A stretch of 64,000 bases of DNA from Streptomyces sp. SCSIO 30461 (GTDB taxonomy: Bacteria; Actinomycetota; Actinomycetes; Streptomycetales; Streptomycetaceae). The position numbers were made by a program, and so were the translations under genes. Shown one piece after another: positions 1-64,000 of this stretch. Position 1 is the first letter of the stretch; every line of letters begins with the position of its first letter. The notes beneath the pieces are model-generated. The model made no database searches. It was not told the origin of the DNA and worked only from the letters and a program-made list of their open reading frames with translations. The stretch spans positions 7,624,501 through 7,688,500 of the forward strand of contig NZ_CP146101.1 of assembly GCF_037023745.1 (NCBI RefSeq). Direction: 5' to 3'.

Positions 1-1169
1 ACCCGGTCGGCACGGTTCAGGCCACTCCCGTCGGCGAGCCGCACGTTGGCGACGGGGAGCTTCAGCCGCTTGAGCCGGGCGGTGACGGCGGCCTGTCCGC
101 CCGCGAAGCTGGCCGGGCGGCCGTCGGCGATGGCGGTCTGTCGGGCCAGCGCTTCCGCGATGTCGTTGTCGCTGTTGGTCAGCATCCGCTCGACCAGCGC
201 GGACATGGGCAGCGAGAGCGTCCTGGCGACCGTGACGGCCTTGGCCGGGCGCTTGCCCTGGTCGGGGCCCGTCTCGGTGTTGATTCCGCGCTTGCCGAGC
301 AGCGAGACGAACGCGGCCGCCGCATCCTGCGCCGGGTCTTCCGCGCGGTCCGCCGGCCCCCTGGTGGAGCCGTCGAGCCGGCCCTCGTCCAGCATCAGCG
401 GGGTGACGGGCGCGATGTTGTCGTTGGCCCCGATGGGATGCAGGACCGGGCCCCGGTAGAGGGAGGTCTCGTAGGTCACCCGTACCGTGCTGACCCCGTG
501 CTCGCGCAGGGCGCGCGCGGTGCCGTCGGCCAGCGCGCCGAGCCTGACCTGGTCGAGGGTGGGGTCGCCGCCGCCGACCAGGGTGACGGTCCGGTGGTCC
601 GGGGCGGCGACCACGGTGGTCGGGATGCGGTGGGTGGGGCCGGTCGCGGAGAGCGCGGCCACCGCCGTGGCGATCTTGATCGTGGAGGCGGGGGCCATGG
701 GGCTGCCCGCGTTCTTCCCGTAGACCTGCTTGCCGGTGGTGAGGTCCACGACGGACGCGGTGAGGACCGGGCCGAGCCCGGGGTCGCCCATCAGGGGTTC
801 GAGTACGGGGGCGATGGCGCCGGAGGCGGCGACAGGGGCGCGCGGCGCGGACAGCACACCGGGCGCACTTGGCGCGGGCGCCGGCTCACCTGGCTCATCA
901 GGCGCCGCAGCCCGGTGATGTACGCCACCTGTCCGGCCCAGCGCCACCGCGCGGTCCCGCTCGGCCGTACGCTGACCGAAGTCCCAGGGGCCCGCCGCGG
1001 AGACCGCGACGGCCGCGACGGCGAGGCCGGCCACGGTCGCGCCCGTCGCGAGCCGCCACGGCTGCCCGGTCCTTCGTCCGGTCCACAAAACTTGGCTGAT
1101 CTGCTTGATCTGCTTGATCTGCTTGATCGCCGAACTTGCCCCGAGCTGCCATGTTCTGCGGTCAGGCAC
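1..1169 (-). CDS. dacB: D-alanyl-D-alanine carboxypeptidase/endopeptidase, peptidase S13 (PBP4 type), C-terminus beyond window
   Basis: Penicillin-binding protein of the S13/DacB class, which trims or cleaves peptidoglycan peptide cross-links outside the membrane. The N-terminus has a basic stretch, one membrane segment at about residues 40-60 and a Pro/Ala linker. The acylation motif S-T-I-K has Ser162 and Lys165, and the second active-site motif S-D-N starts at Ser333. The segment near position 1 (DGSGLNRADR) matches the conserved stretch before the third motif, so the third box and C-terminus lie outside the window. The GTG at 1169 was chosen because the preceding DNA does not continue the protein and GTG-CCT-GAC fits relatives. 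Residues 15-23 are three I-K-Q triplets encoded by three perfect 9-bp copies (1101-1127). It is divergent from ppa. Confidence 0.88.
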   Translation of the reverse strand, partial: MPDRRTWQLGASSAIKQIKQIKQISQVLWTGRRTGQPWRLATGATVAGLAVAAVAVSAAGPWDFGQRTAERDRAVALGRTGGVHHRAAAPDEPGEPAPAPSAPGVLSAPRAPVAASGAIAPVLEPLMGDPGLGPVLTASVVDLTTGKQVYGKNAGSPMAPASTIKIATAVAALSATGPTHRIPTTVVAAPDHRTVTLVGGGDPTLDQVRLGALADGTARALREHGVSTVRVTYETSLYRGPVLHPIGANDNIAPVTPLMLDEGRLDGSTRGPADRAEDPAQDAAAAFVSLLGKRGINTETGPDQGKRPAKAVTVARTLSLPMSALVERMLTNSDNDIAEALARQTAIADGRPASFAGGQAAVTARLKRLKLPVANVRLADGSGLNRADR

Positions 1170-1351
1170 CTTGGACCAGCCCCTTTCGCGATCACACACC
1201 TGCGTAGGGGACACTTAATCACTGCGTCTTGCCGCGAGCATGGCACCCCGTCCAGCACCGGACCCTTCCGGCCTGAGCCAGGGCCGTCCGGTCTCACGGG
1301 CTGTCGCAGTATCACCGACATACATATGTTGATCATGGAGGAGTGCCACCC

Positions 1352-1846
1352 GTGGAGTTCGACGTCACCATCGAGATCCCGAAGGGGTCGCGGAACAAGT
1401 ACGAGGTGGACCACGAGACCGGCCGGATCCGTCTGGACCGCCGCCTCTTCACCTCGACCAGCTACCCCGCCGACTACGGCTTCGTCGAGAACACCCTCGG
1501 CGAGGACGGCGACCCGCTGGACGCCCTGGTCATCCTGGACGAGCCGACCTTCCCCGGCTGTCTGATCAAGTGCCGCGCCATCGGTATGTTCCGGATGACG
1601 GACGAGGCAGGCGGCGACGACAAGCTGCTGTGTGTGCCCGCTTCCGACCCGCGCGTGGAGCACCTGCGGGACATCCACCACGTCTCCGAGTTCGACCGCC
1701 TGGAGATCCAGCACTTCTTCGAGGTCTACAAGGACCTGGAGCCGGGCAAGAGCGTCGAAGGCGCGAACTGGGTCGGCCGCGCCGAGGCCGAGGCGGAGAT
1801 CGAGGCCTCCTTCAAGCGCCTTGAGGCGCAGGGCGGCGCGCACTGA
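1352..1846 (+). CDS. ppa: Inorganic pyrophosphatase (family I, soluble)
   Basis: Cytoplasmic enzyme that hydrolyses pyrophosphate to two phosphates and so pulls nucleotide, aminoacyl-tRNA and other PPi-releasing reactions forward. At 164 aa it is typical of bacterial family I enzymes. It opens with the family's [13 protein letters not shown] substrate-binding stretch and contains [11 protein letters not shown] and the metal-binding signature [13 protein letters not shown] at 1352 is chosen over an in-frame GTG at 1343 because GGAGGAG (1337-1343) then sits 8 nt upstream and [10 protein letters not shown] matches the usual N-terminus. A strong hairpin follows the stop codon, so it is probably monocistronic. 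A second, membrane-bound PPi-using enzyme (hppA) lies near the other end of the window. Confidence 0.97.
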
Positions 1847-1866
1847 CGCGTCCGCCGACAGCCTCA

Positions 1867-1902
1867 ACGGGCGGTGCACTCCCACGGGGGTGCACCGCCC
1901 GT
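1867..1902 (+). terminator. Hairpin terminator after ppa
   Basis: Perfect 12-bp inverted repeat (arms 1867-1878 and 1891-1902, ACGGGCGGTGCA) with a 12-nt loop, 20 nt after the ppa stop. It has no long T-tract, as is usual for Streptomyces terminators. Confidence 0.8.
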
Positions 1903-1967
1903 CGCATACTGGCCCACTGGTGTACTGACGTACTGACCGCAGCCTGAGCGAGAGGAGACCGGGAGCG

Positions 1968-3620
1968 GTGGTGGCGGAGCCGGGAGGTACTGCGGAGGAC
2001 CGCAAGCCGCAGTCGGACGAGGCGCGTAGCGCGTTCGCCCCGCCCAAGGGCGTGGACACGCCGCTCGGTCCTCCCGAAGAGGACCATCCGTCCTCCGAGT
2101 TCGCCATCCCCGAGGGCATGGCACCCGAGCCCCCGGCCGCCCCCGAGGGCTCGGCCTTCACCCTTCCGTCGACGTACCGGGCGAGCGACGCGCCCCCGGT
2201 CTTCACTCCCGCCTACGGAACCCCCGCGGTGCAGCTGTCCAAGGACGCGCCGTGGCAGGACCGTATGCGGACGATGATCCGGCTCCCGGTGAGCGAGCGC
2301 CCGGCCCCGGAGTCGGTGCAGCGGCACGACGACTCGGGCCCCGCCGTGCCGCGCGTACTCGACCTGACCTTGCGTATCGGCGAGCTGCTGCTCGCCGGAG
2401 GCGAGGGCGCGGAGGACGTCGAGGCGGCGATGCTCGCCATCACCAGCTCGTACGGTCTCGACCACTGCGAACCCACCGTCACCTTCACGCTGCTTTCGCT
2501 CACGTATCTGCCCTCGCTGGTGGACGATCCGGTGACGGCGAACCGCACGGTACGCCGACGGGTCCCGGATTACACCCGGCTGACCGCGGTCTACCAGCTG
2601 GTCGCGGACATCAACGCCGAGGACAGCGAGATCAGGCTGGACGAGGCCTACCGGCGGCTGGCGGAGATCCGACGCAACCGCCACCCCTACCCCGGCTGGC
2701 TGCTGACCACCGCCGCCGGAGTGCTGGCCGGGTCCGCGTCCCTGCTGGTCGGCGGTGGTGTGCTGGTGTTCCTGGCGGCGGCGGCAGGCGCGATGCTCGG
2801 CGACCGGCTGGCATGGCTGTGCGCGGGACGCGGGCTGCCGGAGTTCTACCAGTTCGCGGTGGCGGCGATGCCGCCCGCGGCGATCGGTGTGGCGCTCAGC
2901 GCGCTGCACGCCGGGCTCCAGCCGTCCGCGGTGATCACCGGTGGACTGTTCGCGCTGATCCCGGGGCGGGCCCTGGTGGCGGCGGTGCAGGACGGGCTGA
3001 CCGGCTTCTACATCACCGCGTCGGCCCGGCTGCTGGAGGTCGCGTACTTCTTCGTGGCGATCGTCATCGGGGTGCTCACGATGCTGTATGTGGGTGTGCA
3101 GTTCGAGGCGAACCTCAACCCGGAGGGGGCACTGAGCACGGTCGAGCGGCCGGTGGTGCAGATCCTGGCGTCGATGATGCTGTGCCTGACCTTCGCCGTG
3201 CTGCTCCAGCAGGACCGGTCGACGGTGCTGATCGCGGCACTCAACGGCGGGGTGGCGTGGGTGGTCTACGCGGCGATCGCGCTGACGGCCGGGGGCTCTT
3301 CGGTGATGGCGACGGCGGTGGCGGCGGGTCTGGTGGGCCTGTTCGGGCAGTTGCTCGCACGGCTCCAGCACACGTCGTCGCTGCCGTATGTGACGGCGGC
3401 GATCGGTCCGCTGCTGCCCGGTAGCGCCACGTACTTCGGGGTGCTGCACATCGCGCAGAGCAACATGGACGCCGGCTTCGTCTCACTGGCCCGGGCGGCG
3501 GCGCTGGCCCTGGCGATCGCGATCGGGGTGAACCTCGGTGGCGAGGTCGCCCGGCTGTTCCTGCGCAGCCCGGCAGCGGCGGGACGCCGCCGCGCGGCCA
3601 AGCGGACGCGCGGCTTCTAG
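1968..3620 (+). CDS. Threonine/serine exporter family membrane protein (ThrE-like)
   Basis: Predicted inner-membrane exporter of threonine, serine or similar small solutes, 550 aa. Residues 1 to about 120 are a Pro/Glu-rich, probably disordered cytoplasmic tail. The ThrE domain follows (IGELLLAGGEGAEDVEAAM, then CEPTVTFTLLSLTYL) with hydrophobic segments from about 245. A second hydrophobic block covers residues about 390-535, giving roughly ten membrane spans as in the fused ThrE / ThrE_2 architecture. The GTG at 1968 has AGGAG at 1953-1957; a second GTG at 1971 is a possible alternative. Transported substrate is not readable from sequence. The gene converges on the DedA gene with an inverted repeat between them. 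Confidence 0.85.
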   Translation: MVAEPGGTAEDRKPQSDEARSAFAPPKGVDTPLGPPEEDHPSSEFAIPEGMAPEPPAAPEGSAFTLPSTYRASDAPPVFTPAYGTPAVQLSKDAPWQDRMRTMIRLPVSERPAPESVQRHDDSGPAVPRVLDLTLRIGELLLAGGEGAEDVEAAMLAITSSYGLDHCEPTVTFTLLSLTYLPSLVDDPVTANRTVRRRVPDYTRLTAVYQLVADINAEDSEIRLDEAYRRLAEIRRNRHPYPGWLLTTAAGVLAGSASLLVGGGVLVFLAAAAGAMLGDRLAWLCAGRGLPEFYQFAVAAMPPAAIGVALSALHAGLQPSAVITGGLFALIPGRALVAAVQDGLTGFYITASARLLEVAYFFVAIVIGVLTMLYVGVQFEANLNPEGALSTVERPVVQILASMMLCLTFAVLLQQDRSTVLIAALNGGVAWVVYAAIALTAGGSSVMATAVAAGLVGLFGQLLARLQHTSSLPYVTAAIGPLLPGSATYFGVLHIAQSNMDAGFVSLARAAALALAIAIGVNLGGEVARLFLRSPAAAGRRRAAKRTRGF

Positions 3621-3687
3621 GGCGTGTTGCGAAAGTCCCTCCTGACCCGCCCTGCGGGCTGGACGGAGCTACTTTCGCAACACGCCC
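3620..3687. repeat. 17-bp perfect inverted repeat between convergent genes
   Basis: Arms GGGCGTGTTGCGAAAGT (3620-3636) and its exact complement (3671-3687) enclose 34 bp that can itself pair (CCCGC..GCGGG). It begins at the last base of the upstream stop codon and ends 31 bp before the next gene's stop. It could act as a bidirectional terminator, but the long non-GC-only arms also resemble a small transposon-derived element. Function is inferred. Confidence 0.7.
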
Positions 3688-3717
3688 CAGGCCCCTGGGT
3701 TCTGTCCGGCCGCGGTC

Positions 3718-4428
3718 TCAGCGCTTGGCGTGCCGACCCCGCTGCGTGGGCTGGTCGTCCGAACCGCCCGCCAGTCCCGCCGTCGGGGAGGCCGCGGCGG
3801 CCTGCTTCCTGCCCTGGGAGCGGGCCCGCAGGATCTCGACGGCGATCGGCAGCACCGAGATCAGCACGATCGCGATGAGGATCATCTCGATGTGCTCGTG
3901 AACGAAGTCGACCTTGCCGAGCGCGGCACCGAGCAGCGTCACACCGGCACCCCAGAGGACACCGCCGACGATGTTGAACGTGATGAACGAGCGGTAGTTC
4001 ATCCGGCTCACACCGGCGATGATCGGCGTGAACGTCCGCACGATGGGCACGAACCGGGCCAGGACCAGCGACTTCGGGCCGTACTTCTCGAAGAAGTCGT
4101 GCGCCTTCTCGACGTTCTCCTGCTTGAACAGCCGGGAGTCCGGACGCTTGAACAGGGCCGGTCCGACCTTGCGTCCGAACAGGTAGCCGACCTGGTCTCC
4201 GATGATCGCGGCGAACACGATCAGGGTGCACACCACCCCCAGCGGCATGTCGATCTTGCCGGTGGTGACCAGCAGGCCCGTGGTGAACAGCAGGGAGTCG
4301 CCCGGCAGGAAGAACCCGATGAGCAGGCCGGACTCGGCAAAGACGATGACGAGTACGCCGATCAGACCGAATGTGGTGATCAGATAATCGGGGTCCAGCC
4401 AGCTCGGTCCGAGCGCAAGAGTGTTCAC
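3718..4428 (-). CDS. DedA family integral membrane protein
   Basis: DedA/SNARE-associated family membrane protein, 236 aa. Relatives act in membrane homeostasis and, in characterised members, undecaprenyl-phosphate or phospholipid translocation. The conserved core is visible: ESGLLIGFFLPGDSLLF near the N-terminus, GDQVGYLFGRKVG, and the family signature F-x-R-F-x-P-x-x-R within ARFVPIVRTFTPIIAG, followed by GGVLWG. The C-terminal 35 residues are polar and basic. GTG at 4428 is preceded by AGGAG 10 nt upstream. Divergent from the YbjQ-like gene; the shared upstream region is about 160 bp. The lipid substrate cannot be assigned. Confidence 0.9.
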   Translation of the reverse strand: MNTLALGPSWLDPDYLITTFGLIGVLVIVFAESGLLIGFFLPGDSLLFTTGLLVTTGKIDMPLGVVCTLIVFAAIIGDQVGYLFGRKVGPALFKRPDSRLFKQENVEKAHDFFEKYGPKSLVLARFVPIVRTFTPIIAGVSRMNYRSFITFNIVGGVLWGAGVTLLGAALGKVDFVHEHIEMILIAIVLISVLPIAVEILRARSQGRKQAAAASPTAGLAGGSDDQPTQRGRHAKR

Positions 4429-4592
4429 GAGGTCCGGGCTCCTGTGATGTGGATAGGCGGTTCGGCGGCACGCGGCACCTCAGCCGGCTCGCCGGTCGGC
4501 TGAGTCAAAGCTACCAACGCATCCGGGTGACGCCTGGTTCCGGCGGCCCACTGCGGATGCGGAACGGGCGGGCGGCAGCGAAGCTGTGCCCC

Positions 4593-4961
4593 ATGGGCAT
4601 CGATGATTACGGCGGCGGGCAGACCGCGCACACGGATGTGCTGGTTGTCACAACGAACGACGTCCCCGGTCACACCGTCCAGCAGGTGATCGGCGAGGTC
4701 TTCGGGCTGACCGTGCGCTCCCGGCATCTGGGCAGCCAGATCGGCGCGGGCCTCAAGTCGATGATCGGCGGCGAGCTGAAGGGCCTCACGAAGACCCTCG
4801 TGCAGACGCGCAACCAGGCGATGGAACGCCTCGTGGAGCAGGCGCGGGCGCGCGGGGCCAACGCGGTGCTGATGTTCCGTTTCGACGTCACGGAAGCGGC
4901 CGACGTCGGCACGGAGGTGTGCGCCTACGGCACGGCCGTGGTGATCGCTCCTCAGTCTTGA
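4593..4961 (+). CDS. YbjQ/UPF0145 family small protein
   Basis: A 122-aa cytoplasmic protein of the YbjQ (UPF0145) family. These form small pentameric dodecin-like rings; the old 'heavy-metal-binding' label is unproven. Visible family features are VLVVTTNDVPGHTVQQVIGE at the N-terminus, the central MIGGELKGLTKTLVQTRNQA and the C-terminal region ARGANAVLMFRFD. ATG at 4593 gives the family-typical start MGID; an upstream in-frame extension lacks similarity and is ignored. No clear ribosome site precedes the ATG. A terminator follows. Confidence 0.85.
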   Translation: MGIDDYGGGQTAHTDVLVVTTNDVPGHTVQQVIGEVFGLTVRSRHLGSQIGAGLKSMIGGELKGLTKTLVQTRNQAMERLVEQARARGANAVLMFRFDVTEAADVGTEVCAYGTAVVIAPQS

Positions 4962-4990
4962 GGGGCAGGCCCGGGTCTACCGACGGGTGA

Positions 4991-5040
4991 ACGACCCCGG
5001 CGCCCACCGCCCGAGCTCCGGGCCACCGGCGCCGGGGCGT
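4991..5040. terminator. Bidirectional terminator between YbjQ gene and tipA
   Basis: Inverted repeat CCCCGGCGCC (4995-5004) with GGCGCCGGGG (5028-5037), extendable by ACG/CGT with one bulged base. It lies between two convergent genes, 33 nt after one stop and 16 nt before the other. Confidence 0.7.
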
Positions 5041-5056
5041 TCTCACCCCCGGGGAT

Positions 5057-5818
5057 TCAGGACGCCGCGCGCGCCGCGTTCGCGTGGATGGCGTCCCGCA
5101 AGTGCTCCGCCAGCCCCGGCCTGATCGCGTCGTAGACCGCGGTGAAACGCGCATCCGCCACGTACATGTCCCCGAGGCACCGGTGGATCTCGTATGTGCA
5201 CTCGTAGAACCATGTCGTGATGTGGCCGCGGTGCTCCTCCGCGAGGTCCATCGCGGGTTCGCCGTCCGCGGGCTCACCGTCCGTCATGAGAGCGGCATAG
5301 CGCATGCCCCAGTCCGCGGACTCGTCCTGCATCCGCTGCCAGTCGTCCTTGCCGTAACGGGCGGCCCGCCGCTGGGACTCGGCGTACTCAGGGGTGCCGC
5401 CCCAGCGCTCTTCCACCTCCTCCGCGTACTGCTCGGGGTCCTGGTCGCCGAAGACCTCGAACCGCTCCTCCGGTGTGAGCGTGATGCCCATCTTCCTCGC
5501 CTCCATGGCGTGCTCGACGGCCTCGGCCATCTTCTGGAGCTCGGTGATCCGAGTGGTCAGCAGCTCGTGCTGGCGCCGCAGATGCTCCTGCGGGTCCACA
5601 TCCGGATCGTCGAGCAGGGCCGCGACCTGGTCGAGCGGGAAGCCGAGCTCCCGGTAGAAGAGGATCCGCTGGAGCCTGTCGAGATCGGAGTCGTCGTAGC
5701 GCCGGTGACCGGCGTGGCTTCGACCGCTCGGTGAGAGCAGCCCGATCTCGTCGTAGTGGTGCAGTGTCCTTACGGTCACCCCGGCGAGGCCGGCGACCCT
5801 GCCCACGGAATAGCTCAT
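5057..5818 (-). CDS. tipA: MerR-family regulator TipAL with TipAS drug-binding domain
   Basis: Thiopeptide-responsive transcription activator, 253 aa as in the family. Residues 1-75 are the MerR winged helix (VGRVAGLAGVTVRTLHHYDE). Residues 76-108 form the dimer coiled coil, and 110-253 are the TipAS antibiotic-recognition domain. Cys214 (IHRC) falls exactly at the position known to bond covalently to thiostrepton; Cys207 is also present. An internal start, Met110 (ATG at 5491), has GGAGGCGAGG just before it within coding sequence and would give the 144-aa TipAS alone, the second product known for this gene. ATG at 5818 is chosen because longer versions run through the promoter. Expected to be self-activated through the adjacent promoter. 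Confidence 0.96.
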   Translation of the reverse strand: MSYSVGRVAGLAGVTVRTLHHYDEIGLLSPSGRSHAGHRRYDDSDLDRLQRILFYRELGFPLDQVAALLDDPDVDPQEHLRRQHELLTTRITELQKMAEAVEHAMEARKMGITLTPEERFEVFGDQDPEQYAEEVEERWGGTPEYAESQRRAARYGKDDWQRMQDESADWGMRYAALMTDGEPADGEPAMDLAEEHRGHITTWFYECTYEIHRCLGDMYVADARFTAVYDAIRPGLAEHLRDAIHANAARAAS

Positions 5819-5856
5819 CGCGTCCTGCTTCCCGCTCTCGAACTGGTACACGCCCA

Positions 5857-5887
5857 AGCCTGGCCCCTCACGCCACGTCAGGTGCAA
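5857..5887 (-). promoter_or_regulatory. tipA promoter with 19-bp spacer and TipAL operator
   Basis: On the minus strand, TTGCAC (5887-5882) and CAGGCT (5862-5857) are separated by exactly 19 bp, the overlong spacer of MerR-activated promoters. The spacer carries CTGACGTGGCGTGAGG, matching 13 of 16 bases of the tipA operator sequence as I remember it (CTCACGTCACGTGAGG). It ends 39 bp upstream of the tipA ATG. Confidence 0.85.
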
Positions 5888-5924
5888 GCCACCACCTTGA
5901 GTGCGTTAGTCCGTTTTAAGCCGA

Positions 5925-5940
5925 TATCGCCGATATCGTG
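5925..5940. repeat. Direct/palindromic CGATATCG repeat between tipA and the channel gene
   Basis: CCGATATCG occurs twice in tandem (about 5922-5939), each copy containing the palindrome CGATATCG, immediately before the GTG of the ClC gene. A regulator site or promoter-overlapping operator is possible. No Shine-Dalgarno sequence is visible there. Confidence 0.5.
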
Positions 5941-5945
5941 AGCCC

Positions 5946-7217
5946 GTGACCACGCCCGATCAGGCCGTGCCGGCCACCCCGGCCCGTGTGCTGCTGCCGT
6001 TGATCATCCCCGCACTGGTCGTCGGCGTCGGTTCGAGCCTGCTGCTGCTCGGGCTGACGAAGGTCTCGGAGGAGCTGAAGAAGCTCCTGTGGACGGTGGT
6101 GCCGGGCGCGCTCGGCGTGGGGTCCTACTCGCCGCTCTGGATGATCGTCGTGCTCACGGCCACCGGACTGGCGGTCGGGCTCGTCGTGTGGAAGGTGCCG
6201 GGCCACGCCGGCCCGGATCCGGCAACGGTGGGGCTCGTCGATCCGCCCATGCCGCCTCTGGTGGTGCCCAGCCTGCTGCTCACCGCCGTGCTCGGACTGG
6301 CCGGCGGAGTCAGCCTCGGCCCCGAGAACCCGATCACGATGGCGAACATCGCGCTGGCCGCCTGGCTCGGCGGCATGGCGATGCGAGGCACTCCGGCCGA
6401 CACATGGGCGGCGCTCGCCGCCGCCGGGACCGTCGGTGCGCTGTTCGGTACCCCCGTCGCCGCCGCGCTGATCCTCACCGAGAGCCTGGCGGCCCGGCCG
6501 GGTCCCGGCGCGCTGTGGGACAAGCTGTTCGCCCCGCTGATCGCCGGGGGCGCCGGTGCCATGACCACCGTGCTGATCGCCCACCCCACCTTCGACCTCG
6601 ACCTGCCCAAGCTGGCGGGCACGAGGTGGCACGACATCCCGGCCGCGCTGCTGGTGTCCTGTCTGGGCGCGGTGGTCGGTCTGGCGGCGGTCTACGCGTT
6701 CCCGCACGTCCACGCGGCCTTCCGCCGGCTCCGGCACCCGGTGCCCATGGTCGCCGCCGGCGGCCTGGTGCTCGGACTGCTGGGGACGCTGGGCGGCAGC
6801 CTGACGCTCTTCAAGGGCCTGTCCGAGATGAAGGTGCTGGCCTCCGACCCGTCCGGCTGGACGGCCGGGCAGTTCGCGGTGATGACGTTCGTCAAACTGG
6901 CTGCGCTCACCGTCGCCGCCTCCTGCGGCTTCCGCGGCGGACGGATCTTCCCCTCGGTGTTCATCGGGGTCGCGCTCGGTCTGGGCGTCAGCGCACTCGT
7001 GCCTGCGGTGCATCCGACGCTCGGGGTGGTCTGCTCGGTGCTGGGCATCCTGCTGGCCGTCACCCGTCAGGGCTGGCTGAGCCTGTTCACCGCGGCCCTC
7101 CTCGCCGCCGACCCCCATGTGTTCCCGCTGCTGTGCGTCGCCGTGCTGCCCGCCTGGCTGCTGGTGACAGGGCGCCCTCAGATGCAACTGGACCAGCACG
7201 GCTCCTCACTGCGTTGA
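5946..7217 (+). CDS. ClC-family chloride channel/antiporter (YfeO-like)
   Basis: Polytopic membrane protein of 423 aa with the ClC fold: about ten to twelve hydrophobic segments, the GGVSLGPENP stretch at the position of the family's G(K/R)EGP filter motif, and FRGGRIFPSVFIGVALG for the later G-x-F-x-P filter motif. The first filter motif is degenerate (GPENP), so channel versus Cl-/H+ exchange cannot be decided. It resembles YfeO-type 'ion channel proteins'. GTG at 5946 is used, with no clear ribosome site, so the start is moderately certain. The glutamate decarboxylase gene follows after 33 bp on the same strand. Enteric ClC antiporters are needed for decarboxylase-based acid resistance, so a shared role is likely. 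Confidence 0.82.
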   Translation: MTTPDQAVPATPARVLLPLIIPALVVGVGSSLLLLGLTKVSEELKKLLWTVVPGALGVGSYSPLWMIVVLTATGLAVGLVVWKVPGHAGPDPATVGLVDPPMPPLVVPSLLLTAVLGLAGGVSLGPENPITMANIALAAWLGGMAMRGTPADTWAALAAAGTVGALFGTPVAAALILTESLAARPGPGALWDKLFAPLIAGGAGAMTTVLIAHPTFDLDLPKLAGTRWHDIPAALLVSCLGAVVGLAAVYAFPHVHAAFRRLRHPVPMVAAGGLVLGLLGTLGGSLTLFKGLSEMKVLASDPSGWTAGQFAVMTFVKLAALTVAASCGFRGGRIFPSVFIGVALGLGVSALVPAVHPTLGVVCSVLGILLAVTRQGWLSLFTAALLAADPHVFPLLCVAVLPAWLLVTGRPQMQLDQHGSSLR

Positions 7218-7250
7218 ACATCGACTGTCGACATCGGAAAGGCGATGGAC

Positions 7251-8678
7251 ATGGCACCACTGCACCAAGGCGGCACGGGCCGCGAGGAGAGCGAGGAGCG
7301 ACGCAGGCTCTCGCTCAACCCCTTCTACGGGGAAGCCGACCCGACCGGGTCGATGACCCTGGCCCCGCCGAAGCACTCACTCCCGGACGGCCCGATGCCG
7401 CCGACGACGGCCTACCAACTGGTCCACGACGAGCTGATGCTGGACGGCAACTCCCGGTTGAACCTCGCCACCTTCGTCACCACCTGGATGGAGCCCGAGG
7501 CCGGGAAGCTCATGTCGGAGTGCCGCGACAAGAACATGATCGACAAGGATGAGTACCCGCGGACCGCCGAACTCGAGCGGCGCTGTGTGGCGATGCTCGC
7601 CGACCTCTGGCACGCACCCGATCCCTCGACCACGGTCGGTTGTTCGACCACCGGTTCGAGCGAGGCCTGCATGCTGGCCGGAATGGCCCTCAAGCGCCGG
7701 TGGGCCAAGCGCAACGCCGACGGCTATCCGGGACCCGGCGCCAAGCCCAATCTCGTCATGGGCGTCAATGTGCAGGTCTGCTGGGACAAGTTCTGCAATT
7801 TCTGGGAGGTGGAGCCACGGCTGGTGCCGATGGAGGGCGAACGCTTCCATCTCGACCCGCAGGCCGCGGCCGAGCTGTGCGACGAGAACACCATCGGTGT
7901 CGTCGCCGTGCTCGGCTCCACCTTCGACGGCTCGTACGAGCCGGTGGCGGAGGTCTGCGAGGCACTGGACGCGCTGAAGGAGCGCACGGGTCTGGACATC
8001 CCCGTACACGTCGACGGGGCGTCAGGGGCGATGTTCGCTCCCTTCGTGGACCCGGACCTGGTCTGGGACTTCCGGCTGCCGAGAGTGGCGTCCATCAACA
8101 CGTCCGGGCACAAGTACGGGCTGGTGTACCCCGGGGTGGGCTGGGCACTGTGGCGCTCGCCTGACGACCTGCCGGAGGAACTGGTGTTCCGGGTCAACTA
8201 TCTGGGCGGCGACATGCCGACGTTCGCATTGAACTTCTCCCGGCCGGGGGCGCAGGTGGTGGCGCAGTACTACACCTTTCTGCGGCTGGGCCGAGAGGGC
8301 TTCCGGGCCGTGCAGCAGACCACCCGGGACGTCGCGCAGTCCCTCGCGCGCAAGATCGAGGCACTCGGTGACTTCCGGCTGCTGACCCAAGGAGACCAGC
8401 TTCCGGTGTTCGCGGTCGCCACAGCGCCGGGCATCACCAACTACGACGTGTTCGACGTGGCGCGGCGGCTGCGCGAGCACGGCTGGCTGGTGCCCGCGTA
8501 CACCTTCCCGCCCAACCGGGAGGATCTGTCGGTGCTGCGGTTCGTCTGCCGCAACGGCTTCTCGGCGGACCTGGCGGCTCTGCTGATGGAGGACCTGGGG
8601 CGGATCCTGCCCGGGCTGCGGAAGCAGAGCGCACCGCTGAGCAAGGACAAGGCGGCTGCCACCGGCTTCCACCACTGA
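7251..8678 (+). CDS. gadB: Glutamate decarboxylase (PLP-dependent)
   Basis: Cytoplasmic PLP enzyme converting glutamate to GABA and CO2 with uptake of one proton, 475 aa. The Schiff-base lysine lies in INTSGHKYGLVYPG, and the fold-type I core (STTGSSEACMLAGMALKRRW, HVDGASGAMFAPF) is intact. ATG at 7251 is preferred over ATG at 7245 because GGAAAGG (7236-7242) then sits 8 nt upstream instead of 2. Immediately downstream of the ClC gene, suggesting an operon for acid tolerance or GABA formation. No separate glutamate/GABA antiporter gene is in the window. Confidence 0.95.
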   Translation: MAPLHQGGTGREESEERRRLSLNPFYGEADPTGSMTLAPPKHSLPDGPMPPTTAYQLVHDELMLDGNSRLNLATFVTTWMEPEAGKLMSECRDKNMIDKDEYPRTAELERRCVAMLADLWHAPDPSTTVGCSTTGSSEACMLAGMALKRRWAKRNADGYPGPGAKPNLVMGVNVQVCWDKFCNFWEVEPRLVPMEGERFHLDPQAAAELCDENTIGVVAVLGSTFDGSYEPVAEVCEALDALKERTGLDIPVHVDGASGAMFAPFVDPDLVWDFRLPRVASINTSGHKYGLVYPGVGWALWRSPDDLPEELVFRVNYLGGDMPTFALNFSRPGAQVVAQYYTFLRLGREGFRAVQQTTRDVAQSLARKIEALGDFRLLTQGDQLPVFAVATAPGITNYDVFDVARRLREHGWLVPAYTFPPNREDLSVLRFVCRNGFSADLAALLMEDLGRILPGLRKQSAPLSKDKAAATGFHH

Positions 8679-8712
8679 AGCGGCCCCACACGGAGCGGGG
8701 CGGCGGCCGACT

Positions 8713-8765
8713 GTGGTCGCCCGCGTACGGGGCTGGGATCAAGAGTGGTCGCCCGCGTGCGGGGT
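8713..8765. repeat. Two-copy 20-bp direct repeat overlapping the end of the padR gene
   Basis: GTGGTCGCCCGCGTACGGGG at about 8712-8731 recurs at 8744-8763 with one change. The stop codon of the PadR gene lies between the copies, so the present C-terminus may have been set by a small duplication. Confidence 0.6.
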
Positions 8766-9380
8766 TCCTGTCGCGTACGGGTTCCGCTGCCCCTCCGCGA
8801 GCACGCCAACAAAGGGCTCGCCCTCTCCGGCGAAGCAGTACGCCCCGCCCTCGATCCGCTCGATCAGACCGCGCGTCCAGCGGGCACCGGCATCAGCGGA
8901 ATGGAGCCACATGTTCATGATCTCGCCGATGTGCCCGAGTCCGCCGGGGCCCTCGGGGGGCAGGTAGTAACCGGTCACCGAAGCACGCCACTCCTCGATA
9001 CCGCGTACCCGCTCCCTGAGCAGCGCGACCGCTTCGCGCCGCTCCAGGTCCACGATGAAGCCCAGCGCCGCGGCGAGCATGTCCGGCTTCTGGTCGTGGG
9101 CCGTCAGCGCCTCACGCAGCAGTGCGAAGTACTCGACCGTGCCCGGCTCCGTGATCTCGTACTCGGTGCGCGGCGGACCGCCCGCCGTGGACGGCGCGAT
9201 CTCATGGACGAGCAGCAGGCCCTGCTTCGCCATCTGCTTGAGCGCGTGGTAGATGGACCCTGGTTTGGCGTTGGACCATTCGTGAGCGCCCCAGTACTCC
9301 AGGTCGTTGCGGACCTGATAGCCGTGCGCCCGCCCGTGCTGCCGCACGGCCCCGAGCACCAGCAGCCGGATCGCCGACAT
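8739..9380 (-). CDS. PadR-family transcriptional regulator
   Basis: Regulator of 213 aa. The N-terminal PadR winged helix covers about residues 1-80 (IRLLVLGAVRQHGRAHGYQV, KPGSIYHALKQMAKQGLL), followed by a helical C-terminal dimerisation/effector region. ATG at 9380 is used; in-frame GTGs at 9386 and 9392 lie closer to the AGGAAGGG ribosome site and are possible starts. PadR proteins are usually repressors of neighbouring efflux or stress genes, but no obvious efflux gene adjoins it. Its target is unknown. Confidence 0.88.
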   Translation of the reverse strand: MSAIRLLVLGAVRQHGRAHGYQVRNDLEYWGAHEWSNAKPGSIYHALKQMAKQGLLLVHEIAPSTAGGPPRTEYEITEPGTVEYFALLREALTAHDQKPDMLAAALGFIVDLERREAVALLRERVRGIEEWRASVTGYYLPPEGPGGLGHIGEIMNMWLHSADAGARWTRGLIERIEGGAYCFAGEGEPFVGVLAEGQRNPYATGTPHAGDHS

Positions 9381-9477
9381 CAGCACCCGCACCCTTCCTG
9401 CCCACCCACTCGACTTCGACCAGGGTAGAGCGGTCCGGGCGCACACCTTCAGGGTGCCCTCGCACGGAGCGCCTGCC

Positions 9478-9711
9478 TCAGGGGACCCATTTGTACTTGC
9501 CGCCCCCGACCCACCGCACGTCCGCGGGATCGTCGAGGTCGATACGGGCCAGCCCGGCGCCATGGGCCAGCCTGATGACATCCAGCATGTCGTGGGCGCT
9601 CCCCGCGACCTCCCCGTGGATCTCCACGATCCGGAACGGCGGATCGCCTGCGGCCACGGGGAGGACGACGACGGGAGTGGGGCGGAACGCCTCATGCGCA
9701 TCGTTGCTCAT
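9478..9711 (-). CDS. Small conserved hypothetical protein, 77 aa
   Basis: I recognise no characterised family. The protein is acidic and compact with the pattern VVVLPVA..FRIVEIHGEVAGSAHDMLDVIRLAHGAGL..IDLDDPADVRWVGGGKYKWVP, a type I recall as a short conserved hypothetical in streptomycetes. It contains no signal peptide or membrane segment. ATG at 9711 is chosen; an upstream GTG at 9744 would lengthen it into a region that looks non-coding. It lies 50 bp after the DinB gene on the same strand and could be co-transcribed with it. Confidence 0.65.
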   Translation of the reverse strand: MSNDAHEAFRPTPVVVLPVAAGDPPFRIVEIHGEVAGSAHDMLDVIRLAHGAGLARIDLDDPADVRWVGGGKYKWVP

Positions 9712-9760
9712 GCCTACAGCGTGTGGCAGAGGCGCGCCTCCCACACGTCGAGCGGCGCGG

Positions 9761-10309
9761 CTACCCCCAGCTCCCGCCGCGCTCCGCCGCCACCAGCTCG
9801 AAGGAACTCCTGCCGTCCAGCGACTCCCGCACGATGTCCGCGTGGCCCGCGTGCCGGGCGATCTCCTCGATGAGGTGCAGCATCATCCAGCGCATCGAGA
9901 CCCGGCCGTCCTTCGGGAACCACGGCGCCGGCGGCAGCGGGAAGGTGTCGTCCAGGCTGGGCACGGAGCGGATGAACTCCTCCGTCTCCTTGGCCACCAT
10001 GTCCCAGAAGGCCAGCATCTCGGGAATCGATTCGCCCTCGGTGAGCCGGAAGCCGTCGGCCCAGGTCTTCTCGTCGCGCTGACGCTCGTTGGGCTGCTCC
10101 TGTGCCATCCGCAGCCAGCTCAGCTCGCACTCGGCGACATGCTTCAGCAGCCCGGACAGGGACAGCTCGCTGGCACTCGGCCTGCCTGCCGCCTGCTCCT
10201 CGGTCAGGCCGATGACGGACCGGCGGACCGCTCCGCGCTGTGCCTCGACGAAGTTCAGGAGCGCGCCGCGCTCGTCGCCGTGTGTCTCCGCGGGTACATG
10301 AGTGACCAT
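9761..10309 (-). CDS. DinB-family (DUF664) protein
   Basis: Cytoplasmic four-helix-bundle protein of 182 aa from the DinB/YfiT superfamily, many members of which are metal-dependent thiol S-transferases; no specific reaction can be inferred. Characteristic features are the N-terminal helix with LNFVEAQRGAVRRSVIGLTE, the central LLKHVAECELSWL carrying one of the usual metal-ligand histidines, and the C-terminal MMLHLIEEIARHAGHADIV with two more, giving a plausible His triad. ATG at 10309 has GAGAGG 8 nt upstream. Same strand as the 77-aa gene downstream. Confidence 0.85.
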   Translation of the reverse strand: MVTHVPAETHGDERGALLNFVEAQRGAVRRSVIGLTEEQAAGRPSASELSLSGLLKHVAECELSWLRMAQEQPNERQRDEKTWADGFRLTEGESIPEMLAFWDMVAKETEEFIRSVPSLDDTFPLPPAPWFPKDGRVSMRWMMLHLIEEIARHAGHADIVRESLDGRSSFELVAAERGGSWG

Positions 10310-10421
10310 GGTGTGCGCCTCTCGGTGGTGCCTGTGCCTTGCTCTGCCTGACACCCACCAAGCTACGGACCCTTGCGGTCAGCTTCTGTCCTCGACGTGC
10401 AGGGGACACGCGTATTGGTCC

Positions 10422-11879
10422 TCAGAGGGGAAACCTCGTACGGCCGTGCTGCACGGAGATCCACTTCTGAGTGGTGAACGCCTCCACCGTGGCATCGCCG
10501 CCGAGCCGTCCGAGCCCGGACAGCTTCTCGCCGCCGAAGGCGACCAGGGGCTCGTCCTGGACCGTGGAGTCGTTGACGTGGAACATCCCGGTCTCGATCC
10601 GATGGGCGAAGCGCACACCCCGACCCACATCACGCGTGTGCACCGCTCCGCTCAGGCCGTACGGGCTGTCGTTCACCATCCGTACGGCTTCCTCCTCACC
10701 GTGGAACGGCGCCAGCAGCGCCACCGGTCCGAAGATCTCCTGGCGCAGCAGCGGTGACTGCTCGGGCAGGCCCGCGAGCACGGTCGGCTCCACCAGCGTG
10801 CCTCGCACCCGTCCCCGCACCAGCGCCGTGGCGCCGTCCGCCACCGCCTGGTCCACCAGACCGGCCAGGGACTCGGCCTGGAGGCTGTCGATGACCGGTC
10901 CGATCTGGGTCTCCGGGTCTCTGGGGTCGCCGGTGCGCAGCGCCGCCACCTTCGCGACGAACTTCTCGGTGAACGCGGCCTCCACCGAACGGTCGACGAG
11001 AATGCGGTTGGCGGCCGTGCACACCTGGCCCTGGTAGAGGAAGCGGCTGAAGACGGCCGCGTCCACGGCGTGGTCCAGATCGGCGTCGTCTAGGACGACC
11101 AGCGCGCTGTTGCCGCTCAGCTCCAGGACACAGCGCTTGAAGTTGCGGCCCGCTACCGCTCCGACATGGCGGCCCACCCGATCGGATCCCGCGAACGAGA
11201 TCACCTTCGGCACGGGGTGCTCTATCAGCGCGTCGCCTACCTCGGCGATGTCCGTGACCAGGACGTTGAGCAGTCCCCGCGGCAGCCCCGCGTCCTCGAA
11301 GATCCTGGCGATCAGGCCGCCGCCGACCACCGGGGTGTGCTGGTTGGGCTTGATGACCACCGCGTTGCCGAGCGCGAGTGCGGGTGCGACCGACTTGAGG
11401 GTCACCAGGAACGGGAAGTTGTACGGGGTGATCACCCCGACGACGCCGACGGGCAGCCGGTAGACGCGGTTCTCCTTGCCGTCGGTCTGGGACGGGAGCA
11501 CCCGGCCCTCAGGGCGCACCGCGAGCCGGATCGCCTCGCGCAGGTACTCCTTGGCGAGGTGGATCTCGAACGCCGCTTTGAGCCTGGTACCGCCGAGTTC
11601 CTCGGCGATCGCGTCGGCTATCCGGTCCGAGCGCTCCTCGACGATGCGCAGGGCCCGCTCGAATACCAGTCGGCGGGTGTAGGGGTTGGTCTCGGCCCAG
11701 GGCCGCTGGGCGCGCTCGGCCGCCCGGTAGGCCTGGTCGACCTCGGCGACGGTGGCCACGGTGATCGCCGCGAGCTTCTCCCCGTTGTACGGATTGAAGT
11801 CGATGATGTCCCACGAGCCGCTGCCGGTCCGCCACTCGCCGTCGATGTACTGGTGGGCCAGGTCGGTGAAGAAGGACAT
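10422..11879 (-). CDS. NAD(P)-dependent aldehyde dehydrogenase
   Basis: Oxidises an aldehyde to the acid with NAD(P)+, 485 aa. Landmarks in order: VGVITPYNFPFLVTLKSVAPAL with the Asn169-type oxyanion residue, the cofactor-binding VVIKPNQHTP and FAGSDRVGRHV, the general base in LELSGNSALV, and the catalytic Cys in YQGQVCTAANRI. It resembles the benzaldehyde/vanillin/salicylaldehyde dehydrogenase group more than betaine aldehyde enzymes; exact substrate unknown. ATG at 11879 follows AAGGGA. It lies 81 bp downstream of the XRE regulator on the same strand, but with no evidence that they work together. Confidence 0.93.
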   Translation of the reverse strand: MSFFTDLAHQYIDGEWRTGSGSWDIIDFNPYNGEKLAAITVATVAEVDQAYRAAERAQRPWAETNPYTRRLVFERALRIVEERSDRIADAIAEELGGTRLKAAFEIHLAKEYLREAIRLAVRPEGRVLPSQTDGKENRVYRLPVGVVGVITPYNFPFLVTLKSVAPALALGNAVVIKPNQHTPVVGGGLIARIFEDAGLPRGLLNVLVTDIAEVGDALIEHPVPKVISFAGSDRVGRHVGAVAGRNFKRCVLELSGNSALVVLDDADLDHAVDAAVFSRFLYQGQVCTAANRILVDRSVEAAFTEKFVAKVAALRTGDPRDPETQIGPVIDSLQAESLAGLVDQAVADGATALVRGRVRGTLVEPTVLAGLPEQSPLLRQEIFGPVALLAPFHGEEEAVRMVNDSPYGLSGAVHTRDVGRGVRFAHRIETGMFHVNDSTVQDEPLVAFGGEKLSGLGRLGGDATVEAFTTQKWISVQHGRTRFPL

Positions 11880-11960
11880 GCGATCCCTTACTTCTATGGG
11901 CGCTGTGGGCGTCGGCAGATCAGAACTTTCGGCCTGTCGGCCTTTCATCGTACTGTCGTT

Positions 11961-12854
11961 TTAAATGAGTTGAAGTAGTCCGCGCAGCAGGTCACGACTC
12001 TCGTCGGGCCCCGGCGACTCCTCGTGCAACCGACCCATCACCCGCTCGTACTGGGCGACTTCCTCCCGCTTGTCCAGATACAGCGCGCTTGTCAGCTGCT
12101 CCAGATAGACGAGGTCCGAGAGATCGGACTCGGGGAAACGCAGCATGGTGAACGTCCCGGACTCTCCCGCGTGGCCGCCAAAGCTGAACGGCATCACCTG
12201 GACGGTGACGTTCGACTGCTCAGACACCTCGATCAGATGCCTCAACTGCCCCCGCATCACGCCCCGATCGCCATAGGGGCGCCGCAGGGCCGCTTCGTCC
12301 AGCACGACGTGCAGGCCAGGGGCGCGCTCGGAGACCAGGATCTTCTGACGCTCAAGACGCAGCGCCACCCGCTTGTCGATCTCGACGACGGGCGCGTCCG
12401 GCATACCGCGCGAGACGACCGCGTGCGCGTAGGCCTCGGTCTGCAGAAGTCCGTGCACGAACTGGACTTCGTAGATACGGATCAGGGATGCCGCTCCCTC
12501 AAGACCGATGTACGTCTGGAACCAGCCGGGCAGCACCGAACCGTAACTGTGCCACCAGCCGGCCACGTTGGCTTCACGGGCGAGGGCGAGCAGCGAATCG
12601 CGCTCGGTGTCGTCAGTGACTCCGTAGAGAGTGAGGAGATCCTCGACATCCCTGGCCTTGAAGCTCACCCGTCCCAACTCCATACGGCTGATCTTGGATT
12701 CGGATGCGCGGATGGAGTAGCCGGCCGCCTCGCGCGTGATGCCGCGCGACTCCCTGAGCCGTCTCAACTGTGAGCCCAGCAGGATGCGGCGCACGACCGA
12801 CCCACCCCCGGAGCCTTCGGACTGGGGGTACCCCCAGGACTCCCCTGGCGTCAC
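11961..12854 (-). CDS. WhiJ-like XRE regulator (helix-turn-helix plus DUF5753)
   Basis: DNA-binding protein of 297 aa in the WhiJ family, which affects development and antibiotic production in Streptomyces. Residues about 20-80 hold the HTH (LRRLRESRGITREAAGYSIR, SKISRMELG). The rest is the DUF5753 effector region (WWHSYGSVLPGWFQTYIGLE, VQFVHGLLQTEAYA). The GTG at 12854 is chosen because GGAGGG lies 9 nt upstream; longer starts have no ribosome site. A perfect 16-bp palindrome (12822-12837) falls within the first codons. Divergent from a GHKL ATPase gene and followed on the map by a DUF397 gene, the usual three-gene WhiJ-type set. Likely binds the shared repeats at 13041 and 14146. Confidence 0.9.
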   Translation of the reverse strand: MTPGESWGYPQSEGSGGGSVVRRILLGSQLRRLRESRGITREAAGYSIRASESKISRMELGRVSFKARDVEDLLTLYGVTDDTERDSLLALAREANVAGWWHSYGSVLPGWFQTYIGLEGAASLIRIYEVQFVHGLLQTEAYAHAVVSRGMPDAPVVEIDKRVALRLERQKILVSERAPGLHVVLDEAALRRPYGDRGVMRGQLRHLIEVSEQSNVTVQVMPFSFGGHAGESGTFTMLRFPESDLSDLVYLEQLTSALYLDKREEVAQYERVMGRLHEESPGPDESRDLLRGLLQLI

Positions 12855-13040
12855 GTCTACCAACCCTCCCAACGCTGCTGTGTCGCGGAGCCCCCCGCGC
12901 CCCGAGTCCCGGATTCTGCCATCAAACGCTCCACCCCGTACTCGATCGATTACGGAAATGGGAAGCCTTTGGGGAACGGCGCGCGGAAGCCCACAAGAAG
13001 AAAGCGGAGTGAACCGGCACGGGGCAGGACAGGACGGGCG

Positions 13041-13070
13041 CGTGCACGTGCATCTGCCCTTGCATCTGCC
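13041..13070 (-). promoter_or_regulatory. Operator-like long repeat, copy A
   Basis: Reading the minus strand, a 29-bp stretch (GCAGATGCA, three variable bases, then GCAGATGCACGTGCACG) lies between the divergent XRE and ATPase genes. It matches 27 of 29 positions of copy B at 14146-14174. Internally it contains two GCAGATGCA half-repeats 12 bp apart and the palindrome GTGCACGTGCAC overlapping its end. Confidence 0.7.
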
Positions 13071-13110
13071 TACCGCATTGGGAACCATGGAGCTCGCGCA
13101 CCTGCGTACT

Positions 13111-13140
13111 CGTTCGTGTTCGTTCGTGTTCGTTCGTGTT
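13111..13140 (+). repeat. Three perfect tandem 10-bp repeats
   Basis: CGTTCGTGTT occurs three times head to tail, 37 bp upstream of the ATPase start. Copy number could vary by slippage and alter promoter or leader spacing. Confidence 0.85.
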
Positions 13141-13176
13141 GTAGCGCCACAGCCGCGATTCCCGGGAGTGCCTCGC

Positions 13177-13722
13177 ATGGGGACGAATGGATCGACCATG
13201 CTCGAGCCGTTACGGCAGGGCCCTCCACCGATCGACGCCTCAGACGCCTCCAGTTCGGCCTCCTGCACTCTGCCGCCCCGCTATGAAGCGGTGCGTGGCG
13301 CACGGACGTTCACAAGCAGGACGCTCGCCGCATGGGGCCTCAGCGAGCGCTTCGACGATGTCGCCCTGGTGGTCTCCGAACTCGTCACCAACGCCCTGCG
13401 GCATGCCCTGCCCGTGGACGCTCCACGAGGCCAGGAGCAGCCGGTGCGGCTGCATCTGATGCGTTGGACAGGGCGGTTGGTGTGCGCGGTACGCGACCCC
13501 AGCCAGGAGAGTCCGGTGGCGTCCGAGGCGGAGGACTCGGCCGAATGCGGCCGGGGACTCTTCCTCGTGGATTCCTTCAGCGACAGCTGGGGCTGGCAGC
13601 CGCTGGCTGGTCCGGTGACCGGGAAGGTCGTATGGGCGCTGTTCAGGCTCCCGGCGACGGACGGCACGGGCTGCGGGGGACCCGGAAGGCCTGCCGACGG
13701 CAACGAGCGCACGACCGACTGA
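13177..13722 (+). CDS. GHKL ATP-binding regulatory protein (anti-sigma/AbaA-like ATPase)
   Basis: A 181-aa protein with a HATPase_c_2 domain. It shows the N box in FDDVALVVSELVTNALRHA and the G1 box in ECGRGLFLVDSFSDSWGW, with a variable N-terminus of about 40 residues. Such proteins act as anti-sigma kinases or as partners of WhiJ-type regulators. ATG at 13177 has GGGAG 8 nt upstream; ATG at 13198 is an alternative. Divergent from the XRE gene and convergent with the DUF397 gene, completing the WhiJ-type set. No recognisable sigma factor is adjacent. Confidence 0.85.
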   Translation: MGTNGSTMLEPLRQGPPPIDASDASSSASCTLPPRYEAVRGARTFTSRTLAAWGLSERFDDVALVVSELVTNALRHALPVDAPRGQEQPVRLHLMRWTGRLVCAVRDPSQESPVASEAEDSAECGRGLFLVDSFSDSWGWQPLAGPVTGKVVWALFRLPATDGTGCGGPGRPADGNERTTD

Positions 13723-13773
13723 CCCCCGCACCCGGATGTCCCGACGCGGGGCCCGGCTCGGACGCCCTGGAAT

Positions 13774-14082
13774 CTACGCGGGTTGAGTGTCCAGGTACTC
13801 GTCGAATCGACCGTCGAGGCCGCCGGCGCACCGGCCCGCATTCCGGCCTCCTACCAGGTGGTCGAACTCTCCGTCCTTCACACCCAGCAGCAGCGCCTCG
13901 ATCTCGGCCGGGGTGTAGACGAGTGCCGGCCCGTCCGGGAAGCGTGAGTTGCGCATCGCCACATCGCCGCCCGGGAGTTTCGCGAACTCCACGCACGCGC
14001 CCTGCGAGTTGCTGTGACGGCTCTTCTGCCAGACGACCCCGTGAATCTCTGTCGCCGCCATGCCGTTGTACACGTGCTGCAC
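13774..14082 (-). CDS. DUF397 small protein of WhiJ-type locus
   Basis: A 102-aa protein. The DUF397 core shows VVWQKSRHSNSQGACVEFAK, then VAMRNSRFPDGPALVYTPAEIEALLLGVKDGEFDHLV. Proteins of this kind are encoded beside WhiJ-like regulators and appear to antagonise them, toxin-antitoxin fashion. GTG at 14082 is chosen since GGGAG sits 6 nt upstream; an internal ATG at 14061 is possible. A C-terminal extension of about 25 residues (GRNAGRCAGGLDGRFDEYL) goes beyond the usual 60-80 aa. The operator-like copy B lies 64 bp upstream of its start. Confidence 0.88.
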   Translation of the reverse strand: MQHVYNGMAATEIHGVVWQKSRHSNSQGACVEFAKLPGGDVAMRNSRFPDGPALVYTPAEIEALLLGVKDGEFDHLVGGRNAGRCAGGLDGRFDEYLDTQPA

Positions 14083-14145
14083 AGGACGCTCCCGAGTTGC
14101 AAAGGTGCAGATGTCAACTGTCCTGGATCATAGCTGTGTTCATAT

Positions 14146-14174
14146 GCAGATGCATGAGCAGATGCACGTGCACG
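14146..14174 (+). promoter_or_regulatory. Operator-like long repeat, copy B
   Basis: Plus-strand counterpart of copy A (27/29 identical), beginning 64 bp upstream of the DUF397 GTG. A further partial motif GTGCAGATG lies at 14105-14113, nearer the gene. The placement at both promoters of the WhiJ-like set suggests a binding site for the XRE protein. Confidence 0.7.
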
Positions 14175-14754
14175 GGGCATGCCCCCATTACGCGCTCCCC
14201 CGAAACGGAGGACCCGCGACCGGATCGCAGTGCGGGGCGCTCAGGTGAACCCGCTGGCTGAAAGACGCGCGTCCCGCCCTTTCGGATCCAGGTTCCGGGC
14301 ATTCGCACCGCCCCTGGTAGCTCACCGATCGGGACACATCCGGCGGAGTCGGAACATCCGCTCCCGTTCGAGGACCTGTGCTTCCGCTTTGCCCGCCCTG
14401 CGAACAGCCGTGCCGGAGGGGCGCCGGGTGGCTCCCTGGCGGTGGACGCCCACTGTCCACGACGCGCCGTCGGGCTGACGCCGTACGGATGCCGGACGGA
14501 TGCACGAACCTTCCATCGGTCCTCATACGTACGAAGGCCCGACTTTACTCACTCGGATACGAGCCGGTGCCGTACCGGGTCGAGCGGAGTCGCAACCCGG
14601 CACTGGTGCGCCGAACGGTTGTCCGCATTCCGGACGCCCGCCCGAATCCATCGGCGCATCCCGGGTACGCGAGTGCCACGAACGACGCAGAACCACCCGA
14701 TCCGGCCGACTGGTAGCTTGCTGTGGTCTTGCACACAACGAGGGGGACGCGATC
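14175..14754. other. Gene-free interval of about 580 bp
   Basis: No open frame here shows Streptomyces codon bias or a recognisable domain, and base composition is more even than in the neighbouring genes. It may contain the promoter of the downstream lipoprotein gene. I see no convincing repeat or RNA. Confidence 0.5.
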
Positions 14755-15276
14755 GTGAACAAGCCCGTACGTCAGGGAATTGCCGCCACCGGCCTCGCCG
14801 CCGCCCTCATGCTGACCGGCTGCGGCAGCGGCGACGCCGCGGACAAGGGCGGCAAGGCCACCTCCGCGGCCCCGAGCGCCGCCACAGGCGGCGGCTCGGG
14901 TGAGTCGTCACCCGCCGCCGACCTCACGGGGCTCCAGGGCACATGGTCCGCCATGGGCAGCGAGATGGTCGCCCTCTCGTTCCAGGACGACAAGGTCTCA
15001 CTGATCGCCGGTCCGCGCGTCTGTACCGGAGTTGCCAAGAGCGGCGCGGAGAAGCCCACGCTGACCCTCAAGTGCGGGGACGGCGACACCAAGCGCACGA
15101 CGGGCACGGTCGAGTCCCATGACGCCGGGACCGTGGTGGTCTCATGGGAGAGCGGCACCAAGGACTCACTCACCAAGACGGACGCCAGCGGGCTCCCCTC
15201 AGGCCTTCCCACGAGTATTCCCACGGACCTGCCGAAGGGGCTGCCGACGGCCGTGGCGTCCGCGGTTCCGCAGTAG
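14755..15276 (+). CDS. Putative lipoprotein with Pro-rich tail
   Basis: Exported lipoprotein of 173 aa, function unknown. A short basic N-terminus and hydrophobic core end in the lipobox LTGC, followed by a Gly/Ser/Ala linker. The folded part (LQGTWSAMGSEMVALSFQDD to VVVSWESGTKDSL) looks like a small beta-barrel with one Cys pair (CTG, KCG). The C-terminus is a repeat of G-L-P / D-L-P triplets (SGLPSGLPTSIPTDLPKGLP). GTG at 14755 has AGGGGGA about 8 nt upstream. It is convergent with the DUF2786 gene, 18 bp apart. Confidence 0.8.
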   Translation: MNKPVRQGIAATGLAAALMLTGCGSGDAADKGGKATSAAPSAATGGGSGESSPAADLTGLQGTWSAMGSEMVALSFQDDKVSLIAGPRVCTGVAKSGAEKPTLTLKCGDGDTKRTTGTVESHDAGTVVVSWESGTKDSLTKTDASGLPSGLPTSIPTDLPKGLPTAVASAVPQ

Positions 15277-15294
15277 CCCGTCAGGGGCGAGCGG

Positions 15295-16527
15295 TCAACC
15301 GGGCAGTCGGCCCTGGGGTGATGACGGCGACCGATTCCGCGACCACGGCATACGTGCGTCATCGGCGGCCGTCCTGCCCTGGTGCCAGCCGTCGGCGTCG
15401 GTCGCACCGCGCACCCGCGTACTGACGGTCGTCGGGAAGAGCCGCTCGGCATGCGCCGCGACCGCCACCTCACGGGCCGCGAGCACCGGGAACAGCGGCT
15501 CGGCCGAGCCAGCTCCCCCGGCTTCCCCAACCGCCCCCGCGCCCTCCCCGGCCCGCATTTCGGCAGCGGCCGCGGTCTCGGCGAGCCGACTGCCCAGCCG
15601 GTCCGCGTAGGCCAGCAGGAAGGACTGCCGGAAGGTCTTGGTGCGTTTGCGGCCACCCGCACGCTGGGCGGCCTCCGAACGCGTCATCGCCGTGGTGCCC
15701 TGCACCAGCAGCGAGGTGAAGAGCAGCTCGACCGCGTCCAGGTCGGGCTCGAAACCGACCACGGTGGAGAAGCCGATGGCGCTGTTCCAGACGGCGCGGC
15801 AGCGGTTCGCCCTCGCCACGGCGTCCAGCAGAATCGCCTTGGCCTGCTCATACGGCGCGTCCACCCCGATACGGCAGGCACCGGGCAGATCGGTGCGGTG
15901 GGTACGGGCCCTGAGCAGCGCCTCGTCGATGCTGTAGCGCACCATCAGCTCCTGGGCCTTCGCGGTGAGCGCCTCCGCTTCCTCCGGGAAGCCGGTGGCC
16001 TCGGCCTTGGCGAGCAGCCCGCGGACCCTGACCAGCATCCGGGGCTCGTCGCCGGTCGGCGGCATGCGGGGGAAGGAGGCGCCGGGGACCGGCCCCGCCG
16101 GTTCCAGCGCCGGGAGCCGGACCAGCAACCGGTAGAGCTCCAGCACGGCGACCATGCGCGAGAACCTGTCCCCGTGGCGCGCCCCACCGGCGGTTTCGGC
16201 GCGCAACGCGGCGAGCTGAGCGGCCCAGCGGGGCGGCAGATCCTGCCCGTACCGTCGTGTCTCACTCGTGATCAGTTCGGCGACCAGCCCGGCATGGGTG
16301 TCCGTGAGCTCACGGCGCGTGAACCGTGCGAGATCGGCCGGCTGCCAACCGCGCTCCCAGGTGCGGCGTACGAACTCCGCACCGCGCCTGACCACTTCGG
16401 CGTCGGCGGCGGGGGGCGCGGCGGCCAGCAGCGACGCGCCCGTGTCGAGCGCATCGTCGCCATCGGCGTACAGCGCGCCGCCGAGCGCCTGTTCCACCGC
16501 ATCGTCCACGCCGTTCACACCGCTCAC
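15295..16527 (-). CDS. DUF2786-containing protein
   Basis: A 410-aa cytoplasmic protein with the DUF2786 domain near residues 165-205 (MLVRVRGLLAKAEATGFPEEAEALTAKAQELM), widespread but uncharacterised. The remainder is helical and includes a conserved FTSLLVQGTTAM and KTFRQSFLLAYADRL. The Ala/Gly-rich stretch around residue 335 is low-complexity. GTG at 16527 is chosen although only a weak GAG precedes it. A perfect 8-1-8 palindrome lies 45-61 bp upstream. I would not assign a role. Confidence 0.8.
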   Translation of the reverse strand: MSGVNGVDDAVEQALGGALYADGDDALDTGASLLAAAPPAADAEVVRRGAEFVRRTWERGWQPADLARFTRRELTDTHAGLVAELITSETRRYGQDLPPRWAAQLAALRAETAGGARHGDRFSRMVAVLELYRLLVRLPALEPAGPVPGASFPRMPPTGDEPRMLVRVRGLLAKAEATGFPEEAEALTAKAQELMVRYSIDEALLRARTHRTDLPGACRIGVDAPYEQAKAILLDAVARANRCRAVWNSAIGFSTVVGFEPDLDAVELLFTSLLVQGTTAMTRSEAAQRAGGRKRTKTFRQSFLLAYADRLGSRLAETAAAAEMRAGEGAGAVGEAGGAGSAEPLFPVLAAREVAVAAHAERLFPTTVSTRVRGATDADGWHQGRTAADDARMPWSRNRSPSSPQGRLPG

Positions 16528-16571
16528 ATCTCATGAGCCTACGCGAGCGCGGCGGGGTGATCCCCCCAGCC

Positions 16572-16588
16572 ATCCACAGCCTGTGGAT
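16572..16588. promoter_or_regulatory. 17-bp perfect palindrome upstream of the DUF2786 gene
   Basis: ATCCACAG-C-CTGTGGAT, 45 bp upstream of the DUF2786 start codon. The size and symmetry suit a dimeric regulator. Confidence 0.5.
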
Positions 16589-16634
16589 ATCGAACTGTCG
16601 AACAGCGCCATCGGCCGGCACCCGACGACCGGCG

Positions 16635-17067
16635 CCTAAGGGCTGTCCCGTAATCCGCGGTGGATCAGAGCGCGGCGTCAGGGTATGGGGTCTCCCCCGG
16701 CCCCTGGGGCCGAGGCGTATGGGGTCTCCCCCGGCCCCTGGGGCCGAGGCGTATGGGGTCTCCCCCGGCCCCTGGGGCCGAGGCGTATGGGGTCTCCCCC
16801 GGCCCCTGGGGCCGAGGCGTATGGGGTCTCCCCCGGCCCCTGGGGCCGAGGCGTATGGGGTCTCCCCCGGCCCCTGGGGCCGAGGCGTATGGGGTCTCCC
16901 CCGGCCCCTGGGGCCGAGGGGACGCAACGCAAGGCGGAGGGTCGCCCGCATACCGGGTGTATTCGGGCGATTCGACAACGCAGCGTGGGGGCACCTCCCG
17001 GCGAAGCCAGGGGGAGTGCCGTAGCTGTCGCCGCGCGCCCGCCGGGGACTACGGGACAGCCCTTAGG
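16635..17067. mobile_element. 433-bp MITE-like element with 22-bp terminal inverted repeats
   Basis: The left end (16635-16656) reads CCTAAGGGCTGTCCCGTA followed by ATCC; the right end (17046-17067) is its complement with one mismatch. The outer bases are TA on both sides, compatible with TA target duplication around AGGGCTGTCCCGTA ends, though CTAA/TTAG flanks also fit a YTAR preference. It encodes no transposase. Inside are seven 34-bp tandem repeats and unique DNA. It ends 8 bp before the acetyltransferase start codon. Confidence 0.75.
16683..16919 (+). repeat. Seven tandem copies of a 34-bp unit
   Basis: Units begin at 16683, 16717, 16751, 16785, 16819, 16853 and 16887 and are identical apart from the last base of the seventh. 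Each contains GTATGGGGTCTCCCCC and the dyad CGGCCCCTGGGGCCG, so single strands could fold into a chain of hairpins. The unit length is not a multiple of three, and there is no variable spacer, so it is neither coding nor CRISPR. Confidence 0.95.
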
Positions 17068-17075
17068 GTGAGTCC

Positions 17076-17636
17076 ATGGGCGAGAACAAGGACCGCATGC
17101 TGGCCGGTGAGTGGTACCTCCCCGACGATCCCGAACTCGCCGCGGACACCGAGCGCCGCTTCGTCCTGTGCGCTGCCTACAACGCGAACGGCGGCGCCGC
17201 GTCCGCCGACCGGGCCGGGATCCTGGCCGAACTCCTCGGTTCCGTCGGCGCGGACGTGCGTATCCGGCCGCCGTTCCAGTGCGACTTCGGCAGCCACATC
17301 AGCATCGGCACCGGCACATTCGTCAACTTCGGCGCGGTCTTCCTGGACACCGCGCCCATCACCGTCGGGGCGCATGTGCAGATCGGGCCGAACGTCCAGC
17401 TGCTCACGCCCATCCATGAGATGGATCCGGAGCGGCGGCGTGCGGGATGGGAGCGGGCCGCGCCGATCACGATCGGCGACAACGTGTGGCTGGGCGGCGG
17501 AGTCATCGTCTGCCCGGGGGTGTCGATCGGCGAGGACACGGTGGTGGGGGCAGGGGCCGTGGTCACCCGGGACCTCCCGGCCGGGGTACTGGCGGTGGGG
17601 AACCCGGCACGGGTGGTACGCAGGCTCGTCGGCTGA
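17076..17636 (+). CDS. Sugar O-acetyltransferase (maltose/galactoside acetyltransferase type, left-handed beta-helix)
   Basis: Acetyl-CoA-dependent O-acetyltransferase of 186 aa in the maltose/galactoside acetyltransferase group. The N-terminal Mac domain is seen as KDRMLAGEWYLPDDPEL and RRFVLCAAYNA. The hexapeptide beta-helix includes INIGTGTF-like ISIGTGTFVNFGAVFLD, the catalytic-His region LLTPIHEMD and IGDNVWLGGGVIVCPGVSIG, with a short C-terminal strand. Start ATG at 17076 has AGGGTGAG at 17064-17071, formed partly by the end of the inverted-repeat element. Its original promoter and leader may therefore have been displaced. Confidence 0.92.
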   Translation: MGENKDRMLAGEWYLPDDPELAADTERRFVLCAAYNANGGAASADRAGILAELLGSVGADVRIRPPFQCDFGSHISIGTGTFVNFGAVFLDTAPITVGAHVQIGPNVQLLTPIHEMDPERRRAGWERAAPITIGDNVWLGGGVIVCPGVSIGEDTVVGAGAVVTRDLPAGVLAVGNPARVVRRLVG

Positions 17637-17780
17637 GGGCAGCGGGACCCGTCCCACCCACCACCGGCCGGAACCGCCAGGGTGCCCCGCTCACCGTGGC
17701 ATCGCGCGCGAGGTGGTCGCCACATCGGCGGTATCGCCGCGCGAGCGGCGATGTCAGTGGCGGCTGCCAGACTCGCACCC

Positions 17781-19481
17781 ATGACCGACCGCTGGGCGCT
17801 CGCACCCGCCGAAGGCGGCGGAGCCCTGCTCGCGCCCCTCGGCCGGGACGGGCTGCCCGTGGGCCCGGTGCTGGCGGAGCCCGACCTCGTGGCGGCGGTC
17901 GGATCGCGCCCCGAAGTCGGCCGGCAAGGGCGATGGGTGTGGCGCTCCACCGCCGAGATCTATCCCCGGCTGCTCGCCTCCGGTGTCCGAATCGAGCGGT
18001 GTTACGACATCGAGGACGCGGAATCACTGTTGCTGGGACACGAGGGGCGGCTCGGTGAGCCCCGGTCCGCCGCAGCGGCCTGGGCCCGGTTGCGGCACGC
18101 ACCCGTGCCCCCCGATCCGCCGCTGCGAGCCGCCGTACCGGGCTCGCAGTCCTCGCTGTTCGAACCCCAACCGGTGTCGGTCCCCTTCGACGGGCTGCTC
18201 GAGGTCTACGCGGAGCAGCAGCGAAGACACGAGGCCGCCGAGCACCCCGGGCGGATGCGGCTGCTGACCGCGGCCGAGTCGGCGGGGATGCTGGTGGCCG
18301 CGGAGATGCACCGGGCAGGGCTGCCCTGGCGGGCCGATGTGCACCGGGAGTTGCTGCGCGAGCTGCTGGGCGAGCGGTACGCGGGCGGTGGGGAGCCGCG
18401 CCGGCTGGCGGAGCTGGCGGACCAGGTGTCGGCGGCCTTCGGGCGACGGGTCCGCCCCGATCTGCCTGCGGATGTGGTCAAGGCCTTCGCCCAGGCCGGG
18501 ATCAGAGTCCGATCCACCCGGCGCTGGGAGTTGGAGGAGCTCGACCATCCTGCGGTCGAACCACTGATCGCTTACAAGAAGCTGTACCGGATCTGGACGG
18601 CGCACGGCTGGAGCTGGCTCCAGGACTGGGTGCGGGACGGCCGCTTCCGGCCCGAGTATCTGCCCGGTGGCACGGTCTCGGGCCGGTGGACGACCAACGG
18701 CGGCGGTGCCCTGCAGATTCCCAAGGTGATACGGCGGGCGGTCGTCGCTGACGAGGGCTGGCGTCTGATCGTCGCGGACGCCGATCAAATGGAACCGCGG
18801 GTGCTGGCCGCGATCTCGGGTGATCCGGGGCTGATGGAAGTCGCGGGCCATCCGGACGATCTGTACACCCGGCTGTCCGACCGGGCGTTCTCCGGCGACC
18901 GCGGCCATGCGAAGCTCGCGCTGCTGGGCGCGATCTACGGCCAGACCAGCGGCGACGGCCTGAAGAACCTCGCCGCGCTGCGCCGCCGCTTCCCGCTCGC
19001 GGTGGCGTATGTGGACGACGCTGCCCGCGCGGGCGAAGAGGGCAGACTGGTGCGCACCTGGCTGGGCCGTACAAGTCCCCGGGCGGTCGGCCACGGCGAC
19101 GCCGACGAGGCGGGCATCCCGCAGGAGGGCGGCGCCGCCGATGGGGGGCCCGCACCCGGCGAGTTCGTCCCGGGATACGCGTCCACCAACGCCCGGGCAC
19201 GCGGCCGTTTCACGCGGAATTTCGTGGTGCAGGGCAGCGCTGCCGACTGGGCGCTGCTGATGCTCGCCGCACTGCGCAGAGCCACTGCGGGGATGCGCGC
19301 CGAGCTGGTCTTCTTCCAACACGACGAGGTCATCGTGCACTGCCCGGCCGATGAGGCGGACGAAGTGGTCCGGGCGATCCAGGCAGCCGGGGACCTGGCC
19401 GGGCGTATCGCGTTCGGGGAGACGCCGGTGCGGTTCCCCTTCACGACGGCTGTGGTCGAGCGGTACTCGGACGCGAAGTGA
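17781..19481 (+). CDS. PolA-family DNA polymerase (3'-5' exonuclease-like domain plus polymerase), 566 aa
   Basis: Short family A DNA polymerase without a 5' nuclease domain, a second PolA-like protein common in streptomycetes. Motif A is present as DADQMEPR (Asp333), motif B as KLALLGAIYGQTSGDG (Lys378) and motif C as HDE at 514-516. The catalytic aspartates of motifs A and C are intact, so it should polymerise. The N-terminal about 190 residues take the place of the exonuclease domain but show no clear catalytic DEDD set. An acidic/Gly insert lies around residues 445-470. ATG at 17781 lacks a ribosome site, and CAGACT nine bases upstream could be a -10 hexamer, hinting at a leaderless mRNA. 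Role in repair is inferred. Confidence 0.88.
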   Translation: MTDRWALAPAEGGGALLAPLGRDGLPVGPVLAEPDLVAAVGSRPEVGRQGRWVWRSTAEIYPRLLASGVRIERCYDIEDAESLLLGHEGRLGEPRSAAAAWARLRHAPVPPDPPLRAAVPGSQSSLFEPQPVSVPFDGLLEVYAEQQRRHEAAEHPGRMRLLTAAESAGMLVAAEMHRAGLPWRADVHRELLRELLGERYAGGGEPRRLAELADQVSAAFGRRVRPDLPADVVKAFAQAGIRVRSTRRWELEELDHPAVEPLIAYKKLYRIWTAHGWSWLQDWVRDGRFRPEYLPGGTVSGRWTTNGGGALQIPKVIRRAVVADEGWRLIVADADQMEPRVLAAISGDPGLMEVAGHPDDLYTRLSDRAFSGDRGHAKLALLGAIYGQTSGDGLKNLAALRRRFPLAVAYVDDAARAGEEGRLVRTWLGRTSPRAVGHGDADEAGIPQEGGAADGGPAPGEFVPGYASTNARARGRFTRNFVVQGSAADWALLMLAALRRATAGMRAELVFFQHDEVIVHCPADEADEVVRAIQAAGDLAGRIAFGETPVRFPFTTAVVERYSDAK

Positions 19482-19580
19482 CGCGGCCTGGTGCGGGCCA
19501 GGGCTGGGTGGCCCGGTCGCGGCTCTGCCTTGTCGCGGCATGAGCGAAGGTCTTCGGAAAGACCGCGCACCCCACGCCGC

Positions 19581-19870
19581 TCAGCCCGGGTGCCGGGTCG
19601 CGGAAGCCCCGATCGGTGGCGCGGTCTCAGGACGTGGCCACACCTCGGCCCAGGCGAGCGCGTCCGAGAGGGCTTCGGCGAGGCTCTTGCGGGTGCGCCA
19701 GCCGAGCAGCCTCTCCGCCCGATCGGTGCGGGTGAAGGCCCCCGCCGCGTCGCCGGGCCCCCCTTCCGGTCGCGTCCCGCGAGGTGGTGCAAGCGATCAC
19801 ACGCTCCGCCCTCCGGTACCTGGCTCGCGACGATCTCCCCCGTCAGCGCATCACGCGAAAGCACCCGGTC
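19581..19870 (-). pseudogene. C-terminal remnant of an NAD-dependent epimerase/dehydratase, frameshifted
   Basis: On the minus strand, AFTRTDRAERLLGWRTRKSL continuing ALSDALAWAEVW matches the C-terminal helix region of GalE-type sugar epimerases. Just upstream, the matching GGPGDAAG segment is in another frame, with the shift in the G-run near 19740. No NAD-binding N-terminus exists. The remainder of 19482-20043 holds no gene. Confidence 0.6.
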
Positions 19871-20043
19871 AGACGCCGGGAGTGCCCCAGCCGGTCGAAG
19901 CGCCCGGCGTGACCTGCGAGTTCCGGTCCGTTGATCGGCTGCACCACCCGGCGGGACGCCATCCCCCTTCCAACCACGAAGGGCCCATCGGAAAGTTCCG
20001 GCGGGCCCCACATTCCGGCCAGGAAAGCGGTGAGATCAGGCCG

Positions 20044-20754
20044 TCAGCGCGTGGCGCCGGTCAGCCGCCAGTACTGGCGCTCCCTCTCGTCGCGCACGAC
20101 CACACCCATCCGGGCCAATTCCACCCTCAGCTCGCGCAGTTCGTCGTCAGAATCCTTCTTCTTCAACGCCAGCGAGCGCGCCTTCAGCAGCGCGTTGGCG
20201 CCCTCCGGCAGGCCGGGCGTCTCCGGAACCCATGGCCGGTAGTCACCCTTGTGCGGGTCCCGATCGACCCAGGTGTATCCGTGCGACCTCACGGCTTCGG
20301 CCACCCGTTCCATCTTGAAGTCGCACTTCTCACGGACGAGTTCGCCGCCATCACGACCGAGGACCACGAACTGCTTGCCGTCCAGGAACACCATCGCCAC
20401 GTGGGATCCGACGATCTCAGTGGTCTGGCCCTTGCGCTTCAGGACGATCTCGGCGTTGGAAATCTCGGCAGAGAGGTCCTCGAAACGTCCGTACACCACG
20501 ATTCCGATGCCCAACAGGGCGCCCGCGCAGACCACCGCGATGGTGAGAGCCGGCTCAGGCAACTCGGTCAGCAGTTCCGCCGGACCCTGCAACGGCGCCC
20601 ATGGCAGTGTGACGATCCACTTGGCCAGAGTCTTGGCGAGCCAGCCGACTCCAGCGCCCACGGCCAGGAATGCGGAACCGACCAGCACGAACTCCGCAGT
20701 CGACTGTCCCAACGCACTGAACTCGCCCTGGTGCGCGTTCCGCTCTTCCGTCAA
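20044..20754 (-). CDS. YqeB-like membrane protein
   Basis: A 236-aa protein resembling the YqeB family of unknown function. Two hydrophobic segments (about residues 24-55 and 70-90) are followed by a cytosolic alpha/beta region (LKRKGQTTEIVGSHVAMVFL, VREKCDFKMERVAEAVRSHGYTWVDRDPH) and a basic helical tail. The only in-frame start that fits is TTG at 20754, since a stop lies just upstream; there is no good ribosome site. It sits alone between two decayed genes, and it uses more AT-ending codons than the core genes, consistent with acquired DNA. Confidence 0.7.
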   Translation of the reverse strand: MTEERNAHQGEFSALGQSTAEFVLVGSAFLAVGAGVGWLAKTLAKWIVTLPWAPLQGPAELLTELPEPALTIAVVCAGALLGIGIVVYGRFEDLSAEISNAEIVLKRKGQTTEIVGSHVAMVFLDGKQFVVLGRDGGELVREKCDFKMERVAEAVRSHGYTWVDRDPHKGDYRPWVPETPGLPEGANALLKARSLALKKKDSDDELRELRVELARMGVVVRDERERQYWRLTGATR

Positions 20755-20923
20755 GGTGAATCAATCCATCCGTTACTTTGAGTGGAGGACATCACCGGCT
20801 GCTCGATGTTCGCTCCCGCAGAACTGCCCGCGACCGGACCCGAACGATCAGGTCCGGTGATTATTACGTCGATTCTACTCGTTGCCCTCATCACCGAAAG
20901 AGCTCTTTCCTGCTCGTCAGAGC

Positions 20924-21130
20924 TCAACTCTCTTGAGAGAAACGGCTGGTGGGTTCCCCCAGACGCGGCACCAGAGCGTTCGGCGAGGGAAGTGCGGCGA
21001 ACTCCGCACCCAGACGACCGGCCGCGGCACGGAAGCCCGGTTCGCCGAGTGCCAACGCGCTCGGCGCGCTCCTCGGCAGGCTGCTCCTGGACGGGACCGG
21101 CGCGGCCGGTAGCGCGATGGGGCCGGGCAT
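20924..21130 (-). pseudogene. C-terminal remnant of a family 1 (MGT-type) glycosyltransferase
   Basis: The minus-strand reading LGEPGFRAAAGRLGAEFAAL followed by PSPNALVPRL resembles the last helix of macrolide-type glycosyltransferases. Upstream sequence does not continue the family in frame, and no catalytic domain is present. Remaining sequence in 20755-21166 shows no gene. Confidence 0.45.
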
Positions 21131-21166
21131 GCAGCGGGCCGGGCGCGGTGAACGCCCCCGCGGGGC

Positions 21167-21760
21167 TCAGCAGATCCGGCCAAGGTCGACCTCCAACGGG
21201 AAGGGCGCCGAAACCTTGACGACACCAGTGAATACGTCCCCGTTTCGGTAGGCCCCGGACGCCGGGTCGAGAACATAGGTGTACACCAGCGGGACGCCGG
21301 TCACGGCCTGCTCGACCCGCCAGTAGAAGGCGATGCCGGACTTTGCGTACTGGTCCGTCTTCACGACCCGATCGGTGGTCTCCGATCCCGGCGAGACGAC
21401 CTCCACGGCCAACAGCACGTGCTCCGGACGGGTGGGCGTGATGTCGATCGTGTCCGCGCGGTACACGTCGATCGTGTCCGCGCGGTACACAACGACGTCC
21501 GGGCGCCGATTCGTGAGCGGGACGTCCTGGAGACGGACATCGAAGTCGGTGTCGGCGTTCCAGTCGGGCCCCGCGGCCGCCTCCTAGGCATTCGCCAGGA
21601 TCCGGGCGATCCGGTTGTGGCGCTTGGACGCACTGGGACTCACGACGACCATCCCGTCCACGATCTCGATCCCCGCGCACTGCTCCTCGGACCAGGAGTC
21701 GTACTGCTCCGCCGTGATCTGCTCGTGCATCCACGCAGGGGCTGTCATCTCGGCAGTCAT
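21167..21760 (-). pseudogene. Uma2-family (DUF820) endonuclease-fold gene, interrupted by a stop
   Basis: Uma2 proteins have a PD-(D/E)XK fold, are common in streptomycetes, and have no firm function. From ATG at 21760 (GGGAGG 6 nt upstream) the frame reads MTAEMTAPAWMHEQITAEQY to RIARILANA. It then meets TAG at 21584-21586 and continues in the same frame with EAAAGPDWNADTDFDVRLQD to the normal end DLGRIC. The lost residue is usually Leu. The PD-(D/E)XK-like segment (RPDVVVYRAD, LAVEVVSPGS) survives downstream of the stop. A perfect 24-bp tandem duplication (21442-21489) repeats V-Y-R-A-D-T-I-D. Probably inactive unless the stop is read through. Confidence 0.85.
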
Positions 21761-21857
21761 GGCGCACCTCCCGGACACCATGCGAGCGGGCCCGATCCCG
21801 CTGGGCTCAGCGTACTGTCCCTGAGCCCGCGGCCCACTGGACGCCGGCCCACGCACG

Positions 21858-23132
21858 TCAGCAGAGGTCCGACAGGAGTGCGGTCAGCAGCCGTTCCTCC
21901 ATGACCGCCTGGCCCGATGCACGCAGGGCGGGAGCAAGGTCAGGGTCCCAAGGGCTGGCCACAGGCGGCCCGGTCAGCGGCGTCGTCTCGCCTCCCGCCA
22001 GGGCTTCTCGGTAGTCTGCGGTGCTCATGCGCCAGGGCCGGGCGCCATGGCGCTCCACCGCGGCGGCGGTGATGCGCAGGCCGGTCCAGTCGAAGTCGGC
22101 ACGCCAGTGCAGACGAGTGCCGGACCGGGCGGCGGCGTCGAGGAGCCTGTGGCAGGCCGCGGACGGGATGCCTTCGGTGCAGACCAGGGCAGTGGCCCGG
22201 TCTGCGAGCTCCGCGGCGGCCGCGCGCAGCACGGCAGGGTTCTCGCAGACGTGGATCTCGCGGGCGGCGGGAACCACATCGGCGGATGCCAACTGGTGGA
22301 GGGTGAGGCGGAAGGGCATCCCGCAGCCGGTGGCGTCGCGCAGCCAGTCGCTCACCACGCCGTCGCCTCGGGCACCGATGTTCAGGACGAGGACCTGGCT
22401 GGCGAGGTCGTCCGCGACGGCTCCGGCACTCTCCCACAGAGTGCGACGCCCGGCCCGGTCGCGAGGCACGGGGACCGACGGCCCGCCGTTGGCCGCGCCG
22501 CGCTGGGCCAGGGCCCTCAGGACGAGCTGTTCGAGCGGGCCGCCCGGCAGCAGGGCCTTGGTGTCTCCGGTGGCCCGCTCGGCGAGGACCGGCAGGGGCA
22601 GGGGGCTCCGGCCCTCTCCGCCGCGTACTGCGGGGAGTTCCTCCAGGACGCGGACGGCCGCCTGCAGCAGGGCCGCGTCGCCGCGCCGCAGGAGACGGGT
22701 GAGGGTTCCGTCGGCGGCGATCTGCGCCAGCCAGGCCGGGTACCAGTCCAGCGCGGCGAGGGGTGAGCCGTGAGCGGCGGTGAGTACCACCTCGCGGGCG
22801 GACACCTCATCGGCACGCTCGGCCGGCCGGTCGCGCAGGGGTCCGTACAGCCGGCCCAGGGTCGTGAGCAGACCGGTTCCGTAACGTCCGCGAAGGTACG
22901 CATCGAGGTCGGCGAGGGGGACGGTGACGCGTCTGGCGGCTTCGGGCCGGTAGCGCCCTGTGACGCCAATGACGGTGCGGCGTTCGGCCTCGGTGGGGGT
23001 GGTGAGGCCGATGTCGCCGCTCAGAGTGCCGCCGGTGCGCTCCAGGCGGCGGCGAGCGGCGGCGAGCAGCCGCCGCCAGCCCTCTTCGTGGAGCGCGGTG
23101 TACGACGGCGAGGACGCCCCATCAATCGGCAA
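21858..23132 (-). CDS. jetD: Wadjet type II nuclease subunit JetD (DUF3323/DUF2399, Toprim-like)
   Basis: Nuclease subunit of the Wadjet anti-plasmid system, 424 aa, which cleaves small circular DNA once the SMC-like complex has engaged it. The N-terminal part is DUF3323-like (TTPTEAERRTVIGVTGRYRP, VPLADLDAYLRG). The C-terminal Toprim-type part carries the acidic residue in LVCTEGIPSAACHRLL and the D-x-D in RADFDWTGLRI, as expected for topoisomerase VI A-like nucleases. Start is TTG at 23132, with AGGAG 7 nt upstream; it overlaps the end of jetC by 11 bp in another frame, implying translational coupling. Last gene of the operon. Confidence 0.92.
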   Translation of the reverse strand: MPIDGASSPSYTALHEEGWRRLLAAARRRLERTGGTLSGDIGLTTPTEAERRTVIGVTGRYRPEAARRVTVPLADLDAYLRGRYGTGLLTTLGRLYGPLRDRPAERADEVSAREVVLTAAHGSPLAALDWYPAWLAQIAADGTLTRLLRRGDAALLQAAVRVLEELPAVRGGEGRSPLPLPVLAERATGDTKALLPGGPLEQLVLRALAQRGAANGGPSVPVPRDRAGRRTLWESAGAVADDLASQVLVLNIGARGDGVVSDWLRDATGCGMPFRLTLHQLASADVVPAAREIHVCENPAVLRAAAAELADRATALVCTEGIPSAACHRLLDAAARSGTRLHWRADFDWTGLRITAAAVERHGARPWRMSTADYREALAGGETTPLTGPPVASPWDPDLAPALRASGQAVMEERLLTALLSDLC

Positions 23133-26100
23133 GCCGGAACTCCTGTTCCTCGCGGTCCCGACGGCGTGCGGAGCGAGTGCCCGGTGAGCCGAGCAGGACC
23201 CCCAGGGTGCCGGAGTCGTCGGCGTGCAGCCGCTCGCCGTCCCACAGGAGCAGCAGCGCGGAGACGGTGTGGTCGACGGCGGAGTGCGCGAGATCGTAAT
23301 GGGCCGCCGCACGGACCGCGCCGTGCACCGCCCACAGGTCGTACCCGGTCATGAACAGGTCCAGGTCGAACTGGGCGGCCAACGACATGAGCTCGCCGCG
23401 GCCGGTGTCGTCGACGCCGGCGAACGCCTCGTCGAGGGCGAGCAGACGCGGAGCGTCGGGGTGCGCGGAGTTGAGCATGGCGTGAGCGGCGGCGAACAGC
23501 GGCAGGTGCAGGGAGACAGACTGCTCGCCGCCGGAGAGGCGGCTGTGCCTGGCCCGGGTGAGGCGTTCCTCGTCTCCGCCGGGACGTACCAGCTGGAAGG
23601 CGAACTGGCGCCAGCGCCGGTAGTCCAGGACCTCCGCGAGCAGCTGCCGGTAGGGGGTCTCGCGCTGCCTGGCTCGGGCGTTCTTGATCTGCGCCGCGAA
23701 GTGGGTGCGCATCCGGGCCAGCTCCTCGGGCCCGAGGCGGGCGGCGTCCGCGTCCAGAAGGGCGCAGACGGCGCGCTGTTCGTCGTCGAGGCCGTCGGCG
23801 AGCAGCCAGCCGACGCCGACCGTCGTACCCGAGGACATGCGCCGCTCACGCATGTCGGTGTTCATACGGCGGATCAGATCGCGGGCGTCGACCGTGCGGT
23901 CGTGGATCTGCTGGGCCAGACGCGTGAGCAGAGCGTCCTCGAGAATGCGCTGCTCGGAGTCGGAGAGGAGTTCGGCCTGGTCACGGCGGTGGGAGGCGAT
24001 CTTCTCGGCGAACGAGGCAATGGGCAGCGGGCCCTGTTCGTCGGCGACGGTGACGGTGATCACGCCGCTGGAGCTGTCCCAGGCGGGCTGATAGTCCTGC
24101 CCGGCGGCGGCGAGATGGGCGTGCAGGTCCTCCAAAGCCGTGGTGAGGCGGGTGACCGACTGCTTGACACTGGACTCGGTGGGCGCGAGTTCGCGGGTGG
24201 CCGTCAGGATCGCCTCGTGGACGGCGGCGGCGGCCGGCGGCAGACGTTCCCCTGCCCAGTCCGCCTCCTGAGCGGGCCAGGCCAGCTCCGGCGGACAGCG
24301 CAGGAGATCGAGGAGTTCACGGACCGCGTAAGGAGCGAGGCCGCGGGCGGTGTCCTTCTCCTCGGCGACGGCGACCTCCAACGCCTCGGCGGCGGCGGCG
24401 CGACGAGCCTCGGCGGCGGCCAGGCGGCCGATCGCCTCATCCCTGGCGACCCGGGCGGTGTCGGTCTCCCGGGCAGCGGCCTCCAGACTGCTCTCCGTCT
24501 CCTCGACGCGCGCCATGACCTGCTGCGCCTCGGCGCCGACGGCCTCGCGCAGTGCCTGGAGCCCGGCAGCCTCCTCCGCGTGGCGGCGCCGGGCCGCACG
24601 CTCGGCCTCGGCAGCGCGCTCCTCGTCCTCGACGGCGGCGGTGAGCCGGTCCGCGGCAGCGGTGGCCGCCTCGGTCTGCCGGGTGTGCTCCCGACGCCGG
24701 GTGGCCAGCTCACCCGCCTCACGTTCGAAGGCACGGGTGGCGGACTCGGTGCCGTCGGCGTCCCGCACGGTGATGCCGTGCTCGGACTCGGCACGGTGCA
24801 GGGCTCGGCTCGCGACCGCGCAGGCGGCCTGAGACTCGTCGTAGACGGACTGGGCGACATCGGCGGCCATACGCGTGGCGCGCAGGGCGGCAACGGCGCG
24901 GTCCAGGGCACGCAGGTGCGGAGCAAGGGCGGCGGTGCGGGGCAGGGCTCCGCGGGCGGTCTCGTACTCCTGGAGGCTGTCCTCACAGCCGGAGGACCCC
25001 CGCGCCACCTCCTCCAGCTGGACGGTGAGTTCTGACAGGAGGGCATCGCAGGCGGCGATGCGTGCGGCGCGGCGGCGCATCCGGGCGGTGGCGCCGACGT
25101 ACTCGGCGTGCGGTTTGCCGTGGGAGCCGACGAGGATTCCGACGGCGTACCGGCCGTCGGGGCAGACGGCGGTGGCCGCGCCCGCCGTGTCGGTGACGGC
25201 GACCGACCTGAGTACGGCGGTGATCCGGTCGGCCGGGACGGCCGTGCCGGTCTCGGGGCGCAGGAGGTCAGCGAGGCTGGGACCGTCGACGGGGGCGGTG
25301 GCGCGCAGGTATCCGTCCCCGCCACCGGTAGGGGGCTCATCGGCGGTGACAAGCGCGTCGAGCAGGCCGGCGGCCTCCAGGGCCGCCTCCACTCCCGCGC
25401 GTTCCGTGTCGCCGAGGCCGTCGGCGAAATCGACCAGCTGCCACAGGGGCGACGCGTCTTCCCGGCTGTCCCGGTCGGCGGTGCGGCCGCGCGCGGCGGG
25501 TGGCGCGTCGTCGTGTTCGGCGGCGATCCGAGCGCGTTCGGCCTCGGTCTCGGCCCGGCGGGTCTCCAGCGCGCCACGCTCGCCGCGCAGGCCGGCGAGC
25601 CGGTCGCGCAGGCCCTGGACAGCAGGGGCGGTGGCCTCGGTGAACAGGTCGGAAAGTGCGGGGGCGCCGGCTTCCGGGCCGTCCGGGTCGGCGGCGGCAT
25701 CGAGGGCCCGCGCGAGCGGTTCGGCGGCGCCTTCGGGCAGCAGCAGCCCGTACTGGCCCTGCCACCGCGTGAGTTCCTCCCGCGCCCGCGCGTGGGCGGC
25801 ACCCAGCTCGTCCTGGGACCTTTCCTCCTCCGTCTCGGCGGCCCGGGACGCCTGCTGCGCGCGCTCCTGCCCGGCGCGGGCCGCGTCCCGTCCGCGTTCG
25901 GCGTCCCGCAGGTTTGCTGCGGCGACCCGCACCACCCGTACGCCCTCGTGGCGGGCTGCCGCAAGGGCGGAAGCGCGTTCGGCGAGAGCGGAGGGAACCG
26001 CGTCGGCGGCGCTCCAGGGGATACCGGCACGATGAGCGTGGTCGGCGAGGGCGGCGGCCGAGGCGCTGACGGCGGTGGCGCGTTCGGCGGCCAACTGCCC

Positions 26101-27231
26101 GGCACGTTCGGTCTCGGCTCGCGCCCGGCCGGTGGCGACGGTGCGACGTTCGCGCTCGGCCGCCGTCTGCCCGGCGGTCTGTTCACAGGTGCGCACCAGG
26201 CGTTCCAGGTCGGCGAGTTGCTCCACCGCCTGGTAGGCGGCCGAGGAACGCAGCTGCTCCAGGCGGGCGCGCAGCGCGGCAAGCGCGGACTCGGCCTCGT
26301 CGGCCCGCGCCCCGGCCGCAGCACGCTGCTCCCGGGCCTCGTCGAGCTCCACCCCAGACGTCCCGTGGACGCGTTCCCTCTCGCCGGCCTCGGCCCTCCG
26401 GGCGCTGAGCCGGTCGGCGGCGACACGGGAGTTGACCCGCAGATATGTCGAGTACGCGGCGAGAAACGAGCGGGTGGCGTCGTCCGCGGCGATCAGTCCC
26501 TCCAGCGTGCGCTGCACGGACTCCATGTCGTCGAAGGAGCGGGCGGCCTCACCGATCAGCTCCTCGTCCAGCGGGCGCAGGCCGTCGGCGAGGGTGTCGG
26601 AGAGCTTGGCCGGGTCGAGGTTCTTGGCGAGCTGCGGGCGGCGCAGCGTGAGGATGAGGGTGAGGAGTTGTTCGTAGCGCTCCCGGCCGAGGCCGAACAG
26701 GCGCCGGTCGACGGCGGTGCGGTAGTCCGTGGCCGAGGCGATCACATCGGCGCCCAGCGGGGCGAGTCCGGCTGCCAGTTGCTTCTTCGTCAGCGGCCTG
26801 TCGTCGTCGGTGAGCAGGGAGAAGTCCTCGCCGATGCGCCCGTCGGCGACGAAGTGCCAGCGGGCGGGGGTGTCCCGGTGCCGCTGGGCGTGCAGGCCTA
26901 TCCCGCAGGTGACGGCCTGCCCGGTGGTGCGGTGGGTGAACTCGATCCATACGTAGCCGAGCGCGCCTTCCTGCCCCCGGAAGAGCAGGTTGGACTTCAT
27001 CGTGCGGTCTTCGGCGGCGAACGGGTTGAGCCGCTTGGGGTCGATCCGCCCGTCCAGGACGAACGGGAACAGCACTTCGAGGGCCTTGGTCTTGCCGGAC
27101 CCGTTGGGACCACGCAGGACCAGCCAGCCGCCGGCGAACGAGAACTCCTCGTCGCGGTAGTCCCACAGGTTGATGATCCCCGCGCGGGTGGGCGCGAACC
27201 GGGGCTGGAGGTCGACGGGCGGGGCGCTCAC
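23122..27231 (-). CDS. jetC: Wadjet type II SMC/SbcC-like ATPase JetC (TIGR02680 family)
   Basis: SMC-type motor of 1369 aa that would extrude or scan DNA loops in the Wadjet complex. Walker A GPNGSGKT is at residues 41-48. Then come long Ala/Arg/Glu-rich coiled coils (about 250-560 and 750-1000) flanking a hinge-like globular region (about 560-740). The C-terminal head has the ABC signature RLSGGEQSVSLHLPLF and Walker B LLALDEAFAGVDD. All ATPase motifs are intact. Its ATG overlaps the jetB stop in an ATGA arrangement and its end overlaps jetD. Confidence 0.95.
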   Translation of the reverse strand: MSAPPVDLQPRFAPTRAGIINLWDYRDEEFSFAGGWLVLRGPNGSGKTKALEVLFPFVLDGRIDPKRLNPFAAEDRTMKSNLLFRGQEGALGYVWIEFTHRTTGQAVTCGIGLHAQRHRDTPARWHFVADGRIGEDFSLLTDDDRPLTKKQLAAGLAPLGADVIASATDYRTAVDRRLFGLGRERYEQLLTLILTLRRPQLAKNLDPAKLSDTLADGLRPLDEELIGEAARSFDDMESVQRTLEGLIAADDATRSFLAAYSTYLRVNSRVAADRLSARRAEAGERERVHGTSGVELDEAREQRAAAGARADEAESALAALRARLEQLRSSAAYQAVEQLADLERLVRTCEQTAGQTAAERERRTVATGRARAETERAGQLAAERATAVSASAAALADHAHRAGIPWSAADAVPSALAERASALAAARHEGVRVVRVAAANLRDAERGRDAARAGQERAQQASRAAETEEERSQDELGAAHARAREELTRWQGQYGLLLPEGAAEPLARALDAAADPDGPEAGAPALSDLFTEATAPAVQGLRDRLAGLRGERGALETRRAETEAERARIAAEHDDAPPAARGRTADRDSREDASPLWQLVDFADGLGDTERAGVEAALEAAGLLDALVTADEPPTGGGDGYLRATAPVDGPSLADLLRPETGTAVPADRITAVLRSVAVTDTAGAATAVCPDGRYAVGILVGSHGKPHAEYVGATARMRRRAARIAACDALLSELTVQLEEVARGSSGCEDSLQEYETARGALPRTAALAPHLRALDRAVAALRATRMAADVAQSVYDESQAACAVASRALHRAESEHGITVRDADGTESATRAFEREAGELATRRREHTRQTEAATAAADRLTAAVEDEERAAEAERAARRRHAEEAAGLQALREAVGAEAQQVMARVEETESSLEAAARETDTARVARDEAIGRLAAAEARRAAAAEALEVAVAEEKDTARGLAPYAVRELLDLLRCPPELAWPAQEADWAGERLPPAAAAVHEAILTATRELAPTESSVKQSVTRLTTALEDLHAHLAAAGQDYQPAWDSSSGVITVTVADEQGPLPIASFAEKIASHRRDQAELLSDSEQRILEDALLTRLAQQIHDRTVDARDLIRRMNTDMRERRMSSGTTVGVGWLLADGLDDEQRAVCALLDADAARLGPEELARMRTHFAAQIKNARARQRETPYRQLLAEVLDYRRWRQFAFQLVRPGGDEERLTRARHSRLSGGEQSVSLHLPLFAAAHAMLNSAHPDAPRLLALDEAFAGVDDTGRGELMSLAAQFDLDLFMTGYDLWAVHGAVRAAAHYDLAHSAVDHTVSALLLLWDGERLHADDSGTLGVLLGSPGTRSARRRDREEQEFRLAD

Positions 27232-28673
27232 GGGGCGGGGTCCTTCACATCGTCTGCGGCGAACAGGGCTTCGGGGCTTGCGGCGACCGCCACGGCCCCG
27301 GTGGTGCTACGCATGCGGGGTCGCGGTTTCACCTCGGCCGTCACCCCGCGGTAGCGGGCCAGCAGGGGTAGCGCGAGCACGCCACCCGCCACCCTTGCGA
27401 CGAGCGACATCGCGGCCAGCAGGTCCACGGCCTGGCCGAGAAGCCGGTCAGGGTCGCCGCGCAGGTCGGCGGCGAACCCGGCACCGTACCGCTTGATGAT
27501 CTCCCTCATCTGGGTGCGCAGCCAGGAGTCGGTGACGAAAGGATGGCGGACCTCCGGAGCAACCGGCGCCTCGTTCTTCCCCTCCGCCGCCGCCTCCGTG
27601 TCACCCCACTCCTGCGCGGCTTGTTCGAACACACCCCGCGCAGGGAGAGCCACGTCGATCCGGCCCGCCCGGTCCGCGAGGCGCTCGGCGGCACTCTGCA
27701 TCGGCAGCAGCTCGGGCGCGTGCCGCCCGGTCCGCGCCGCGGCCTCGCTGATCCGTGCGCCGAGCAGCAGAGCGGCCTGGGCGACGGTGCCGCCGCCGGG
27801 GAACCGCGTATCGGAGAGGCGGCCCGAGGTGTCGACCAGGGCGACGCCCTCCGCGCGCCGCTCAACGCCGAGGCCGGTGAGGCGGGTGAGATCCTCGGCG
27901 AGCGTAGGGCTGCGCAGCTGACCGGTCAGCTCCGGGTCGGCGTCGGCGTAGTAGGCGACCGGATGCTCTAGGACCAGGCGCCTCGCCCGCCGGGACGCGG
28001 AAAGGCGCTGGGCCCGGCGTCCCTCGGACAGACTCCTCGCACCCGCCGAGTCGAGGAGCTCGGTCACCGAGGTCACGTGCTGGAGGACGCGGCTGGGCTG
28101 GTGGACGGCGGTGAGCACCTCCCGGTCGATGTCGTACAGGGCCTCGGCCCGCTCCGGGTCTGTGGCCCAGGAGGCGGCAGAGCCGTCGGCCAGGTGCAGC
28201 GCACCTCGTTCGGTGAGCCAGCTGACGGCGTCGACGAAGGCGTCCCGGTCGTACTTGCGGCCGGTGTCCAGGCCGAGCCCGTCGATTCTGGCGGCGTCGG
28301 CGGCGACGGTGTCGGCGAGCTCCCCGAGCGCGACCTGAGCCCCCTGCCGGCCCAGCGCGGCCAGGGTGAGGGCGAGGTAGGCGTACCGGCGCCGGTCGAA
28401 GGGGCGACCGGACCGGCTGAGCGCCGGCCGGGTGGGGTCCAGTTGGTCCTGGGCACGTTGGAGGCGGGCGGTGTCGCCGGTGGTGATCAGCCGGTAGCCG
28501 AGTACCTCCATCAGATCGGTACGCAACTGCTCGGCCCAGCGCCGCACGGTCGGCAGCGCGCCGACGTCCGGGTACACGGCCGTGATCAGCGGATGCCGCA
28601 GCATGAGGCGTACGGCCTTCTGGTAGTCGGCCAGTTCCAGAGCCGACACGTTCTCGGCGACGCGAGTACTCAT
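27228..28673 (-). CDS. jetB: Wadjet type II kleisin-associated subunit JetB (DUF2398/TIGR02678)
   Basis: A 481-aa protein of the DUF2398 family, the KITE-like winged-helix subunit of Wadjet type II. Family landmarks: LADYQKAVRLMLRHPLITA, VLGYRLITTGDTARLQR, RPFDRRRYAYLALTLAALG, a central winged-helix stretch DAVSWLTERGALHLADG, and SWLRTQMREIIKRYGAGFA near the C-terminus. Start ATG at 28673 overlaps the jetA stop (ATGA); its stop overlaps the jetC start the same way. Full length with no lesions. Confidence 0.93.
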   Translation of the reverse strand: MSTRVAENVSALELADYQKAVRLMLRHPLITAVYPDVGALPTVRRWAEQLRTDLMEVLGYRLITTGDTARLQRAQDQLDPTRPALSRSGRPFDRRRYAYLALTLAALGRQGAQVALGELADTVAADAARIDGLGLDTGRKYDRDAFVDAVSWLTERGALHLADGSAASWATDPERAEALYDIDREVLTAVHQPSRVLQHVTSVTELLDSAGARSLSEGRRAQRLSASRRARRLVLEHPVAYYADADPELTGQLRSPTLAEDLTRLTGLGVERRAEGVALVDTSGRLSDTRFPGGGTVAQAALLLGARISEAAARTGRHAPELLPMQSAAERLADRAGRIDVALPARGVFEQAAQEWGDTEAAAEGKNEAPVAPEVRHPFVTDSWLRTQMREIIKRYGAGFAADLRGDPDRLLGQAVDLLAAMSLVARVAGGVLALPLLARYRGVTAEVKPRPRMRSTTGAVAVAASPEALFAADDVKDPAP

Positions 28674-30247
28674 CCGGTGACCTCCAGCCGCAGTCCGTCC
28701 AGGTGCAGGTCGCCCCGCACGGTGCGGACCGTGGTGAACTCCTCGCCGGGCCCCGTCGGGACAAGAGTCAGCCGTACCCCGTGCGCCGAGCCGGAAGCCA
28801 GCGGGCCCGCGACACCCCCGGTGACCGGCACCCGCGCGGCCAGTGCCACGTCCATCAGGGACAGCAGCGCCCGGGTCTCGGCCTCGTCCAGGACCCTGCC
28901 GTACGCGCCCGCGCCGGCCAGAGACAGCGCCGCGCCCCGGCGCTCGGCCTGGTCCTTGAGCTGCGCGGCCCGCAGCTCGGCGCGCTCCGCGTCGTTGCGC
29001 TCGATCCGTCCCGGCCCCTTGAGGGCAGGGGTGCGGCCGGACTGCACCAGGGTGCGGGCCAGCTCCACCGGCTCGGCCTCCCACCACGAGGTACGCCCGG
29101 GAATCAGCTCGGGGTCCGGATAGGGGACGGCTATGTGCCGGGGGGCACCGAGCCCGAACACCGCCTGGAACAGGGCATGCGCGTCGTCGTCGGTCGTACA
29201 GGAGGTGAACCACTGGGCAAGGTGGCGCAGCTGGCTCTCCCGGCTCACTCCGCCGCGCCGCGCTTCGGTGACCCGCCTCAGCAGCGCGAGGACCGAGCGG
29301 ATCGCTGTGACCGTGGCGTCCTGCAGCCGCTCCGCCTCACTGTGTTCACGCTCTCCGAACCAGTGCACGACGCCACCCCACCGCTGCCGCCAGTCGTCGA
29401 GACGGGCAGCCGGATTCCGGAAGAGCCGCTCGTCGGCCTCCGCGGCGTACTCGACCATCCGGTCCACGCCACTGGCCGCGACCTTCTCCACCGCCTCGGC
29501 GAGCAGCGGGGCGTAGCGTCCGAGCTCGGCGGTGAACTCCCGCATGTGTGCGAGCAGCGCGTCCTTGTGCGCGAGGAACACCTCGGGCCTGGCATCGTTG
29601 GTCCGCGCGAGGTCGCCGAGCATCAGGTAGAAGCGGGCGGCCCGCTGCGCCATCTCGTTCAGCACGGAGTCCAGACGGCCCAGCTTGCGGTAGACCTCCT
29701 CGGCGTCGCCCGCCGCGTTCGCCTCGGCGAGTGCGGTCAGGTCGGCGAGGAGGTCGGGAAAGACGAGCCGGGAGAGCTGTGCGTCCTCCAGGGAGGCACC
29801 GAGCACGTCCTCCACCGCCCGGTAGGCCCGGTAGCCGGCCTGAGTGAACTGGTACACGTAGTGCCGGTTGCGGTACTCCGCCAGGTTCGCCGCCCGCGTC
29901 CCGTCGTAACTGCGGTCCAGGACCCGCCACTCGGCGAGCGCGTCCAGCAGCGGCTGCACGTCGCCCACGGCCGCCCCCGGATGGTCCGCGACCAGCCTCC
30001 CCAGGAGATCAGCCACGTCGGAAGCGTGCAAGAGCACCTGGTAGTTGGCCCGCCCTCGCTCGAAGGCCCGAAGCAGCCACAGATAATCGTGCCGCTTCTC
30101 GGCAGCCGCGAAGTGGAAGAGCCGCAGCCGGTCGTCAAGGGTGAAGGCATCGATCCCGAAGGCGTCCTCGTCCCCACCCTCCACAGACGCCGGGCCTGGG
30201 GGCGCAACCGGGGAATCCTCACTCACACGCGTCAGCAACTTCCTCAT
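28670..30247 (-). CDS. jetA: Wadjet type II kleisin subunit JetA (DUF2397/TIGR02677)
   Basis: First gene of the Wadjet operon, 525 aa, the DUF2397 kleisin-like subunit linking the SMC heads. Recognisable features are DRLRLFHFAAAEKRHDYLWL-type N-terminal sequence, YRNRHYVYQFTQAGYRAYRAVEDVL, the helical middle ARFYLMLGDLARTNDARPEVFLAHKDALLAH-type region and the C-terminal LSLMDVALAARV. ATG at 30247 is used; GTG at 30226 (MSEDSPV) with GGAAG upstream is an equally good start. About 210 bp separate it from the hairpin next to attL, and its promoter must lie there. Confidence 0.92.
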   Translation of the reverse strand: MRKLLTRVSEDSPVAPPGPASVEGGDEDAFGIDAFTLDDRLRLFHFAAAEKRHDYLWLLRAFERGRANYQVLLHASDVADLLGRLVADHPGAAVGDVQPLLDALAEWRVLDRSYDGTRAANLAEYRNRHYVYQFTQAGYRAYRAVEDVLGASLEDAQLSRLVFPDLLADLTALAEANAAGDAEEVYRKLGRLDSVLNEMAQRAARFYLMLGDLARTNDARPEVFLAHKDALLAHMREFTAELGRYAPLLAEAVEKVAASGVDRMVEYAAEADERLFRNPAARLDDWRQRWGGVVHWFGEREHSEAERLQDATVTAIRSVLALLRRVTEARRGGVSRESQLRHLAQWFTSCTTDDDAHALFQAVFGLGAPRHIAVPYPDPELIPGRTSWWEAEPVELARTLVQSGRTPALKGPGRIERNDAERAELRAAQLKDQAERRGAALSLAGAGAYGRVLDEAETRALLSLMDVALAARVPVTGGVAGPLASGSAHGVRLTLVPTGPGEEFTTVRTVRGDLHLDGLRLEVTG

Positions 30248-30460
30248 ACGACAGGCCAGAACTGGTAGTGGCAGGACCCACCCGACCTCATTCTGCCGCC
30301 TGGAGACTCGCAGTGGAAAATCTGCTCGGCGCATCCATGAGCACAGGTACACTCCGCGCTCGGAGATCCCGGCACACTTCCGGCATCCGGCGCTCACGCA
30401 TGCTCACGCACGCGGCCGCAAGCCCGAACCTCCGCCCAACCGTAAAGCAACGCGCACTAA

Positions 30461-30495
30461 AAACCCCAGGTCACGGGCAATGTGACCTGGGGTTT
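30461..30495. terminator. Hairpin beside attL
   Basis: Perfect 14-bp stem AAACCCCAGGTCAC (30461-30474) with GTGACCTGGGGTTT (30482-30495). Thirteen of these stem bases recur in the hairpin beside attR. It would have been the original terminator of the tRNA-Thr gene before integration. Confidence 0.8.
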
Positions 30496-30499
30496 ACCT

Positions 30500-30543
30500 G
30501 AGCCGCCTTCGGGATTCGAACCCGAGACCTACGCATTACGAGT
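30500..30543 (-). other. attL: displaced 3' half of tRNA-Thr
   Basis: Forty-four bases identical to 45565-45608, covering the anticodon loop to the tRNA 3' end. The 5' half and the encoded CCA are missing (the next bases are AGG instead of CACC), so no functional tRNA can be made here. Confidence 0.93.
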
Positions 30544-30660
30544 TGTCCGATCTTGGTCCGGGGCGGTCCATGAGCGTCCGGACACCACCTGTCTGCACAG
30601 CTCAGCGACCCTGACGGCCCGCCCCGTACGTTCATGGACGTCCACGGATTCAGCGTGAGT

Positions 30661-30680
30661 TGAGACCACAACTGAGACCC
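30661..30680 (+). promoter_or_regulatory. Candidate integrase arm-type site, left end
   Basis: TGAGACCACAACTGAGACCC, two TGAGACC copies 12 bp apart, 117 bp inside attL. It matches 19 of 20 bases of a site in the same orientation at 45452-45471, 93 bp inside attR. Confidence 0.55.
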
Positions 30681-30686
30681 ACGCCG

Positions 30687-31625
30687 TCACCTCTGGCGAG
30701 GCAGCATCTGTTCAGGCGACGCCGCACAGCGGAACCCTGTGTCATCGTCGTGCATCATGTCGCTGGCGTCGTTGGACACGGCAGGCACTCCCCGGAACAG
30801 AGGGCTCGTGAAGGCGCTGCCGCGGAGTTCGTACCGCCCCGGCGTGGTCGGTGTCGCGAGCCATTCCCACACGTTGCCCACCATGTCGTAGACCCCGTAG
30901 GGCGAAACGCCGCTGTGGTACCGAGAGACGGACGTCGTACGCTCCACTCCGGTCTCTCGGACGTTGCACTTGGCGGCGGTCTTCTGGTCGCCCCACGGAA
31001 AGGAGCGGCCGGAGGTTCCCCGCGCTGCCTTCTCCCACTGTTCGGCTGCGGGCAGCGCCTTCCCTGCCCATGTCGCGTACGCGCTCGCGTCGCGCCATGT
31101 CACGTGCACGACGGGGTGGTCGTACAGCTCGCGCGGGCAGCGGCCGTTCTCCCAGTGCTCAGGCACAGGGTGTCGAGTCGCCGCGCAGAACCGCGCGTAG
31201 TCGGCGTTGGTGGTCGGGAAGGTGTCGATGTGGAAATCGTCCACCCACACCGGTTCGTCGTCCTCGCCGGACAGGAAGATCCCTTCCGGTACGTGCGCCA
31301 TGAGTTTTCCGTCACCGGGGTGCTTCATGTACTCACCGCTGAGCGTTTGCTCTTCATCAGGCTCGATGACCGCTTGGGTAGGGATGTCATCCGCCGCCAG
31401 GATGGCGACGAAGCGCCCCTGAGCGTCCGGGCTGGCGTTGGCGAGCAGGGTGTCCAAGGCGGCTTGGTTCACCATGCGCAGGGAAGCTTGCTCGCTGTCT
31501 GCCTCCCACCGAGAGACGATGCGATCGGATACCCCGAGCTTCTCGGAGAACTCCATGAGGCTCATGCGTACGGCTTCACGCAGCGCCTTAACTTCACGTC
31601 CGGTCCATTTCGTAACGAGTGGCAT
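30687..31625 (-). CDS. HTH regulator fused to an FGE-sulfatase-like (SUMF1) domain lacking catalytic cysteines
   Basis: A 312-aa cytosolic fusion. Residues about 5-60 are an XRE-type HTH (LREAVRMSLMEFSEKLGVSD). Residues about 105-305 form a formylglycine-generating-enzyme-like domain: FHIDTFPTTNADYARFCAAT, VVHVTWRDASAYATWAGKAL, YGVYDMVGNVWEWLATP and DDTGFRCAASPE. In active FGE the segment after the RGGS position carries two catalytic cysteines. Here it reads ELRGSAFTSPLFRGVPAVSN with none, so it is not expected to make formylglycine and may act as a sensor or structural domain. ATG at 31625 follows GAGG. Cargo gene of the AICE, 50 bp from the aminotransferase gene on the same strand. Confidence 0.85.
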   Translation of the reverse strand: MPLVTKWTGREVKALREAVRMSLMEFSEKLGVSDRIVSRWEADSEQASLRMVNQAALDTLLANASPDAQGRFVAILAADDIPTQAVIEPDEEQTLSGEYMKHPGDGKLMAHVPEGIFLSGEDDEPVWVDDFHIDTFPTTNADYARFCAATRHPVPEHWENGRCPRELYDHPVVHVTWRDASAYATWAGKALPAAEQWEKAARGTSGRSFPWGDQKTAAKCNVRETGVERTTSVSRYHSGVSPYGVYDMVGNVWEWLATPTTPGRYELRGSAFTSPLFRGVPAVSNDASDMMHDDDTGFRCAASPEQMLPRQR

Positions 31626-31675
31626 GGGCTACCTCTGTCGTGAATCGCCGCCCCTGGCGGGGCGGCGGCACGCGT

Positions 31676-32461
31676 CTACAGGAGGTCGCCGGGAATCCCG
31701 GCGTACCCCTCACGCAGTGCGGCGAGCACGGGGTGATCCTGGGGGAACTGCACATCGTCCAGCGCGCTCACGGAGCGCACGCCGATCGTCGTGTTCGTGG
31801 CGAACGCGGCGGCCATGTTGGGGACGTCGGCAAGCTGGACGGGGGCCGTGACCTGCTTGGGAGCGTCAAGGCTCTGGAGGAGGAGCATCGTCGTACCGGG
31901 CAGCACGGGGGCGTCCGGCCAAATGACCGTCCCGCCCTGGTCGACGAAACCGAGATTCCACGTGCCGCCCTCGGAGATACGGCCGTCCGGTTCGACAAAC
32001 ACCGCGTCGTCGAACCCGGCGAGTTGTGCGTCACGCCGAATGCGGAGCTGCGAGTGAAGGCCGATGTGCTTCACAGCCGCGCTGTCGCGGGTGAAGGTGA
32101 AGGACTTGGCGGTGAGCGGCGGCGGAGACAAGGCGCCGGCCGGTCGCAAGTTCACCAGAACGTGAGGGTCTTTCGCGTCACTCGGACGCCCCATGTCAAT
32201 CGCCGGGTCATAGATCGTGACGCGGATGCCCGCGACACGGGTGACACCCTCAACTGCCTTACGGATGTAGTCCAGCGTCCGGCCACGGTCCAACTCGACA
32301 CCGAAGACGATTCGGCAGTCCCGCACCAAACGATCCAGGTGGAGCGACAGGCCGCGGATCGTGCCGTCCTCCATGCGCATGGACGTGAAGTGCCCATAGT
32401 TGGTGAGGGCGAGAGCTTGGAGTTCGTCCAGGGTGACGGGCTTTCCGTTCAGTTCAGCCAT
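31676..32461 (-). CDS. Class IV aminotransferase-fold PLP enzyme
   Basis: PLP enzyme of fold type IV, 261 aa, related to branched-chain/D-amino-acid aminotransferases and aminodeoxychorismate lyase. The Schiff-base Lys lies in AAVKHIGLHSQLRIRRDAQL-like sequence, the conserved Glu-x-x-x-x-Asn in ISEGGTWNLGFV, and the N-terminal core reads GLSLHLDRLVRDC. The substrate cannot be predicted. ATG at 32461 is chosen from the match of MAELNG to compact family starts; the ribosome site is weak. It is AICE cargo located between the HTH/FGE gene and the GntR gene on the minus strand, probably one transcription unit. Confidence 0.85.
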   Translation of the reverse strand: MAELNGKPVTLDELQALALTNYGHFTSMRMEDGTIRGLSLHLDRLVRDCRIVFGVELDRGRTLDYIRKAVEGVTRVAGIRVTIYDPAIDMGRPSDAKDPHVLVNLRPAGALSPPPLTAKSFTFTRDSAAVKHIGLHSQLRIRRDAQLAGFDDAVFVEPDGRISEGGTWNLGFVDQGGTVIWPDAPVLPGTTMLLLQSLDAPKQVTAPVQLADVPNMAAAFATNTTIGVRSVSALDDVQFPQDHPVLAALREGYAGIPGDLL

Positions 32462-32613
32462 GCGGCCAGTCTCGCAGTCACCGAGGCCCGCCAACACCCC
32501 GCCACGCAACCAAAGTTCGGATTAGTTCGGTGCAGGGGCAGCGGGAGTACGTACTCGCAGAGCTCCCGCCGGAACACGCTTAGGGCATGGCGACGAACAC
32601 ACCGCGAGAGACG

Positions 32614-32997
32614 CTAGGCGCCGGACTCCCCCTTGGGGGAGCCCACGACGGACTCAAGCTGCTTGACGCGCTCGACAAGGCCGGAAAGTTCGGCCGAGAC
32701 GCGCGCGACCTCGGCTTGCAGCTCGGTCAAGCGCCGCGCTGCCTCGCGGGGCCCCTGCTCTCCGGGGGCAGGGTCGCGGACGTAGGTGCCGCTCCCCGAC
32801 ACGCCTTCGACCAACCCCTCTTCCTGGAGTTGCGCGTAGGCGTTCTGCACGGTCATCAGGGCCACACCAAGCTTCTTGGCGTAGGCCCGAGCGCCAGGGA
32901 GGCGGTCCCCTGGGCCGAACGTCCCTGCGGCGATCTCGTCTCTGACCCTGGATGCGATTTCGCGGGCGTTGGGCTTCCTCTTCGGCTGTGAGTCCAC
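32614..32997 (-). CDS. GntR-family repressor with C-terminal coiled coil
   Basis: A 127-aa regulator. The GntR winged helix (residues about 8-75) shows IASRVRDEIAAGTFGPGDRL, KKLGVALMTVQNAYAQLQEE and the wing GVSGSGTYV. The remaining 45 residues are a coiled coil (LTELQAEVARVSAELSGLVE) without a ligand domain, like KorSA-type repressors of Streptomyces plasmids and AICEs that keep transfer and replication genes off. GTG at 32997. The three ACCTAGGT palindromes in the divergent upstream region are its likely operators, controlling itself and the transfer operon. Confidence 0.88.
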   Translation of the reverse strand: MDSQPKRKPNAREIASRVRDEIAAGTFGPGDRLPGARAYAKKLGVALMTVQNAYAQLQEEGLVEGVSGSGTYVRDPAPGEQGPREAARRLTELQAEVARVSAELSGLVERVKQLESVVGSPKGESGA

Positions 32998-33012
32998 CCC
33001 GAAAGCGTACTT

Positions 33013-33106
33013 GACCTAGGTCGTTTGCAATCAGGTCGCGAGAGCACTTGACGACCCAAAGCGACCTAGGTAGCTTTCTCGACAACGACAAGCGACCTAG
33101 GTCGCT
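33013..33106. promoter_or_regulatory. Three phased ACCTAGGT palindromes: GntR operator region
   Basis: GACCTAGGTC (33013-33022), GCGACCTAGGTAGC (33061-33074) and the perfect 16-mer AGCGACCTAGGTCGCT (33091-33106). Centres are 50 and 31 bp apart, close to five and three helical turns, so bound dimers would line up on one DNA face. They lie 16-110 bp upstream of the GntR start and on the other side precede the transfer operon. Confidence 0.85.
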
Positions 33107-33530
33107 CCAGCAAAGGTCTTTTGACCTGCACAACAACTCGACAGCGTGATCCACCGCAGATACGACGGCCGCGACGACTCCGGCTGAGGCGAGTGGAGAC
33201 CAGCCGACCGAGAAACGGCCCGTGTCACAACCGGGCCCACACCCCTGACCGGGAACGCCATCGGCTCTAAGAACCGCGCGGCACACCTTGAAACTGCGAC
33301 GACATCCGGGATTTCGGAACTCTCCGGGTCGAGCAGCGTCGTGCGAAACAGGAGATCCGAACCTGTACCAGCGCTCACGGTGCCCGACATCCCACCGCCG
33401 TTCCGGCAGACCGGTGTCGGGTCGCCGTGGTCGCTCGTAGCCCACGACCGACCCACCCAACGGCGCGCGGCCCCGGTGTCCTACCACCGGGACCGCTTCG
33501 AGCCGTCCACCTGCTAGGGAGACACGACTC
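33107..33530 (+). other. Long leader of the transfer operon with a hairpin
   Basis: No gene is apparent in these 424 bp. A hairpin CCCGGTG (33472-33478) with CACCGGG (33485-33491), 6-nt loop, lies 39 bp before the first start codon and could attenuate transcription. AGGGAG (33515-33520) serves the first gene. Confidence 0.5.
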
Positions 33531-33788
33531 ATGAAGCACATCGTTGCTGTTCAGGCGGTTGTTACCGCCGAGCGGATCGACTGCGAGCCCACGGCCGCGG
33601 AGCTGGATGCGATCGAGCGGGAGATGCCGCTGATCGTGGCGGAGGTCGAGTTGTTGGACGCGTACATCGTCACCCTGGACCGCGTCCCGTCCGAGCTGGA
33701 CGCCCGGCGGGTCCGTCGTGCCCGGCGCCGGGTGCTGGCCGCCCGCGCGGCGCTGGCCAACCGCGGCGTTTGCGGGGAGGCGGCGTGA
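33531..33788 (+). CDS. DUF6284 family small protein
   Basis: An 85-aa protein of the DUF6284 type often seen at the start of streptomycete AICE operons; function unknown. It has an acidic N-terminal half (AAELDAIEREMPLIVAEVEL) and a very basic helical C-terminal half (ELDARRVRRARRRVLAARAA), so it could bind DNA or a protein partner. No membrane segment. ATG at 33531 has AGGGAG upstream. Its stop overlaps the next gene's GTG (GTGA). Confidence 0.8.
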   Translation: MKHIVAVQAVVTAERIDCEPTAAELDAIEREMPLIVAEVELLDAYIVTLDRVPSELDARRVRRARRRVLAARAALANRGVCGEAA

Positions 33789-34120
33789 GCGCGCAGATCC
33801 TCGCGGACCTGTCGGCGCCTCTGGTGGCGCTGCGGCTGCTCTCCATGGAGTTCGGGCATCTGCCCGCGCCCACGGTGGCGGTGTCGCCGATCTACCCGGA
33901 TCTGCTGGAGCTGTCGTTCCACTGCGGTGTCGCCGACTTCGAGGTGTGGCGCGAGGCCTTGTCGATCGATCCGGGCGATGTTGTTCACCGCGTTCACCGT
34001 GACGGGACGACCGGAGCTCTGAACGTTCACGGGAACTTCGGCGGGGCGCGGGTGCGGCTCGTCGGCTACACCACCCTCGCGGTCGCGGACGGCACTTTGG
34101 CGGGGGTGGGGGCGTCGTGA
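33785..34120 (+). CDS. AICE-associated hypothetical protein, 111 aa
   Basis: No family recognised. A small soluble alpha/beta protein (LADLSAPLVALRLLSMEFGH, LLELSFHCGVADFEVWREAL, VHGNFGGARVRLVGYTTLAV) that reads like a compact single-domain fold; no Cys cluster, signal or membrane segment. GTG at 33785 overlaps the previous stop as GTGA with GGGGAGG just upstream. The stop overlaps the next start, so it is translationally coupled in the transfer operon. Its codons include GTTCAC repeats that also occur downstream. Confidence 0.75.
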   Translation: MSAQILADLSAPLVALRLLSMEFGHLPAPTVAVSPIYPDLLELSFHCGVADFEVWREALSIDPGDVVHRVHRDGTTGALNVHGNFGGARVRLVGYTTLAVADGTLAGVGAS

Positions 34121-35136
34121 TGAACAGTGTTCAGATCCGTTCAGCGGAACGTGCGCTGTCGGTGGGGACGTGGACGATCGTGGCGGGGGCGATGCTCTAC
34201 TCGATCCTCACCGTGACTCCGCTGGCGGCCCGGCACACTCCGGACGAGTGGGCGTGGACGGCTCCGATCCTGCCGCTGGTGGTGGATGCGGCGGTGGTCA
34301 TCGTGGTCAAGCTCGATGACGTCCTTGCTCGACTGGGCGGGCACGGCGGGCGGTGGCCGGTCGTGCTGCGGTGGATGACCGGGCTCATGACGTGGGCGCT
34401 GAACGTGGCCGACTCCGCACTGAAAAAGGACCTGGTGGGAGTGGCGGTTCACTCGGTCGCGCCACTGCTGCTGATCGTCACCGCTGAGACCGGACTCGCC
34501 TACCGCCGCGCCATCGCCGCCGCCCTGGTCGCGCTGGATGCCAAGCAGCAGGCGGAGCGGGAGCGGCGGGAGCAGGCGGCCCGAGACCGTGCCGAGCGGG
34601 CCCGTGCCGAGGCGCGGGAGGAGCGGGAGCACACGGCGATGCTGGCGCGTGAACAGCGTGAACACGAAGCCGCGCTCGTCCGTGAACAGGCTGAGCGTGA
34701 GGATGCCCGGCGCCGCGAGGAGACCGCCCGTGCGGACGAGGTGGCCCGGGTGGAGCGGGAGGCTCGTGAACGCCGTGAACACGAGCGTGAACAGCAGCAG
34801 CAGGAGCGTGAACGCCTGGAACACGCTGCTGAACAGCGGCGTGAGGCGGAGCGGCTGGAGCGTGAGGCGCAGGCGCGCCGGCAGGAGCAGGAGCGGGCGG
34901 AGCGTGAACGCCGTGAACGCGCCGCGCTGCTGTCCGGTGGTCCGGTGAACGAGAAGCTCGCCGAAGGCCGCGCCCGCCAGGTCGTGGGAGCGGCGTTCGG
35001 CGAGGGTCTGCCCGTGCGGACGGCTGCTGAGCTGTGTGGCTGGTCGGTGGGCTGGGTCTCCACCCGCTACCAGGAACTGCGCGATAACCACGCCACGACG
35101 GCCGGTGTGCCGGTGCTGGAAGGAGTCCAGTCGTGA
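34120..35136 (+). CDS. DUF2637 / SpdB-like membrane protein with coiled coil and C-terminal HTH-like segment
   Basis: A 338-aa protein of the DUF2637 group, linked to intramycelial plasmid spread (Spd). Residues about 15-125 hold four hydrophobic segments (WTIVAGAMLYSILTVTPLAA, PILPLVVDAAVVIVVKL). Residues about 140-275 are a continuous Arg/Glu/Gln coiled coil. The end carries an HTH-like AAELCGWSVGWVSTRYQEL that may contact DNA. ATG at 34120 forms TGATG with the previous stop; GTG at 34117 is possible. Unusually, Arg-Glu pairs in the coil are repeatedly written CGTGAA, producing ten GTGAAC hexamers in 302 bp. Confidence 0.85.
   Translation: MNSVQIRSAERALSVGTWTIVAGAMLYSILTVTPLAARHTPDEWAWTAPILPLVVDAAVVIVVKLDDVLARLGGHGGRWPVVLRWMTGLMTWALNVADSALKKDLVGVAVHSVAPLLLIVTAETGLAYRRAIAAALVALDAKQQAERERREQAARDRAERARAEAREEREHTAMLAREQREHEAALVREQAEREDARRREETARADEVARVEREARERREHEREQQQQERERLEHAAEQRREAERLEREAQARRQEQERAERERRERAALLSGGPVNEKLAEGRARQVVGAAFGEGLPVRTAAELCGWSVGWVSTRYQELRDNHATTAGVPVLEGVQS
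34649..34950 (+). repeat. Ten GTGAAC hexamers inside the DUF2637 gene
   Basis: GTGAAC starts at 34649, 34658, 34682, 34766, 34775, 34787, 34808, 34904, 34913 and 34945. Three times two copies are exactly 9 bp apart (GTGAACNNNGTGAAC). A reverse-oriented pair with the same 9-bp spacing occurs at 33983 and 33992, with another single GTTCAC at 34025. Confidence 0.8.
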
Positions 35137-35369
35137 AGCTCTCCCCGAACACCACCCCGGTCGAGCCTGCCGGGCTGCTGATCCGGCTGCACAACCAGGT
35201 CGGTGCGGCGATCGATGTCACCGGCGATCAGCGTGGCCAGACCCGCTGGGACTGCCACGGCTGCGGTGAACACTCCGAGCGTCCTGTACGGGACTGGTTG
35301 TGGAGTATCCGCACCACAGCGAACGACCACGCCAGCCGGTGCCGGGCCGCCTACCACCAGCTGACCTGA
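35133..35369 (+). CDS. Small AICE protein with Cys/His cluster, 78 aa
   Basis: No established family. A 78-aa protein with a possible zinc site formed by CHGCGEH and a later C-x-x-x-x-H (ASRCRAAYH). The N-terminal LLIRLHNQVGAAIDVTGDQR reads as a helix and turn. Start GTG at 35133 overlaps the preceding stop by 4 bp and the stop overlaps the next ATG (TGATG), so it is tightly coupled in the operon. Probably a DNA- or protein-binding accessory factor of transfer, inferred only from context. Confidence 0.75.
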   Translation: MKLSPNTTPVEPAGLLIRLHNQVGAAIDVTGDQRGQTRWDCHGCGEHSERPVRDWLWSIRTTANDHASRCRAAYHQLT

Positions 35370-35707
35370 TGGCCAGCCTGCCGGTCTATCGCTGGCGGCT
35401 CGCCCCGGACGGCTACGCCACCCGCCGCCAACTCCGCGCCCTCGGACTACGCCCGGGTGGCCAAGGCGTCGCCGCACAGCTCGAACGTCCCCGGCGGCGC
35501 CGGGGCCCGCTGGTCGCCTACCTCTACCGCGTCGACCGTGCCCTGCCCGTGCGGCCGATGACCGCGGCGAAGTGGGCGGCACTCGGCAAGGCGAACGCCG
35601 CCCAGCAGATCTGCCCGAACTGCCGCCTGGACGTCGGCTACCGCATCCCGCTCTCGCACGGCATGTGCGGAACCTGCATCCACCTTGAGGAACAGTGCGC
35701 TGCCTGA
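35369..35707 (+). CDS. RRQ-motif zinc-ribbon-like AICE protein, 112 aa
   Basis: Resembles the 'RRQRL motif-containing zinc-binding protein' type found in streptomycete AICEs. The motif region is YATRRQLRALGLRPGG and there are two C-x-x-C knuckles, CPNCRLDVGY and CGTC, that could hold one Zn ion. Basic overall, probably nucleic-acid-binding. ATG at 35369 overlaps the previous stop (TGATG). About 80 bp then separate it from the next gene, which has its own ribosome site. Confidence 0.78.
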   Translation: MASLPVYRWRLAPDGYATRRQLRALGLRPGGQGVAAQLERPRRRRGPLVAYLYRVDRALPVRPMTAAKWAALGKANAAQQICPNCRLDVGYRIPLSHGMCGTCIHLEEQCAA

Positions 35708-35785
35708 ACATCTGCAGGGCCCGACCACACGCCTCCACAGCACTGGTCGGGCCCCTCTATTACTCCCGAAGGGAGTGCCCTCAGC

Positions 35786-37384
35786 ATGACCGAAGTCAGC
35801 ACAGAACCGGTAGCCGCCCCGGCGGCCCCGACCCCGCCACCCGAACCGCCCACGAAGACGCCGCCCGAATCGGGCGTGGAGCACACGCCCGGGGGTTGGC
35901 CGGTCGCGCCGCTGGCCCTGTCGGGTGCGAACGCGACCGTCTCCACGATCGCCGCGGCCGGTCTAACCGGCGGGCCGATCGCCGCGGCGGTCGCCGCCAC
36001 CGGCATGGTCGTGTTCGGCTCCCTCGCCTCTTACCGCAGTCGCAACCCGCGTCCGAGGCAGGCCGCGCGCCGGGCCGCCGCGCGTACCGCGGCCCGCCAG
36101 CACGCCGCACGCCACCGCTCCGCCGGACTCAGCACGGCTGGGCGGAAGACCGGTTCAGCCGGTGCTCGTACCGCTGGCGGACCGGGCAAGGTGTCCGGTC
36201 AGAAGCGGCACGGACCGGGCTCCGGTTCGGGGCGCGGCGGGGCTGGTCAGGGCCGCTCCGGGGCGGGCAAGCACCGCGCTCCGGTGTCCCTGAATAAGCC
36301 CGCCGGGCTCAAGAGCGGCGGTCTCGGTGGTGCGGCGGGTGTGCTGTCCAAGGCGGGGCAGGTCAAGGCACTGCGTAAGGCGCAGAAGAAGGCCGGGGGC
36401 TCCCGTGCGCAGAAGCGGGAGCAGACGTCCGCGGCCCGGCGCGTCATAGCTGATGCTCGCCGCAACACCCCGAAGCCCGGCGCGAACAAGCCCGGTGCCG
36501 GCAAGGGGCGGGGTCGGTCGGCTGGTGTGGCGGGCCGGATGCTCGGGGGCGCGGGGCGCAAATCGCGTGCGGTGAAGCAGGCGGCCATTGCCAAGCAGCG
36601 AGCGCGCCGAGATGGGGCCACCGCGCGGAAGGTAGCCGACGGGCGTTCGAGCGTGCGGAAGGCGCCTGCCCGACAGGCCGCGCGGAAGGCGCTGCGCTGT
36701 TCCGCTGCCCGTTTCCACGGGCGCCGCGCTTTGGCCGCGCTGCTTGCGCTGCCGCTCGGTCTCCTCGGGTTCCTGGCGAGCCCGTTGGGCCGGAAGTTGG
36801 GCTTGGCCTGGCTGGTCCACCCCGGCCGGCGCCTGTTCCGGCGGCTGACCGGCGCGGCCCGCGAGGAGCGTGCCGAGCGCGATACGGCGATCCGCGAGGA
36901 ACAGGCCGCCGCAGAGGACGCGGCAGAGCAGGAGGCCGCCAAGGACGTCACGGACGGGCTGGGGGACCGGGTGGAGCGCCCGGCCGGACCCGTCCCGAAC
37001 CACACCGATCACACGTCGACCAGTAGTGAAGGAGAGCACGTGTCCGGGTTCCAGTTCGAAGAGCACGCCGCCGAGATGGAGCAGGCCGCCCAGTCCTACG
37101 ACCCCGAGGACGCCATGGAGATCCTGACCATGGTCGAGGGGCTCCCGGCCGCGCTCACGTCGGTGGCGAACGTGATGAAGACCCTCGCCGAGCGCGCCGA
37201 CTCCGAGTTCCCGCTGGAGAAGGAGGTCGCGGACGGCTTCAACGACATCTTCGGCGCCCTGATGTCCGCGGTCGCGGTCGCGGAGGACATGGGGCCGCTG
37301 TTCCGCCAGGCCCATGAGCAGGACATCGCCCGTCACGAGGACCCCCGCAACGGCCCCGAGGCCGAGAAGGGCTGGAACGTCTGA
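35786..37384 (+). CDS. Large basic AICE protein, histone-H1-like middle, unknown function
   Basis: A 532-aa protein with no firm family. The Pro-rich N-terminus is followed by a hydrophobic stretch (STIAAAGLTGGPIAAAVAAT). A very long Lys/Arg/Ala/Gly region (about 85-310) of histone H1 type follows, then a second hydrophobic segment (LAALLALPLGLLGFLASPLG), and an acidic helical C-terminal domain (about 415-532) that looks like the conserved functional part. It sits directly before the TraB-like gene (1 bp gap), so it may bind DNA at the membrane during transfer. ATG at 35786 has GAAGGGAG about 13 nt upstream. The lower-complexity middle makes similarity searches unreliable. Confidence 0.75.
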   Translation: MTEVSTEPVAAPAAPTPPPEPPTKTPPESGVEHTPGGWPVAPLALSGANATVSTIAAAGLTGGPIAAAVAATGMVVFGSLASYRSRNPRPRQAARRAAARTAARQHAARHRSAGLSTAGRKTGSAGARTAGGPGKVSGQKRHGPGSGSGRGGAGQGRSGAGKHRAPVSLNKPAGLKSGGLGGAAGVLSKAGQVKALRKAQKKAGGSRAQKREQTSAARRVIADARRNTPKPGANKPGAGKGRGRSAGVAGRMLGGAGRKSRAVKQAAIAKQRARRDGATARKVADGRSSVRKAPARQAARKALRCSAARFHGRRALAALLALPLGLLGFLASPLGRKLGLAWLVHPGRRLFRRLTGAAREERAERDTAIREEQAAAEDAAEQEAAKDVTDGLGDRVERPAGPVPNHTDHTSTSSEGEHVSGFQFEEHAAEMEQAAQSYDPEDAMEILTMVEGLPAALTSVANVMKTLAERADSEFPLEKEVADGFNDIFGALMSAVAVAEDMGPLFRQAHEQDIARHEDPRNGPEAEKGWNV

Positions 37385-37385
37385 C

Positions 37386-39500
37386 ATGACTGCCACCACT
37401 GCCGCAAAGAAGAGGAAGCAGGCGGACAGTGGCCCGGTGCTGGACTGGAGCGCTGGTCACGGACCCGTGACCGGCGCTCTGTCCGCGACCACCGGAGCCC
37501 TGGCCATCGCCACCACCGGCGCCGCCACCGGCATGCCCCCCTTGTGGGCCATGGCGGTCGGCGCGGCTGGCGCCCTCGGCCATACCGTGGCCGGGCTGAA
37601 GGTCCGCAACGCGGGCCGCACCCTCGCCTTCAAGGCCGCATCCTGGCTGGTCGGCGCAGGGTGGACCACATGGGCCATGACCACCGGCCCCCTGTCCTGG
37701 GCCGCGCTCGGTTCGCTGGCCACGATCGGCGTCGGCATGGGTGCCGGCGCCCGCTCCGTCGCCCTCTACGAAGAGGCCCGCGAGGAAGAGGCACTGGCCG
37801 CCGAGCGGCGCCAGATCGCCCAAGAGATGAGCGCGGAGCGGCGCCAGATCGCCGCGGAGTGGGTGGAGCGGATCCGCCGGATCTGCACCATCACCGTGCG
37901 CGTGCTGGCGGTGGAGATGTGGGAGACCGGCAACGGCTACTCCCTCGACCTCGAACCGCAGGGCGGCACCACCTACGACCGCATCGCCCAGCACTCCGCG
38001 GCCCTGTCCGCCGACGCGAAGCTGCCGCACGGCTGCACCGCCGCGGTCGGCCCCGGCGCCCACCAGGGCCGGGCCATCGTGGACGTCACCACCCGCAACG
38101 TCCTCGCCGAGGCGCGCACCTACCCGGAGGATTACACGCCGCTGTCGATCCTGACCGGCATCCCCTGGGGATTCCGCACCAACGGCGATGACGTGCTCGC
38201 CTACCTGCGCGAGCAGTGCGCGCTGGTCGTCGGGCCGACCGGATCGGGCAAGACGAACATGCTCCACACGATCCTCGCCGGACTCGCCCGCGCCGAAGAC
38301 GTCCTCACCTGGGTGATCGACCTGAACGCCGGATCGGCCGGTCTGCCCTGGGTACGCCCCGCCCTCGCAGGCGAGCTGAAACAAGGCGACGGCAATCCGG
38401 TGCGGCCCGGCGTGGACTGGCTCGCCGGTACGTACGAGGAGGCGCTGAAGCTGCTCGATGCGGCGATCGCCATCGGCCTGGCCCGCAAGCGCGGCTACCA
38501 GGAGCTGATGGCCAAGCACGACACCGACCTGTTGCCGGTGAGCGCGAAGATTCCGCAGATCATGCTGGTCATCGACGAGGGCGCGGAGATCCTGGTGTCC
38601 ACCGATCGGCGGATGAAGGAACTCGCCAAGCGCATCTTGGAGTTCATCCGCATGCACCGCTCCATGGGCGGACGCACGATCATCACCGCCCTCGGAGCGA
38701 CCGGCAGCGTGCTGGGCAATTTGATGATCCGCCGCGAGGCAAAGGTGAGGGTCGCCCTGACCGGTGGCGAGACCGAGGGCATGGACCTGTCGAAGATGTT
38801 CCCCGGCCGCCGTGGGCTGCGGGTGGATCAGGCGCCGTTCAAGGGCGCCGGGTTCATGGGCACCCCCGAATCCCCCGGGGCGCTGTTCAAGGCCTGGCGG
38901 ATCAAGCCGTCCCAGATCCGCGACATCACCATCGCCACCAGCGACCGGCGTCCGCGTCTGGACGCGGTGTCGGTGAACGCGGCCGGTGCGGACTACGCGC
39001 GGCGGTGGGACGCGGAGCGGACCACGTGGATGCGCGACCTCACCCCGGAAGCGACCGGCACCGAGCAGTCCGCGCCCGGTGCCGGGGGAGGGTTGAACCT
39101 GTCCGCCCACCGCACCGACCGCGCCGGGAAGGCGGGTGGGGACGATGATCTGTTGCGCCGGTTCCGTGAGGAGATCGACGCCCAGTTCGCCACCGCCCCC
39201 GACCCGGACGCCTGGCCCGCGTCCGCGGGGTTGAACCTGTCGGCGCTGCGCAAAGAGCCAGAGCAGGACAGCCCTGCGCAGCGGGCCGCGCTCGCCGTGC
39301 TCCTCGCGGCCGGGCCGGACGGCACCGGGGCATCCGCGATCGCCCGCGCGCTCACGGACGAGTTCGGCACGACTCGGCAGACGGTCGTGGGCTGGCTCAA
39401 GACGTGGGCCGACGACGGCACCGCCGTGCGGATCGGACAGGGCACCAAAGCCCGCTACGTCCACCGCGACCACACCCCCGAACCGCCCCCGGGCGAGTAG
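37386..39500 (+). CDS. traB: TraB-like FtsK/SpoIIIE conjugative DNA translocase
   Basis: The key transfer protein of actinobacterial conjugation, 704 aa. A hexameric FtsK-like pump that moves double-stranded DNA between mycelia. N-terminal membrane segments lie around residues 30-120, then a short coiled coil (AAERRQIAQEMSAERRQIA). Walker A is GPTGSGKT at 283-290 and Walker B VIDEGAEIL (Asp397, Glu398). The C-terminal winged helix (about 635-695; IARALTDEFGTTRQTVVGWL) is expected to read 8-bp-type repeats in clt, comparable to FtsK gamma. ATG at 37386 starts 1 bp after the preceding stop. The GACAAG array directly after its stop is the obvious candidate target. Confidence 0.92.
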   Translation: MTATTAAKKRKQADSGPVLDWSAGHGPVTGALSATTGALAIATTGAATGMPPLWAMAVGAAGALGHTVAGLKVRNAGRTLAFKAASWLVGAGWTTWAMTTGPLSWAALGSLATIGVGMGAGARSVALYEEAREEEALAAERRQIAQEMSAERRQIAAEWVERIRRICTITVRVLAVEMWETGNGYSLDLEPQGGTTYDRIAQHSAALSADAKLPHGCTAAVGPGAHQGRAIVDVTTRNVLAEARTYPEDYTPLSILTGIPWGFRTNGDDVLAYLREQCALVVGPTGSGKTNMLHTILAGLARAEDVLTWVIDLNAGSAGLPWVRPALAGELKQGDGNPVRPGVDWLAGTYEEALKLLDAAIAIGLARKRGYQELMAKHDTDLLPVSAKIPQIMLVIDEGAEILVSTDRRMKELAKRILEFIRMHRSMGGRTIITALGATGSVLGNLMIRREAKVRVALTGGETEGMDLSKMFPGRRGLRVDQAPFKGAGFMGTPESPGALFKAWRIKPSQIRDITIATSDRRPRLDAVSVNAAGADYARRWDAERTTWMRDLTPEATGTEQSAPGAGGGLNLSAHRTDRAGKAGGDDDLLRRFREEIDAQFATAPDPDAWPASAGLNLSALRKEPEQDSPAQRAALAVLLAAGPDGTGASAIARALTDEFGTTRQTVVGWLKTWADDGTAVRIGQGTKARYVHRDHTPEPPPGE

Positions 39501-39503
39501 CCC

Positions 39504-39651
39504 TTGTCGCTTGTCACCCACCCCCACACGAACACCCGCCCTCGGGGTGCTGTGGGGGTCGGAAACGGCTTGTGACCTGCGAGGCGACAAGCGACAAGAC
39601 AAGCAAGGCGACAAGACAAGCGACAAGCCGCACGACAAGTCAGACGACAAG
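39504..39651 (+). promoter_or_regulatory. Candidate clt: 12-bp-periodic GACAAG array
   Basis: GACAAG starts at 39586, 39598, 39610, 39622, 39634 and 39646, exactly 12 bp apart, with extra copies at 39593 and 39615. Two inverted copies (CTTGTC) sit at 39504 and 39511 directly after the traB stop. The location downstream of traB matches known clt loci of Streptomyces plasmids. Confidence 0.75.
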
Positions 39652-39712
39652 CCATCGGCGGGCAGCACCCACTCCGGGAGCTGCCCGCCAATCGTTTCCG
39701 GGAGGCCCGCTC

Positions 39713-39904
39713 GTGATCGTCACCCTGTCCGCCGTCGCCCTCTTCGGGCTCATCACCTTCGTCCTCATCCGCTCCCGCTACGTCGGCCCCGCCGCCGCGC
39801 TCGCGGTGTTCCTCTTCGGTTTCTTCACCGCCGACACCGGAGCCTCCACCGCCATCCGCTCCGCCATACAGGCCCTCATCAACGCCGCATCCAACATCAC
39901 CTAA
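39713..39904 (+). CDS. Small membrane protein (Spd-like), 63 aa
   Basis: A 63-residue protein with two hydrophobic segments (VTLSAVALFGLITFVLIRS; AAALAVFLFGFFTAD) and a short polar C-terminus. It is like the tiny spread proteins that accompany tra genes in Streptomyces plasmids, though no family motif identifies it. GTG at 39713 has GGGAGG 7 nt upstream. It lies between the repeat array and a larger Spd-like gene on the same strand. Confidence 0.75.
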   Translation: MIVTLSAVALFGLITFVLIRSRYVGPAAALAVFLFGFFTADTGASTAIRSAIQALINAASNIT

Positions 39905-39924
39905 CCCCGAAAGGAGGCACGGCC

Positions 39925-40428
39925 GTGAGCGAGACCGACACCCCGGCCGACTGGTGGCCGCGCATGAGCGACGCCGAGGCCAACGCCGAAGCCCGCCGCA
40001 TCATCAACGACATCTACCGCCCCACCCCGCCCCCGGCGCCCATCCCGACGTCCTACCGCGACACCACCGAGCCCCCGAGCGTCGGCGACATGCCGCCGGT
40101 CTGGCAGAACGACCACCGGATCGTGCCCGCATGGGCCGCCGGAACCGCCATCGCCTCCATCGGCATCGGCGCCGGCACCACCGGCATCGGCTGCGGCGTC
40201 TGGCTCGTGCTGAAGGGATTCGCCTCCATGAGCGTCACCGGCGTCGCCTGCATGGGCGTCCTCCTCTCCGGCATCGCCTTCGCGGCCTTGTCCATTGGTG
40301 CCGCGTTCGCCCGCGCCAAGCGCAGCGTCTCCAAGGCGGTCTACACCGGGCCGGTCACCAAGAACACCCACGTCACCACCCACACCCGAGGCACGTTCGC
40401 CCGCTCCCACACCCACCTGCACAACTGA
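39925..40428 (+). CDS. Membrane protein of the Spd type, 167 aa
   Basis: Predicted membrane protein. A Pro-rich cytosolic N-terminus (about 75 residues) precedes two hydrophobic segments (AGTAIASIGIGAGTTGIGCG; SVTGVACMGVLLSGIAFAAL). The C-terminus is rich in His/Thr (HVTTHTRGTFARSHTHLHN), a feature shared with SpdD-like spread proteins. GTG at 39925 has AAGGAGG 7 nt upstream. Placed between traB and replication genes as spd genes usually are. Molecular role unknown. Confidence 0.78.
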   Translation: MSETDTPADWWPRMSDAEANAEARRIINDIYRPTPPPAPIPTSYRDTTEPPSVGDMPPVWQNDHRIVPAWAAGTAIASIGIGAGTTGIGCGVWLVLKGFASMSVTGVACMGVLLSGIAFAALSIGAAFARAKRSVSKAVYTGPVTKNTHVTTHTRGTFARSHTHLHN

Positions 40429-40440
40429 CCAGGAGACAGC

Positions 40441-40956
40441 ATGACCACCGAGACCACCACGGTCGAACCCGCCCAGCTCACCCGCGAGGCGGCCGAAGCC
40501 ATCCGCGAGTTCAACCACCGCACCCTTCCCCGTTCTGGGGCTCCGGGATTGACGTACCCGGGGGAGGCGTACGACGCCATCGCGGCGCTGAAGGTCCTGG
40601 CCCAGCGGCTCCCGCAGGCCATCGAGCAGATCGGCACGGCGCTCGACGTCCTGAGCGCCCTCGGCCACCTGGGGTCTGCCGACGGCCAGGACCCGGCTCG
40701 GCACGTCGCCGCCACCCAGGACTTCCTGATCACCGGCATGGAACAGGCCCAGGGTCTCGCCCAGTGCCTGGATCTCGCGCACAGCGCCGTCAGCCCGCTC
40801 ACCTACAGCGGCCCCGAGAACGGCCCGGAGGAGGAGCCGTGCGGTGAGGGCATGTGCCAGTGCTACTGCGTCGGCGCCGGACACCCCTGCGGCTGCGACT
40901 GCCCGCACGACGACGACTGCGACTGCGACTTCTGCGAGGCCCGCGACCAGTACTAA
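40441..40956 (+). CDS. AICE protein with a ten-cysteine metallothionein-like tail, 171 aa
   Basis: Unrecognised family. Residues 1-125 are helical and acidic (LTREAAEAIREFNHRTLPRS, LGSADGQDPARHVAATQDFL). Residues about 134-166 hold ten Cys, many as C-x-C (CQCYC, CGCDC, CDCDFC), with His and Asp between them, ending ARDQY. A metal cluster or zinc structure is likely. ATG at 40441 with GGAGA upstream. A strong hairpin just after the gene separates it from the replication genes. Confidence 0.75.
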   Translation: MTTETTTVEPAQLTREAAEAIREFNHRTLPRSGAPGLTYPGEAYDAIAALKVLAQRLPQAIEQIGTALDVLSALGHLGSADGQDPARHVAATQDFLITGMEQAQGLAQCLDLAHSAVSPLTYSGPENGPEEEPCGEGMCQCYCVGAGHPCGCDCPHDDDCDCDFCEARDQY

Positions 40957-40962
40957 CTACGC

Positions 40963-41004
40963 CAAGGGCGGCCCCCACTCCGCCAAGAACCGGGGCCGCC
41001 CTTG
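40963..41004 (+). terminator. Hairpin between transfer and replication genes
   Basis: Perfect 13-bp stem CAAGGGCGGCCCC (40963-40975) with GGGGCCGCCCTTG (40992-41004), 16-nt loop, 6 nt after a stop. Could terminate the transfer operon or tune expression of the replication genes. Confidence 0.7.
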
Positions 41005-41041
41005 CCAGCCAGAACCCACCAAGGAACTGGAGACATCCAGC

Positions 41042-41902
41042 ATGACCCAACAGCCCCCCTCACGGGGAGAACACCTGCGTACCGCATTGACCCTGGCAGC
41101 CTCCGGCGTGCCCGCCATGCCGCTACGAGAGGGGAAAGTCCCCTTCGGTAACTGCCGCCGCTGCGCGGACAACGCCTGCGGCGGTCGGCCGAACATGAAG
41201 ACCCCCGGGCCATGTGCCTGCCCCCGGCCGTGCCACGCATGGGCCGCCGCAACCACCGACCCTGACATCATCGGTTCCGGCCCGTGGCGCCGGGCCTGGC
41301 TCACCGCGAGCGCGGTCGCCTACCACCCAGGCGGCGCCGGGCTCACCGTCGTCGACCTCGACAACGCCGACGCCATCGCGTGGGCCCGCGAGCACTTGCC
41401 CCCCACGCAGACCGTGCCCACCACCCGCGGTCAGCACTGGCTCTACCAGGGCGCCATGCAGTCCGCCAACGGCGTGCGACCCGGCGTCGACATCAAGTCC
41501 ACAATGGCCTACGCCCGCTGGCTCGGACCCGGCACCGGCACCGGCACCACGACCACCCTGCCGGACGCCGTTCGCGCGCTGGCCGTGAAGGAGCGCCGCG
41601 CAGTCCGACCGGCAGCCGCCACTGTGCCCGCGCCAGCCGCCAGCGGTGAGTGCCGCCACCGCACGCCCGCCTTCCTGGAACGCGGCATCGCCATGGCCGA
41701 GCAGCGCATCAACGGGGCGTCCAGCGGCATCCACGCGGCCGTGTACGCCACGTTCCTGGCCGTGCTCTCCACGCACGGCCGGTGCGGCTGCCTCACCGAG
41801 GACCACACCGCGCGGCTGTTCGCCGCCGCGCAGGCCAAGGGCGAAACCCCGCGGCACTGCGCCGACGCGTGGAACAACGCCCGCACGAGGTTGGGACTGT
41901 AG
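41042..41902 (+). CDS. Bifunctional DNA primase/polymerase (Prim-Pol)
   Basis: Replication priming enzyme of the AEP/Prim-Pol family, 286 aa. A Cys-rich insertion early on (NCRRCADNACGG, PCACPRPCHAW) is typical of streptomycete AICE members and may bind Zn. The catalytic D-x-D is in LTVVDLDNADAIAW, and VPTTRGQHWLYQ matches the conserved His strand. A C-terminal domain (about 200-286) contains IHAAVYATFLAVLSTHGRCG. ATG at 41042 with GGAG about 10 nt upstream. Paired with the P-loop protein that starts 2 bp after its stop. This defines the SLP1-like Prim-Pol class of AICE rather than the RepSA class. Confidence 0.9.
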   Translation: MTQQPPSRGEHLRTALTLAASGVPAMPLREGKVPFGNCRRCADNACGGRPNMKTPGPCACPRPCHAWAAATTDPDIIGSGPWRRAWLTASAVAYHPGGAGLTVVDLDNADAIAWAREHLPPTQTVPTTRGQHWLYQGAMQSANGVRPGVDIKSTMAYARWLGPGTGTGTTTTLPDAVRALAVKERRAVRPAAATVPAPAASGECRHRTPAFLERGIAMAEQRINGASSGIHAAVYATFLAVLSTHGRCGCLTEDHTARLFAAAQAKGETPRHCADAWNNARTRLGL

Positions 41903-41904
41903 CC

Positions 41905-43380
41905 ATGTCCGAGGACGACAAGACCCCGGCCCGCGAAGTCATCGCCGACTACGCACAGGAGCGGTTCCGCTACTTCCGCACCGCCGACGGCACCGTCTAC
42001 GCGCAGAAGAACGGCCACCCCGTCGCCCGCCCCATCCGCTCCCAGGGAACCTCCGGGAGCCACCGCCAGGAACTCATGGTCGGCCTGTTCAAAGACGGGG
42101 TCGGCGTGTTCAACGGCACCGCCCTCAAGGAGGCGCTGGACTTGATCGAAGCACTCGCACTCAACGAGACCACCCAGAACGTACACATCCGCGTCGCCCC
42201 CGGCTTCGACGGCGCGACCTGGCTGGACCTGGGCCGCAACGACGGCCAGTCGGTACGCATCCACCCCACCGGATGGGACATCCGCGTCCCCGACCCGCAG
42301 GAAGTGTGCTGGCGGCGCACCCAGCTCACCGGCGAACTGCCCCTGCCGGAGAAGAACACCGACGGCAAGGGCATCGACCTGCTGTTCCACCTGTGCAACT
42401 TCGTCAACGCCGAAACCGAATGCCTCGCGATGGCCTGGCTGGTCGGCTGCCTGGAACCCTCCGTACCCGTACCCGCCCCCTTCCTCACCGGACCACAGGG
42501 CGCGGGAAAGTCGACCGCCGGCCGGATGCTCATCCGCATCATCGAGGGCATGAGCAGCGACCTTCGCCGCGCCCCCAAGGACGAGGAAAACCTGATCGCG
42601 GCCGTCGCCGCGGGATGGGTCACCGCGCTGGACAACCTCTCCCACATGACCCCGGACCTGTCCGACGCCATGTGCTGCATCGTCACAGGCGCCGAGTCCG
42701 TCAAACGGGCCCTGTTCACCGACGGCGACGTCTTCCGCGCCCGCTACCGCCGCCCGCTCCTGCTGACCGGTATCGACGTGGGCGTCATCCGGCCCGACCT
42801 CGCCGAACGCCTCCTGCCCCTGCGCCTGGAACGGCCCAAGGTGCGGCGCACCGAAGCGGAGCTGTGGACGGAGTACGCGCAAGTCCTGCCCGTCGTACTC
42901 GGGTCGCTGCTGGACCTGACCGTCAAGGTCCGCGCCGCTTCGGCGGAGACGCCGACGGATCTACGCATGGCGGACTTCGCCCACCTGTGCGCGCAACTCG
43001 ACACCGCGATGGGTCTCGGGGCCCTGCCCGCCTACCGCGCCGGACTCGACGACCTCAACGACGACGTGATCGAGGGCGACCTCCTCGCGCAGACCGTGCT
43101 GCAGTACGCGGCCGACATGCAACCCGGGGAGCAACAACGGATGACCTCCGCCGAGTGGCTGCACCTCCTCACCCGGCTCTACAGCGGCGAGGACTGCCGC
43201 CCGCTCCCCAAGGGCTGGCCGACTACCGGAAAGGTCCTCTCCGACCGCCTCAAGCGCCTTCAACCCACCCTCGCCGCCCGCGGACTGAACGTCGACTGGG
43301 GACGCACCCGCGAGGCCCGCTACATCGAACTCACCGAACCCGCCCCGGCACCCGGCCCGCAACAGGGAGCCGCGTTCTGA
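41905..43380 (+). CDS. P-loop ATPase, probable replicative helicase/initiator partner of Prim-Pol
   Basis: A 491-aa ATP-binding protein. Walker A is GPQGAGKST from residue 196, and the acidic Walker B-like residue is in VTALDNLSH. The central AAA/SF3-like region includes KRALFTDGDVFRARYRRPLL and DLAERLLPLRLER. The C-terminal 120 residues (MTSAEWLHLLTRLYSGEDCR, LKRLQPTLAARGLNVDWGRT) look like a winged helix for origin binding. It starts 2 bp after the primase gene, so the two are co-translated. Predicted to unwind the iteron-rich region directly downstream. Confidence 0.82.
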   Translation: MSEDDKTPAREVIADYAQERFRYFRTADGTVYAQKNGHPVARPIRSQGTSGSHRQELMVGLFKDGVGVFNGTALKEALDLIEALALNETTQNVHIRVAPGFDGATWLDLGRNDGQSVRIHPTGWDIRVPDPQEVCWRRTQLTGELPLPEKNTDGKGIDLLFHLCNFVNAETECLAMAWLVGCLEPSVPVPAPFLTGPQGAGKSTAGRMLIRIIEGMSSDLRRAPKDEENLIAAVAAGWVTALDNLSHMTPDLSDAMCCIVTGAESVKRALFTDGDVFRARYRRPLLLTGIDVGVIRPDLAERLLPLRLERPKVRRTEAELWTEYAQVLPVVLGSLLDLTVKVRAASAETPTDLRMADFAHLCAQLDTAMGLGALPAYRAGLDDLNDDVIEGDLLAQTVLQYAADMQPGEQQRMTSAEWLHLLTRLYSGEDCRPLPKGWPTTGKVLSDRLKRLQPTLAARGLNVDWGRTREARYIELTEPAPAPGPQQGAAF

Positions 43381-43397
43381 CCGCAAGGTCACCGCAC

Positions 43398-43445
43398 AAC
43401 AGCAAGAGGAGCACCCGGGGGGCGACGCGTGCTCCTCTTGCTGTT
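43398..43445 (+). terminator. Terminator after replication genes
   Basis: Perfect 17-bp stem, arms 43398-43414 and 43429-43445 (AACAGCAAGAGGAGCAC and complement), 14-nt loop, 18 nt after the stop codon of the ATPase gene. Confidence 0.85.
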
Positions 43446-43556
43446 CGGTGCGCAGCACCCTGCCGAAGAACGTGCCGCGTAGCGGCTCCTTCTTCACGCC
43501 TGAGCCGCGCACAACAACAGACACCACCCCCTCTCTTTTCCTAAGTAGAGGAAAGC

Positions 43557-43774
43557 TGCGTCACCTGCGTCACAGCCGACGGAAAACGGCCCCTGAACTG
43601 CCAGAACAGGCGTGACGCAGAACCCGGATGTCTGCGTCATCGTGCGTCACCTGCGTCACGCCCTCGTGTCACAGACGACGAAGCCGTGACGCACCGGTGA
43701 CGCACCCCACCCACCCCACGTCACGCAAACACACAGGTCAAAGGCCCAAATGACGCACGTGACGCCGTGACGCA
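43557..43774. repeat. Iteron cluster TGCGTCAC/GTGACGCA, candidate replication origin
   Basis: Eight perfect copies: TGCGTCAC at 43557, 43566, 43643, 43652, and its complement GTGACGCA at 43612, 43686, 43697, 43767. One-mismatch copies lie at 43633, 43750 and 43759. Neighbours are mostly 8-11 bp apart. The left half mainly points one way and the right half the other. The cluster sits between the replication genes and excisionase in gene-free DNA (43381-43841). Confidence 0.8.
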
Positions 43775-43841
43775 GAAATCCGAACCTCGGACACACGCGG
43801 ACTCCGGTAGGCCCTAGGAAGCCCTCACACAGGAGGACTTG

Positions 43842-44045
43842 ATGAGCACCGCCATTGCTGCCCCCGTCGACCGACTGCTGTACAAGCCGGAAGAGGCTGC
43901 CGAAGCTCTCGCCATCGGCCGCTCCACCGTCTACGAGCTGATGGCCGAAGGTGCCCTGCAGTACATCAAGTTGGGTCGCACACGCCGAATTCGACGTGCT
44001 GACCTCGAAGCCTACGTAGCGAACCTCAACCCTCTGCCCAACTGA
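43842..44045 (+). CDS. xis: Excisionase-type helix-turn-helix protein
   Basis: A 67-aa MerR-superfamily excisionase-like DNA-binding protein. YKPEEAAEALAIGRSTVYEL forms the HTH and MAEGALQYIKLGRTRRIRRA the wing. It would bend DNA at the attachment sites to favour excision with the integrase encoded next door. ATG at 43842 has AGGAGG 5 nt upstream. A strong terminator separates it from int, so the two are probably regulated apart despite their short distance. Confidence 0.9.
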   Translation: MSTAIAAPVDRLLYKPEEAAEALAIGRSTVYELMAEGALQYIKLGRTRRIRRADLEAYVANLNPLPN

Positions 44046-44061
44046 CCCGAGCAGGCCCTGA

Positions 44062-44090
44062 GGCGCCCCGAGCATCCCGCTCGGGGCGCC
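44062..44090 (+). terminator. Intrinsic terminator between xis and int
   Basis: GGCGCCCCGAGC (44062-44073) with GCTCGGGGCGCC (44079-44090), 5-nt loop, followed by TTT. It lies 19 bp before the int start codon, so int needs read-through or its own signal within the hairpin. Confidence 0.9.
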
Positions 44091-44108
44091 TTTCGCATGG
44101 AGGAGCAC

Positions 44109-45518
44109 ATGAGTCCCCGCAAGCCCAACAACGAGTCATCCATCTACTTCGGCGCCGACGGCTGGTGGCACGGCCGCGTCACGATGGGCGTGAAGAACGA
44201 TGGCAGTCCCGACCGACGCCACCGTCGTGCCAAGTCCGAGCCCGAAATCAAGTGCAAGGTCAAGGAGTTGGAACGGCAGCGTGATGAAGGTCGCGCGACC
44301 AAGGCGGGCCGCGCGCCGACCGTCGCGAAGTGGATGGAGACCTACCTCACCGACGTCGCGAGCCTGAAGCTCAAGCCGCGCTCGCTCGATGACTACTGGT
44401 CGAAGACGCGCAACGACATCATCCCAGGCATCGGACAACACCGGATCGACAAGTTGCAGCCGGAGCATTTGGAGCGGATGTACCGCGCCATGCTGGACGC
44501 CGGCCACGCCCCCTCGCACGTCGTGAAGGTGCACCGCATCCTGTCCCGCGCGCTGAAGATTGCGCACCGCCGCCGTATGGTCAGTGAGAACGTCGCCACG
44601 CTCGTAGACCCGCCGAGCGTCGACGAGACCGAGGCGAACCCGTTCACCCAGGAAGAGGCCAAAGCCTTCCTCGAAGCCGCCGCGAAGCGCCCCACCTTCA
44701 TGCGCTGGATCGTCGGTGTCGGCATGGGTTTCCGACAGGGCGAGACGCTCGGTCTGCGCTGGCCGTACGTCGACCTGAAAGCGGAGCTGTTCCGCCCCGA
44801 GTGGCAACTACAGCGCCTCACGTGGCGGCACGGCTGCAACGCTCCGCACGCGTGCGGGGCACGTCTCCACCGCTTCGATCCGTGCCCGCCAAACTGCACC
44901 GCGCACAAGGGCTATAAGCGTGGCTGCCCGAAGCCTTGCGCCAAGAACTGCACACGGCATGCGAGCGCCTGCCCGGAGCGCAAAGGCGGCGGTCTCGCTT
45001 TCACCCGCCCCAAGACCAAGAAGAGCCGGAACGCTGTCCCGATCCCGCCCGTCTTCATCCCGCTTCTGGCCGACCACAAGGCCCGGCAGGAGGCGATGCG
45101 GACCGCGGCCGGAGTGCTGTGGGAGGAACACCAGGTCGTGTTCTCGCGGCCGGACGGGCGCCCGATCGACCCCCGGCAGGACTACGAGGAGTTCAAGGAG
45201 CTGCTCGCCGAAGCCGGTATTGACGACCGCCGCCTGTACGACGGAAGCCGCCACACAGCGGGGACGATCCTGAACGAACTGGGGGTCGACATGACCACCA
45301 TCATGGAGATTCTGCGGCACACCCAGATCAGCCAGACCCGCCGCTACGTGAAAGGGCGATCACACCTGTCGAAGGACGCGATGCGGCGGATGGGCGAGTT
45401 CTTCGCCCCCACTCCCCCGGGCCCCGCCCCGGATCCGGTTTCCGGCCCCACTGAGACCAGAACTGAGACCCCCAGCACCCGCGCGGCTCGCTCCCAACGC
45501 CGTCGCCGCATCCGCTGA
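44109..45518 (+). CDS. int: Tyrosine recombinase (integrase) with Cys-rich insertion
   Basis: Site-specific integrase of 469 aa. N-terminal arm-binding and SAM-like core-binding regions (about 1-190) are followed by the catalytic domain with Arg209 (FRQGETLGLRW), Arg381-His382 (DGSRHTAGT), His404 (LRHTQISQ) and nucleophile Tyr413 (RRYVKG). The residue three before Arg381 is Asp instead of the usual His. Between the first Arg and the rest, residues about 240-300 form a Cys/His-rich insert with about ten Cys, possibly a zinc-binding lobe. A basic, Thr/Glu/Pro-rich tail ends the protein. ATG at 44109 has GGAGG upstream; ATG at 44097 is less likely. It reads towards attR and the tRNA. Confidence 0.94.
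   Translation: MSPRKPNNESSIYFGADGWWHGRVTMGVKNDGSPDRRHRRAKSEPEIKCKVKELERQRDEGRATKAGRAPTVAKWMETYLTDVASLKLKPRSLDDYWSKTRNDIIPGIGQHRIDKLQPEHLERMYRAMLDAGHAPSHVVKVHRILSRALKIAHRRRMVSENVATLVDPPSVDETEANPFTQEEAKAFLEAAAKRPTFMRWIVGVGMGFRQGETLGLRWPYVDLKAELFRPEWQLQRLTWRHGCNAPHACGARLHRFDPCPPNCTAHKGYKRGCPKPCAKNCTRHASACPERKGGGLAFTRPKTKKSRNAVPIPPVFIPLLADHKARQEAMRTAAGVLWEEHQVVFSRPDGRPIDPRQDYEEFKELLAEAGIDDRRLYDGSRHTAGTILNELGVDMTTIMEILRHTQISQTRRYVKGRSHLSKDAMRRMGEFFAPTPPGPAPDPVSGPTETRTETPSTRAARSQRRRRIR
45452..45471 (+). promoter_or_regulatory. Candidate integrase arm-type site, right end
   Basis: TGAGACCAGAACTGAGACCC, 19/20 identical to 30661-30680 and in the same orientation. It lies inside the 3' end of int (codons for T-E-T-R-T-E-T-P), 93 bp before the attR core. 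Confidence 0.55.
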
Positions 45519-45524
45519 ACGAGA

Positions 45525-45560
45525 AAACCCCAGGTCAGAGCACGTTCTGACCTGGGGTTT
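45525..45560. terminator. Bidirectional terminator between int and tRNA-Thr
   Basis: Perfect 15-bp stem (45525-45539 with 45546-45560, AAACCCCAGGTCAGA and complement), 6-nt loop. On the tRNA side it begins 3 bp after the CCA end. It shares 13 stem bases with the hairpin at 30461-30495. Confidence 0.88.
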
Positions 45561-45564
45561 GGTG

Positions 45565-45608
45565 GAGCCGCCTTCGGGATTCGAACCCGAGACCTACGCA
45601 TTACGAGT
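45565..45608 (-). other. attR: 3' half of the intact tRNA-Thr
   Basis: Same 44 bp as attL, here continuous with the tRNA 5' half at 45609-45639. The functional tRNA therefore uses the element's own copy of the 3' half. Confidence 0.93.
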
Positions 45609-45639
45609 GCGTTGCTCTGGCCATCTGAGCTAAGGCGGC
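45566..45639 (-). tRNA. tRNA-Thr (anticodon CGT)
   Basis: A 74-nt cloverleaf: acceptor GCCGCCT pairs with AGGCGGC, D-arm GCTC...GAGC, anticodon stem ACGCA/TGCGT around loop CTCGTAA (anticodon CGT), T-arm TCGGG-TTCGAAT-CCCGA, discriminator T. CCA is encoded next (45565-45563). It reads ACG codons and is the integration target of the AICE. Confidence 0.97.
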
Positions 45640-45737
45640 AAGCTGCCGACAGGCCTGTCCCGTGTGGAGCAGACTGGCATCAGCAGCGGCGCTAAGTCTA
45701 CAGGGTTAATCAGAGTGCCCCTGACCAGAGCCCGTGG

Positions 45738-47297
45738 TCACCGGCAGCGCTTGTTCGCAGGAGGCGGGGTTCCCTCCAGGAGGTAGGTGTTGACGGCGGT
45801 GTCGACGCAGTCGCTGCCACGGCCGTAGGCGGTGTGGCCGTCGCCGTCATAGGTGAGGAGCTTTCCGGAGGAGAGCTGGCTCGCGAGGGCCTTGGCCCAT
45901 TTGTAGGGGGTGGCGGGGTCCCGGGTGGTGCCGACGACCAGGATGGGGGCGGCACCCTCGGCGTCGATGGGGTGGGGGCTGCCGCTGGCCTGGATGGGCC
46001 AGTAGGCGCAGTTCAGGGATGCCCAGGCGAAGCCCTCGCCGAAGACCGGGGAGGCGGTCTCGAAGTCGGCGACCGCTGCCGAGACGTCGGACGGTGAAGC
46101 GAACGCGGGTGGCGAGTCGAGGCAGTTCACGGCGGCGTTGGCATACATCAGGTTGGCGTAGCTGCCGTCGGGATCGCGTTCGTAGTAGGAGTCGGCCAGG
46201 GCCAGCAGGCCCGCCCCGTCGCCGTTGGTCGCCTGACGGAGGGCGGCGCGGAGCTGGGGCCAGGCGGCTTCGTCGTACATGGCGGCGATCACGCCGGTGG
46301 TGGCCAGGGACTCCGTGAGTTGGCGGCTGTCGCCGGTCGGCAGCGGCTTGGCGTCGACCTTGGTGAAGAAGGCCTTGAGGTTGGCTGCGGCGCCCTTGGC
46401 GGATGTGGTGCCGAGGGGACAGTCGGAGTGCTGCACGCAGTCCGCGGCAAAGGACTGGAAGGCGGTCTCGAAGCCCGCGGTCTGGTCGCGGTTCAGCTCG
46501 CGGGCGGAGAGCGAGGGATCCATCGCTCCGTCCAGGACGAGCCGGCCGACCCGCTTCGGGAAGAGCTCGGCGTAGGTGGCACCGAGAAACGTGCCGTATG
46601 AGGCGCCGACATAGGACAGCTGCTCGTCGCCGAGCACGGCGCGCAGCATGTCCATGTCACGTGCCGTCTCGACGGTGGAGACATGCGGCAGGACTGCCGC
46701 GCTCTTCTTCTGGCAGCCGGCCGCGAAGCTCTCGTACTGAGTGCGCAGGGTGGTGATCTCGGTCTGGTCGTCAGGGGTCTGGTCGGTCTGTGTGTAGGCG
46801 TCCATCTGCTTGTCGTCGAGGCACTCGACAGGTGCGCTGCGGCCGACACCGCGCGGGTCGATGGCCACGATGTCGTAGCGGGCGCGCACCGGTGCCGGGT
46901 AGCCGATGCCGGCGTACCCCTGGAGGTAGTCGACAGCCGATCCGCCTGGCCCACCCGGGTTGACCAGCAGCGATCCGATCCGCTTACCCGGCCCTGTGGC
47001 CTTCACCCGGGCCACGGCGAGCTTGACGGACTGCCCGTCCGGGTCGGCGTAGTCCAGTGGGGCCTTCAGCGTGGCGCACTCAAAACGCGGGACACCGCAC
47101 TCCCGCCAGCCGAGCCGCTGCCCGTAGTACGGCTCAAGATCGGCTGCCGGGGCCGCCGCCGGACTCCCGGACGTCTCGGATGTCCCTGCGGGGAGGACGC
47201 TGCCACTGCAGCCCGAGAGCAGCATCCCTACCGCCGCGGCGCAAGCGAGGAAGGGGATGCGGGGGGTGCGGAAGCGGGCGCGCTGCCTGATGTCCAT
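45738..47297 (-). CDS. Secreted alpha/beta hydrolase, TAP-like lipoprotein peptidase
   Basis: A 519-aa exported hydrolase in the tripeptidyl aminopeptidase/SlpD-SlpE group of streptomycetes. The signal peptide ends in the lipobox LLSGC (Cys about 30), so it is probably a surface lipoprotein. The hydrolase core shows LLVNPGGPGGSAVDYL (oxyanion strand), IDPRGVGRSAPV, nucleophile Ser in GASYGTFLG, Asp in TTRDPATPY and His in DGDGHTAYG. The TAP-like C-terminal domain ends with a Cys pair. ATG at 47297. First chromosomal gene after the tRNA; not part of the AICE. Peptide specificity is uncertain. Confidence 0.9.
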   Translation of the reverse strand: MDIRQRARFRTPRIPFLACAAAVGMLLSGCSGSVLPAGTSETSGSPAAAPAADLEPYYGQRLGWRECGVPRFECATLKAPLDYADPDGQSVKLAVARVKATGPGKRIGSLLVNPGGPGGSAVDYLQGYAGIGYPAPVRARYDIVAIDPRGVGRSAPVECLDDKQMDAYTQTDQTPDDQTEITTLRTQYESFAAGCQKKSAAVLPHVSTVETARDMDMLRAVLGDEQLSYVGASYGTFLGATYAELFPKRVGRLVLDGAMDPSLSARELNRDQTAGFETAFQSFAADCVQHSDCPLGTTSAKGAAANLKAFFTKVDAKPLPTGDSRQLTESLATTGVIAAMYDEAAWPQLRAALRQATNGDGAGLLALADSYYERDPDGSYANLMYANAAVNCLDSPPAFASPSDVSAAVADFETASPVFGEGFAWASLNCAYWPIQASGSPHPIDAEGAAPILVVGTTRDPATPYKWAKALASQLSSGKLLTYDGDGHTAYGRGSDCVDTAVNTYLLEGTPPPANKRCR

Positions 47298-47363
47298 CCT
47301 GGGAGCCTAGCCGCCGATCGAGGGTTAGTACCTGTTCACGCCCGTTTGGGTGATTGTGGCGCC

Positions 47364-48569
47364 TCAACCAGCGCGGAGGGCCACCGTCATCGCCTCGAGG
47401 GCCAGGAGCGGCGCCACATTCGCGTCGAGTGCCTCACGGCAGGCGAGGACCGCCTCTATACGGCGCAGGGTCCGCTCCGGACTTGAGCTCTGTGCGACCA
47501 GGTCAAGCGAGTCCCGCACGTCGTCGTTCGCGAGCGCGAGCCCGGAGCCGAGTTGGATTGCGAGCACATCGCGGTAGAAGCCGGTCAGATCGGTGAGCGC
47601 GAGATCGAGGCTGTCGCGCTGGGTACGCGTCCTGCGGCGCTTCTGCCGGTCCTCGAGCTCCTTCATCGCACCTGCCGTGCCGCGCGGCATACGTCCGCCC
47701 GCAGCGGCGCCCAGTGCCACCTTGAGGTCTTCGGCCTCCTTGGTGTCGACCTCCTCGGCGAGCTGCTTGGCGTCCTCGGCCGCCGAGTCCACCAGTTCCT
47801 GGGCGGCCTTGAGACAGCCACCGATGTCCTCGACGCGCAGCGGCACCTTGAGGACACCGGCCCGGCGTGCACGGGCACGCTCGTCCGTGGCGAGTCGGCG
47901 CGCCCGGTCGATGTGCCCCTGGGTGGCTCGGGCGGCGGCGGCGGCCGCCTCGGGCTCGATGCCGTCCCGTCGCATCAGGACGTCCGCCACGGCCGCGACG
48001 GACGGGGTGCGCAGCGTGAGATGGCGGCAGCGGGAGCGGATCGTGGGCAGCACGTCCTCCACAGACGGTGCGCACAGCAGCCACACCGTGCGGGGAGCCG
48101 GCTCCTCGACGGCCTTCAGCAGCACGTTGCCCGCGCCTTCGGTGAGACGGTCGGCGTCCTCCAGCACGATGACCTGCCAGCGGCCGACCGCGGGCGACAG
48201 CTGGGCGCGGCGCACCAGATCCCTGGTCTCCTTCACACCGATGGAGAGCAGATCGGTGCGGACCACCTCCACGTCCGCATGCGTGCCGACCAGGCTGGTG
48301 TGGCAGCCGTCGCAGAACCCGCAGCCGGGCGCCCCGCCAAGCGCACGGTCCGGACTGGTGCACTGGAGCGCCGCGGCGAAGGCACGTGCGGCGGTGTCAC
48401 GGCCCGAGCCCGGCGGGCCCGTGAACAGCCAGGCATGGGTCATCTTGGATGCCTCGGGCGGGTCTTCACCCGCCGCGTGCGCCGTGACGGCGACGTCGGC
48501 ATCCCTGGCCGCCGCCGCCAACTGCTCCTGGACGCGCTCCTGGCCGACCAGGTCGTCCCATACGGTCAT
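47364..48569 (-). CDS. holB: DNA polymerase III subunit delta' (clamp-loader subunit)
   Basis: Clamp-loader subunit that helps load the beta sliding clamp, 401 aa. AAA+ fold: DDLVGQERVQEQL at the start, a Walker A-like GPPGSGRDT with Arg for Lys (delta' need not hydrolyse ATP), the Zn-binding CGFCDGC cluster, IVLEDADRLTEGAGNVLLKAVEEP-type Walker B region and PTIRSRCRH sensor. The C-terminal collar is helical with a charged insert (RQKRRRTRTQRD). ATG at 48569 fits MTVWDDLVGQ of relatives. It lies downstream of tmk on the same strand, as is usual. Confidence 0.93.
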   Translation of the reverse strand: MTVWDDLVGQERVQEQLAAAARDADVAVTAHAAGEDPPEASKMTHAWLFTGPPGSGRDTAARAFAAALQCTSPDRALGGAPGCGFCDGCHTSLVGTHADVEVVRTDLLSIGVKETRDLVRRAQLSPAVGRWQVIVLEDADRLTEGAGNVLLKAVEEPAPRTVWLLCAPSVEDVLPTIRSRCRHLTLRTPSVAAVADVLMRRDGIEPEAAAAAARATQGHIDRARRLATDERARARRAGVLKVPLRVEDIGGCLKAAQELVDSAAEDAKQLAEEVDTKEAEDLKVALGAAAGGRMPRGTAGAMKELEDRQKRRRTRTQRDSLDLALTDLTGFYRDVLAIQLGSGLALANDDVRDSLDLVAQSSSPERTLRRIEAVLACREALDANVAPLLALEAMTVALRAG

Positions 48570-48686
48570 GCGGCCGTCACCGCCTTTCCGGGCGCTTCCC
48601 GTGCTTGCTTGGGTTCCCATTGTGGGGCGTGGGTCGGACAGCCACGCAGGCCTGTGGACAACTCCCGCAGCAGGCGGGAGCAGCCG

Positions 48687-51600
48687 CTACCGCCTGCGGC
48701 GGGAGCGGCCACCGCCCTCGGTGTCGCCGTCGTCGCCACGCGGGCCCAGCAGCTCGTCCGCCAGCGTCGGCAGGTCATCGAGCGGAGTCTCCTCCGCCCA
48801 GTCCGAGCGTGGCCGTGGCCGCCCCTGCTCGTCGACCTGCGGCAGCTCGCGCGTCCGGTCCTCGCCACCGGCCGGCGGCTCGTCCCGGAAGATGCCACGC
48901 GGCACCCGGTCCGCCAAATCCCTGTCCCGTACCGGAGGCAGCACTGCCGTCTCGTCGGCCGCCCGGTCCGGTGCGGCGTCAGGGACCTGGGGCAGGACAG
49001 TGGTCTCGGCATCCGACTGCGCGGCGTCAGGGACTCGGGGCAGGACGGTGGTCTTCGCGTCCGCCTCCGTCGCGCGGTCCGTCTCCGTCGCACGGTCCGG
49101 CTCCGTCGCACGGTCCGTCTCCGCCGTGTCGGGCTTCGTCATGTCGATGCGCGGGCGGGACGTCTCCACCGTCTGCGCCATGTCGCCGGCCGCGGGCTGC
49201 TGCTGAGCTGCCTGGACCGCCGCTGCCGCCGCGGCGGCGGATGCCGCCTCAGCCGCCCTGCGAGCGTCCTCGGCTCGCAGCAGAGCCTCCTCCGCCTTGC
49301 GTTGCCGCTCCCGGCGGCGCTCGTCCGCCTCCGCACGCAGTCGGGCCTCTTCCTCGGCCTGCCGGCGCCTGCGCTCTTCTTCCTCGCGCTGGGCCTTCTC
49401 CTCGGCCTCCCGCCGGCGGCGCTCCTCCTCGGCCAGAAGACGAGCCTCCTCGGCGCGCTGACGCGCTTCCTCCGCCTGACGCTCGGCTTCGCGCTGGCGA
49501 GCTTCCTCCAGTTCGCGGCGCTTGCGCTCCTCTTCCTCCGCCCGCAGCCTGGCCAGCTGCTCCTCCCGCTCACGCGCGAGGCGCTCCTCCTCGGCCTTGC
49601 GAGCCGCTTCCTCCTCGGCCTTGCGGCGGGCCTCCTCCTCGGCGGCCTTGCGCGCCTCCTCCTTGGCCCGCACCTCGGCCTCGGAGAGCGGCAGCATCCG
49701 GTCGAGCCGGTGCCGTACCACCGTGGTCACGGCCTCCGGCTCCTGACCGGCGTCCACGACCAGATAGCGGCCCGGGTCGGCGGCGGCCAGGGTGAGGAAC
49801 CCGGCGCGAACCCGCTGGTGGAACTCGGCCGGCTCCGACTCCAGCCGGTCCGGCGCCTCGGTGAAGCGCTCGCGTGCGGTCTCCGGGGACACGTCGAGCA
49901 GCACGGTCAGATGAGGGACGAGGCCGTCTGTTGCCCAGCGGGAGATACGGGCGATCTCCGTCGGCGAGAGGTCACGGCCCGCGCCCTGGTAGGCGACGGA
50001 CGAGTCGATGTAGCGGTCCGAGATGACGATCGCACCACGTTCCAGCGCCGGGCGGACCACCGTGTCGACGTGTTCGGCGCGGTCCGCCGCGTACAGCAGG
50101 GCTTCCGCTCGGTGCGAGAGACCGGCCGACGACACATCGAGCAGGATCGAACGCAGGCGCTTGCCGATGGGTGTGGCACCCGGTTCGCGGGTGACGACGA
50201 CCTCATGGCCCTTGGCCCGGATCCAGTCGGCGAGGGCATCCACCTGAGTGGACTTGCCCGCACCGTCACCGCCTTCCATGGCGATGAAGAAGCCCGTCTC
50301 GGCGGGTGCCTGTGCCGGGTCGGCGCCACGGCGTACGGCGTCCGCCAGATCGCGCCGCAGCGGTACACCGGATCGGTCATCCGTCTTGGCGAGCACGATC
50401 GCCGCCACCGGCAGCAGCAACGCGCCCACCAGCATCAGCGTGAAGGCGGCGCCGCCGTGGGCGAAGACGAAGTCGCCGTTGGCGAGGCGGTGCGGGCCGA
50501 TCGCCGCCGCGAGCAGCGGGGCGGCGACCGCGGCCAGGCCGATCGCGACGCGGACGACTGCCTGGAGGTGCTCGGTGATCCGGGCCTGGCGGTGCTGTTC
50601 GGTCTCCAGGTCGATCAGGGCGTGCCCGATGTGCGCGGCGACTCCGGCCGCGAAGCCCGCCACTACGGCGATGAGCAGCGAGGTCGCGGTGTCCGGCACG
50701 AGGCCGAGCGCCAGCAGGGCGAGACCGGTGACGGCGATCGCCAGCGCGAGGAGCCGACGGCGCGACAGTGCGGGGAGCACGCTCTGGGCTCGCCTGATCC
50801 CCAGCCCGGTGCCCCCGGTCAGGGCGAGGACGAGCAGGGCGAAGGCGACGGGACCGCCGCCGAGGTCACGGGCGTGCAGTGCGGCGACCGCCGCGGCGGA
50901 CGCGATGGCACCGGCGACCGCGGCGCAGGCCAGGACGAGCAGCGGCACGGCACCCGTACGGCCCTTGTCGCGCGCGCCGCCGGTGGACGGGCGGCGCAGT
51001 CCCTCCAGCGGGGAACGGGGGCGCGGGGTCGATGTGTCGGGCAGCTCGACGGCGTACAGCACGGACATGCAGGCGGCGAACAGGCCAGCGGCGACATACG
51101 AGCCCAGTGCGGCCTGGTGCAGCGAGAACCACGCGATCCCGGAGCCCAGCAGATTGCCGACCAGGGTGGCGACCAGCAGTACCGCGGCACCAGCGGGGAT
51201 CACCACGAAGGAGGTGCGCAGAGAGAGCCGGCGCAGTGCTTCCTGATGGTCCGGAAGGGGACGTACGGCCGCGCCTTCCAGGGGCGGCGCGGGCAGCAGG
51301 GCGGGTGCCGCGCTCTCCCGCGCGACGGTCCAGAAGCGCTCGGCGACGCCGATGACGAAGACCGTGGCGAGTACGTAGGCGAGGGCGGAGTCCGCGGTCC
51401 AGTCGATCCACAGCGGGGCGATCACCAGCAGGGCGGTACGCACCCCGTCGGCACCGATCATCGTCCAGCGGCGGTCCAAGGGGCCGCTGGGTGCGGTGAG
51501 CGCGGTGAGCGGCCCCAGCAGCACGGCACCGAACAGGAGCGTGGCCAGCACACGGGCACCGAACACGGCCGCGACCGCGAATGCCGCGCCGCGGTAGCCA

Positions 51601-51860
51601 CCGCCGAAGGCCCCCGCAGTGACCGCGGCCTGAAGCGCCAGCAGGATCAGCACCAGCAGCGCGAGCGCGTCGCCGATGCCGCCGATGAGCTGCGCGCCCC
51701 ACAGCCGCCGCATGGCGGGGACCCGCAGCAGTGATCGGACGGCGCGTTCTCGTGAATCCGCGGCAAGGGCATCCATACCGGGTGCCCGCTGGTCGTCTGC
51801 CGTTGCTGCTCCTGGGTCGGTGGCGGCGTTCTGGGCCGCCTGCTGCTCGGCTCGCGTCAT
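48687..51860 (-). CDS. tmk: Thymidylate kinase fused to an MFS-like membrane domain
   Basis: Phosphorylates dTMP to dTDP. Unusually long at 1057 aa versus about 210 for ordinary Tmk. Residues about 45-505 are an MFS-like block of about ten to twelve membrane segments. The kinase covers about 525-730 with P-loop GGDGAGKST, the LID/DR(Y) motif SDRYIDSSVAYQGAGR and the REPGATPIG substrate loop. Residues about 735-860 are a long Arg/Glu/Ala coiled coil, then an Asp/Thr-rich tail with T-x-V-L-P repeats. The architecture is known for streptomycetes. It places dTTP synthesis at the membrane, purpose unknown. ATG at 51860. Followed by holB, preceded by topA on the same strand. Confidence 0.93.
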   Translation of the reverse strand: MTRAEQQAAQNAATDPGAATADDQRAPGMDALAADSRERAVRSLLRVPAMRRLWGAQLIGGIGDALALLVLILLALQAAVTAGAFGGGYRGAAFAVAAVFGARVLATLLFGAVLLGPLTALTAPSGPLDRRWTMIGADGVRTALLVIAPLWIDWTADSALAYVLATVFVIGVAERFWTVARESAAPALLPAPPLEGAAVRPLPDHQEALRRLSLRTSFVVIPAGAAVLLVATLVGNLLGSGIAWFSLHQAALGSYVAAGLFAACMSVLYAVELPDTSTPRPRSPLEGLRRPSTGGARDKGRTGAVPLLVLACAAVAGAIASAAAVAALHARDLGGGPVAFALLVLALTGGTGLGIRRAQSVLPALSRRRLLALAIAVTGLALLALGLVPDTATSLLIAVVAGFAAGVAAHIGHALIDLETEQHRQARITEHLQAVVRVAIGLAAVAAPLLAAAIGPHRLANGDFVFAHGGAAFTLMLVGALLLPVAAIVLAKTDDRSGVPLRRDLADAVRRGADPAQAPAETGFFIAMEGGDGAGKSTQVDALADWIRAKGHEVVVTREPGATPIGKRLRSILLDVSSAGLSHRAEALLYAADRAEHVDTVVRPALERGAIVISDRYIDSSVAYQGAGRDLSPTEIARISRWATDGLVPHLTVLLDVSPETARERFTEAPDRLESEPAEFHQRVRAGFLTLAAADPGRYLVVDAGQEPEAVTTVVRHRLDRMLPLSEAEVRAKEEARKAAEEEARRKAEEEAARKAEEERLAREREEQLARLRAEEEERKRRELEEARQREAERQAEEARQRAEEARLLAEEERRRREAEEKAQREEEERRRRQAEEEARLRAEADERRRERQRKAEEALLRAEDARRAAEAASAAAAAAAVQAAQQQPAAGDMAQTVETSRPRIDMTKPDTAETDRATEPDRATETDRATEADAKTTVLPRVPDAAQSDAETTVLPQVPDAAPDRAADETAVLPPVRDRDLADRVPRGIFRDEPPAGGEDRTRELPQVDEQGRPRPRSDWAEETPLDDLPTLADELLGPRGDDGDTEGGGRSRRRR

Positions 51861-52071
51861 CCGCCCAGCCTATCCGGAGCGGCCGACTCACCGATGGCCA
51901 CGTCCGAACAAACGCGCGGAGGGCGAATGGAGAGCGTGGACGGTGGGCGCGCGGACGGAGGCGGGTATGCGCGACGCACGCCGAGGGGCCACCTCAATCG
52001 CTGGTCGATGAGGTGACCCCGCGGCGAGTCCGGTCCGGCTGTGGCGCGTCCGGTCGCGTGTGCGCCCGGTG

Positions 52072-54936
52072 CTACTCGTCCGCGGCGGGCGCCGTCGCCG
52101 ACTTCGCCGCAGTCTTCTTGACTGTGGCCTTCTTCGCCGTGGTCTTCTTGGCCGCCGCAGCCGTCGTCGTCTTCTTCGCCGCGGTCTTCTTGGCTGTCGT
52201 CGTCTTCTTCGCCGCGGTCTTCTTCGCCGCCGCCTTCTTGGCGGGCGCCTTCTTGGCGGCCTTCTTCGCCGGCCCCTTCGCCCTCTTCTCAGCCAACAGT
52301 TCGAAACCACGCTCAGGAGTGATGGTCTCAACGCTGTCGGCGGTCCGCAGGGTCGCGTTGGTCTCGCCGTCGGTGACATACGGCCCGAAGCGCCCGTCCT
52401 TCACCACGACCGGGCGCTCACTCACCGGATCGGTGCCGAGCTCCTTCAGCGGCGGCTTGGCCGCCGCCCTCCCCCGCTGCTTCGGCTGGGAGTAGATCGC
52501 CAGCGCCTCTTCCAGCGTGATGTCGAAGAGCTGGTCCTCGGTCTCCAGCGAACGCGAGTCCGTGCCCTTCTTCAGATACGGCCCGTAGCGCCCGTTCTGG
52601 GCCGTGATCTCGACGCCCTCGGCGTCCGCGCCGACGACGCGCGGCAGCGACATCAGCCGCAGCGCGTCCTCCAGGGTGACCGTGTCGAGGGACATCGACT
52701 TGAAGAGGGACGCCGTACGCGGCTTCACCGCGTTCTTCCCCGTCTTCGGCGTGCCCTCGGGCAGCACCTCGGTGACATACGGCCCGTAGCGCCCGTCTTT
52801 GGCGACGATCTCATGCCCGGTCTGGGGGTCCTTGCCCAGCTCGAAGTCGCCGCTCGGCTTGGCGAGCAGTTCTTCGGCGAGCTCGACGGTCAGCTCGTCC
52901 GGTGCGAGGTCGGCGGGGACATCGGCACGCTGGTGGCCCTCGGCGTCCTTCTCGCCGCGCTCCACATACGGGCCGTAACGGCCCACCCGGAGCACGATGC
53001 TGTTGCCCACCGGGAAGGAGGAGATCTCACGTGCGTCGATGGCACCGAGGTCGGTGACGAGCTCCTTGAGGCCGCCGAGGTGGTCGCCGTCGCCGTTGCC
53101 GGCTTCGGCTGCGCCGCCCGCGGAGCCGCCGGTGACAGTGCCCTCGCCGAAGTAGAAACGCTTCAGCCACGGCACGGCCTGGGCCTCACCGCGGGCGATG
53201 CGGTCGAGGTCATCCTCCATCTTGGCGGTGAAGTCGTAGTCGACCAGCCGTCCGAAGTGCTTCTCCAGCAGGTTGACCACGGCGAAGCTCAGGAAGGACG
53301 GCACCAGTGCCGTGCCCTTCTTGAAGACATAACCGCGGTCGAGGATCGTGCCGATGATCGACGCGTAGGTCGACGGCCGGCCGATCTCGCGCTCTTCGAG
53401 CTCCTTGACGAGGGTGGCCTCGGTGTAGCGGGCCGGGGGCTTGGTGGCATGTCCGTCCACCGTGATCTCCTCGGCGGTGAGCCGGTCGCCCTCCGCGACC
53501 TGCGGAAGGCGGCGCTCGCGGTCGTCCAGCTCCGCATTCGGGTCGTCCGCGCCTTCGACGTACGCCTTCATGAAGCCGTGGAAGGTGATCGTCTTACCGG
53601 ACGCCGAGAACTCCGCGACCCGCCCGTCGGCCCCGGTGCCGCCGATCCTGACGGTGACGGAGTTACCGACCGCGTCCTTCATCTGGGAGGCGACGGTCCG
53701 CTTCCAGATCAGCTCGTAGAGGCGGAACTGGTCGCCTGTGAGACCGGTCTCAGCGGGGGTGCGGAAGCGGTCGCCCGAGGGGCGGATCGCCTCGTGCGCC
53801 TCCTGCGCGTTCTTGACCTTGCCGGCGTAGGTCCGCGGCTTCTCGGGCAGGTAGTCGGCGCCGTAGAGCTGGGTGACCTGTGCCCGGGCCGCGGCGACGG
53901 CGGTGTCCGAGAGCGTGGTCGAGTCCGTACGCATATAGGTGATGAAGCCGTTCTCGTACAGCTTCTGCGCGATCTGCATCGTGGCCTTCGCCCCGAAGCC
54001 GAGCTTCCGCGACGCCTCCTGCTGGAGGGTGGTGGTGCGGAACGGCGCGTACGGCGAGCGGCGGTACGGCTTCGACTCGACCGACCGCACCGAGAACGCG
54101 GCGTTCTCCAGCGCGGCCCTGAGGGCGCGCGCGTTCGCCTCGTCGAGGTGGAGCACCTGGTCGGACTTGAGCCGCCCGTCCGGACCGAAGTCGCGCCCCT
54201 GGGCGACGCGCCTGCCGTCGACCGTGGTGAGCCGCGCCGTGAAGGCGGCCGGGTCGGAGGCATCGCCGGTACGGCCGGTGGCGAAGGTGCCGGTCAGGTC
54301 CCAGTACTCGGCGGAGCGGAAGGCGATGCGCTCGCGCTCGCGCTCGACGACGAGGCGGGTGGCCACGGACTGGACCCGGCCCGCCGACAGGCGCGGCATG
54401 ACCTTCTTCCACAGGACCGGGGAGACCTCGTAGCCGTAGAGGCGGTCGAGGATGCGGCGGGTCTCCTGGGCGTCGACCATGCGCTTGTTGAGCTCGCGCG
54501 GGTTGGCCACAGCCTCACGGATGGCGTCCTTGGTGATCTCGTGGAAGACCATCCGGTGGACGGGGACCTTGGGCTTGAGCACTTCGAGCAGATGCCAGGC
54601 GATCGCCTCGCCCTCGCGGTCCTCATCGGTGGCGAGGTAGAGCTCGTCGGATTCGGCGAGCTGCTCCTTGAGCTTCCTGACCTGCGCCTTCTTGTCGGCG
54701 TTGACGACATAGATGGGCTGGAAGTCATGCTCGACATCCACGCCGAGGCGGCGTACCTCGCCCGTGTACTTGTCAGGGACTTCGGCGGCCCCGTTCGGGA
54801 GGTCGCGGATGTGCCCGACGCTTGCCTCGACGACATAGCCGGGGCCGAGGTAGCCCTTGATCGTCTTCGCCTTGGCAGGCGACTCGACGATGACGAGTCG
54901 ACGGCCGCCCTGTGCGGTCTCGCTGGTCGGGGACAA
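52072..54936 (-). CDS. topA: DNA topoisomerase I with Lys-rich C-terminal tail
   Basis: Type IA topoisomerase that relaxes negative supercoils, 954 aa. The Toprim domain reads RRLVIVESPAKAKTIKGYLG with DEDREGEAIAWHL (acidic triad). The nucleophile Tyr is in GFITYMRTDSTTL. Four C-terminal repeats centre on R-Y/F-G-P-Y-V. The last about 65 residues are Lys/Ala repeats (KKAAKKAPAKKAAAKK), the streptomycete tail that increases processivity and is needed for chromosome segregation during sporulation. TTG at 54936 is chosen (GGAGAG upstream; MSPTSETAQG matches relatives). Confidence 0.96.
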   Translation of the reverse strand: MSPTSETAQGGRRLVIVESPAKAKTIKGYLGPGYVVEASVGHIRDLPNGAAEVPDKYTGEVRRLGVDVEHDFQPIYVVNADKKAQVRKLKEQLAESDELYLATDEDREGEAIAWHLLEVLKPKVPVHRMVFHEITKDAIREAVANPRELNKRMVDAQETRRILDRLYGYEVSPVLWKKVMPRLSAGRVQSVATRLVVERERERIAFRSAEYWDLTGTFATGRTGDASDPAAFTARLTTVDGRRVAQGRDFGPDGRLKSDQVLHLDEANARALRAALENAAFSVRSVESKPYRRSPYAPFRTTTLQQEASRKLGFGAKATMQIAQKLYENGFITYMRTDSTTLSDTAVAAARAQVTQLYGADYLPEKPRTYAGKVKNAQEAHEAIRPSGDRFRTPAETGLTGDQFRLYELIWKRTVASQMKDAVGNSVTVRIGGTGADGRVAEFSASGKTITFHGFMKAYVEGADDPNAELDDRERRLPQVAEGDRLTAEEITVDGHATKPPARYTEATLVKELEEREIGRPSTYASIIGTILDRGYVFKKGTALVPSFLSFAVVNLLEKHFGRLVDYDFTAKMEDDLDRIARGEAQAVPWLKRFYFGEGTVTGGSAGGAAEAGNGDGDHLGGLKELVTDLGAIDAREISSFPVGNSIVLRVGRYGPYVERGEKDAEGHQRADVPADLAPDELTVELAEELLAKPSGDFELGKDPQTGHEIVAKDGRYGPYVTEVLPEGTPKTGKNAVKPRTASLFKSMSLDTVTLEDALRLMSLPRVVGADAEGVEITAQNGRYGPYLKKGTDSRSLETEDQLFDITLEEALAIYSQPKQRGRAAAKPPLKELGTDPVSERPVVVKDGRFGPYVTDGETNATLRTADSVETITPERGFELLAEKRAKGPAKKAAKKAPAKKAAAKKTAAKKTTTAKKTAAKKTTTAAAAKKTTAKKATVKKTAAKSATAPAADE

Positions 54937-55583
54937 CTTCGCTCTTCTCTCCGGTCGACGCTCGCTGCGCACGTACTCGTGTGGCGTACGGCGTACAGGC
55001 CGCACTGTCACTGCTGTCGCTGCGGAGTGTGACGGTACAACCCGCCCCCGTGTCAAACGGCAAAAGCCCGCAACGGCCACTCGAACGGTAACCCGACTCC
55101 GCCCATTCCTGCCGCCCGGAACGCCACGCCGGATGTCAACCGGAGGCCGAAGGGAAGCGGAACGCGGCGCACCGGATCCCCGCCGCCCCCGCCCCGCACA
55201 GCGGGCGGCACGGCTGTCCGGCAGCCGGGACCGGCAGGTCCGGAGAGGTGCGGGAGGCGGGCGACGGCCCGGTTCCTGTGGACGCGCCGTGTGTTCACCC
55301 GGGCGGCGCCAGAGGCCGTGGTCACGGGCCCGGCGTGGCACTGGTCACTGTCGCGGGAACCACACCCGGCCGCACCCCGCCCGCATCCGGAACCGGGAGG
55401 GCCTCTCACCCGACGACGCGGATCGAACGCATTTCCGATAACATTTCGGTCTGCCACCCGAGCCATGGCCAAAATCGCCCCGACACGACGCTGGCACCAC
55501 GCCCACGCCATGCCCGACCCCGCAGCCAACGGGCGGAACCACGTGCCGGGCGTGGCGGCACGGACACGCGGGGGAGCCGGAAC
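54937..55583. other. topA upstream region, gene-free, about 650 bp
   Basis: No convincing gene. A consensus -35 TTGACA on the minus strand at 55056-55051, about 115 bp before the topA start, probably belongs to the topA promoter; a matching -10 at standard distance is not clear. Supercoiling control of topA is known in Streptomyces. Otherwise nothing stands out. Confidence 0.45.
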
Positions 55584-57101
55584 CTACGAAGCGGCCCGCA
55601 CCGGATCGAGGAACCCCTCCTCCACCAGCAGCCTGATGGCCCCAGGCGTACGGTCCCGCAACAGCACCGGATCCTCGCCCAGGAGCTGGGCGATGGCGTC
55701 CAGGATCCGCCCGGCGCTGAGCGTCCCGTCGCAGACCCCGGCGAAACCAGCGCCGACATGGTCGACCCTGGTGGCACGGCGCATGCCGCGGTTCTGCCGC
55801 AGCACCACGTGCTCGGGGTCCTCCGCGCCGGGCGGCCCCACCTGCTCCTGCGTCACCTCGGGAGCGAGCATGAAGGCGTCGGCGAGCAGCCCCGCGTCGT
55901 CGCGTGCCCGCAGATAGTCCTGCCGCGCGAAGTGGGCCCGTACCGCCTCGCCGAGCGGCTGCTCCACAGGGTGCGGCCATTCCTCCACGACGACCGACGG
56001 GCGGTCCGAACCGGATTTGCGCAGCGTGATCCAGCCGAAGCCCACCGCCTTGGTGCCGCGCGCATCGAACTCGTCCAGCCAGGCGTCGTACCGCGCCGCG
56101 TACTCCTCGGGGGGCGTCCGGTGGTCACCGCCGTCCCTGAGCCACAGCTCGGCGTACTGCGTCACGTCCTGCACCTCGCGCTGCACGATCCAGGCGTCGC
56201 AGCCGCGCGGGACCCAGGAGCGCACCCGCTCCTGCCAGTCCTCCCCTTCCACGTGCTGCCAGTTGGCGAGGAACTGCGCGAACCCGCCTTCGTTCAGCCG
56301 GTCTCCCGCCTGCTGCACGAGCGAGCGGCACAGATCATCCCCACCCATGCCACCGTCCCGGTAGGTGAGCCGGGCGCCGGGAGAGATGACGAAGGGGGGA
56401 TTGGAGACGATCAGGTCATACGTCTGCGACGCGACCGGTTCGAAGAGCGAGCCCTCGCGCAGGTCGGCCTCGGGCGCCCCGGACAGGGCGAGCGTGAGAC
56501 GGGTGAAGGCCAGCGCCCGCGGGTTGAGGTCGGTTGCCGTGACGCGGGTCGCGTGCTGGGACGCGTGCAGGGCCTGGATCCCGGAGCCGGTACCCACGTC
56601 CAGCGCGCTGGGGACCGGTGTGCGGACGGTGATGCCGGCCAGCGTGGTGGAAGCTCCGCCGACACCGAGCACCACCGCCCTGCCGCTGCCGCTCGCACCC
56701 CCGGCGCCACCGACCGCGCAGCCGAGATCGGAGACGATGAACCAGTCCTGGCCGTCGGGCCCACCGTACGGACGGACGTCGACCGTGGCCCGCACCCCGT
56801 CGCCCTCCTCGACCAGCCAGCCGTCGGCGACGGCTTCGTCCAGGGGCAGCGCGGCGCGCGCCCGGCCGCTGGGAACGGTGCGCTGGAGGAGGAACAGCCG
56901 GACGAACGTCTCAAGCGGGGAGTCGCCGCGGGTGGCGCGCACCGCAGGGACGGTCTCACTGCGGGCGAGCGCGGCGTAGGCCGGCGCGCCGAGCAGGTCG
57001 AGCAGGCCGTCGGCCGTGAAGTCGGCGGCGAGCATGGCCTCACGCAGCCGGGCGGACCGATCGGGCAGAGGGAGGCTCGCGGGGAAACTGGTCGTACTCA
57101 C
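55584..57101 (-). CDS. SAM-dependent methyltransferase (N6/N5 type, SNPPF motif)
   Basis: A 505-aa methyltransferase with a streptomycete-specific N-terminal region (about 1-160) and a Rossmann core. SAM motif I is ALDVGTGSGIQALHAS, motif II TATDLNPRALAF, and the amide/amine-methylating signature is LIVSNPPFVIS. A C-terminal domain of about 200 residues (RLTYRDGGMGGDDLCRSLVQ onward) continues to the end. The N-P-P-F signature suggests an rRNA base, DNA base or glutamine target; the substrate is not known. GTG at 57101. Single gene between topA and a lipoprotein gene. Confidence 0.85.
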   Translation of the reverse strand: MSTTSFPASLPLPDRSARLREAMLAADFTADGLLDLLGAPAYAALARSETVPAVRATRGDSPLETFVRLFLLQRTVPSGRARAALPLDEAVADGWLVEEGDGVRATVDVRPYGGPDGQDWFIVSDLGCAVGGAGGASGSGRAVVLGVGGASTTLAGITVRTPVPSALDVGTGSGIQALHASQHATRVTATDLNPRALAFTRLTLALSGAPEADLREGSLFEPVASQTYDLIVSNPPFVISPGARLTYRDGGMGGDDLCRSLVQQAGDRLNEGGFAQFLANWQHVEGEDWQERVRSWVPRGCDAWIVQREVQDVTQYAELWLRDGGDHRTPPEEYAARYDAWLDEFDARGTKAVGFGWITLRKSGSDRPSVVVEEWPHPVEQPLGEAVRAHFARQDYLRARDDAGLLADAFMLAPEVTQEQVGPPGAEDPEHVVLRQNRGMRRATRVDHVGAGFAGVCDGTLSAGRILDAIAQLLGEDPVLLRDRTPGAIRLLVEEGFLDPVRAAS

Positions 57102-57266
57102 CCGCCCATTCTCACCCGTGAGGCAGGCAGGTGTACCGCCGCACGGCCGAGGTGCCGACCAGGGCGCGGAACGGATTCAGAGCCCGGCGGCCGGGCGCCG
57201 GGCTCGGAACGGATGCACGGTCCGGCGGCCGGGGGCGCCCGACGGCCGGACCGGGGCGAGAGCCCG

Positions 57267-57953
57267 CTATTCGCCGGAAGGCTTCCCGGCGGACTTCGAC
57301 GGGCCGCTCGCGTTCGACGGCTCGGCCGGGGGCTCGGCAGCCGGCTGCGAGGCGGCGCTCGCGGGAGCCGACGCGTCCGAGCCGGGATTCGCGCTCACCG
57401 ACGGCTTGGCCTTCTGGCAACCGGGCTGACTGACCATCGCCTTGCCCAGCTCACCCGACTGGAGCTTGGACAGCGCGCCCTGGTCCATCTTCTCGATCTC
57501 GGAAAGCCCGTCGGCGATGTCCTGGAGGCCATCCCCGAACGCCTGCTGATCCTTGAGGTCCAGCGCGTCGACCTGCTTCTTGAGCTTCACATACGCGGCG
57601 GCCGTCGCCTTGAGCTCCTTGATCGCGTCCTGCTGCAGGGTCGCGCCGTTCTCGACCGGAGGCGTACCGGCCGACTCCACCGCCGCCGCCAGGGCGGTGT
57701 TGGCGTCGGCGATGTCCTGGAAGGCCTTCGAATCGGCGGCCTGGATGTCGGCCGGCTTGCCGTCGGCGGGGGTCGAGAGGATCACCTGCTGGGCGTCAGC
57801 CCTCTTCTGGATCTGCGGCTGCGCTTTGCCGCAGACCGACTTGGCCCAGGCGTTCACCTTGGCCGCGTTGTCCTCGCCGCTGCAGCCGGACAGCGCGAGC
57901 ACGAGTACCGCACCGCCTGACACGGACGCCGCGAGCTTCTTGTTCACCTTCAC
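57267..57953 (-). CDS. Helical lipoprotein with Ser/Ala/Pro-rich tail
   Basis: A 228-aa exported lipoprotein, function unknown. Basic start (VKVNKKLAASVSGG), hydrophobic core and lipobox LALSGC. The body (about 30-180) is helical with one conserved Cys pair candidate (SVCGKAQP, QPGCQKAK), resembling small secreted hydrophilic proteins. The end is low-complexity Ala/Ser/Pro. GTG at 57953 has GGAAGGG about 9 nt upstream; a longer start would place a second hydrophobic stretch before it and is less likely. Confidence 0.8.
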   Translation of the reverse strand: MKVNKKLAASVSGGAVLVLALSGCSGEDNAAKVNAWAKSVCGKAQPQIQKRADAQQVILSTPADGKPADIQAADSKAFQDIADANTALAAAVESAGTPPVENGATLQQDAIKELKATAAAYVKLKKQVDALDLKDQQAFGDGLQDIADGLSEIEKMDQGALSKLQSGELGKAMVSQPGCQKAKPSVSANPGSDASAPASAASQPAAEPPAEPSNASGPSKSAGKPSGE

Positions 57954-58249
57954 CGGATCGGTCCCTTCCAAGGCTCTCGGCCCCGGAACATACACGGCAA
58001 GAGGAGGCCAACCGCATGACAGCCATCCGATATACAACCCTTTGCAGCCATTTGAACCAAGAGATTCGAGGCCCTCGTCACGTCCGCCTCAGGCCTGTGT
58101 CTCGTCGTGAGACCTGACTCGTCGGATCGCTTCGCCGAAGCACCGCCCCGCCCTTCTGGACAGCGAAACGGGAACGGGCGGACGACACGCCAATGCGTGC
58201 CGCCCGCCCGTGGCTTGAACCGGTGACTCACACAGAGCGCGGAGCCCTG

Positions 58250-60646
<2,397 letters not shown>

Positions 60647-60684
60647 TCGTCCTCCTTGACGTTCAGAGCTCAAGATGTGGACGG

Positions 60685-60690
60685 ATTGTA
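60685..60690 (-). promoter_or_regulatory. Candidate -10 element of hppA
   Basis: TACAAT on the minus strand, about 39 bp before the hppA ATG. A good -35 at the right distance is not evident. Surrounding 60700-60835 is unusually AT-rich for this genome. Confidence 0.4.
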
Positions 60691-60835
60691 GGGAGCGGAA
60701 CCTGATCAAAACAGGGCGCGGTGAACGGAATTGACCTTTACTTGCTCCTCAGCAAAAAGATCGCACTCCCAGATACCCACCGAAAGCAGTAACGGTGCAA
60801 AAGCATTGACGCTTGATCAATGATCTATACAAATG

Positions 60836-60859
60836 GAAAAGACCCTGCTCAGCAGGGCC
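60836..60859 (-). terminator. Terminator of the bldG operon
   Basis: Dyad CCCTGCTCAGCAGGG (60843-60857) followed on the minus strand by TCTTTT. It is about 90 nt after the stop of the ATPase gene, in the direction of transcription. Confidence 0.65.
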
Positions 60860-60948
60860 GGTCAGATGAATGGTCATATGCAGCGGCATATGCACGACGG
60901 GGCCTACGAGGCCACTGGGTCAGGGGGTACGGGGGTGTAGGCCGAGGG

Positions 60949-61407
60949 TTACGAAGTGACCTTGGCCGGATTGATCGGCCAGCTCATCCTGATGACACCG
61001 CCGTCGGCGCCGGACGACACCTCGACGTCGTCGACGAGCCCGCTGATCACCGCAAGCCCCATCTGGTCCTCGCCGCCGCCGTCCGACGCCTCGTCGACTC
61101 CCGGAGCGGAAGCGGCACCAGACGCGGTCCCGGCTTCCGCGCCATCCGCACCGGCGACGGGCACCTCGTCGGCGACCTCGATCGAGAAGGTCTTCTCCTC
61201 CTCGGTCAGCAGCACCCGAACGGGGGCGGTCAGGCCGTTGACGCGGTGGAGTCCCACGGCACGGCTGCACGCCTCGCCGACGGCGAGCCTGACCTCGTCC
61301 AGCACGGTCTCGTCGACCCCGGCCCGGCGCGCCACGGCAGCGGCGACCAGACGGGCCGTCCTGACATGCTCGGGCTGAGCGCTGAAGCGCAGTTCGACGG
61401 TGGCCAT
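60949..61407 (-). CDS. GHKL anti-sigma factor/kinase partner of BldG
   Basis: A 152-aa ATP-binding anti-sigma-type protein with the N box in LDEVRLAVGEACSRAVGLH and the G1 box in DQMGLAVISGLVDDVEV. An acidic Gly/Ala-rich insert (about 85-112) separates them. It is the gene always found after bldG in Streptomyces and is expected to bind the anti-anti-sigma factor BldG and possibly phosphorylate it. ATG at 61407 has AAGGGGGA upstream. Separated from bldG by 243 bp containing a hairpin, so it would be reached by partial read-through. Confidence 0.92.
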   Translation of the reverse strand: MATVELRFSAQPEHVRTARLVAAAVARRAGVDETVLDEVRLAVGEACSRAVGLHRVNGLTAPVRVLLTEEEKTFSIEVADEVPVAGADGAEAGTASGAASAPGVDEASDGGGEDQMGLAVISGLVDDVEVSSGADGGVIRMSWPINPAKVTS

Positions 61408-61602
61408 GCGGTCCCCCTTGGGCGTACGAGCGGGCGAGCTTGCTTCCGGGCGCGCCTGTCACGGGCCGGGCACTCGTGCCCGGGCTCAGGGCCCGCATCC
61501 GGGATCCCGGCATTCCCAGGGATCCTCCGGAAGCTTCCGGAGCCCCAGCGGCTTCCCGGGCGGCTCAAAACCTCCCGGAGGGTCGCCGAAGCTCCCCGGA
61601 AG

Positions 61603-61629
61603 CCTCCGGGCCTTGGGGTGGCCCGGAGG
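61603..61629 (-). terminator. Hairpin directly after bldG (partial terminator)
   Basis: CCTCCGGGCC (61603-61612) with GGCCCGGAGG (61620-61629), 7-nt loop, 21 bp after the bldG stop. The rest of 61408-61602 is full of TCCGGA-type short repeats that can also pair. It fits a mix of bldG-only and bldG-plus-ATPase transcripts. Confidence 0.75.
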
Positions 61630-61650
61630 TCTCCGTGTCTTCCGGACGAC

Positions 61651-62004
61651 TCAGTCGGTCGCGGCGACGGCCTCGTCGACCGTCGTGTGGATGGGGAACA
61701 CCTTGGTCAGACCGGTGATCCGGAAGATCTTGAGAATGCGCTCCTGGTTGCAGACCAGGCGCAGCGAGCCTTCGTGCGCACGCACACGCTTGAGACCGCC
61801 CACCAGAACGCCGAGGCCGGTCGAGTCGAGGAAGTCCACACCCTCCATGTCGACAACCAGGTGGTAGCTGCCGTCGTTCACCAACTCGACCAACTGCTCG
61901 CGCAGCTTGGGCGCGGTATACACATCAATCTCGCCACCGACCTCGACGACCGTACGGTCGCCACCAGGGCCGGACACATTGCGAGTCGACAGGGACAGGT
62001 CCAC
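61651..62004 (-). CDS. bldG: Anti-sigma factor antagonist BldG
   Basis: STAS-domain anti-anti-sigma factor needed for aerial growth and antibiotic production, 117 aa. The STAS fold reads [20 protein letters not shown], then [20 protein letters not shown]. Ser61 in D-S-T-G-L-G corresponds to the phosphorylated Ser57 of S. coelicolor BldG. The offset of four comes from an extra S-G-P-G-like insertion near residues 11-15. GTG at 62004 gives the known MDLSLSTR start. Divergent from the helicase gene with 78 bp between starts. Confidence 0.97.
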
Positions 62005-62082
62005 GGATCCTCCAGCACCTTGCTATCGAGCGGTCGCCCTCGGGTCTCCCCGACGGAGCCAGGGGGCGTATCGCCAGCCGCG

Positions 62083-64000
62083 ATGGCATTCAATCACTTA
62101 CCAGCAGCCATGCACGACGCCTTGGGACCATTGTCCGTCACGCCGGTGACACACTCGGTGCCGATGGCCAAGAATCACCGTCCCAGACGACCCGCCGAGA
62201 GCGGGGAGACCCGCCGCCCCTCCCCCGGCACGGTCCTCGACCGGCTCACCACGGGGGCCGGCCGGGCTGCGCGCATCACTCATACGGAGCACTTGCCCCC
62301 CAGGCCGGGCCGTCATGCGGTCTGGCCCCATCGCATCCGTACGGAAGTGATCTCCGCCATCGAGCAGGCCGGCATCGAACATCCCTGGGTCCATCAGGCT
62401 ACCGCCGCCGAACACGCACTGGACGGCGAGTCGGTGGTGATCGCCACCGGTACCGCGTCCGGCAAGTCACTGGCCTATCTCGCCCCGGTGCTCAGCACCC
62501 TGCTCGACGGCTCCGAGGCCCCCAACGGGCGCGGCACCACGGCCCTCTACCTCGCCCCGACCAAAGCCCTGGCCGCCGACCAGCGGCGGGCGGTGCGAGA
62601 ACTGGCCGCCCCGCTCGGCAACCGGGTGCGACCGGCCGTGTACGACGGGGACACACCCGTCGAAGAGCGCGAATGGGTCCGCCAGTACGCGAACTACGTG
62701 CTCACCAACCCGGACATGCTCCATCGCGGGATGCTTCCCTCGCATCCCCGCTGGTCCTCCTTCCTGCGCTCGCTGCGCTATGTGGTCATCGACGAGTGCC
62801 ACACCTACCGGGGCGTCTTCGGCTCCCATGTGGCCCAGGTGCTACGGCGGCTGCGGCGGATATGCGCCAGATACGGCTCGGACCCGGTGTTCCTCCTCGC
62901 CTCCGCCACCGCGGCGGAACCGGCCGCCGCCGCCCGCCGCCTGACCGGTGTGCCCGTCACCGAGGTGTCCGACGACGCCTCACCGCGCGGTGAGCTCGTC
63001 TTCGCTCTCTGGGAGCCTCCGCTCACCGAGCTGCGCGGAGAGAAGGGCGCCCCGGTCCGCCGCACGGCCACCGCTGAGACCGCCGACCTGCTCACCGATC
63101 TGACGGTCCAAGGCGTACGCACGGTCGCGTTCGTACGCTCCCGGCGCGGAGCCGAACTGATCTCCGTCATCGCCCAGGAGCGCCTGGCCGAGGTGGACCG
63201 CTCCCTCGCCCGGAGGGTCGCCGCCTACCGCGGCGGCTACCTGCCGGAGGAGCGCCGTGCCCTGGAGCGCGCACTGCACTCGGGTGAGCTGCTCGGCCTC
63301 GCGGCGACCACGGCCCTGGAACTCGGCGTAGACGTGTCAGGGCTCGACGCGGTCGTGATCGCCGGTTATCCGGGCACCCGGGCCTCGCTCTGGCAACAGG
63401 CGGGGCGGGCGGGCCGCGCGGGGCAGGGCGCCCTCGCCGTGCTGGTCGCCCGCGACGACCCGCTCGACACCTTCCTCGTCCACCACCCGGAAGCGCTCTT
63501 CCGGCAGCCGGTCGAGACGACCGTCCTCGACCCCGACAACCCGTATGTCCTCGCCCCGCACCTGTGCGCAGCCGCCGCGGAGCTTCCACTGACGGAGGAC
63601 GATCTCGCCCTGTTCGGCCCCGCCGCAGCCGGGCTGCTCCCACAGATGGAGGGCTCGGGGCTGCTGCGCAGGCGCGCCTCCGGCTGGTACTGGACCCGGC
63701 GCGAGCGTGCCGCCGACCTCACGGACATCCGGGGTGAGGGCGGGCGCCCGGTGCAGATCGTCGAGGCCACGACCGGCCGGCTGCTCGGAACAGTGGACGA
63801 GTCCGCCTCGCACACGGCCGTCCACGAGGGAGCCGTCCACCTCCATCAGGGCCGTACGTACCTGGTGAAGCGCCTGGACCTGGACGACTCGGCCGCCCTC
63901 GTCGAAGAGGCCGCCCCGCCCTACTCCACCACCGCTCGTGACACCACCTCCATCTCCATCCTGGATACGGACACCGAGGTCCCGTGGGGTCCCGGGCGGT
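62083..64000 (+). CDS. DEAD/DEAH-box helicase (Lhr/Hrq1-like), C-terminus beyond window
   Basis: SF2 helicase, at least 639 residues in the window, gene continues past the end. Walker A-like motif I is ATGTASGKSLAYL, Ia LYLAPTKALAADQ, motif II VIDECHTYRG (DEAH-type D-E-C-H), III LLASATAAEP, V TTALELGVDVSG and VI QQAGRAGRAGQG, all intact. It resembles Hrq1/YprA helicases acting in DNA repair. ATG at 62083 (MAFNHLPA) matches related starts as I recall; later in-frame starts at 62110 and 62164 are possible. No good ribosome site precedes 62083. Divergent from bldG. Confidence 0.9.
   Translation, partial: MAFNHLPAAMHDALGPLSVTPVTHSVPMAKNHRPRRPAESGETRRPSPGTVLDRLTTGAGRAARITHTEHLPPRPGRHAVWPHRIRTEVISAIEQAGIEHPWVHQATAAEHALDGESVVIATGTASGKSLAYLAPVLSTLLDGSEAPNGRGTTALYLAPTKALAADQRRAVRELAAPLGNRVRPAVYDGDTPVEEREWVRQYANYVLTNPDMLHRGMLPSHPRWSSFLRSLRYVVIDECHTYRGVFGSHVAQVLRRLRRICARYGSDPVFLLASATAAEPAAAARRLTGVPVTEVSDDASPRGELVFALWEPPLTELRGEKGAPVRRTATAETADLLTDLTVQGVRTVAFVRSRRGAELISVIAQERLAEVDRSLARRVAAYRGGYLPEERRALERALHSGELLGLAATTALELGVDVSGLDAVVIAGYPGTRASLWQQAGRAGRAGQGALAVLVARDDPLDTFLVHHPEALFRQPVETTVLDPDNPYVLAPHLCAAAAELPLTEDDLALFGPAAAGLLPQMEGSGLLRRRASGWYWTRRERAADLTDIRGEGGRPVQIVEATTGRLLGTVDESASHTAVHEGAVHLHQGRTYLVKRLDLDDSAALVEEAAPPYSTTARDTTSISILDTDTEVPWGPGR

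Follow-up and report, generated by a model that had tools for sequence, protein, structure and literature searches.

The 64,000-nucleotide stretch of Streptomyces sp. SCSIO 30461 analyzed here (the window) contains an AICE integrated at a tRNA-Thr gene, spanning positions 30500-45608. Its ends are marked by a 44-bp attachment repeat, the longest common stretch, whose left copy (30500-30543) is identical to the right copy (45565-45608), the latter lying within the tRNA-Thr gene itself (45563-45639, minus strand). The genes by which an AICE is recognized, int, xis, replication genes and traB, are all found between these repeats. traB (37386-39500, plus strand) encodes an FtsK/SpoIIIE-type DNA translocase of 704 aa (PF01580, 26.8 bits against a cut-off of 24), and is followed on the same strand by a gene for a small hydrophobic protein of 63 aa (39713-39904), which has no Pfam match and whose hydropathy suggests a probable Spd-like spread protein. 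Further along the plus strand come two replication genes, the first with a Prim-Pol domain (41042-41902; PF09250, 35.1 bits, cut-off 22.8) and the second presumably helicase-like (41905-43380), with no Pfam or NCBIfam match. The excisionase gene xis (43842-44045, TIGR01764) and a tyrosine integrase gene (44097-45518, PF00589), both on the plus strand, complete this end of the element, and a repeat array of TGACGCA/TGCGTCA lies between the helicase-like gene and xis (43556-43775). On the minus strand, a GntR-like regulator (32614-32997, PF00392) is encoded beside three GACCTAGGT sites at 33013, 33063 and 33094 (span 33013-33103), probable operators next to this divergent gene. Outside the element, seven perfect 34-bp tandem copies occupy 16683-16919.

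The array of interest begins directly after the traB stop codon (TAG, 39498-39500). Its direct block (39586-39651, plus strand) holds eight copies of GACAAG, starting at 39586, 39593, 39598, 39610, 39615, 39622, 39634 and 39646. Six of them (39586, 39598, 39610, 39622, 39634 and 39646) keep a single exact 12-bp phase, and the two off-phase copies start 7 and 29 bp after the first one, 5 and 7 bp adding up to the same 12-bp period, which Tandem Repeats Finder also reports (39585-39654). An inverted block of two CTTGTC copies 7 bp apart, at 39503 and 39510 (39503-39515, minus strand), lies about 76 bp upstream of the direct block, and the locus is bipartite, with the inverted block ahead of the direct one. 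All ten copies fall between the traB stop and the next likely gene at 39713. The original prediction had described just this arrangement, eight GACAAG with six at exact 12-bp intervals and two inverted copies after the traB stop, and the description holds: 5000 dinucleotide-preserving shuffles of the 212-bp gap, counted on both strands, gave a mean of 0.18 copies and never more than three, against the ten observed, and the commonest 6-mer of whatever kind reached at most five in 2000 shuffles. The gap has two further features. An TGACCTGC box occupies 39573-39580 (plus strand), between the inverted and direct blocks, and a hairpin-like inverted repeat with 22-nt arms matching at 82% (39649-39697) overlaps the last three bases of the array.

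The array likely lies in gene-free DNA, although mechanically called open reading frames cross it. A coding array was considered: its main frame coincides with that of traB in 42 of 86 relatives, so the traB-relative frame is not kept, but this frame is shut within 150 nt past the array in 35 of the 86 and open in 51, so frame alone does not exclude coding. Arrays of the related SRQ/DRK family include TAG stops. An RNA element was rejected, with no Rfam match at gathering score within 39000-40500.

The last 110 residues of TraB (39168-39497, plus strand) form a winged helix in the structure model. Helix 3, RQTVVGWLKTWADD (codons 39375-39416, plus strand), is the presumed recognition helix, given its place in the model and the way in which helix class tracks array class, and residue-base comparison picks out a wing threonine (codon 39444-39446, plus strand) that accompanies GACAA as Thr and GACAG as Ser or Asn. 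With PF01580 above its cut-off and a winged helix in the model, this TraB has what is expected of the partner of such an array. As for N-terminal membrane segments, judged by hydropathy, no 19-residue Kyte-Doolittle window exceeds 1.4, and the region has Ala/Gly-rich stretches. A search by sequence gave no credible solved relative, and fold comparison returned generic winged helices; FtsK gamma was absent among the best 50 rows, which proves nothing.

The FtsK gamma domain is a winged helix that ends an FtsK-type motor and reads short polar KOPS sites. KOPS are spread over the chromosome and steer its segregation, whereas here there is one cluster per element. For the plasmid pSVH1, Vogelmann et al. 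in 2011 reportedly described a clt whose 8-bp TRS is bound by helix 3 of TraB, the unit of which we take to be GACCCGGA. This unit has no copy in 39501-39712 and one per strand elsewhere in the element, in keeping with the expectation that the repeat would differ from the pSVH1 TRS. Three papers (PMC3583192, PMC4170104, PMC12857230) also give pSVH1 an 8-bp TRS bound by TraB helix 3; the likeness would be that in both systems an FtsK-like TraB reads short repeats with its C-terminal winged helix. The clt of pWTY27, according to PMC3583192, consists of 16 bp of the traA end plus 159 bp; TraA binds its repeats and transfer needs the clt. The pWTY27 locus is similar in that it also lies directly after the tra gene, measures about 160 bp and is built of short direct and inverted repeats. 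However, its repeats are TGACACC and CCCGCCC on a theta plasmid, here a GACAAG 12-bp lattice on an AICE, and TGACACC is absent from the array region. The pJV1 clt, as given in the same source (PMC3583192), has nine 9-bp repeats CCGCACA[C/G][C/G] with imperfect inverted repeats; multiple short direct repeats are common to both, but CCGCACA is absent from the array region. A 2022 account (PMC9513070) notes that not even the model AICE pSAM2 had a clt described for it, and poses pump sharing by co-resident AICEs as a question. Among the matches listed, titles and abstract openings yielded no open paper on a GACAAG array, on its AICE setting or on a helix-to-repeat code, and the 2011 pSVH1 paper may list further repeats. 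The kind of clt is already known; the repeat is unlike those published for pSVH1, pWTY27 and pJV1, belongs to an AICE group in which none seems to have been described, and covaries with the TraB helix unusually strongly.

Relatives were collected at several depths. Of 7991 candidates scored against TraB, 1092 qualified as homologues with an E value of at most 0.001. The search of the genus, in a sample of 392 genomes, gave 91 places down to E 3e-21, from which the window and 80 of the 90 others were taken; the ten left aside were eight partial matches and two places that repeat others in the same genome, and weaker matches were chromosomal FtsK-type proteins. Together with 78 named loci, these 80 loci around TraB homologues and the window make 159, reduced to 138 distinct by dropping 21 (16 identical, five at contig ends). 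Of these, 119 form the motor-tree set, and 14 of the 138 are unclassed, namely 12 distant FtsK-like proteins and two whose tails are unreadable in frame (L176 and L189). In a phylum-wide sample, winged-helix matches occurred in two of 396 genomes, both of the window's genus and one of them its own; in the family sample they occurred in 55 of 394 genomes and eight of 17 genera. Searching the family with the winged-helix piece gave 62 places, 49 of which were taken and later one more, besides G327, most others being already included. One of the 49 had no BLAST hit, 13 repeated earlier loci and 35 were new (24 GTGASA-type, four of the SRQ/DRK family and seven others without a recognized array, including L236). 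TraB-like FtsK translocases, at about 31-35% identity, are also encoded by the phages Keanu and Spocter (L190 and L192), two of nine matching Streptomyces phage records, with no clear matching array in the DNA that follows these two genes.

The helix pattern RQT[VI][VAS][GR]WL, to which the window belongs, is found in 86 of the 138 distinct loci. At least five GACAAG on either strand lie within 1 kb in 86 of these 86 loci, as against none of the 33 with other helix classes in the motor-tree set, the classes having been defined after some arrays had already been seen. Within 250 nt of the traB stop, at least five copies are found in 81 of the 86. In the remaining five (L059, L129, L137, L140 and L143) the direct block is kept but displaced, starting 245-406 nt away behind an insert. 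The inserts of L140 and L059, each about 300 bp long, resemble one another and apparently represent a small gene on the reverse strand; another insert is common to L129, L137 and L143. The direct blocks contain 5-11 copies, and 575 of 595 neighbor spacings are 5, 7 or 12 bp. The inverted block is kept as well: an exact inverted copy precedes the direct block by at most 140 nt in 79 of 86 loci, CTTGTC or CCTGTC does so in 85 of 86, and in 70 of the 84 loci measured the two blocks stand 72-76 bp apart. On a looser bipartite test 61 of 86 loci passed; in each of the eight failures listed, the loose pattern had caught a CCTGTC lying beyond the array. The 19 loci outside the tree set comprise 17 with 0-2 GACAAG, among them the 12 unclassed FtsK-like proteins (0-2 within 1 kb), and L176 and L189, with their unreadable traB ends, with ten each.

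The loci added later behaved similarly. Thirteen of 14 new full-tail loci matching the pattern have the array, displaced in L258, and L263, which failed the stricter pattern under which 99 loci are counted, carries nine GACAAG. The exception is L226, which matches the pattern but has CGACAG repeats and a different wing residue. Five of six extra fragments (L273, L274, L275, L276 and L277) covered five of the eight partial-match places that had been left aside. Four of the six match the pattern, three of them (L273, L274 and L275) with 9-11 copies within 250 nt, and L277, a traB fragment, with only four within 1 kb; L276, with a disrupted traB end, has two within 1 kb, and L278 is unrelated. 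The array may decay once traB is broken, though L176 and L189 keep ten copies. The original prediction, which took the locus for a clt-like one whose specificity would be new and fitted to the C-terminal helix of this TraB, and which proposed looking for the array beside homologues with the same recognition helix, is supported, with 86 of 86 loci against none of 33, then 13 of 14 new ones, and with L226, L276 and L277 as the misses.

Nearly all relatives with other helices have different repeats at the same place. SRQ[AG]VR helices go mostly with TA[CG]TGGC (GGC after TA[CG]T in 103 of 142 sites), DRKTVR helices with TA[CG]TGGG (GGG in 59 of 68), REAVRK helices with TACTGCC (GCC in 21 of 23), and the NVKTVR helix of a single plasmid TraB with TACTCGG (CGG in eight of eight); 7 bp is the commonest spacing in the SRQ, DRK and REA arrays. 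The single SRHGVR locus is mixed (GGA four, GGT two and GGC one of seven). Later additions to this family gave GGC in five of nine sites in L237 (SRQ), GGG in nine of nine and nine of ten in L239 and L240 (DRK), and a new variant with GGT/GGA in L241 (SRPAIR). RPVIQRWL helices are found with TGACAG in three of three loci and the GTELG class with TGTGGGA in five of six, L101 having none. L099 (HRTTISGWL) carries GACAACAAG, and L236, whose helix VRTTISGWL is related to that of L099, has no repeat array after traB. By the looser bipartite test, an inverted block precedes the direct block in 16 of 17 SRQ, six of seven DRK, three of three REA, one of one SRH and three of three RPV loci. The TGACCTGC box at 39573-39580 is common to three TraB classes, with 54 of 86 RQTV, two of three RPVIQ and six of six GTELG loci, and is found in none of 28 loci of the SRQ/DRK/REA/SRH family, where a looser form occurs in seven of 28; it is perhaps a site for a host factor.

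Single residues also track single bases. In the helix, the residue that follows RQ or RP is Thr where the repeat reads CGACA and Val where it reads TGACA. In the wing, the residue preceding Lys or Gln is Thr where the repeat reads GACAA, and Ser or Asn where it reads GACAG. Each rule holds in 41 of 41 rows of a tree for which 17 earlier rows had been chosen by hand and in which L259 covers only 20% of the columns. Independent contrasts at residue level agree in five of five and four of four cases, though the pairs are few (p 0.06 and 0.12). The wing rule explains L226 and is post hoc. L227 and L229 share the helix RQTINGWLKEW, with wing Asn and CGACAG in the one and wing Thr and GACAAG in the other; L228 (Val with wing Thr) is mixed, with six GACAAG and four GACAG. 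On these residue comparisons the wing, besides the recognition helix, tracks the repeat.

Is the correspondence more than shared descent? A tree built by a quick method from 119 rows of the motor part alone (residues 1-605 of the window's TraB), with long branches, requires 20 changes of helix class. In ten of ten independent pairs, on the starred branches, the RQTV helix and the GACAAG array switch together (sign test p 0.002). When DRK is set against its family's two other helices, five of five pairs are concordant, too few for significance (p 0.06). By these covariation statistics the repeat fits the recognition helix of its partner TraB. Sixteen hand-picked locus pairs, 11 of unlike and five of like class, give a view of the breakpoints. 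In four of the 11 unlike pairs (L168/L142, L069/L080, L085/L086 and L071/L078) the stretch from winged helix to array alone is replaced, with 81-89% agreement upstream, 36-72% over winged helix and array, 73-92% next and divergence again beyond; in L071/L078 the last upstream bin stands at 62%. L168/L142 has 88-89% upstream, 36-60% over winged helix and array, and 91-92% over the next 230 nt. Among the like-class controls, agreement as far as 400 nt beyond traB remains 79-98% in L054/L142, L080/L083 and L067/L072; the window against L035 stands at 70-85%, and the window against L044 at 62-87% to the array end and 40-44% beyond. The remaining seven unlike pairs have a downstream flank that also differs or is interrupted, and a clean cassette swap is not universal. 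Winged helix and array thus switch together while motor, replication and downstream genes vary. Because the two are adjacent and one recombination event moves both, these contrasts show coupling, not contact.

Could the array serve something other than loading of TraB for transfer? Origin iterons are likewise short, evenly spaced direct repeats, and since the element replicates, the GACAAG copies might be bound by its Rep proteins. A control on 125 loci, among them the window, for which 7 kb or more of downstream sequence was at hand separates the two: TGACGCA, a different array, tracks the helicase (35 of 36 loci with it, none of 89 without), whereas 52 of 82 RQTV loci keep GACAAG with neither a homologue of this Rep helicase (above 80 bits, within 9 kb downstream) nor a TGACGCA cluster. 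Of these 82 loci, window counted, 33 have a homologue of the Prim-Pol gene. Two arrays in one element therefore follow two different proteins, and this double dissociation led to the rejection of replication iterons for GACAAG, which are very unlikely; the TGACGCA/TGCGTCA array at 43556-43775 is the probable set of origin iterons. Somewhat less far-fetched, yet still improbable, is an array that TraB binds for another purpose, either autoregulation of the downstream spread genes or stability. Its position between traB and the spread genes and the hairpin after it would suit such a role, and SpdA2 repeats of pIJ101 serve stability and not transfer, as stated in PMC4170104. However, PMC3583192 has the pWTY27 repeats beside the tra gene needed for transfer, and the array stays constant while downstream genes vary, the window's two spread-like genes having homologues in only 24 and 25 of 82 RQTV loci.

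The adjacency raised above also allows for repeats with no partner at all, which track the winged helix merely by lying next to it, since swaps carry both together. Yet the unit and its spacing persist in a gap that otherwise diverges, the copies all change together, the five displaced arrays have survived the insertions, and the downstream breakpoint of four pairs lies close to the array end, which leaves such hitchhiking extremely unlikely. Nor is there much to recommend an operator of another regulator: the element does encode a DNA-binding one, the GntR-like protein (PF00392, 32614-32997), but its likely operators, the three GACCTAGGT sites, are unlike the array in sequence, and the array tracks TraB's own domain, so that this possibility is close to negligible. 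The reading we favor, and hold with high confidence from sequence comparison, is that the array is the clt of this AICE, bound by the C-terminal winged helix of TraB.

A clt of this kind would act after excision and replication of the element, which would come first. The C-terminal winged helices of TraB subunits would then bind the GACAAG units and the inverted pair; the 12-bp lattice, between whose units further copies stand at 5 or 7 bp, would suit successive winged helices. In the accepted model, as PMC12857230 and PMC4170104 give it, TraB binds and forms a hexamer that pumps double-stranded DNA. By analogy, binding here may load a hexamer of TraB onto the element's double-stranded DNA, which it would pump into the recipient, the need for the locus in transfer being argued from pWTY27 and from that model. 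With helix 3 and the wing reading the repeat, each TraB would recognize its own element.

A bolder proposal, for which we put the chances at about even, is that TraB carries a readable code split over helix 3 and the wing, and that winged helix and bipartite clt form a cassette swapped among AICEs to change their transfer identity. In this code, helix Thr would specify C and Val T before GACA, and wing Thr would specify A and Ser or Asn G at the fifth base; in the second winged-helix family RQ would read GGC, RK GGG, RE GCC and VK CGG. Were the code true, the TraB of an unstudied AICE would make it possible to predict its clt, and likewise which elements can share a pump. The DNA choice of TraB is known for few plasmids only, and the array provides a precise candidate clt for a large AICE group, whose relatives supply natural domain-swap pairs and base-level predictions.

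Across the whole 8.05-Mb genome, pairs of GACAAG 12 bp apart give 22 matches, against ten for a backwards control pattern. Ten of the 22 belong to the window element and to a second element at 279.3 kb, four lie at 1264.6 kb and eight are single; outside the two elements such pairs do not exceed the backwards control, which gives no sign of chromosomal clt-like arrays in this genome. The four come from a GACAAG run of mixed spacing at 1264593-1264646, perhaps a Lys/Asp-rich coding stretch. The second element (L002/L032, 279.3-281.6 kb) has the same GACAAG array and a TraB 95% identical to that of the window, and its 19-kb stretch holds no homologue of the window's Prim-Pol or helicase. The two elements possibly share one pump, and with two same-array elements in one genome, cross-use of TraB is directly testable.
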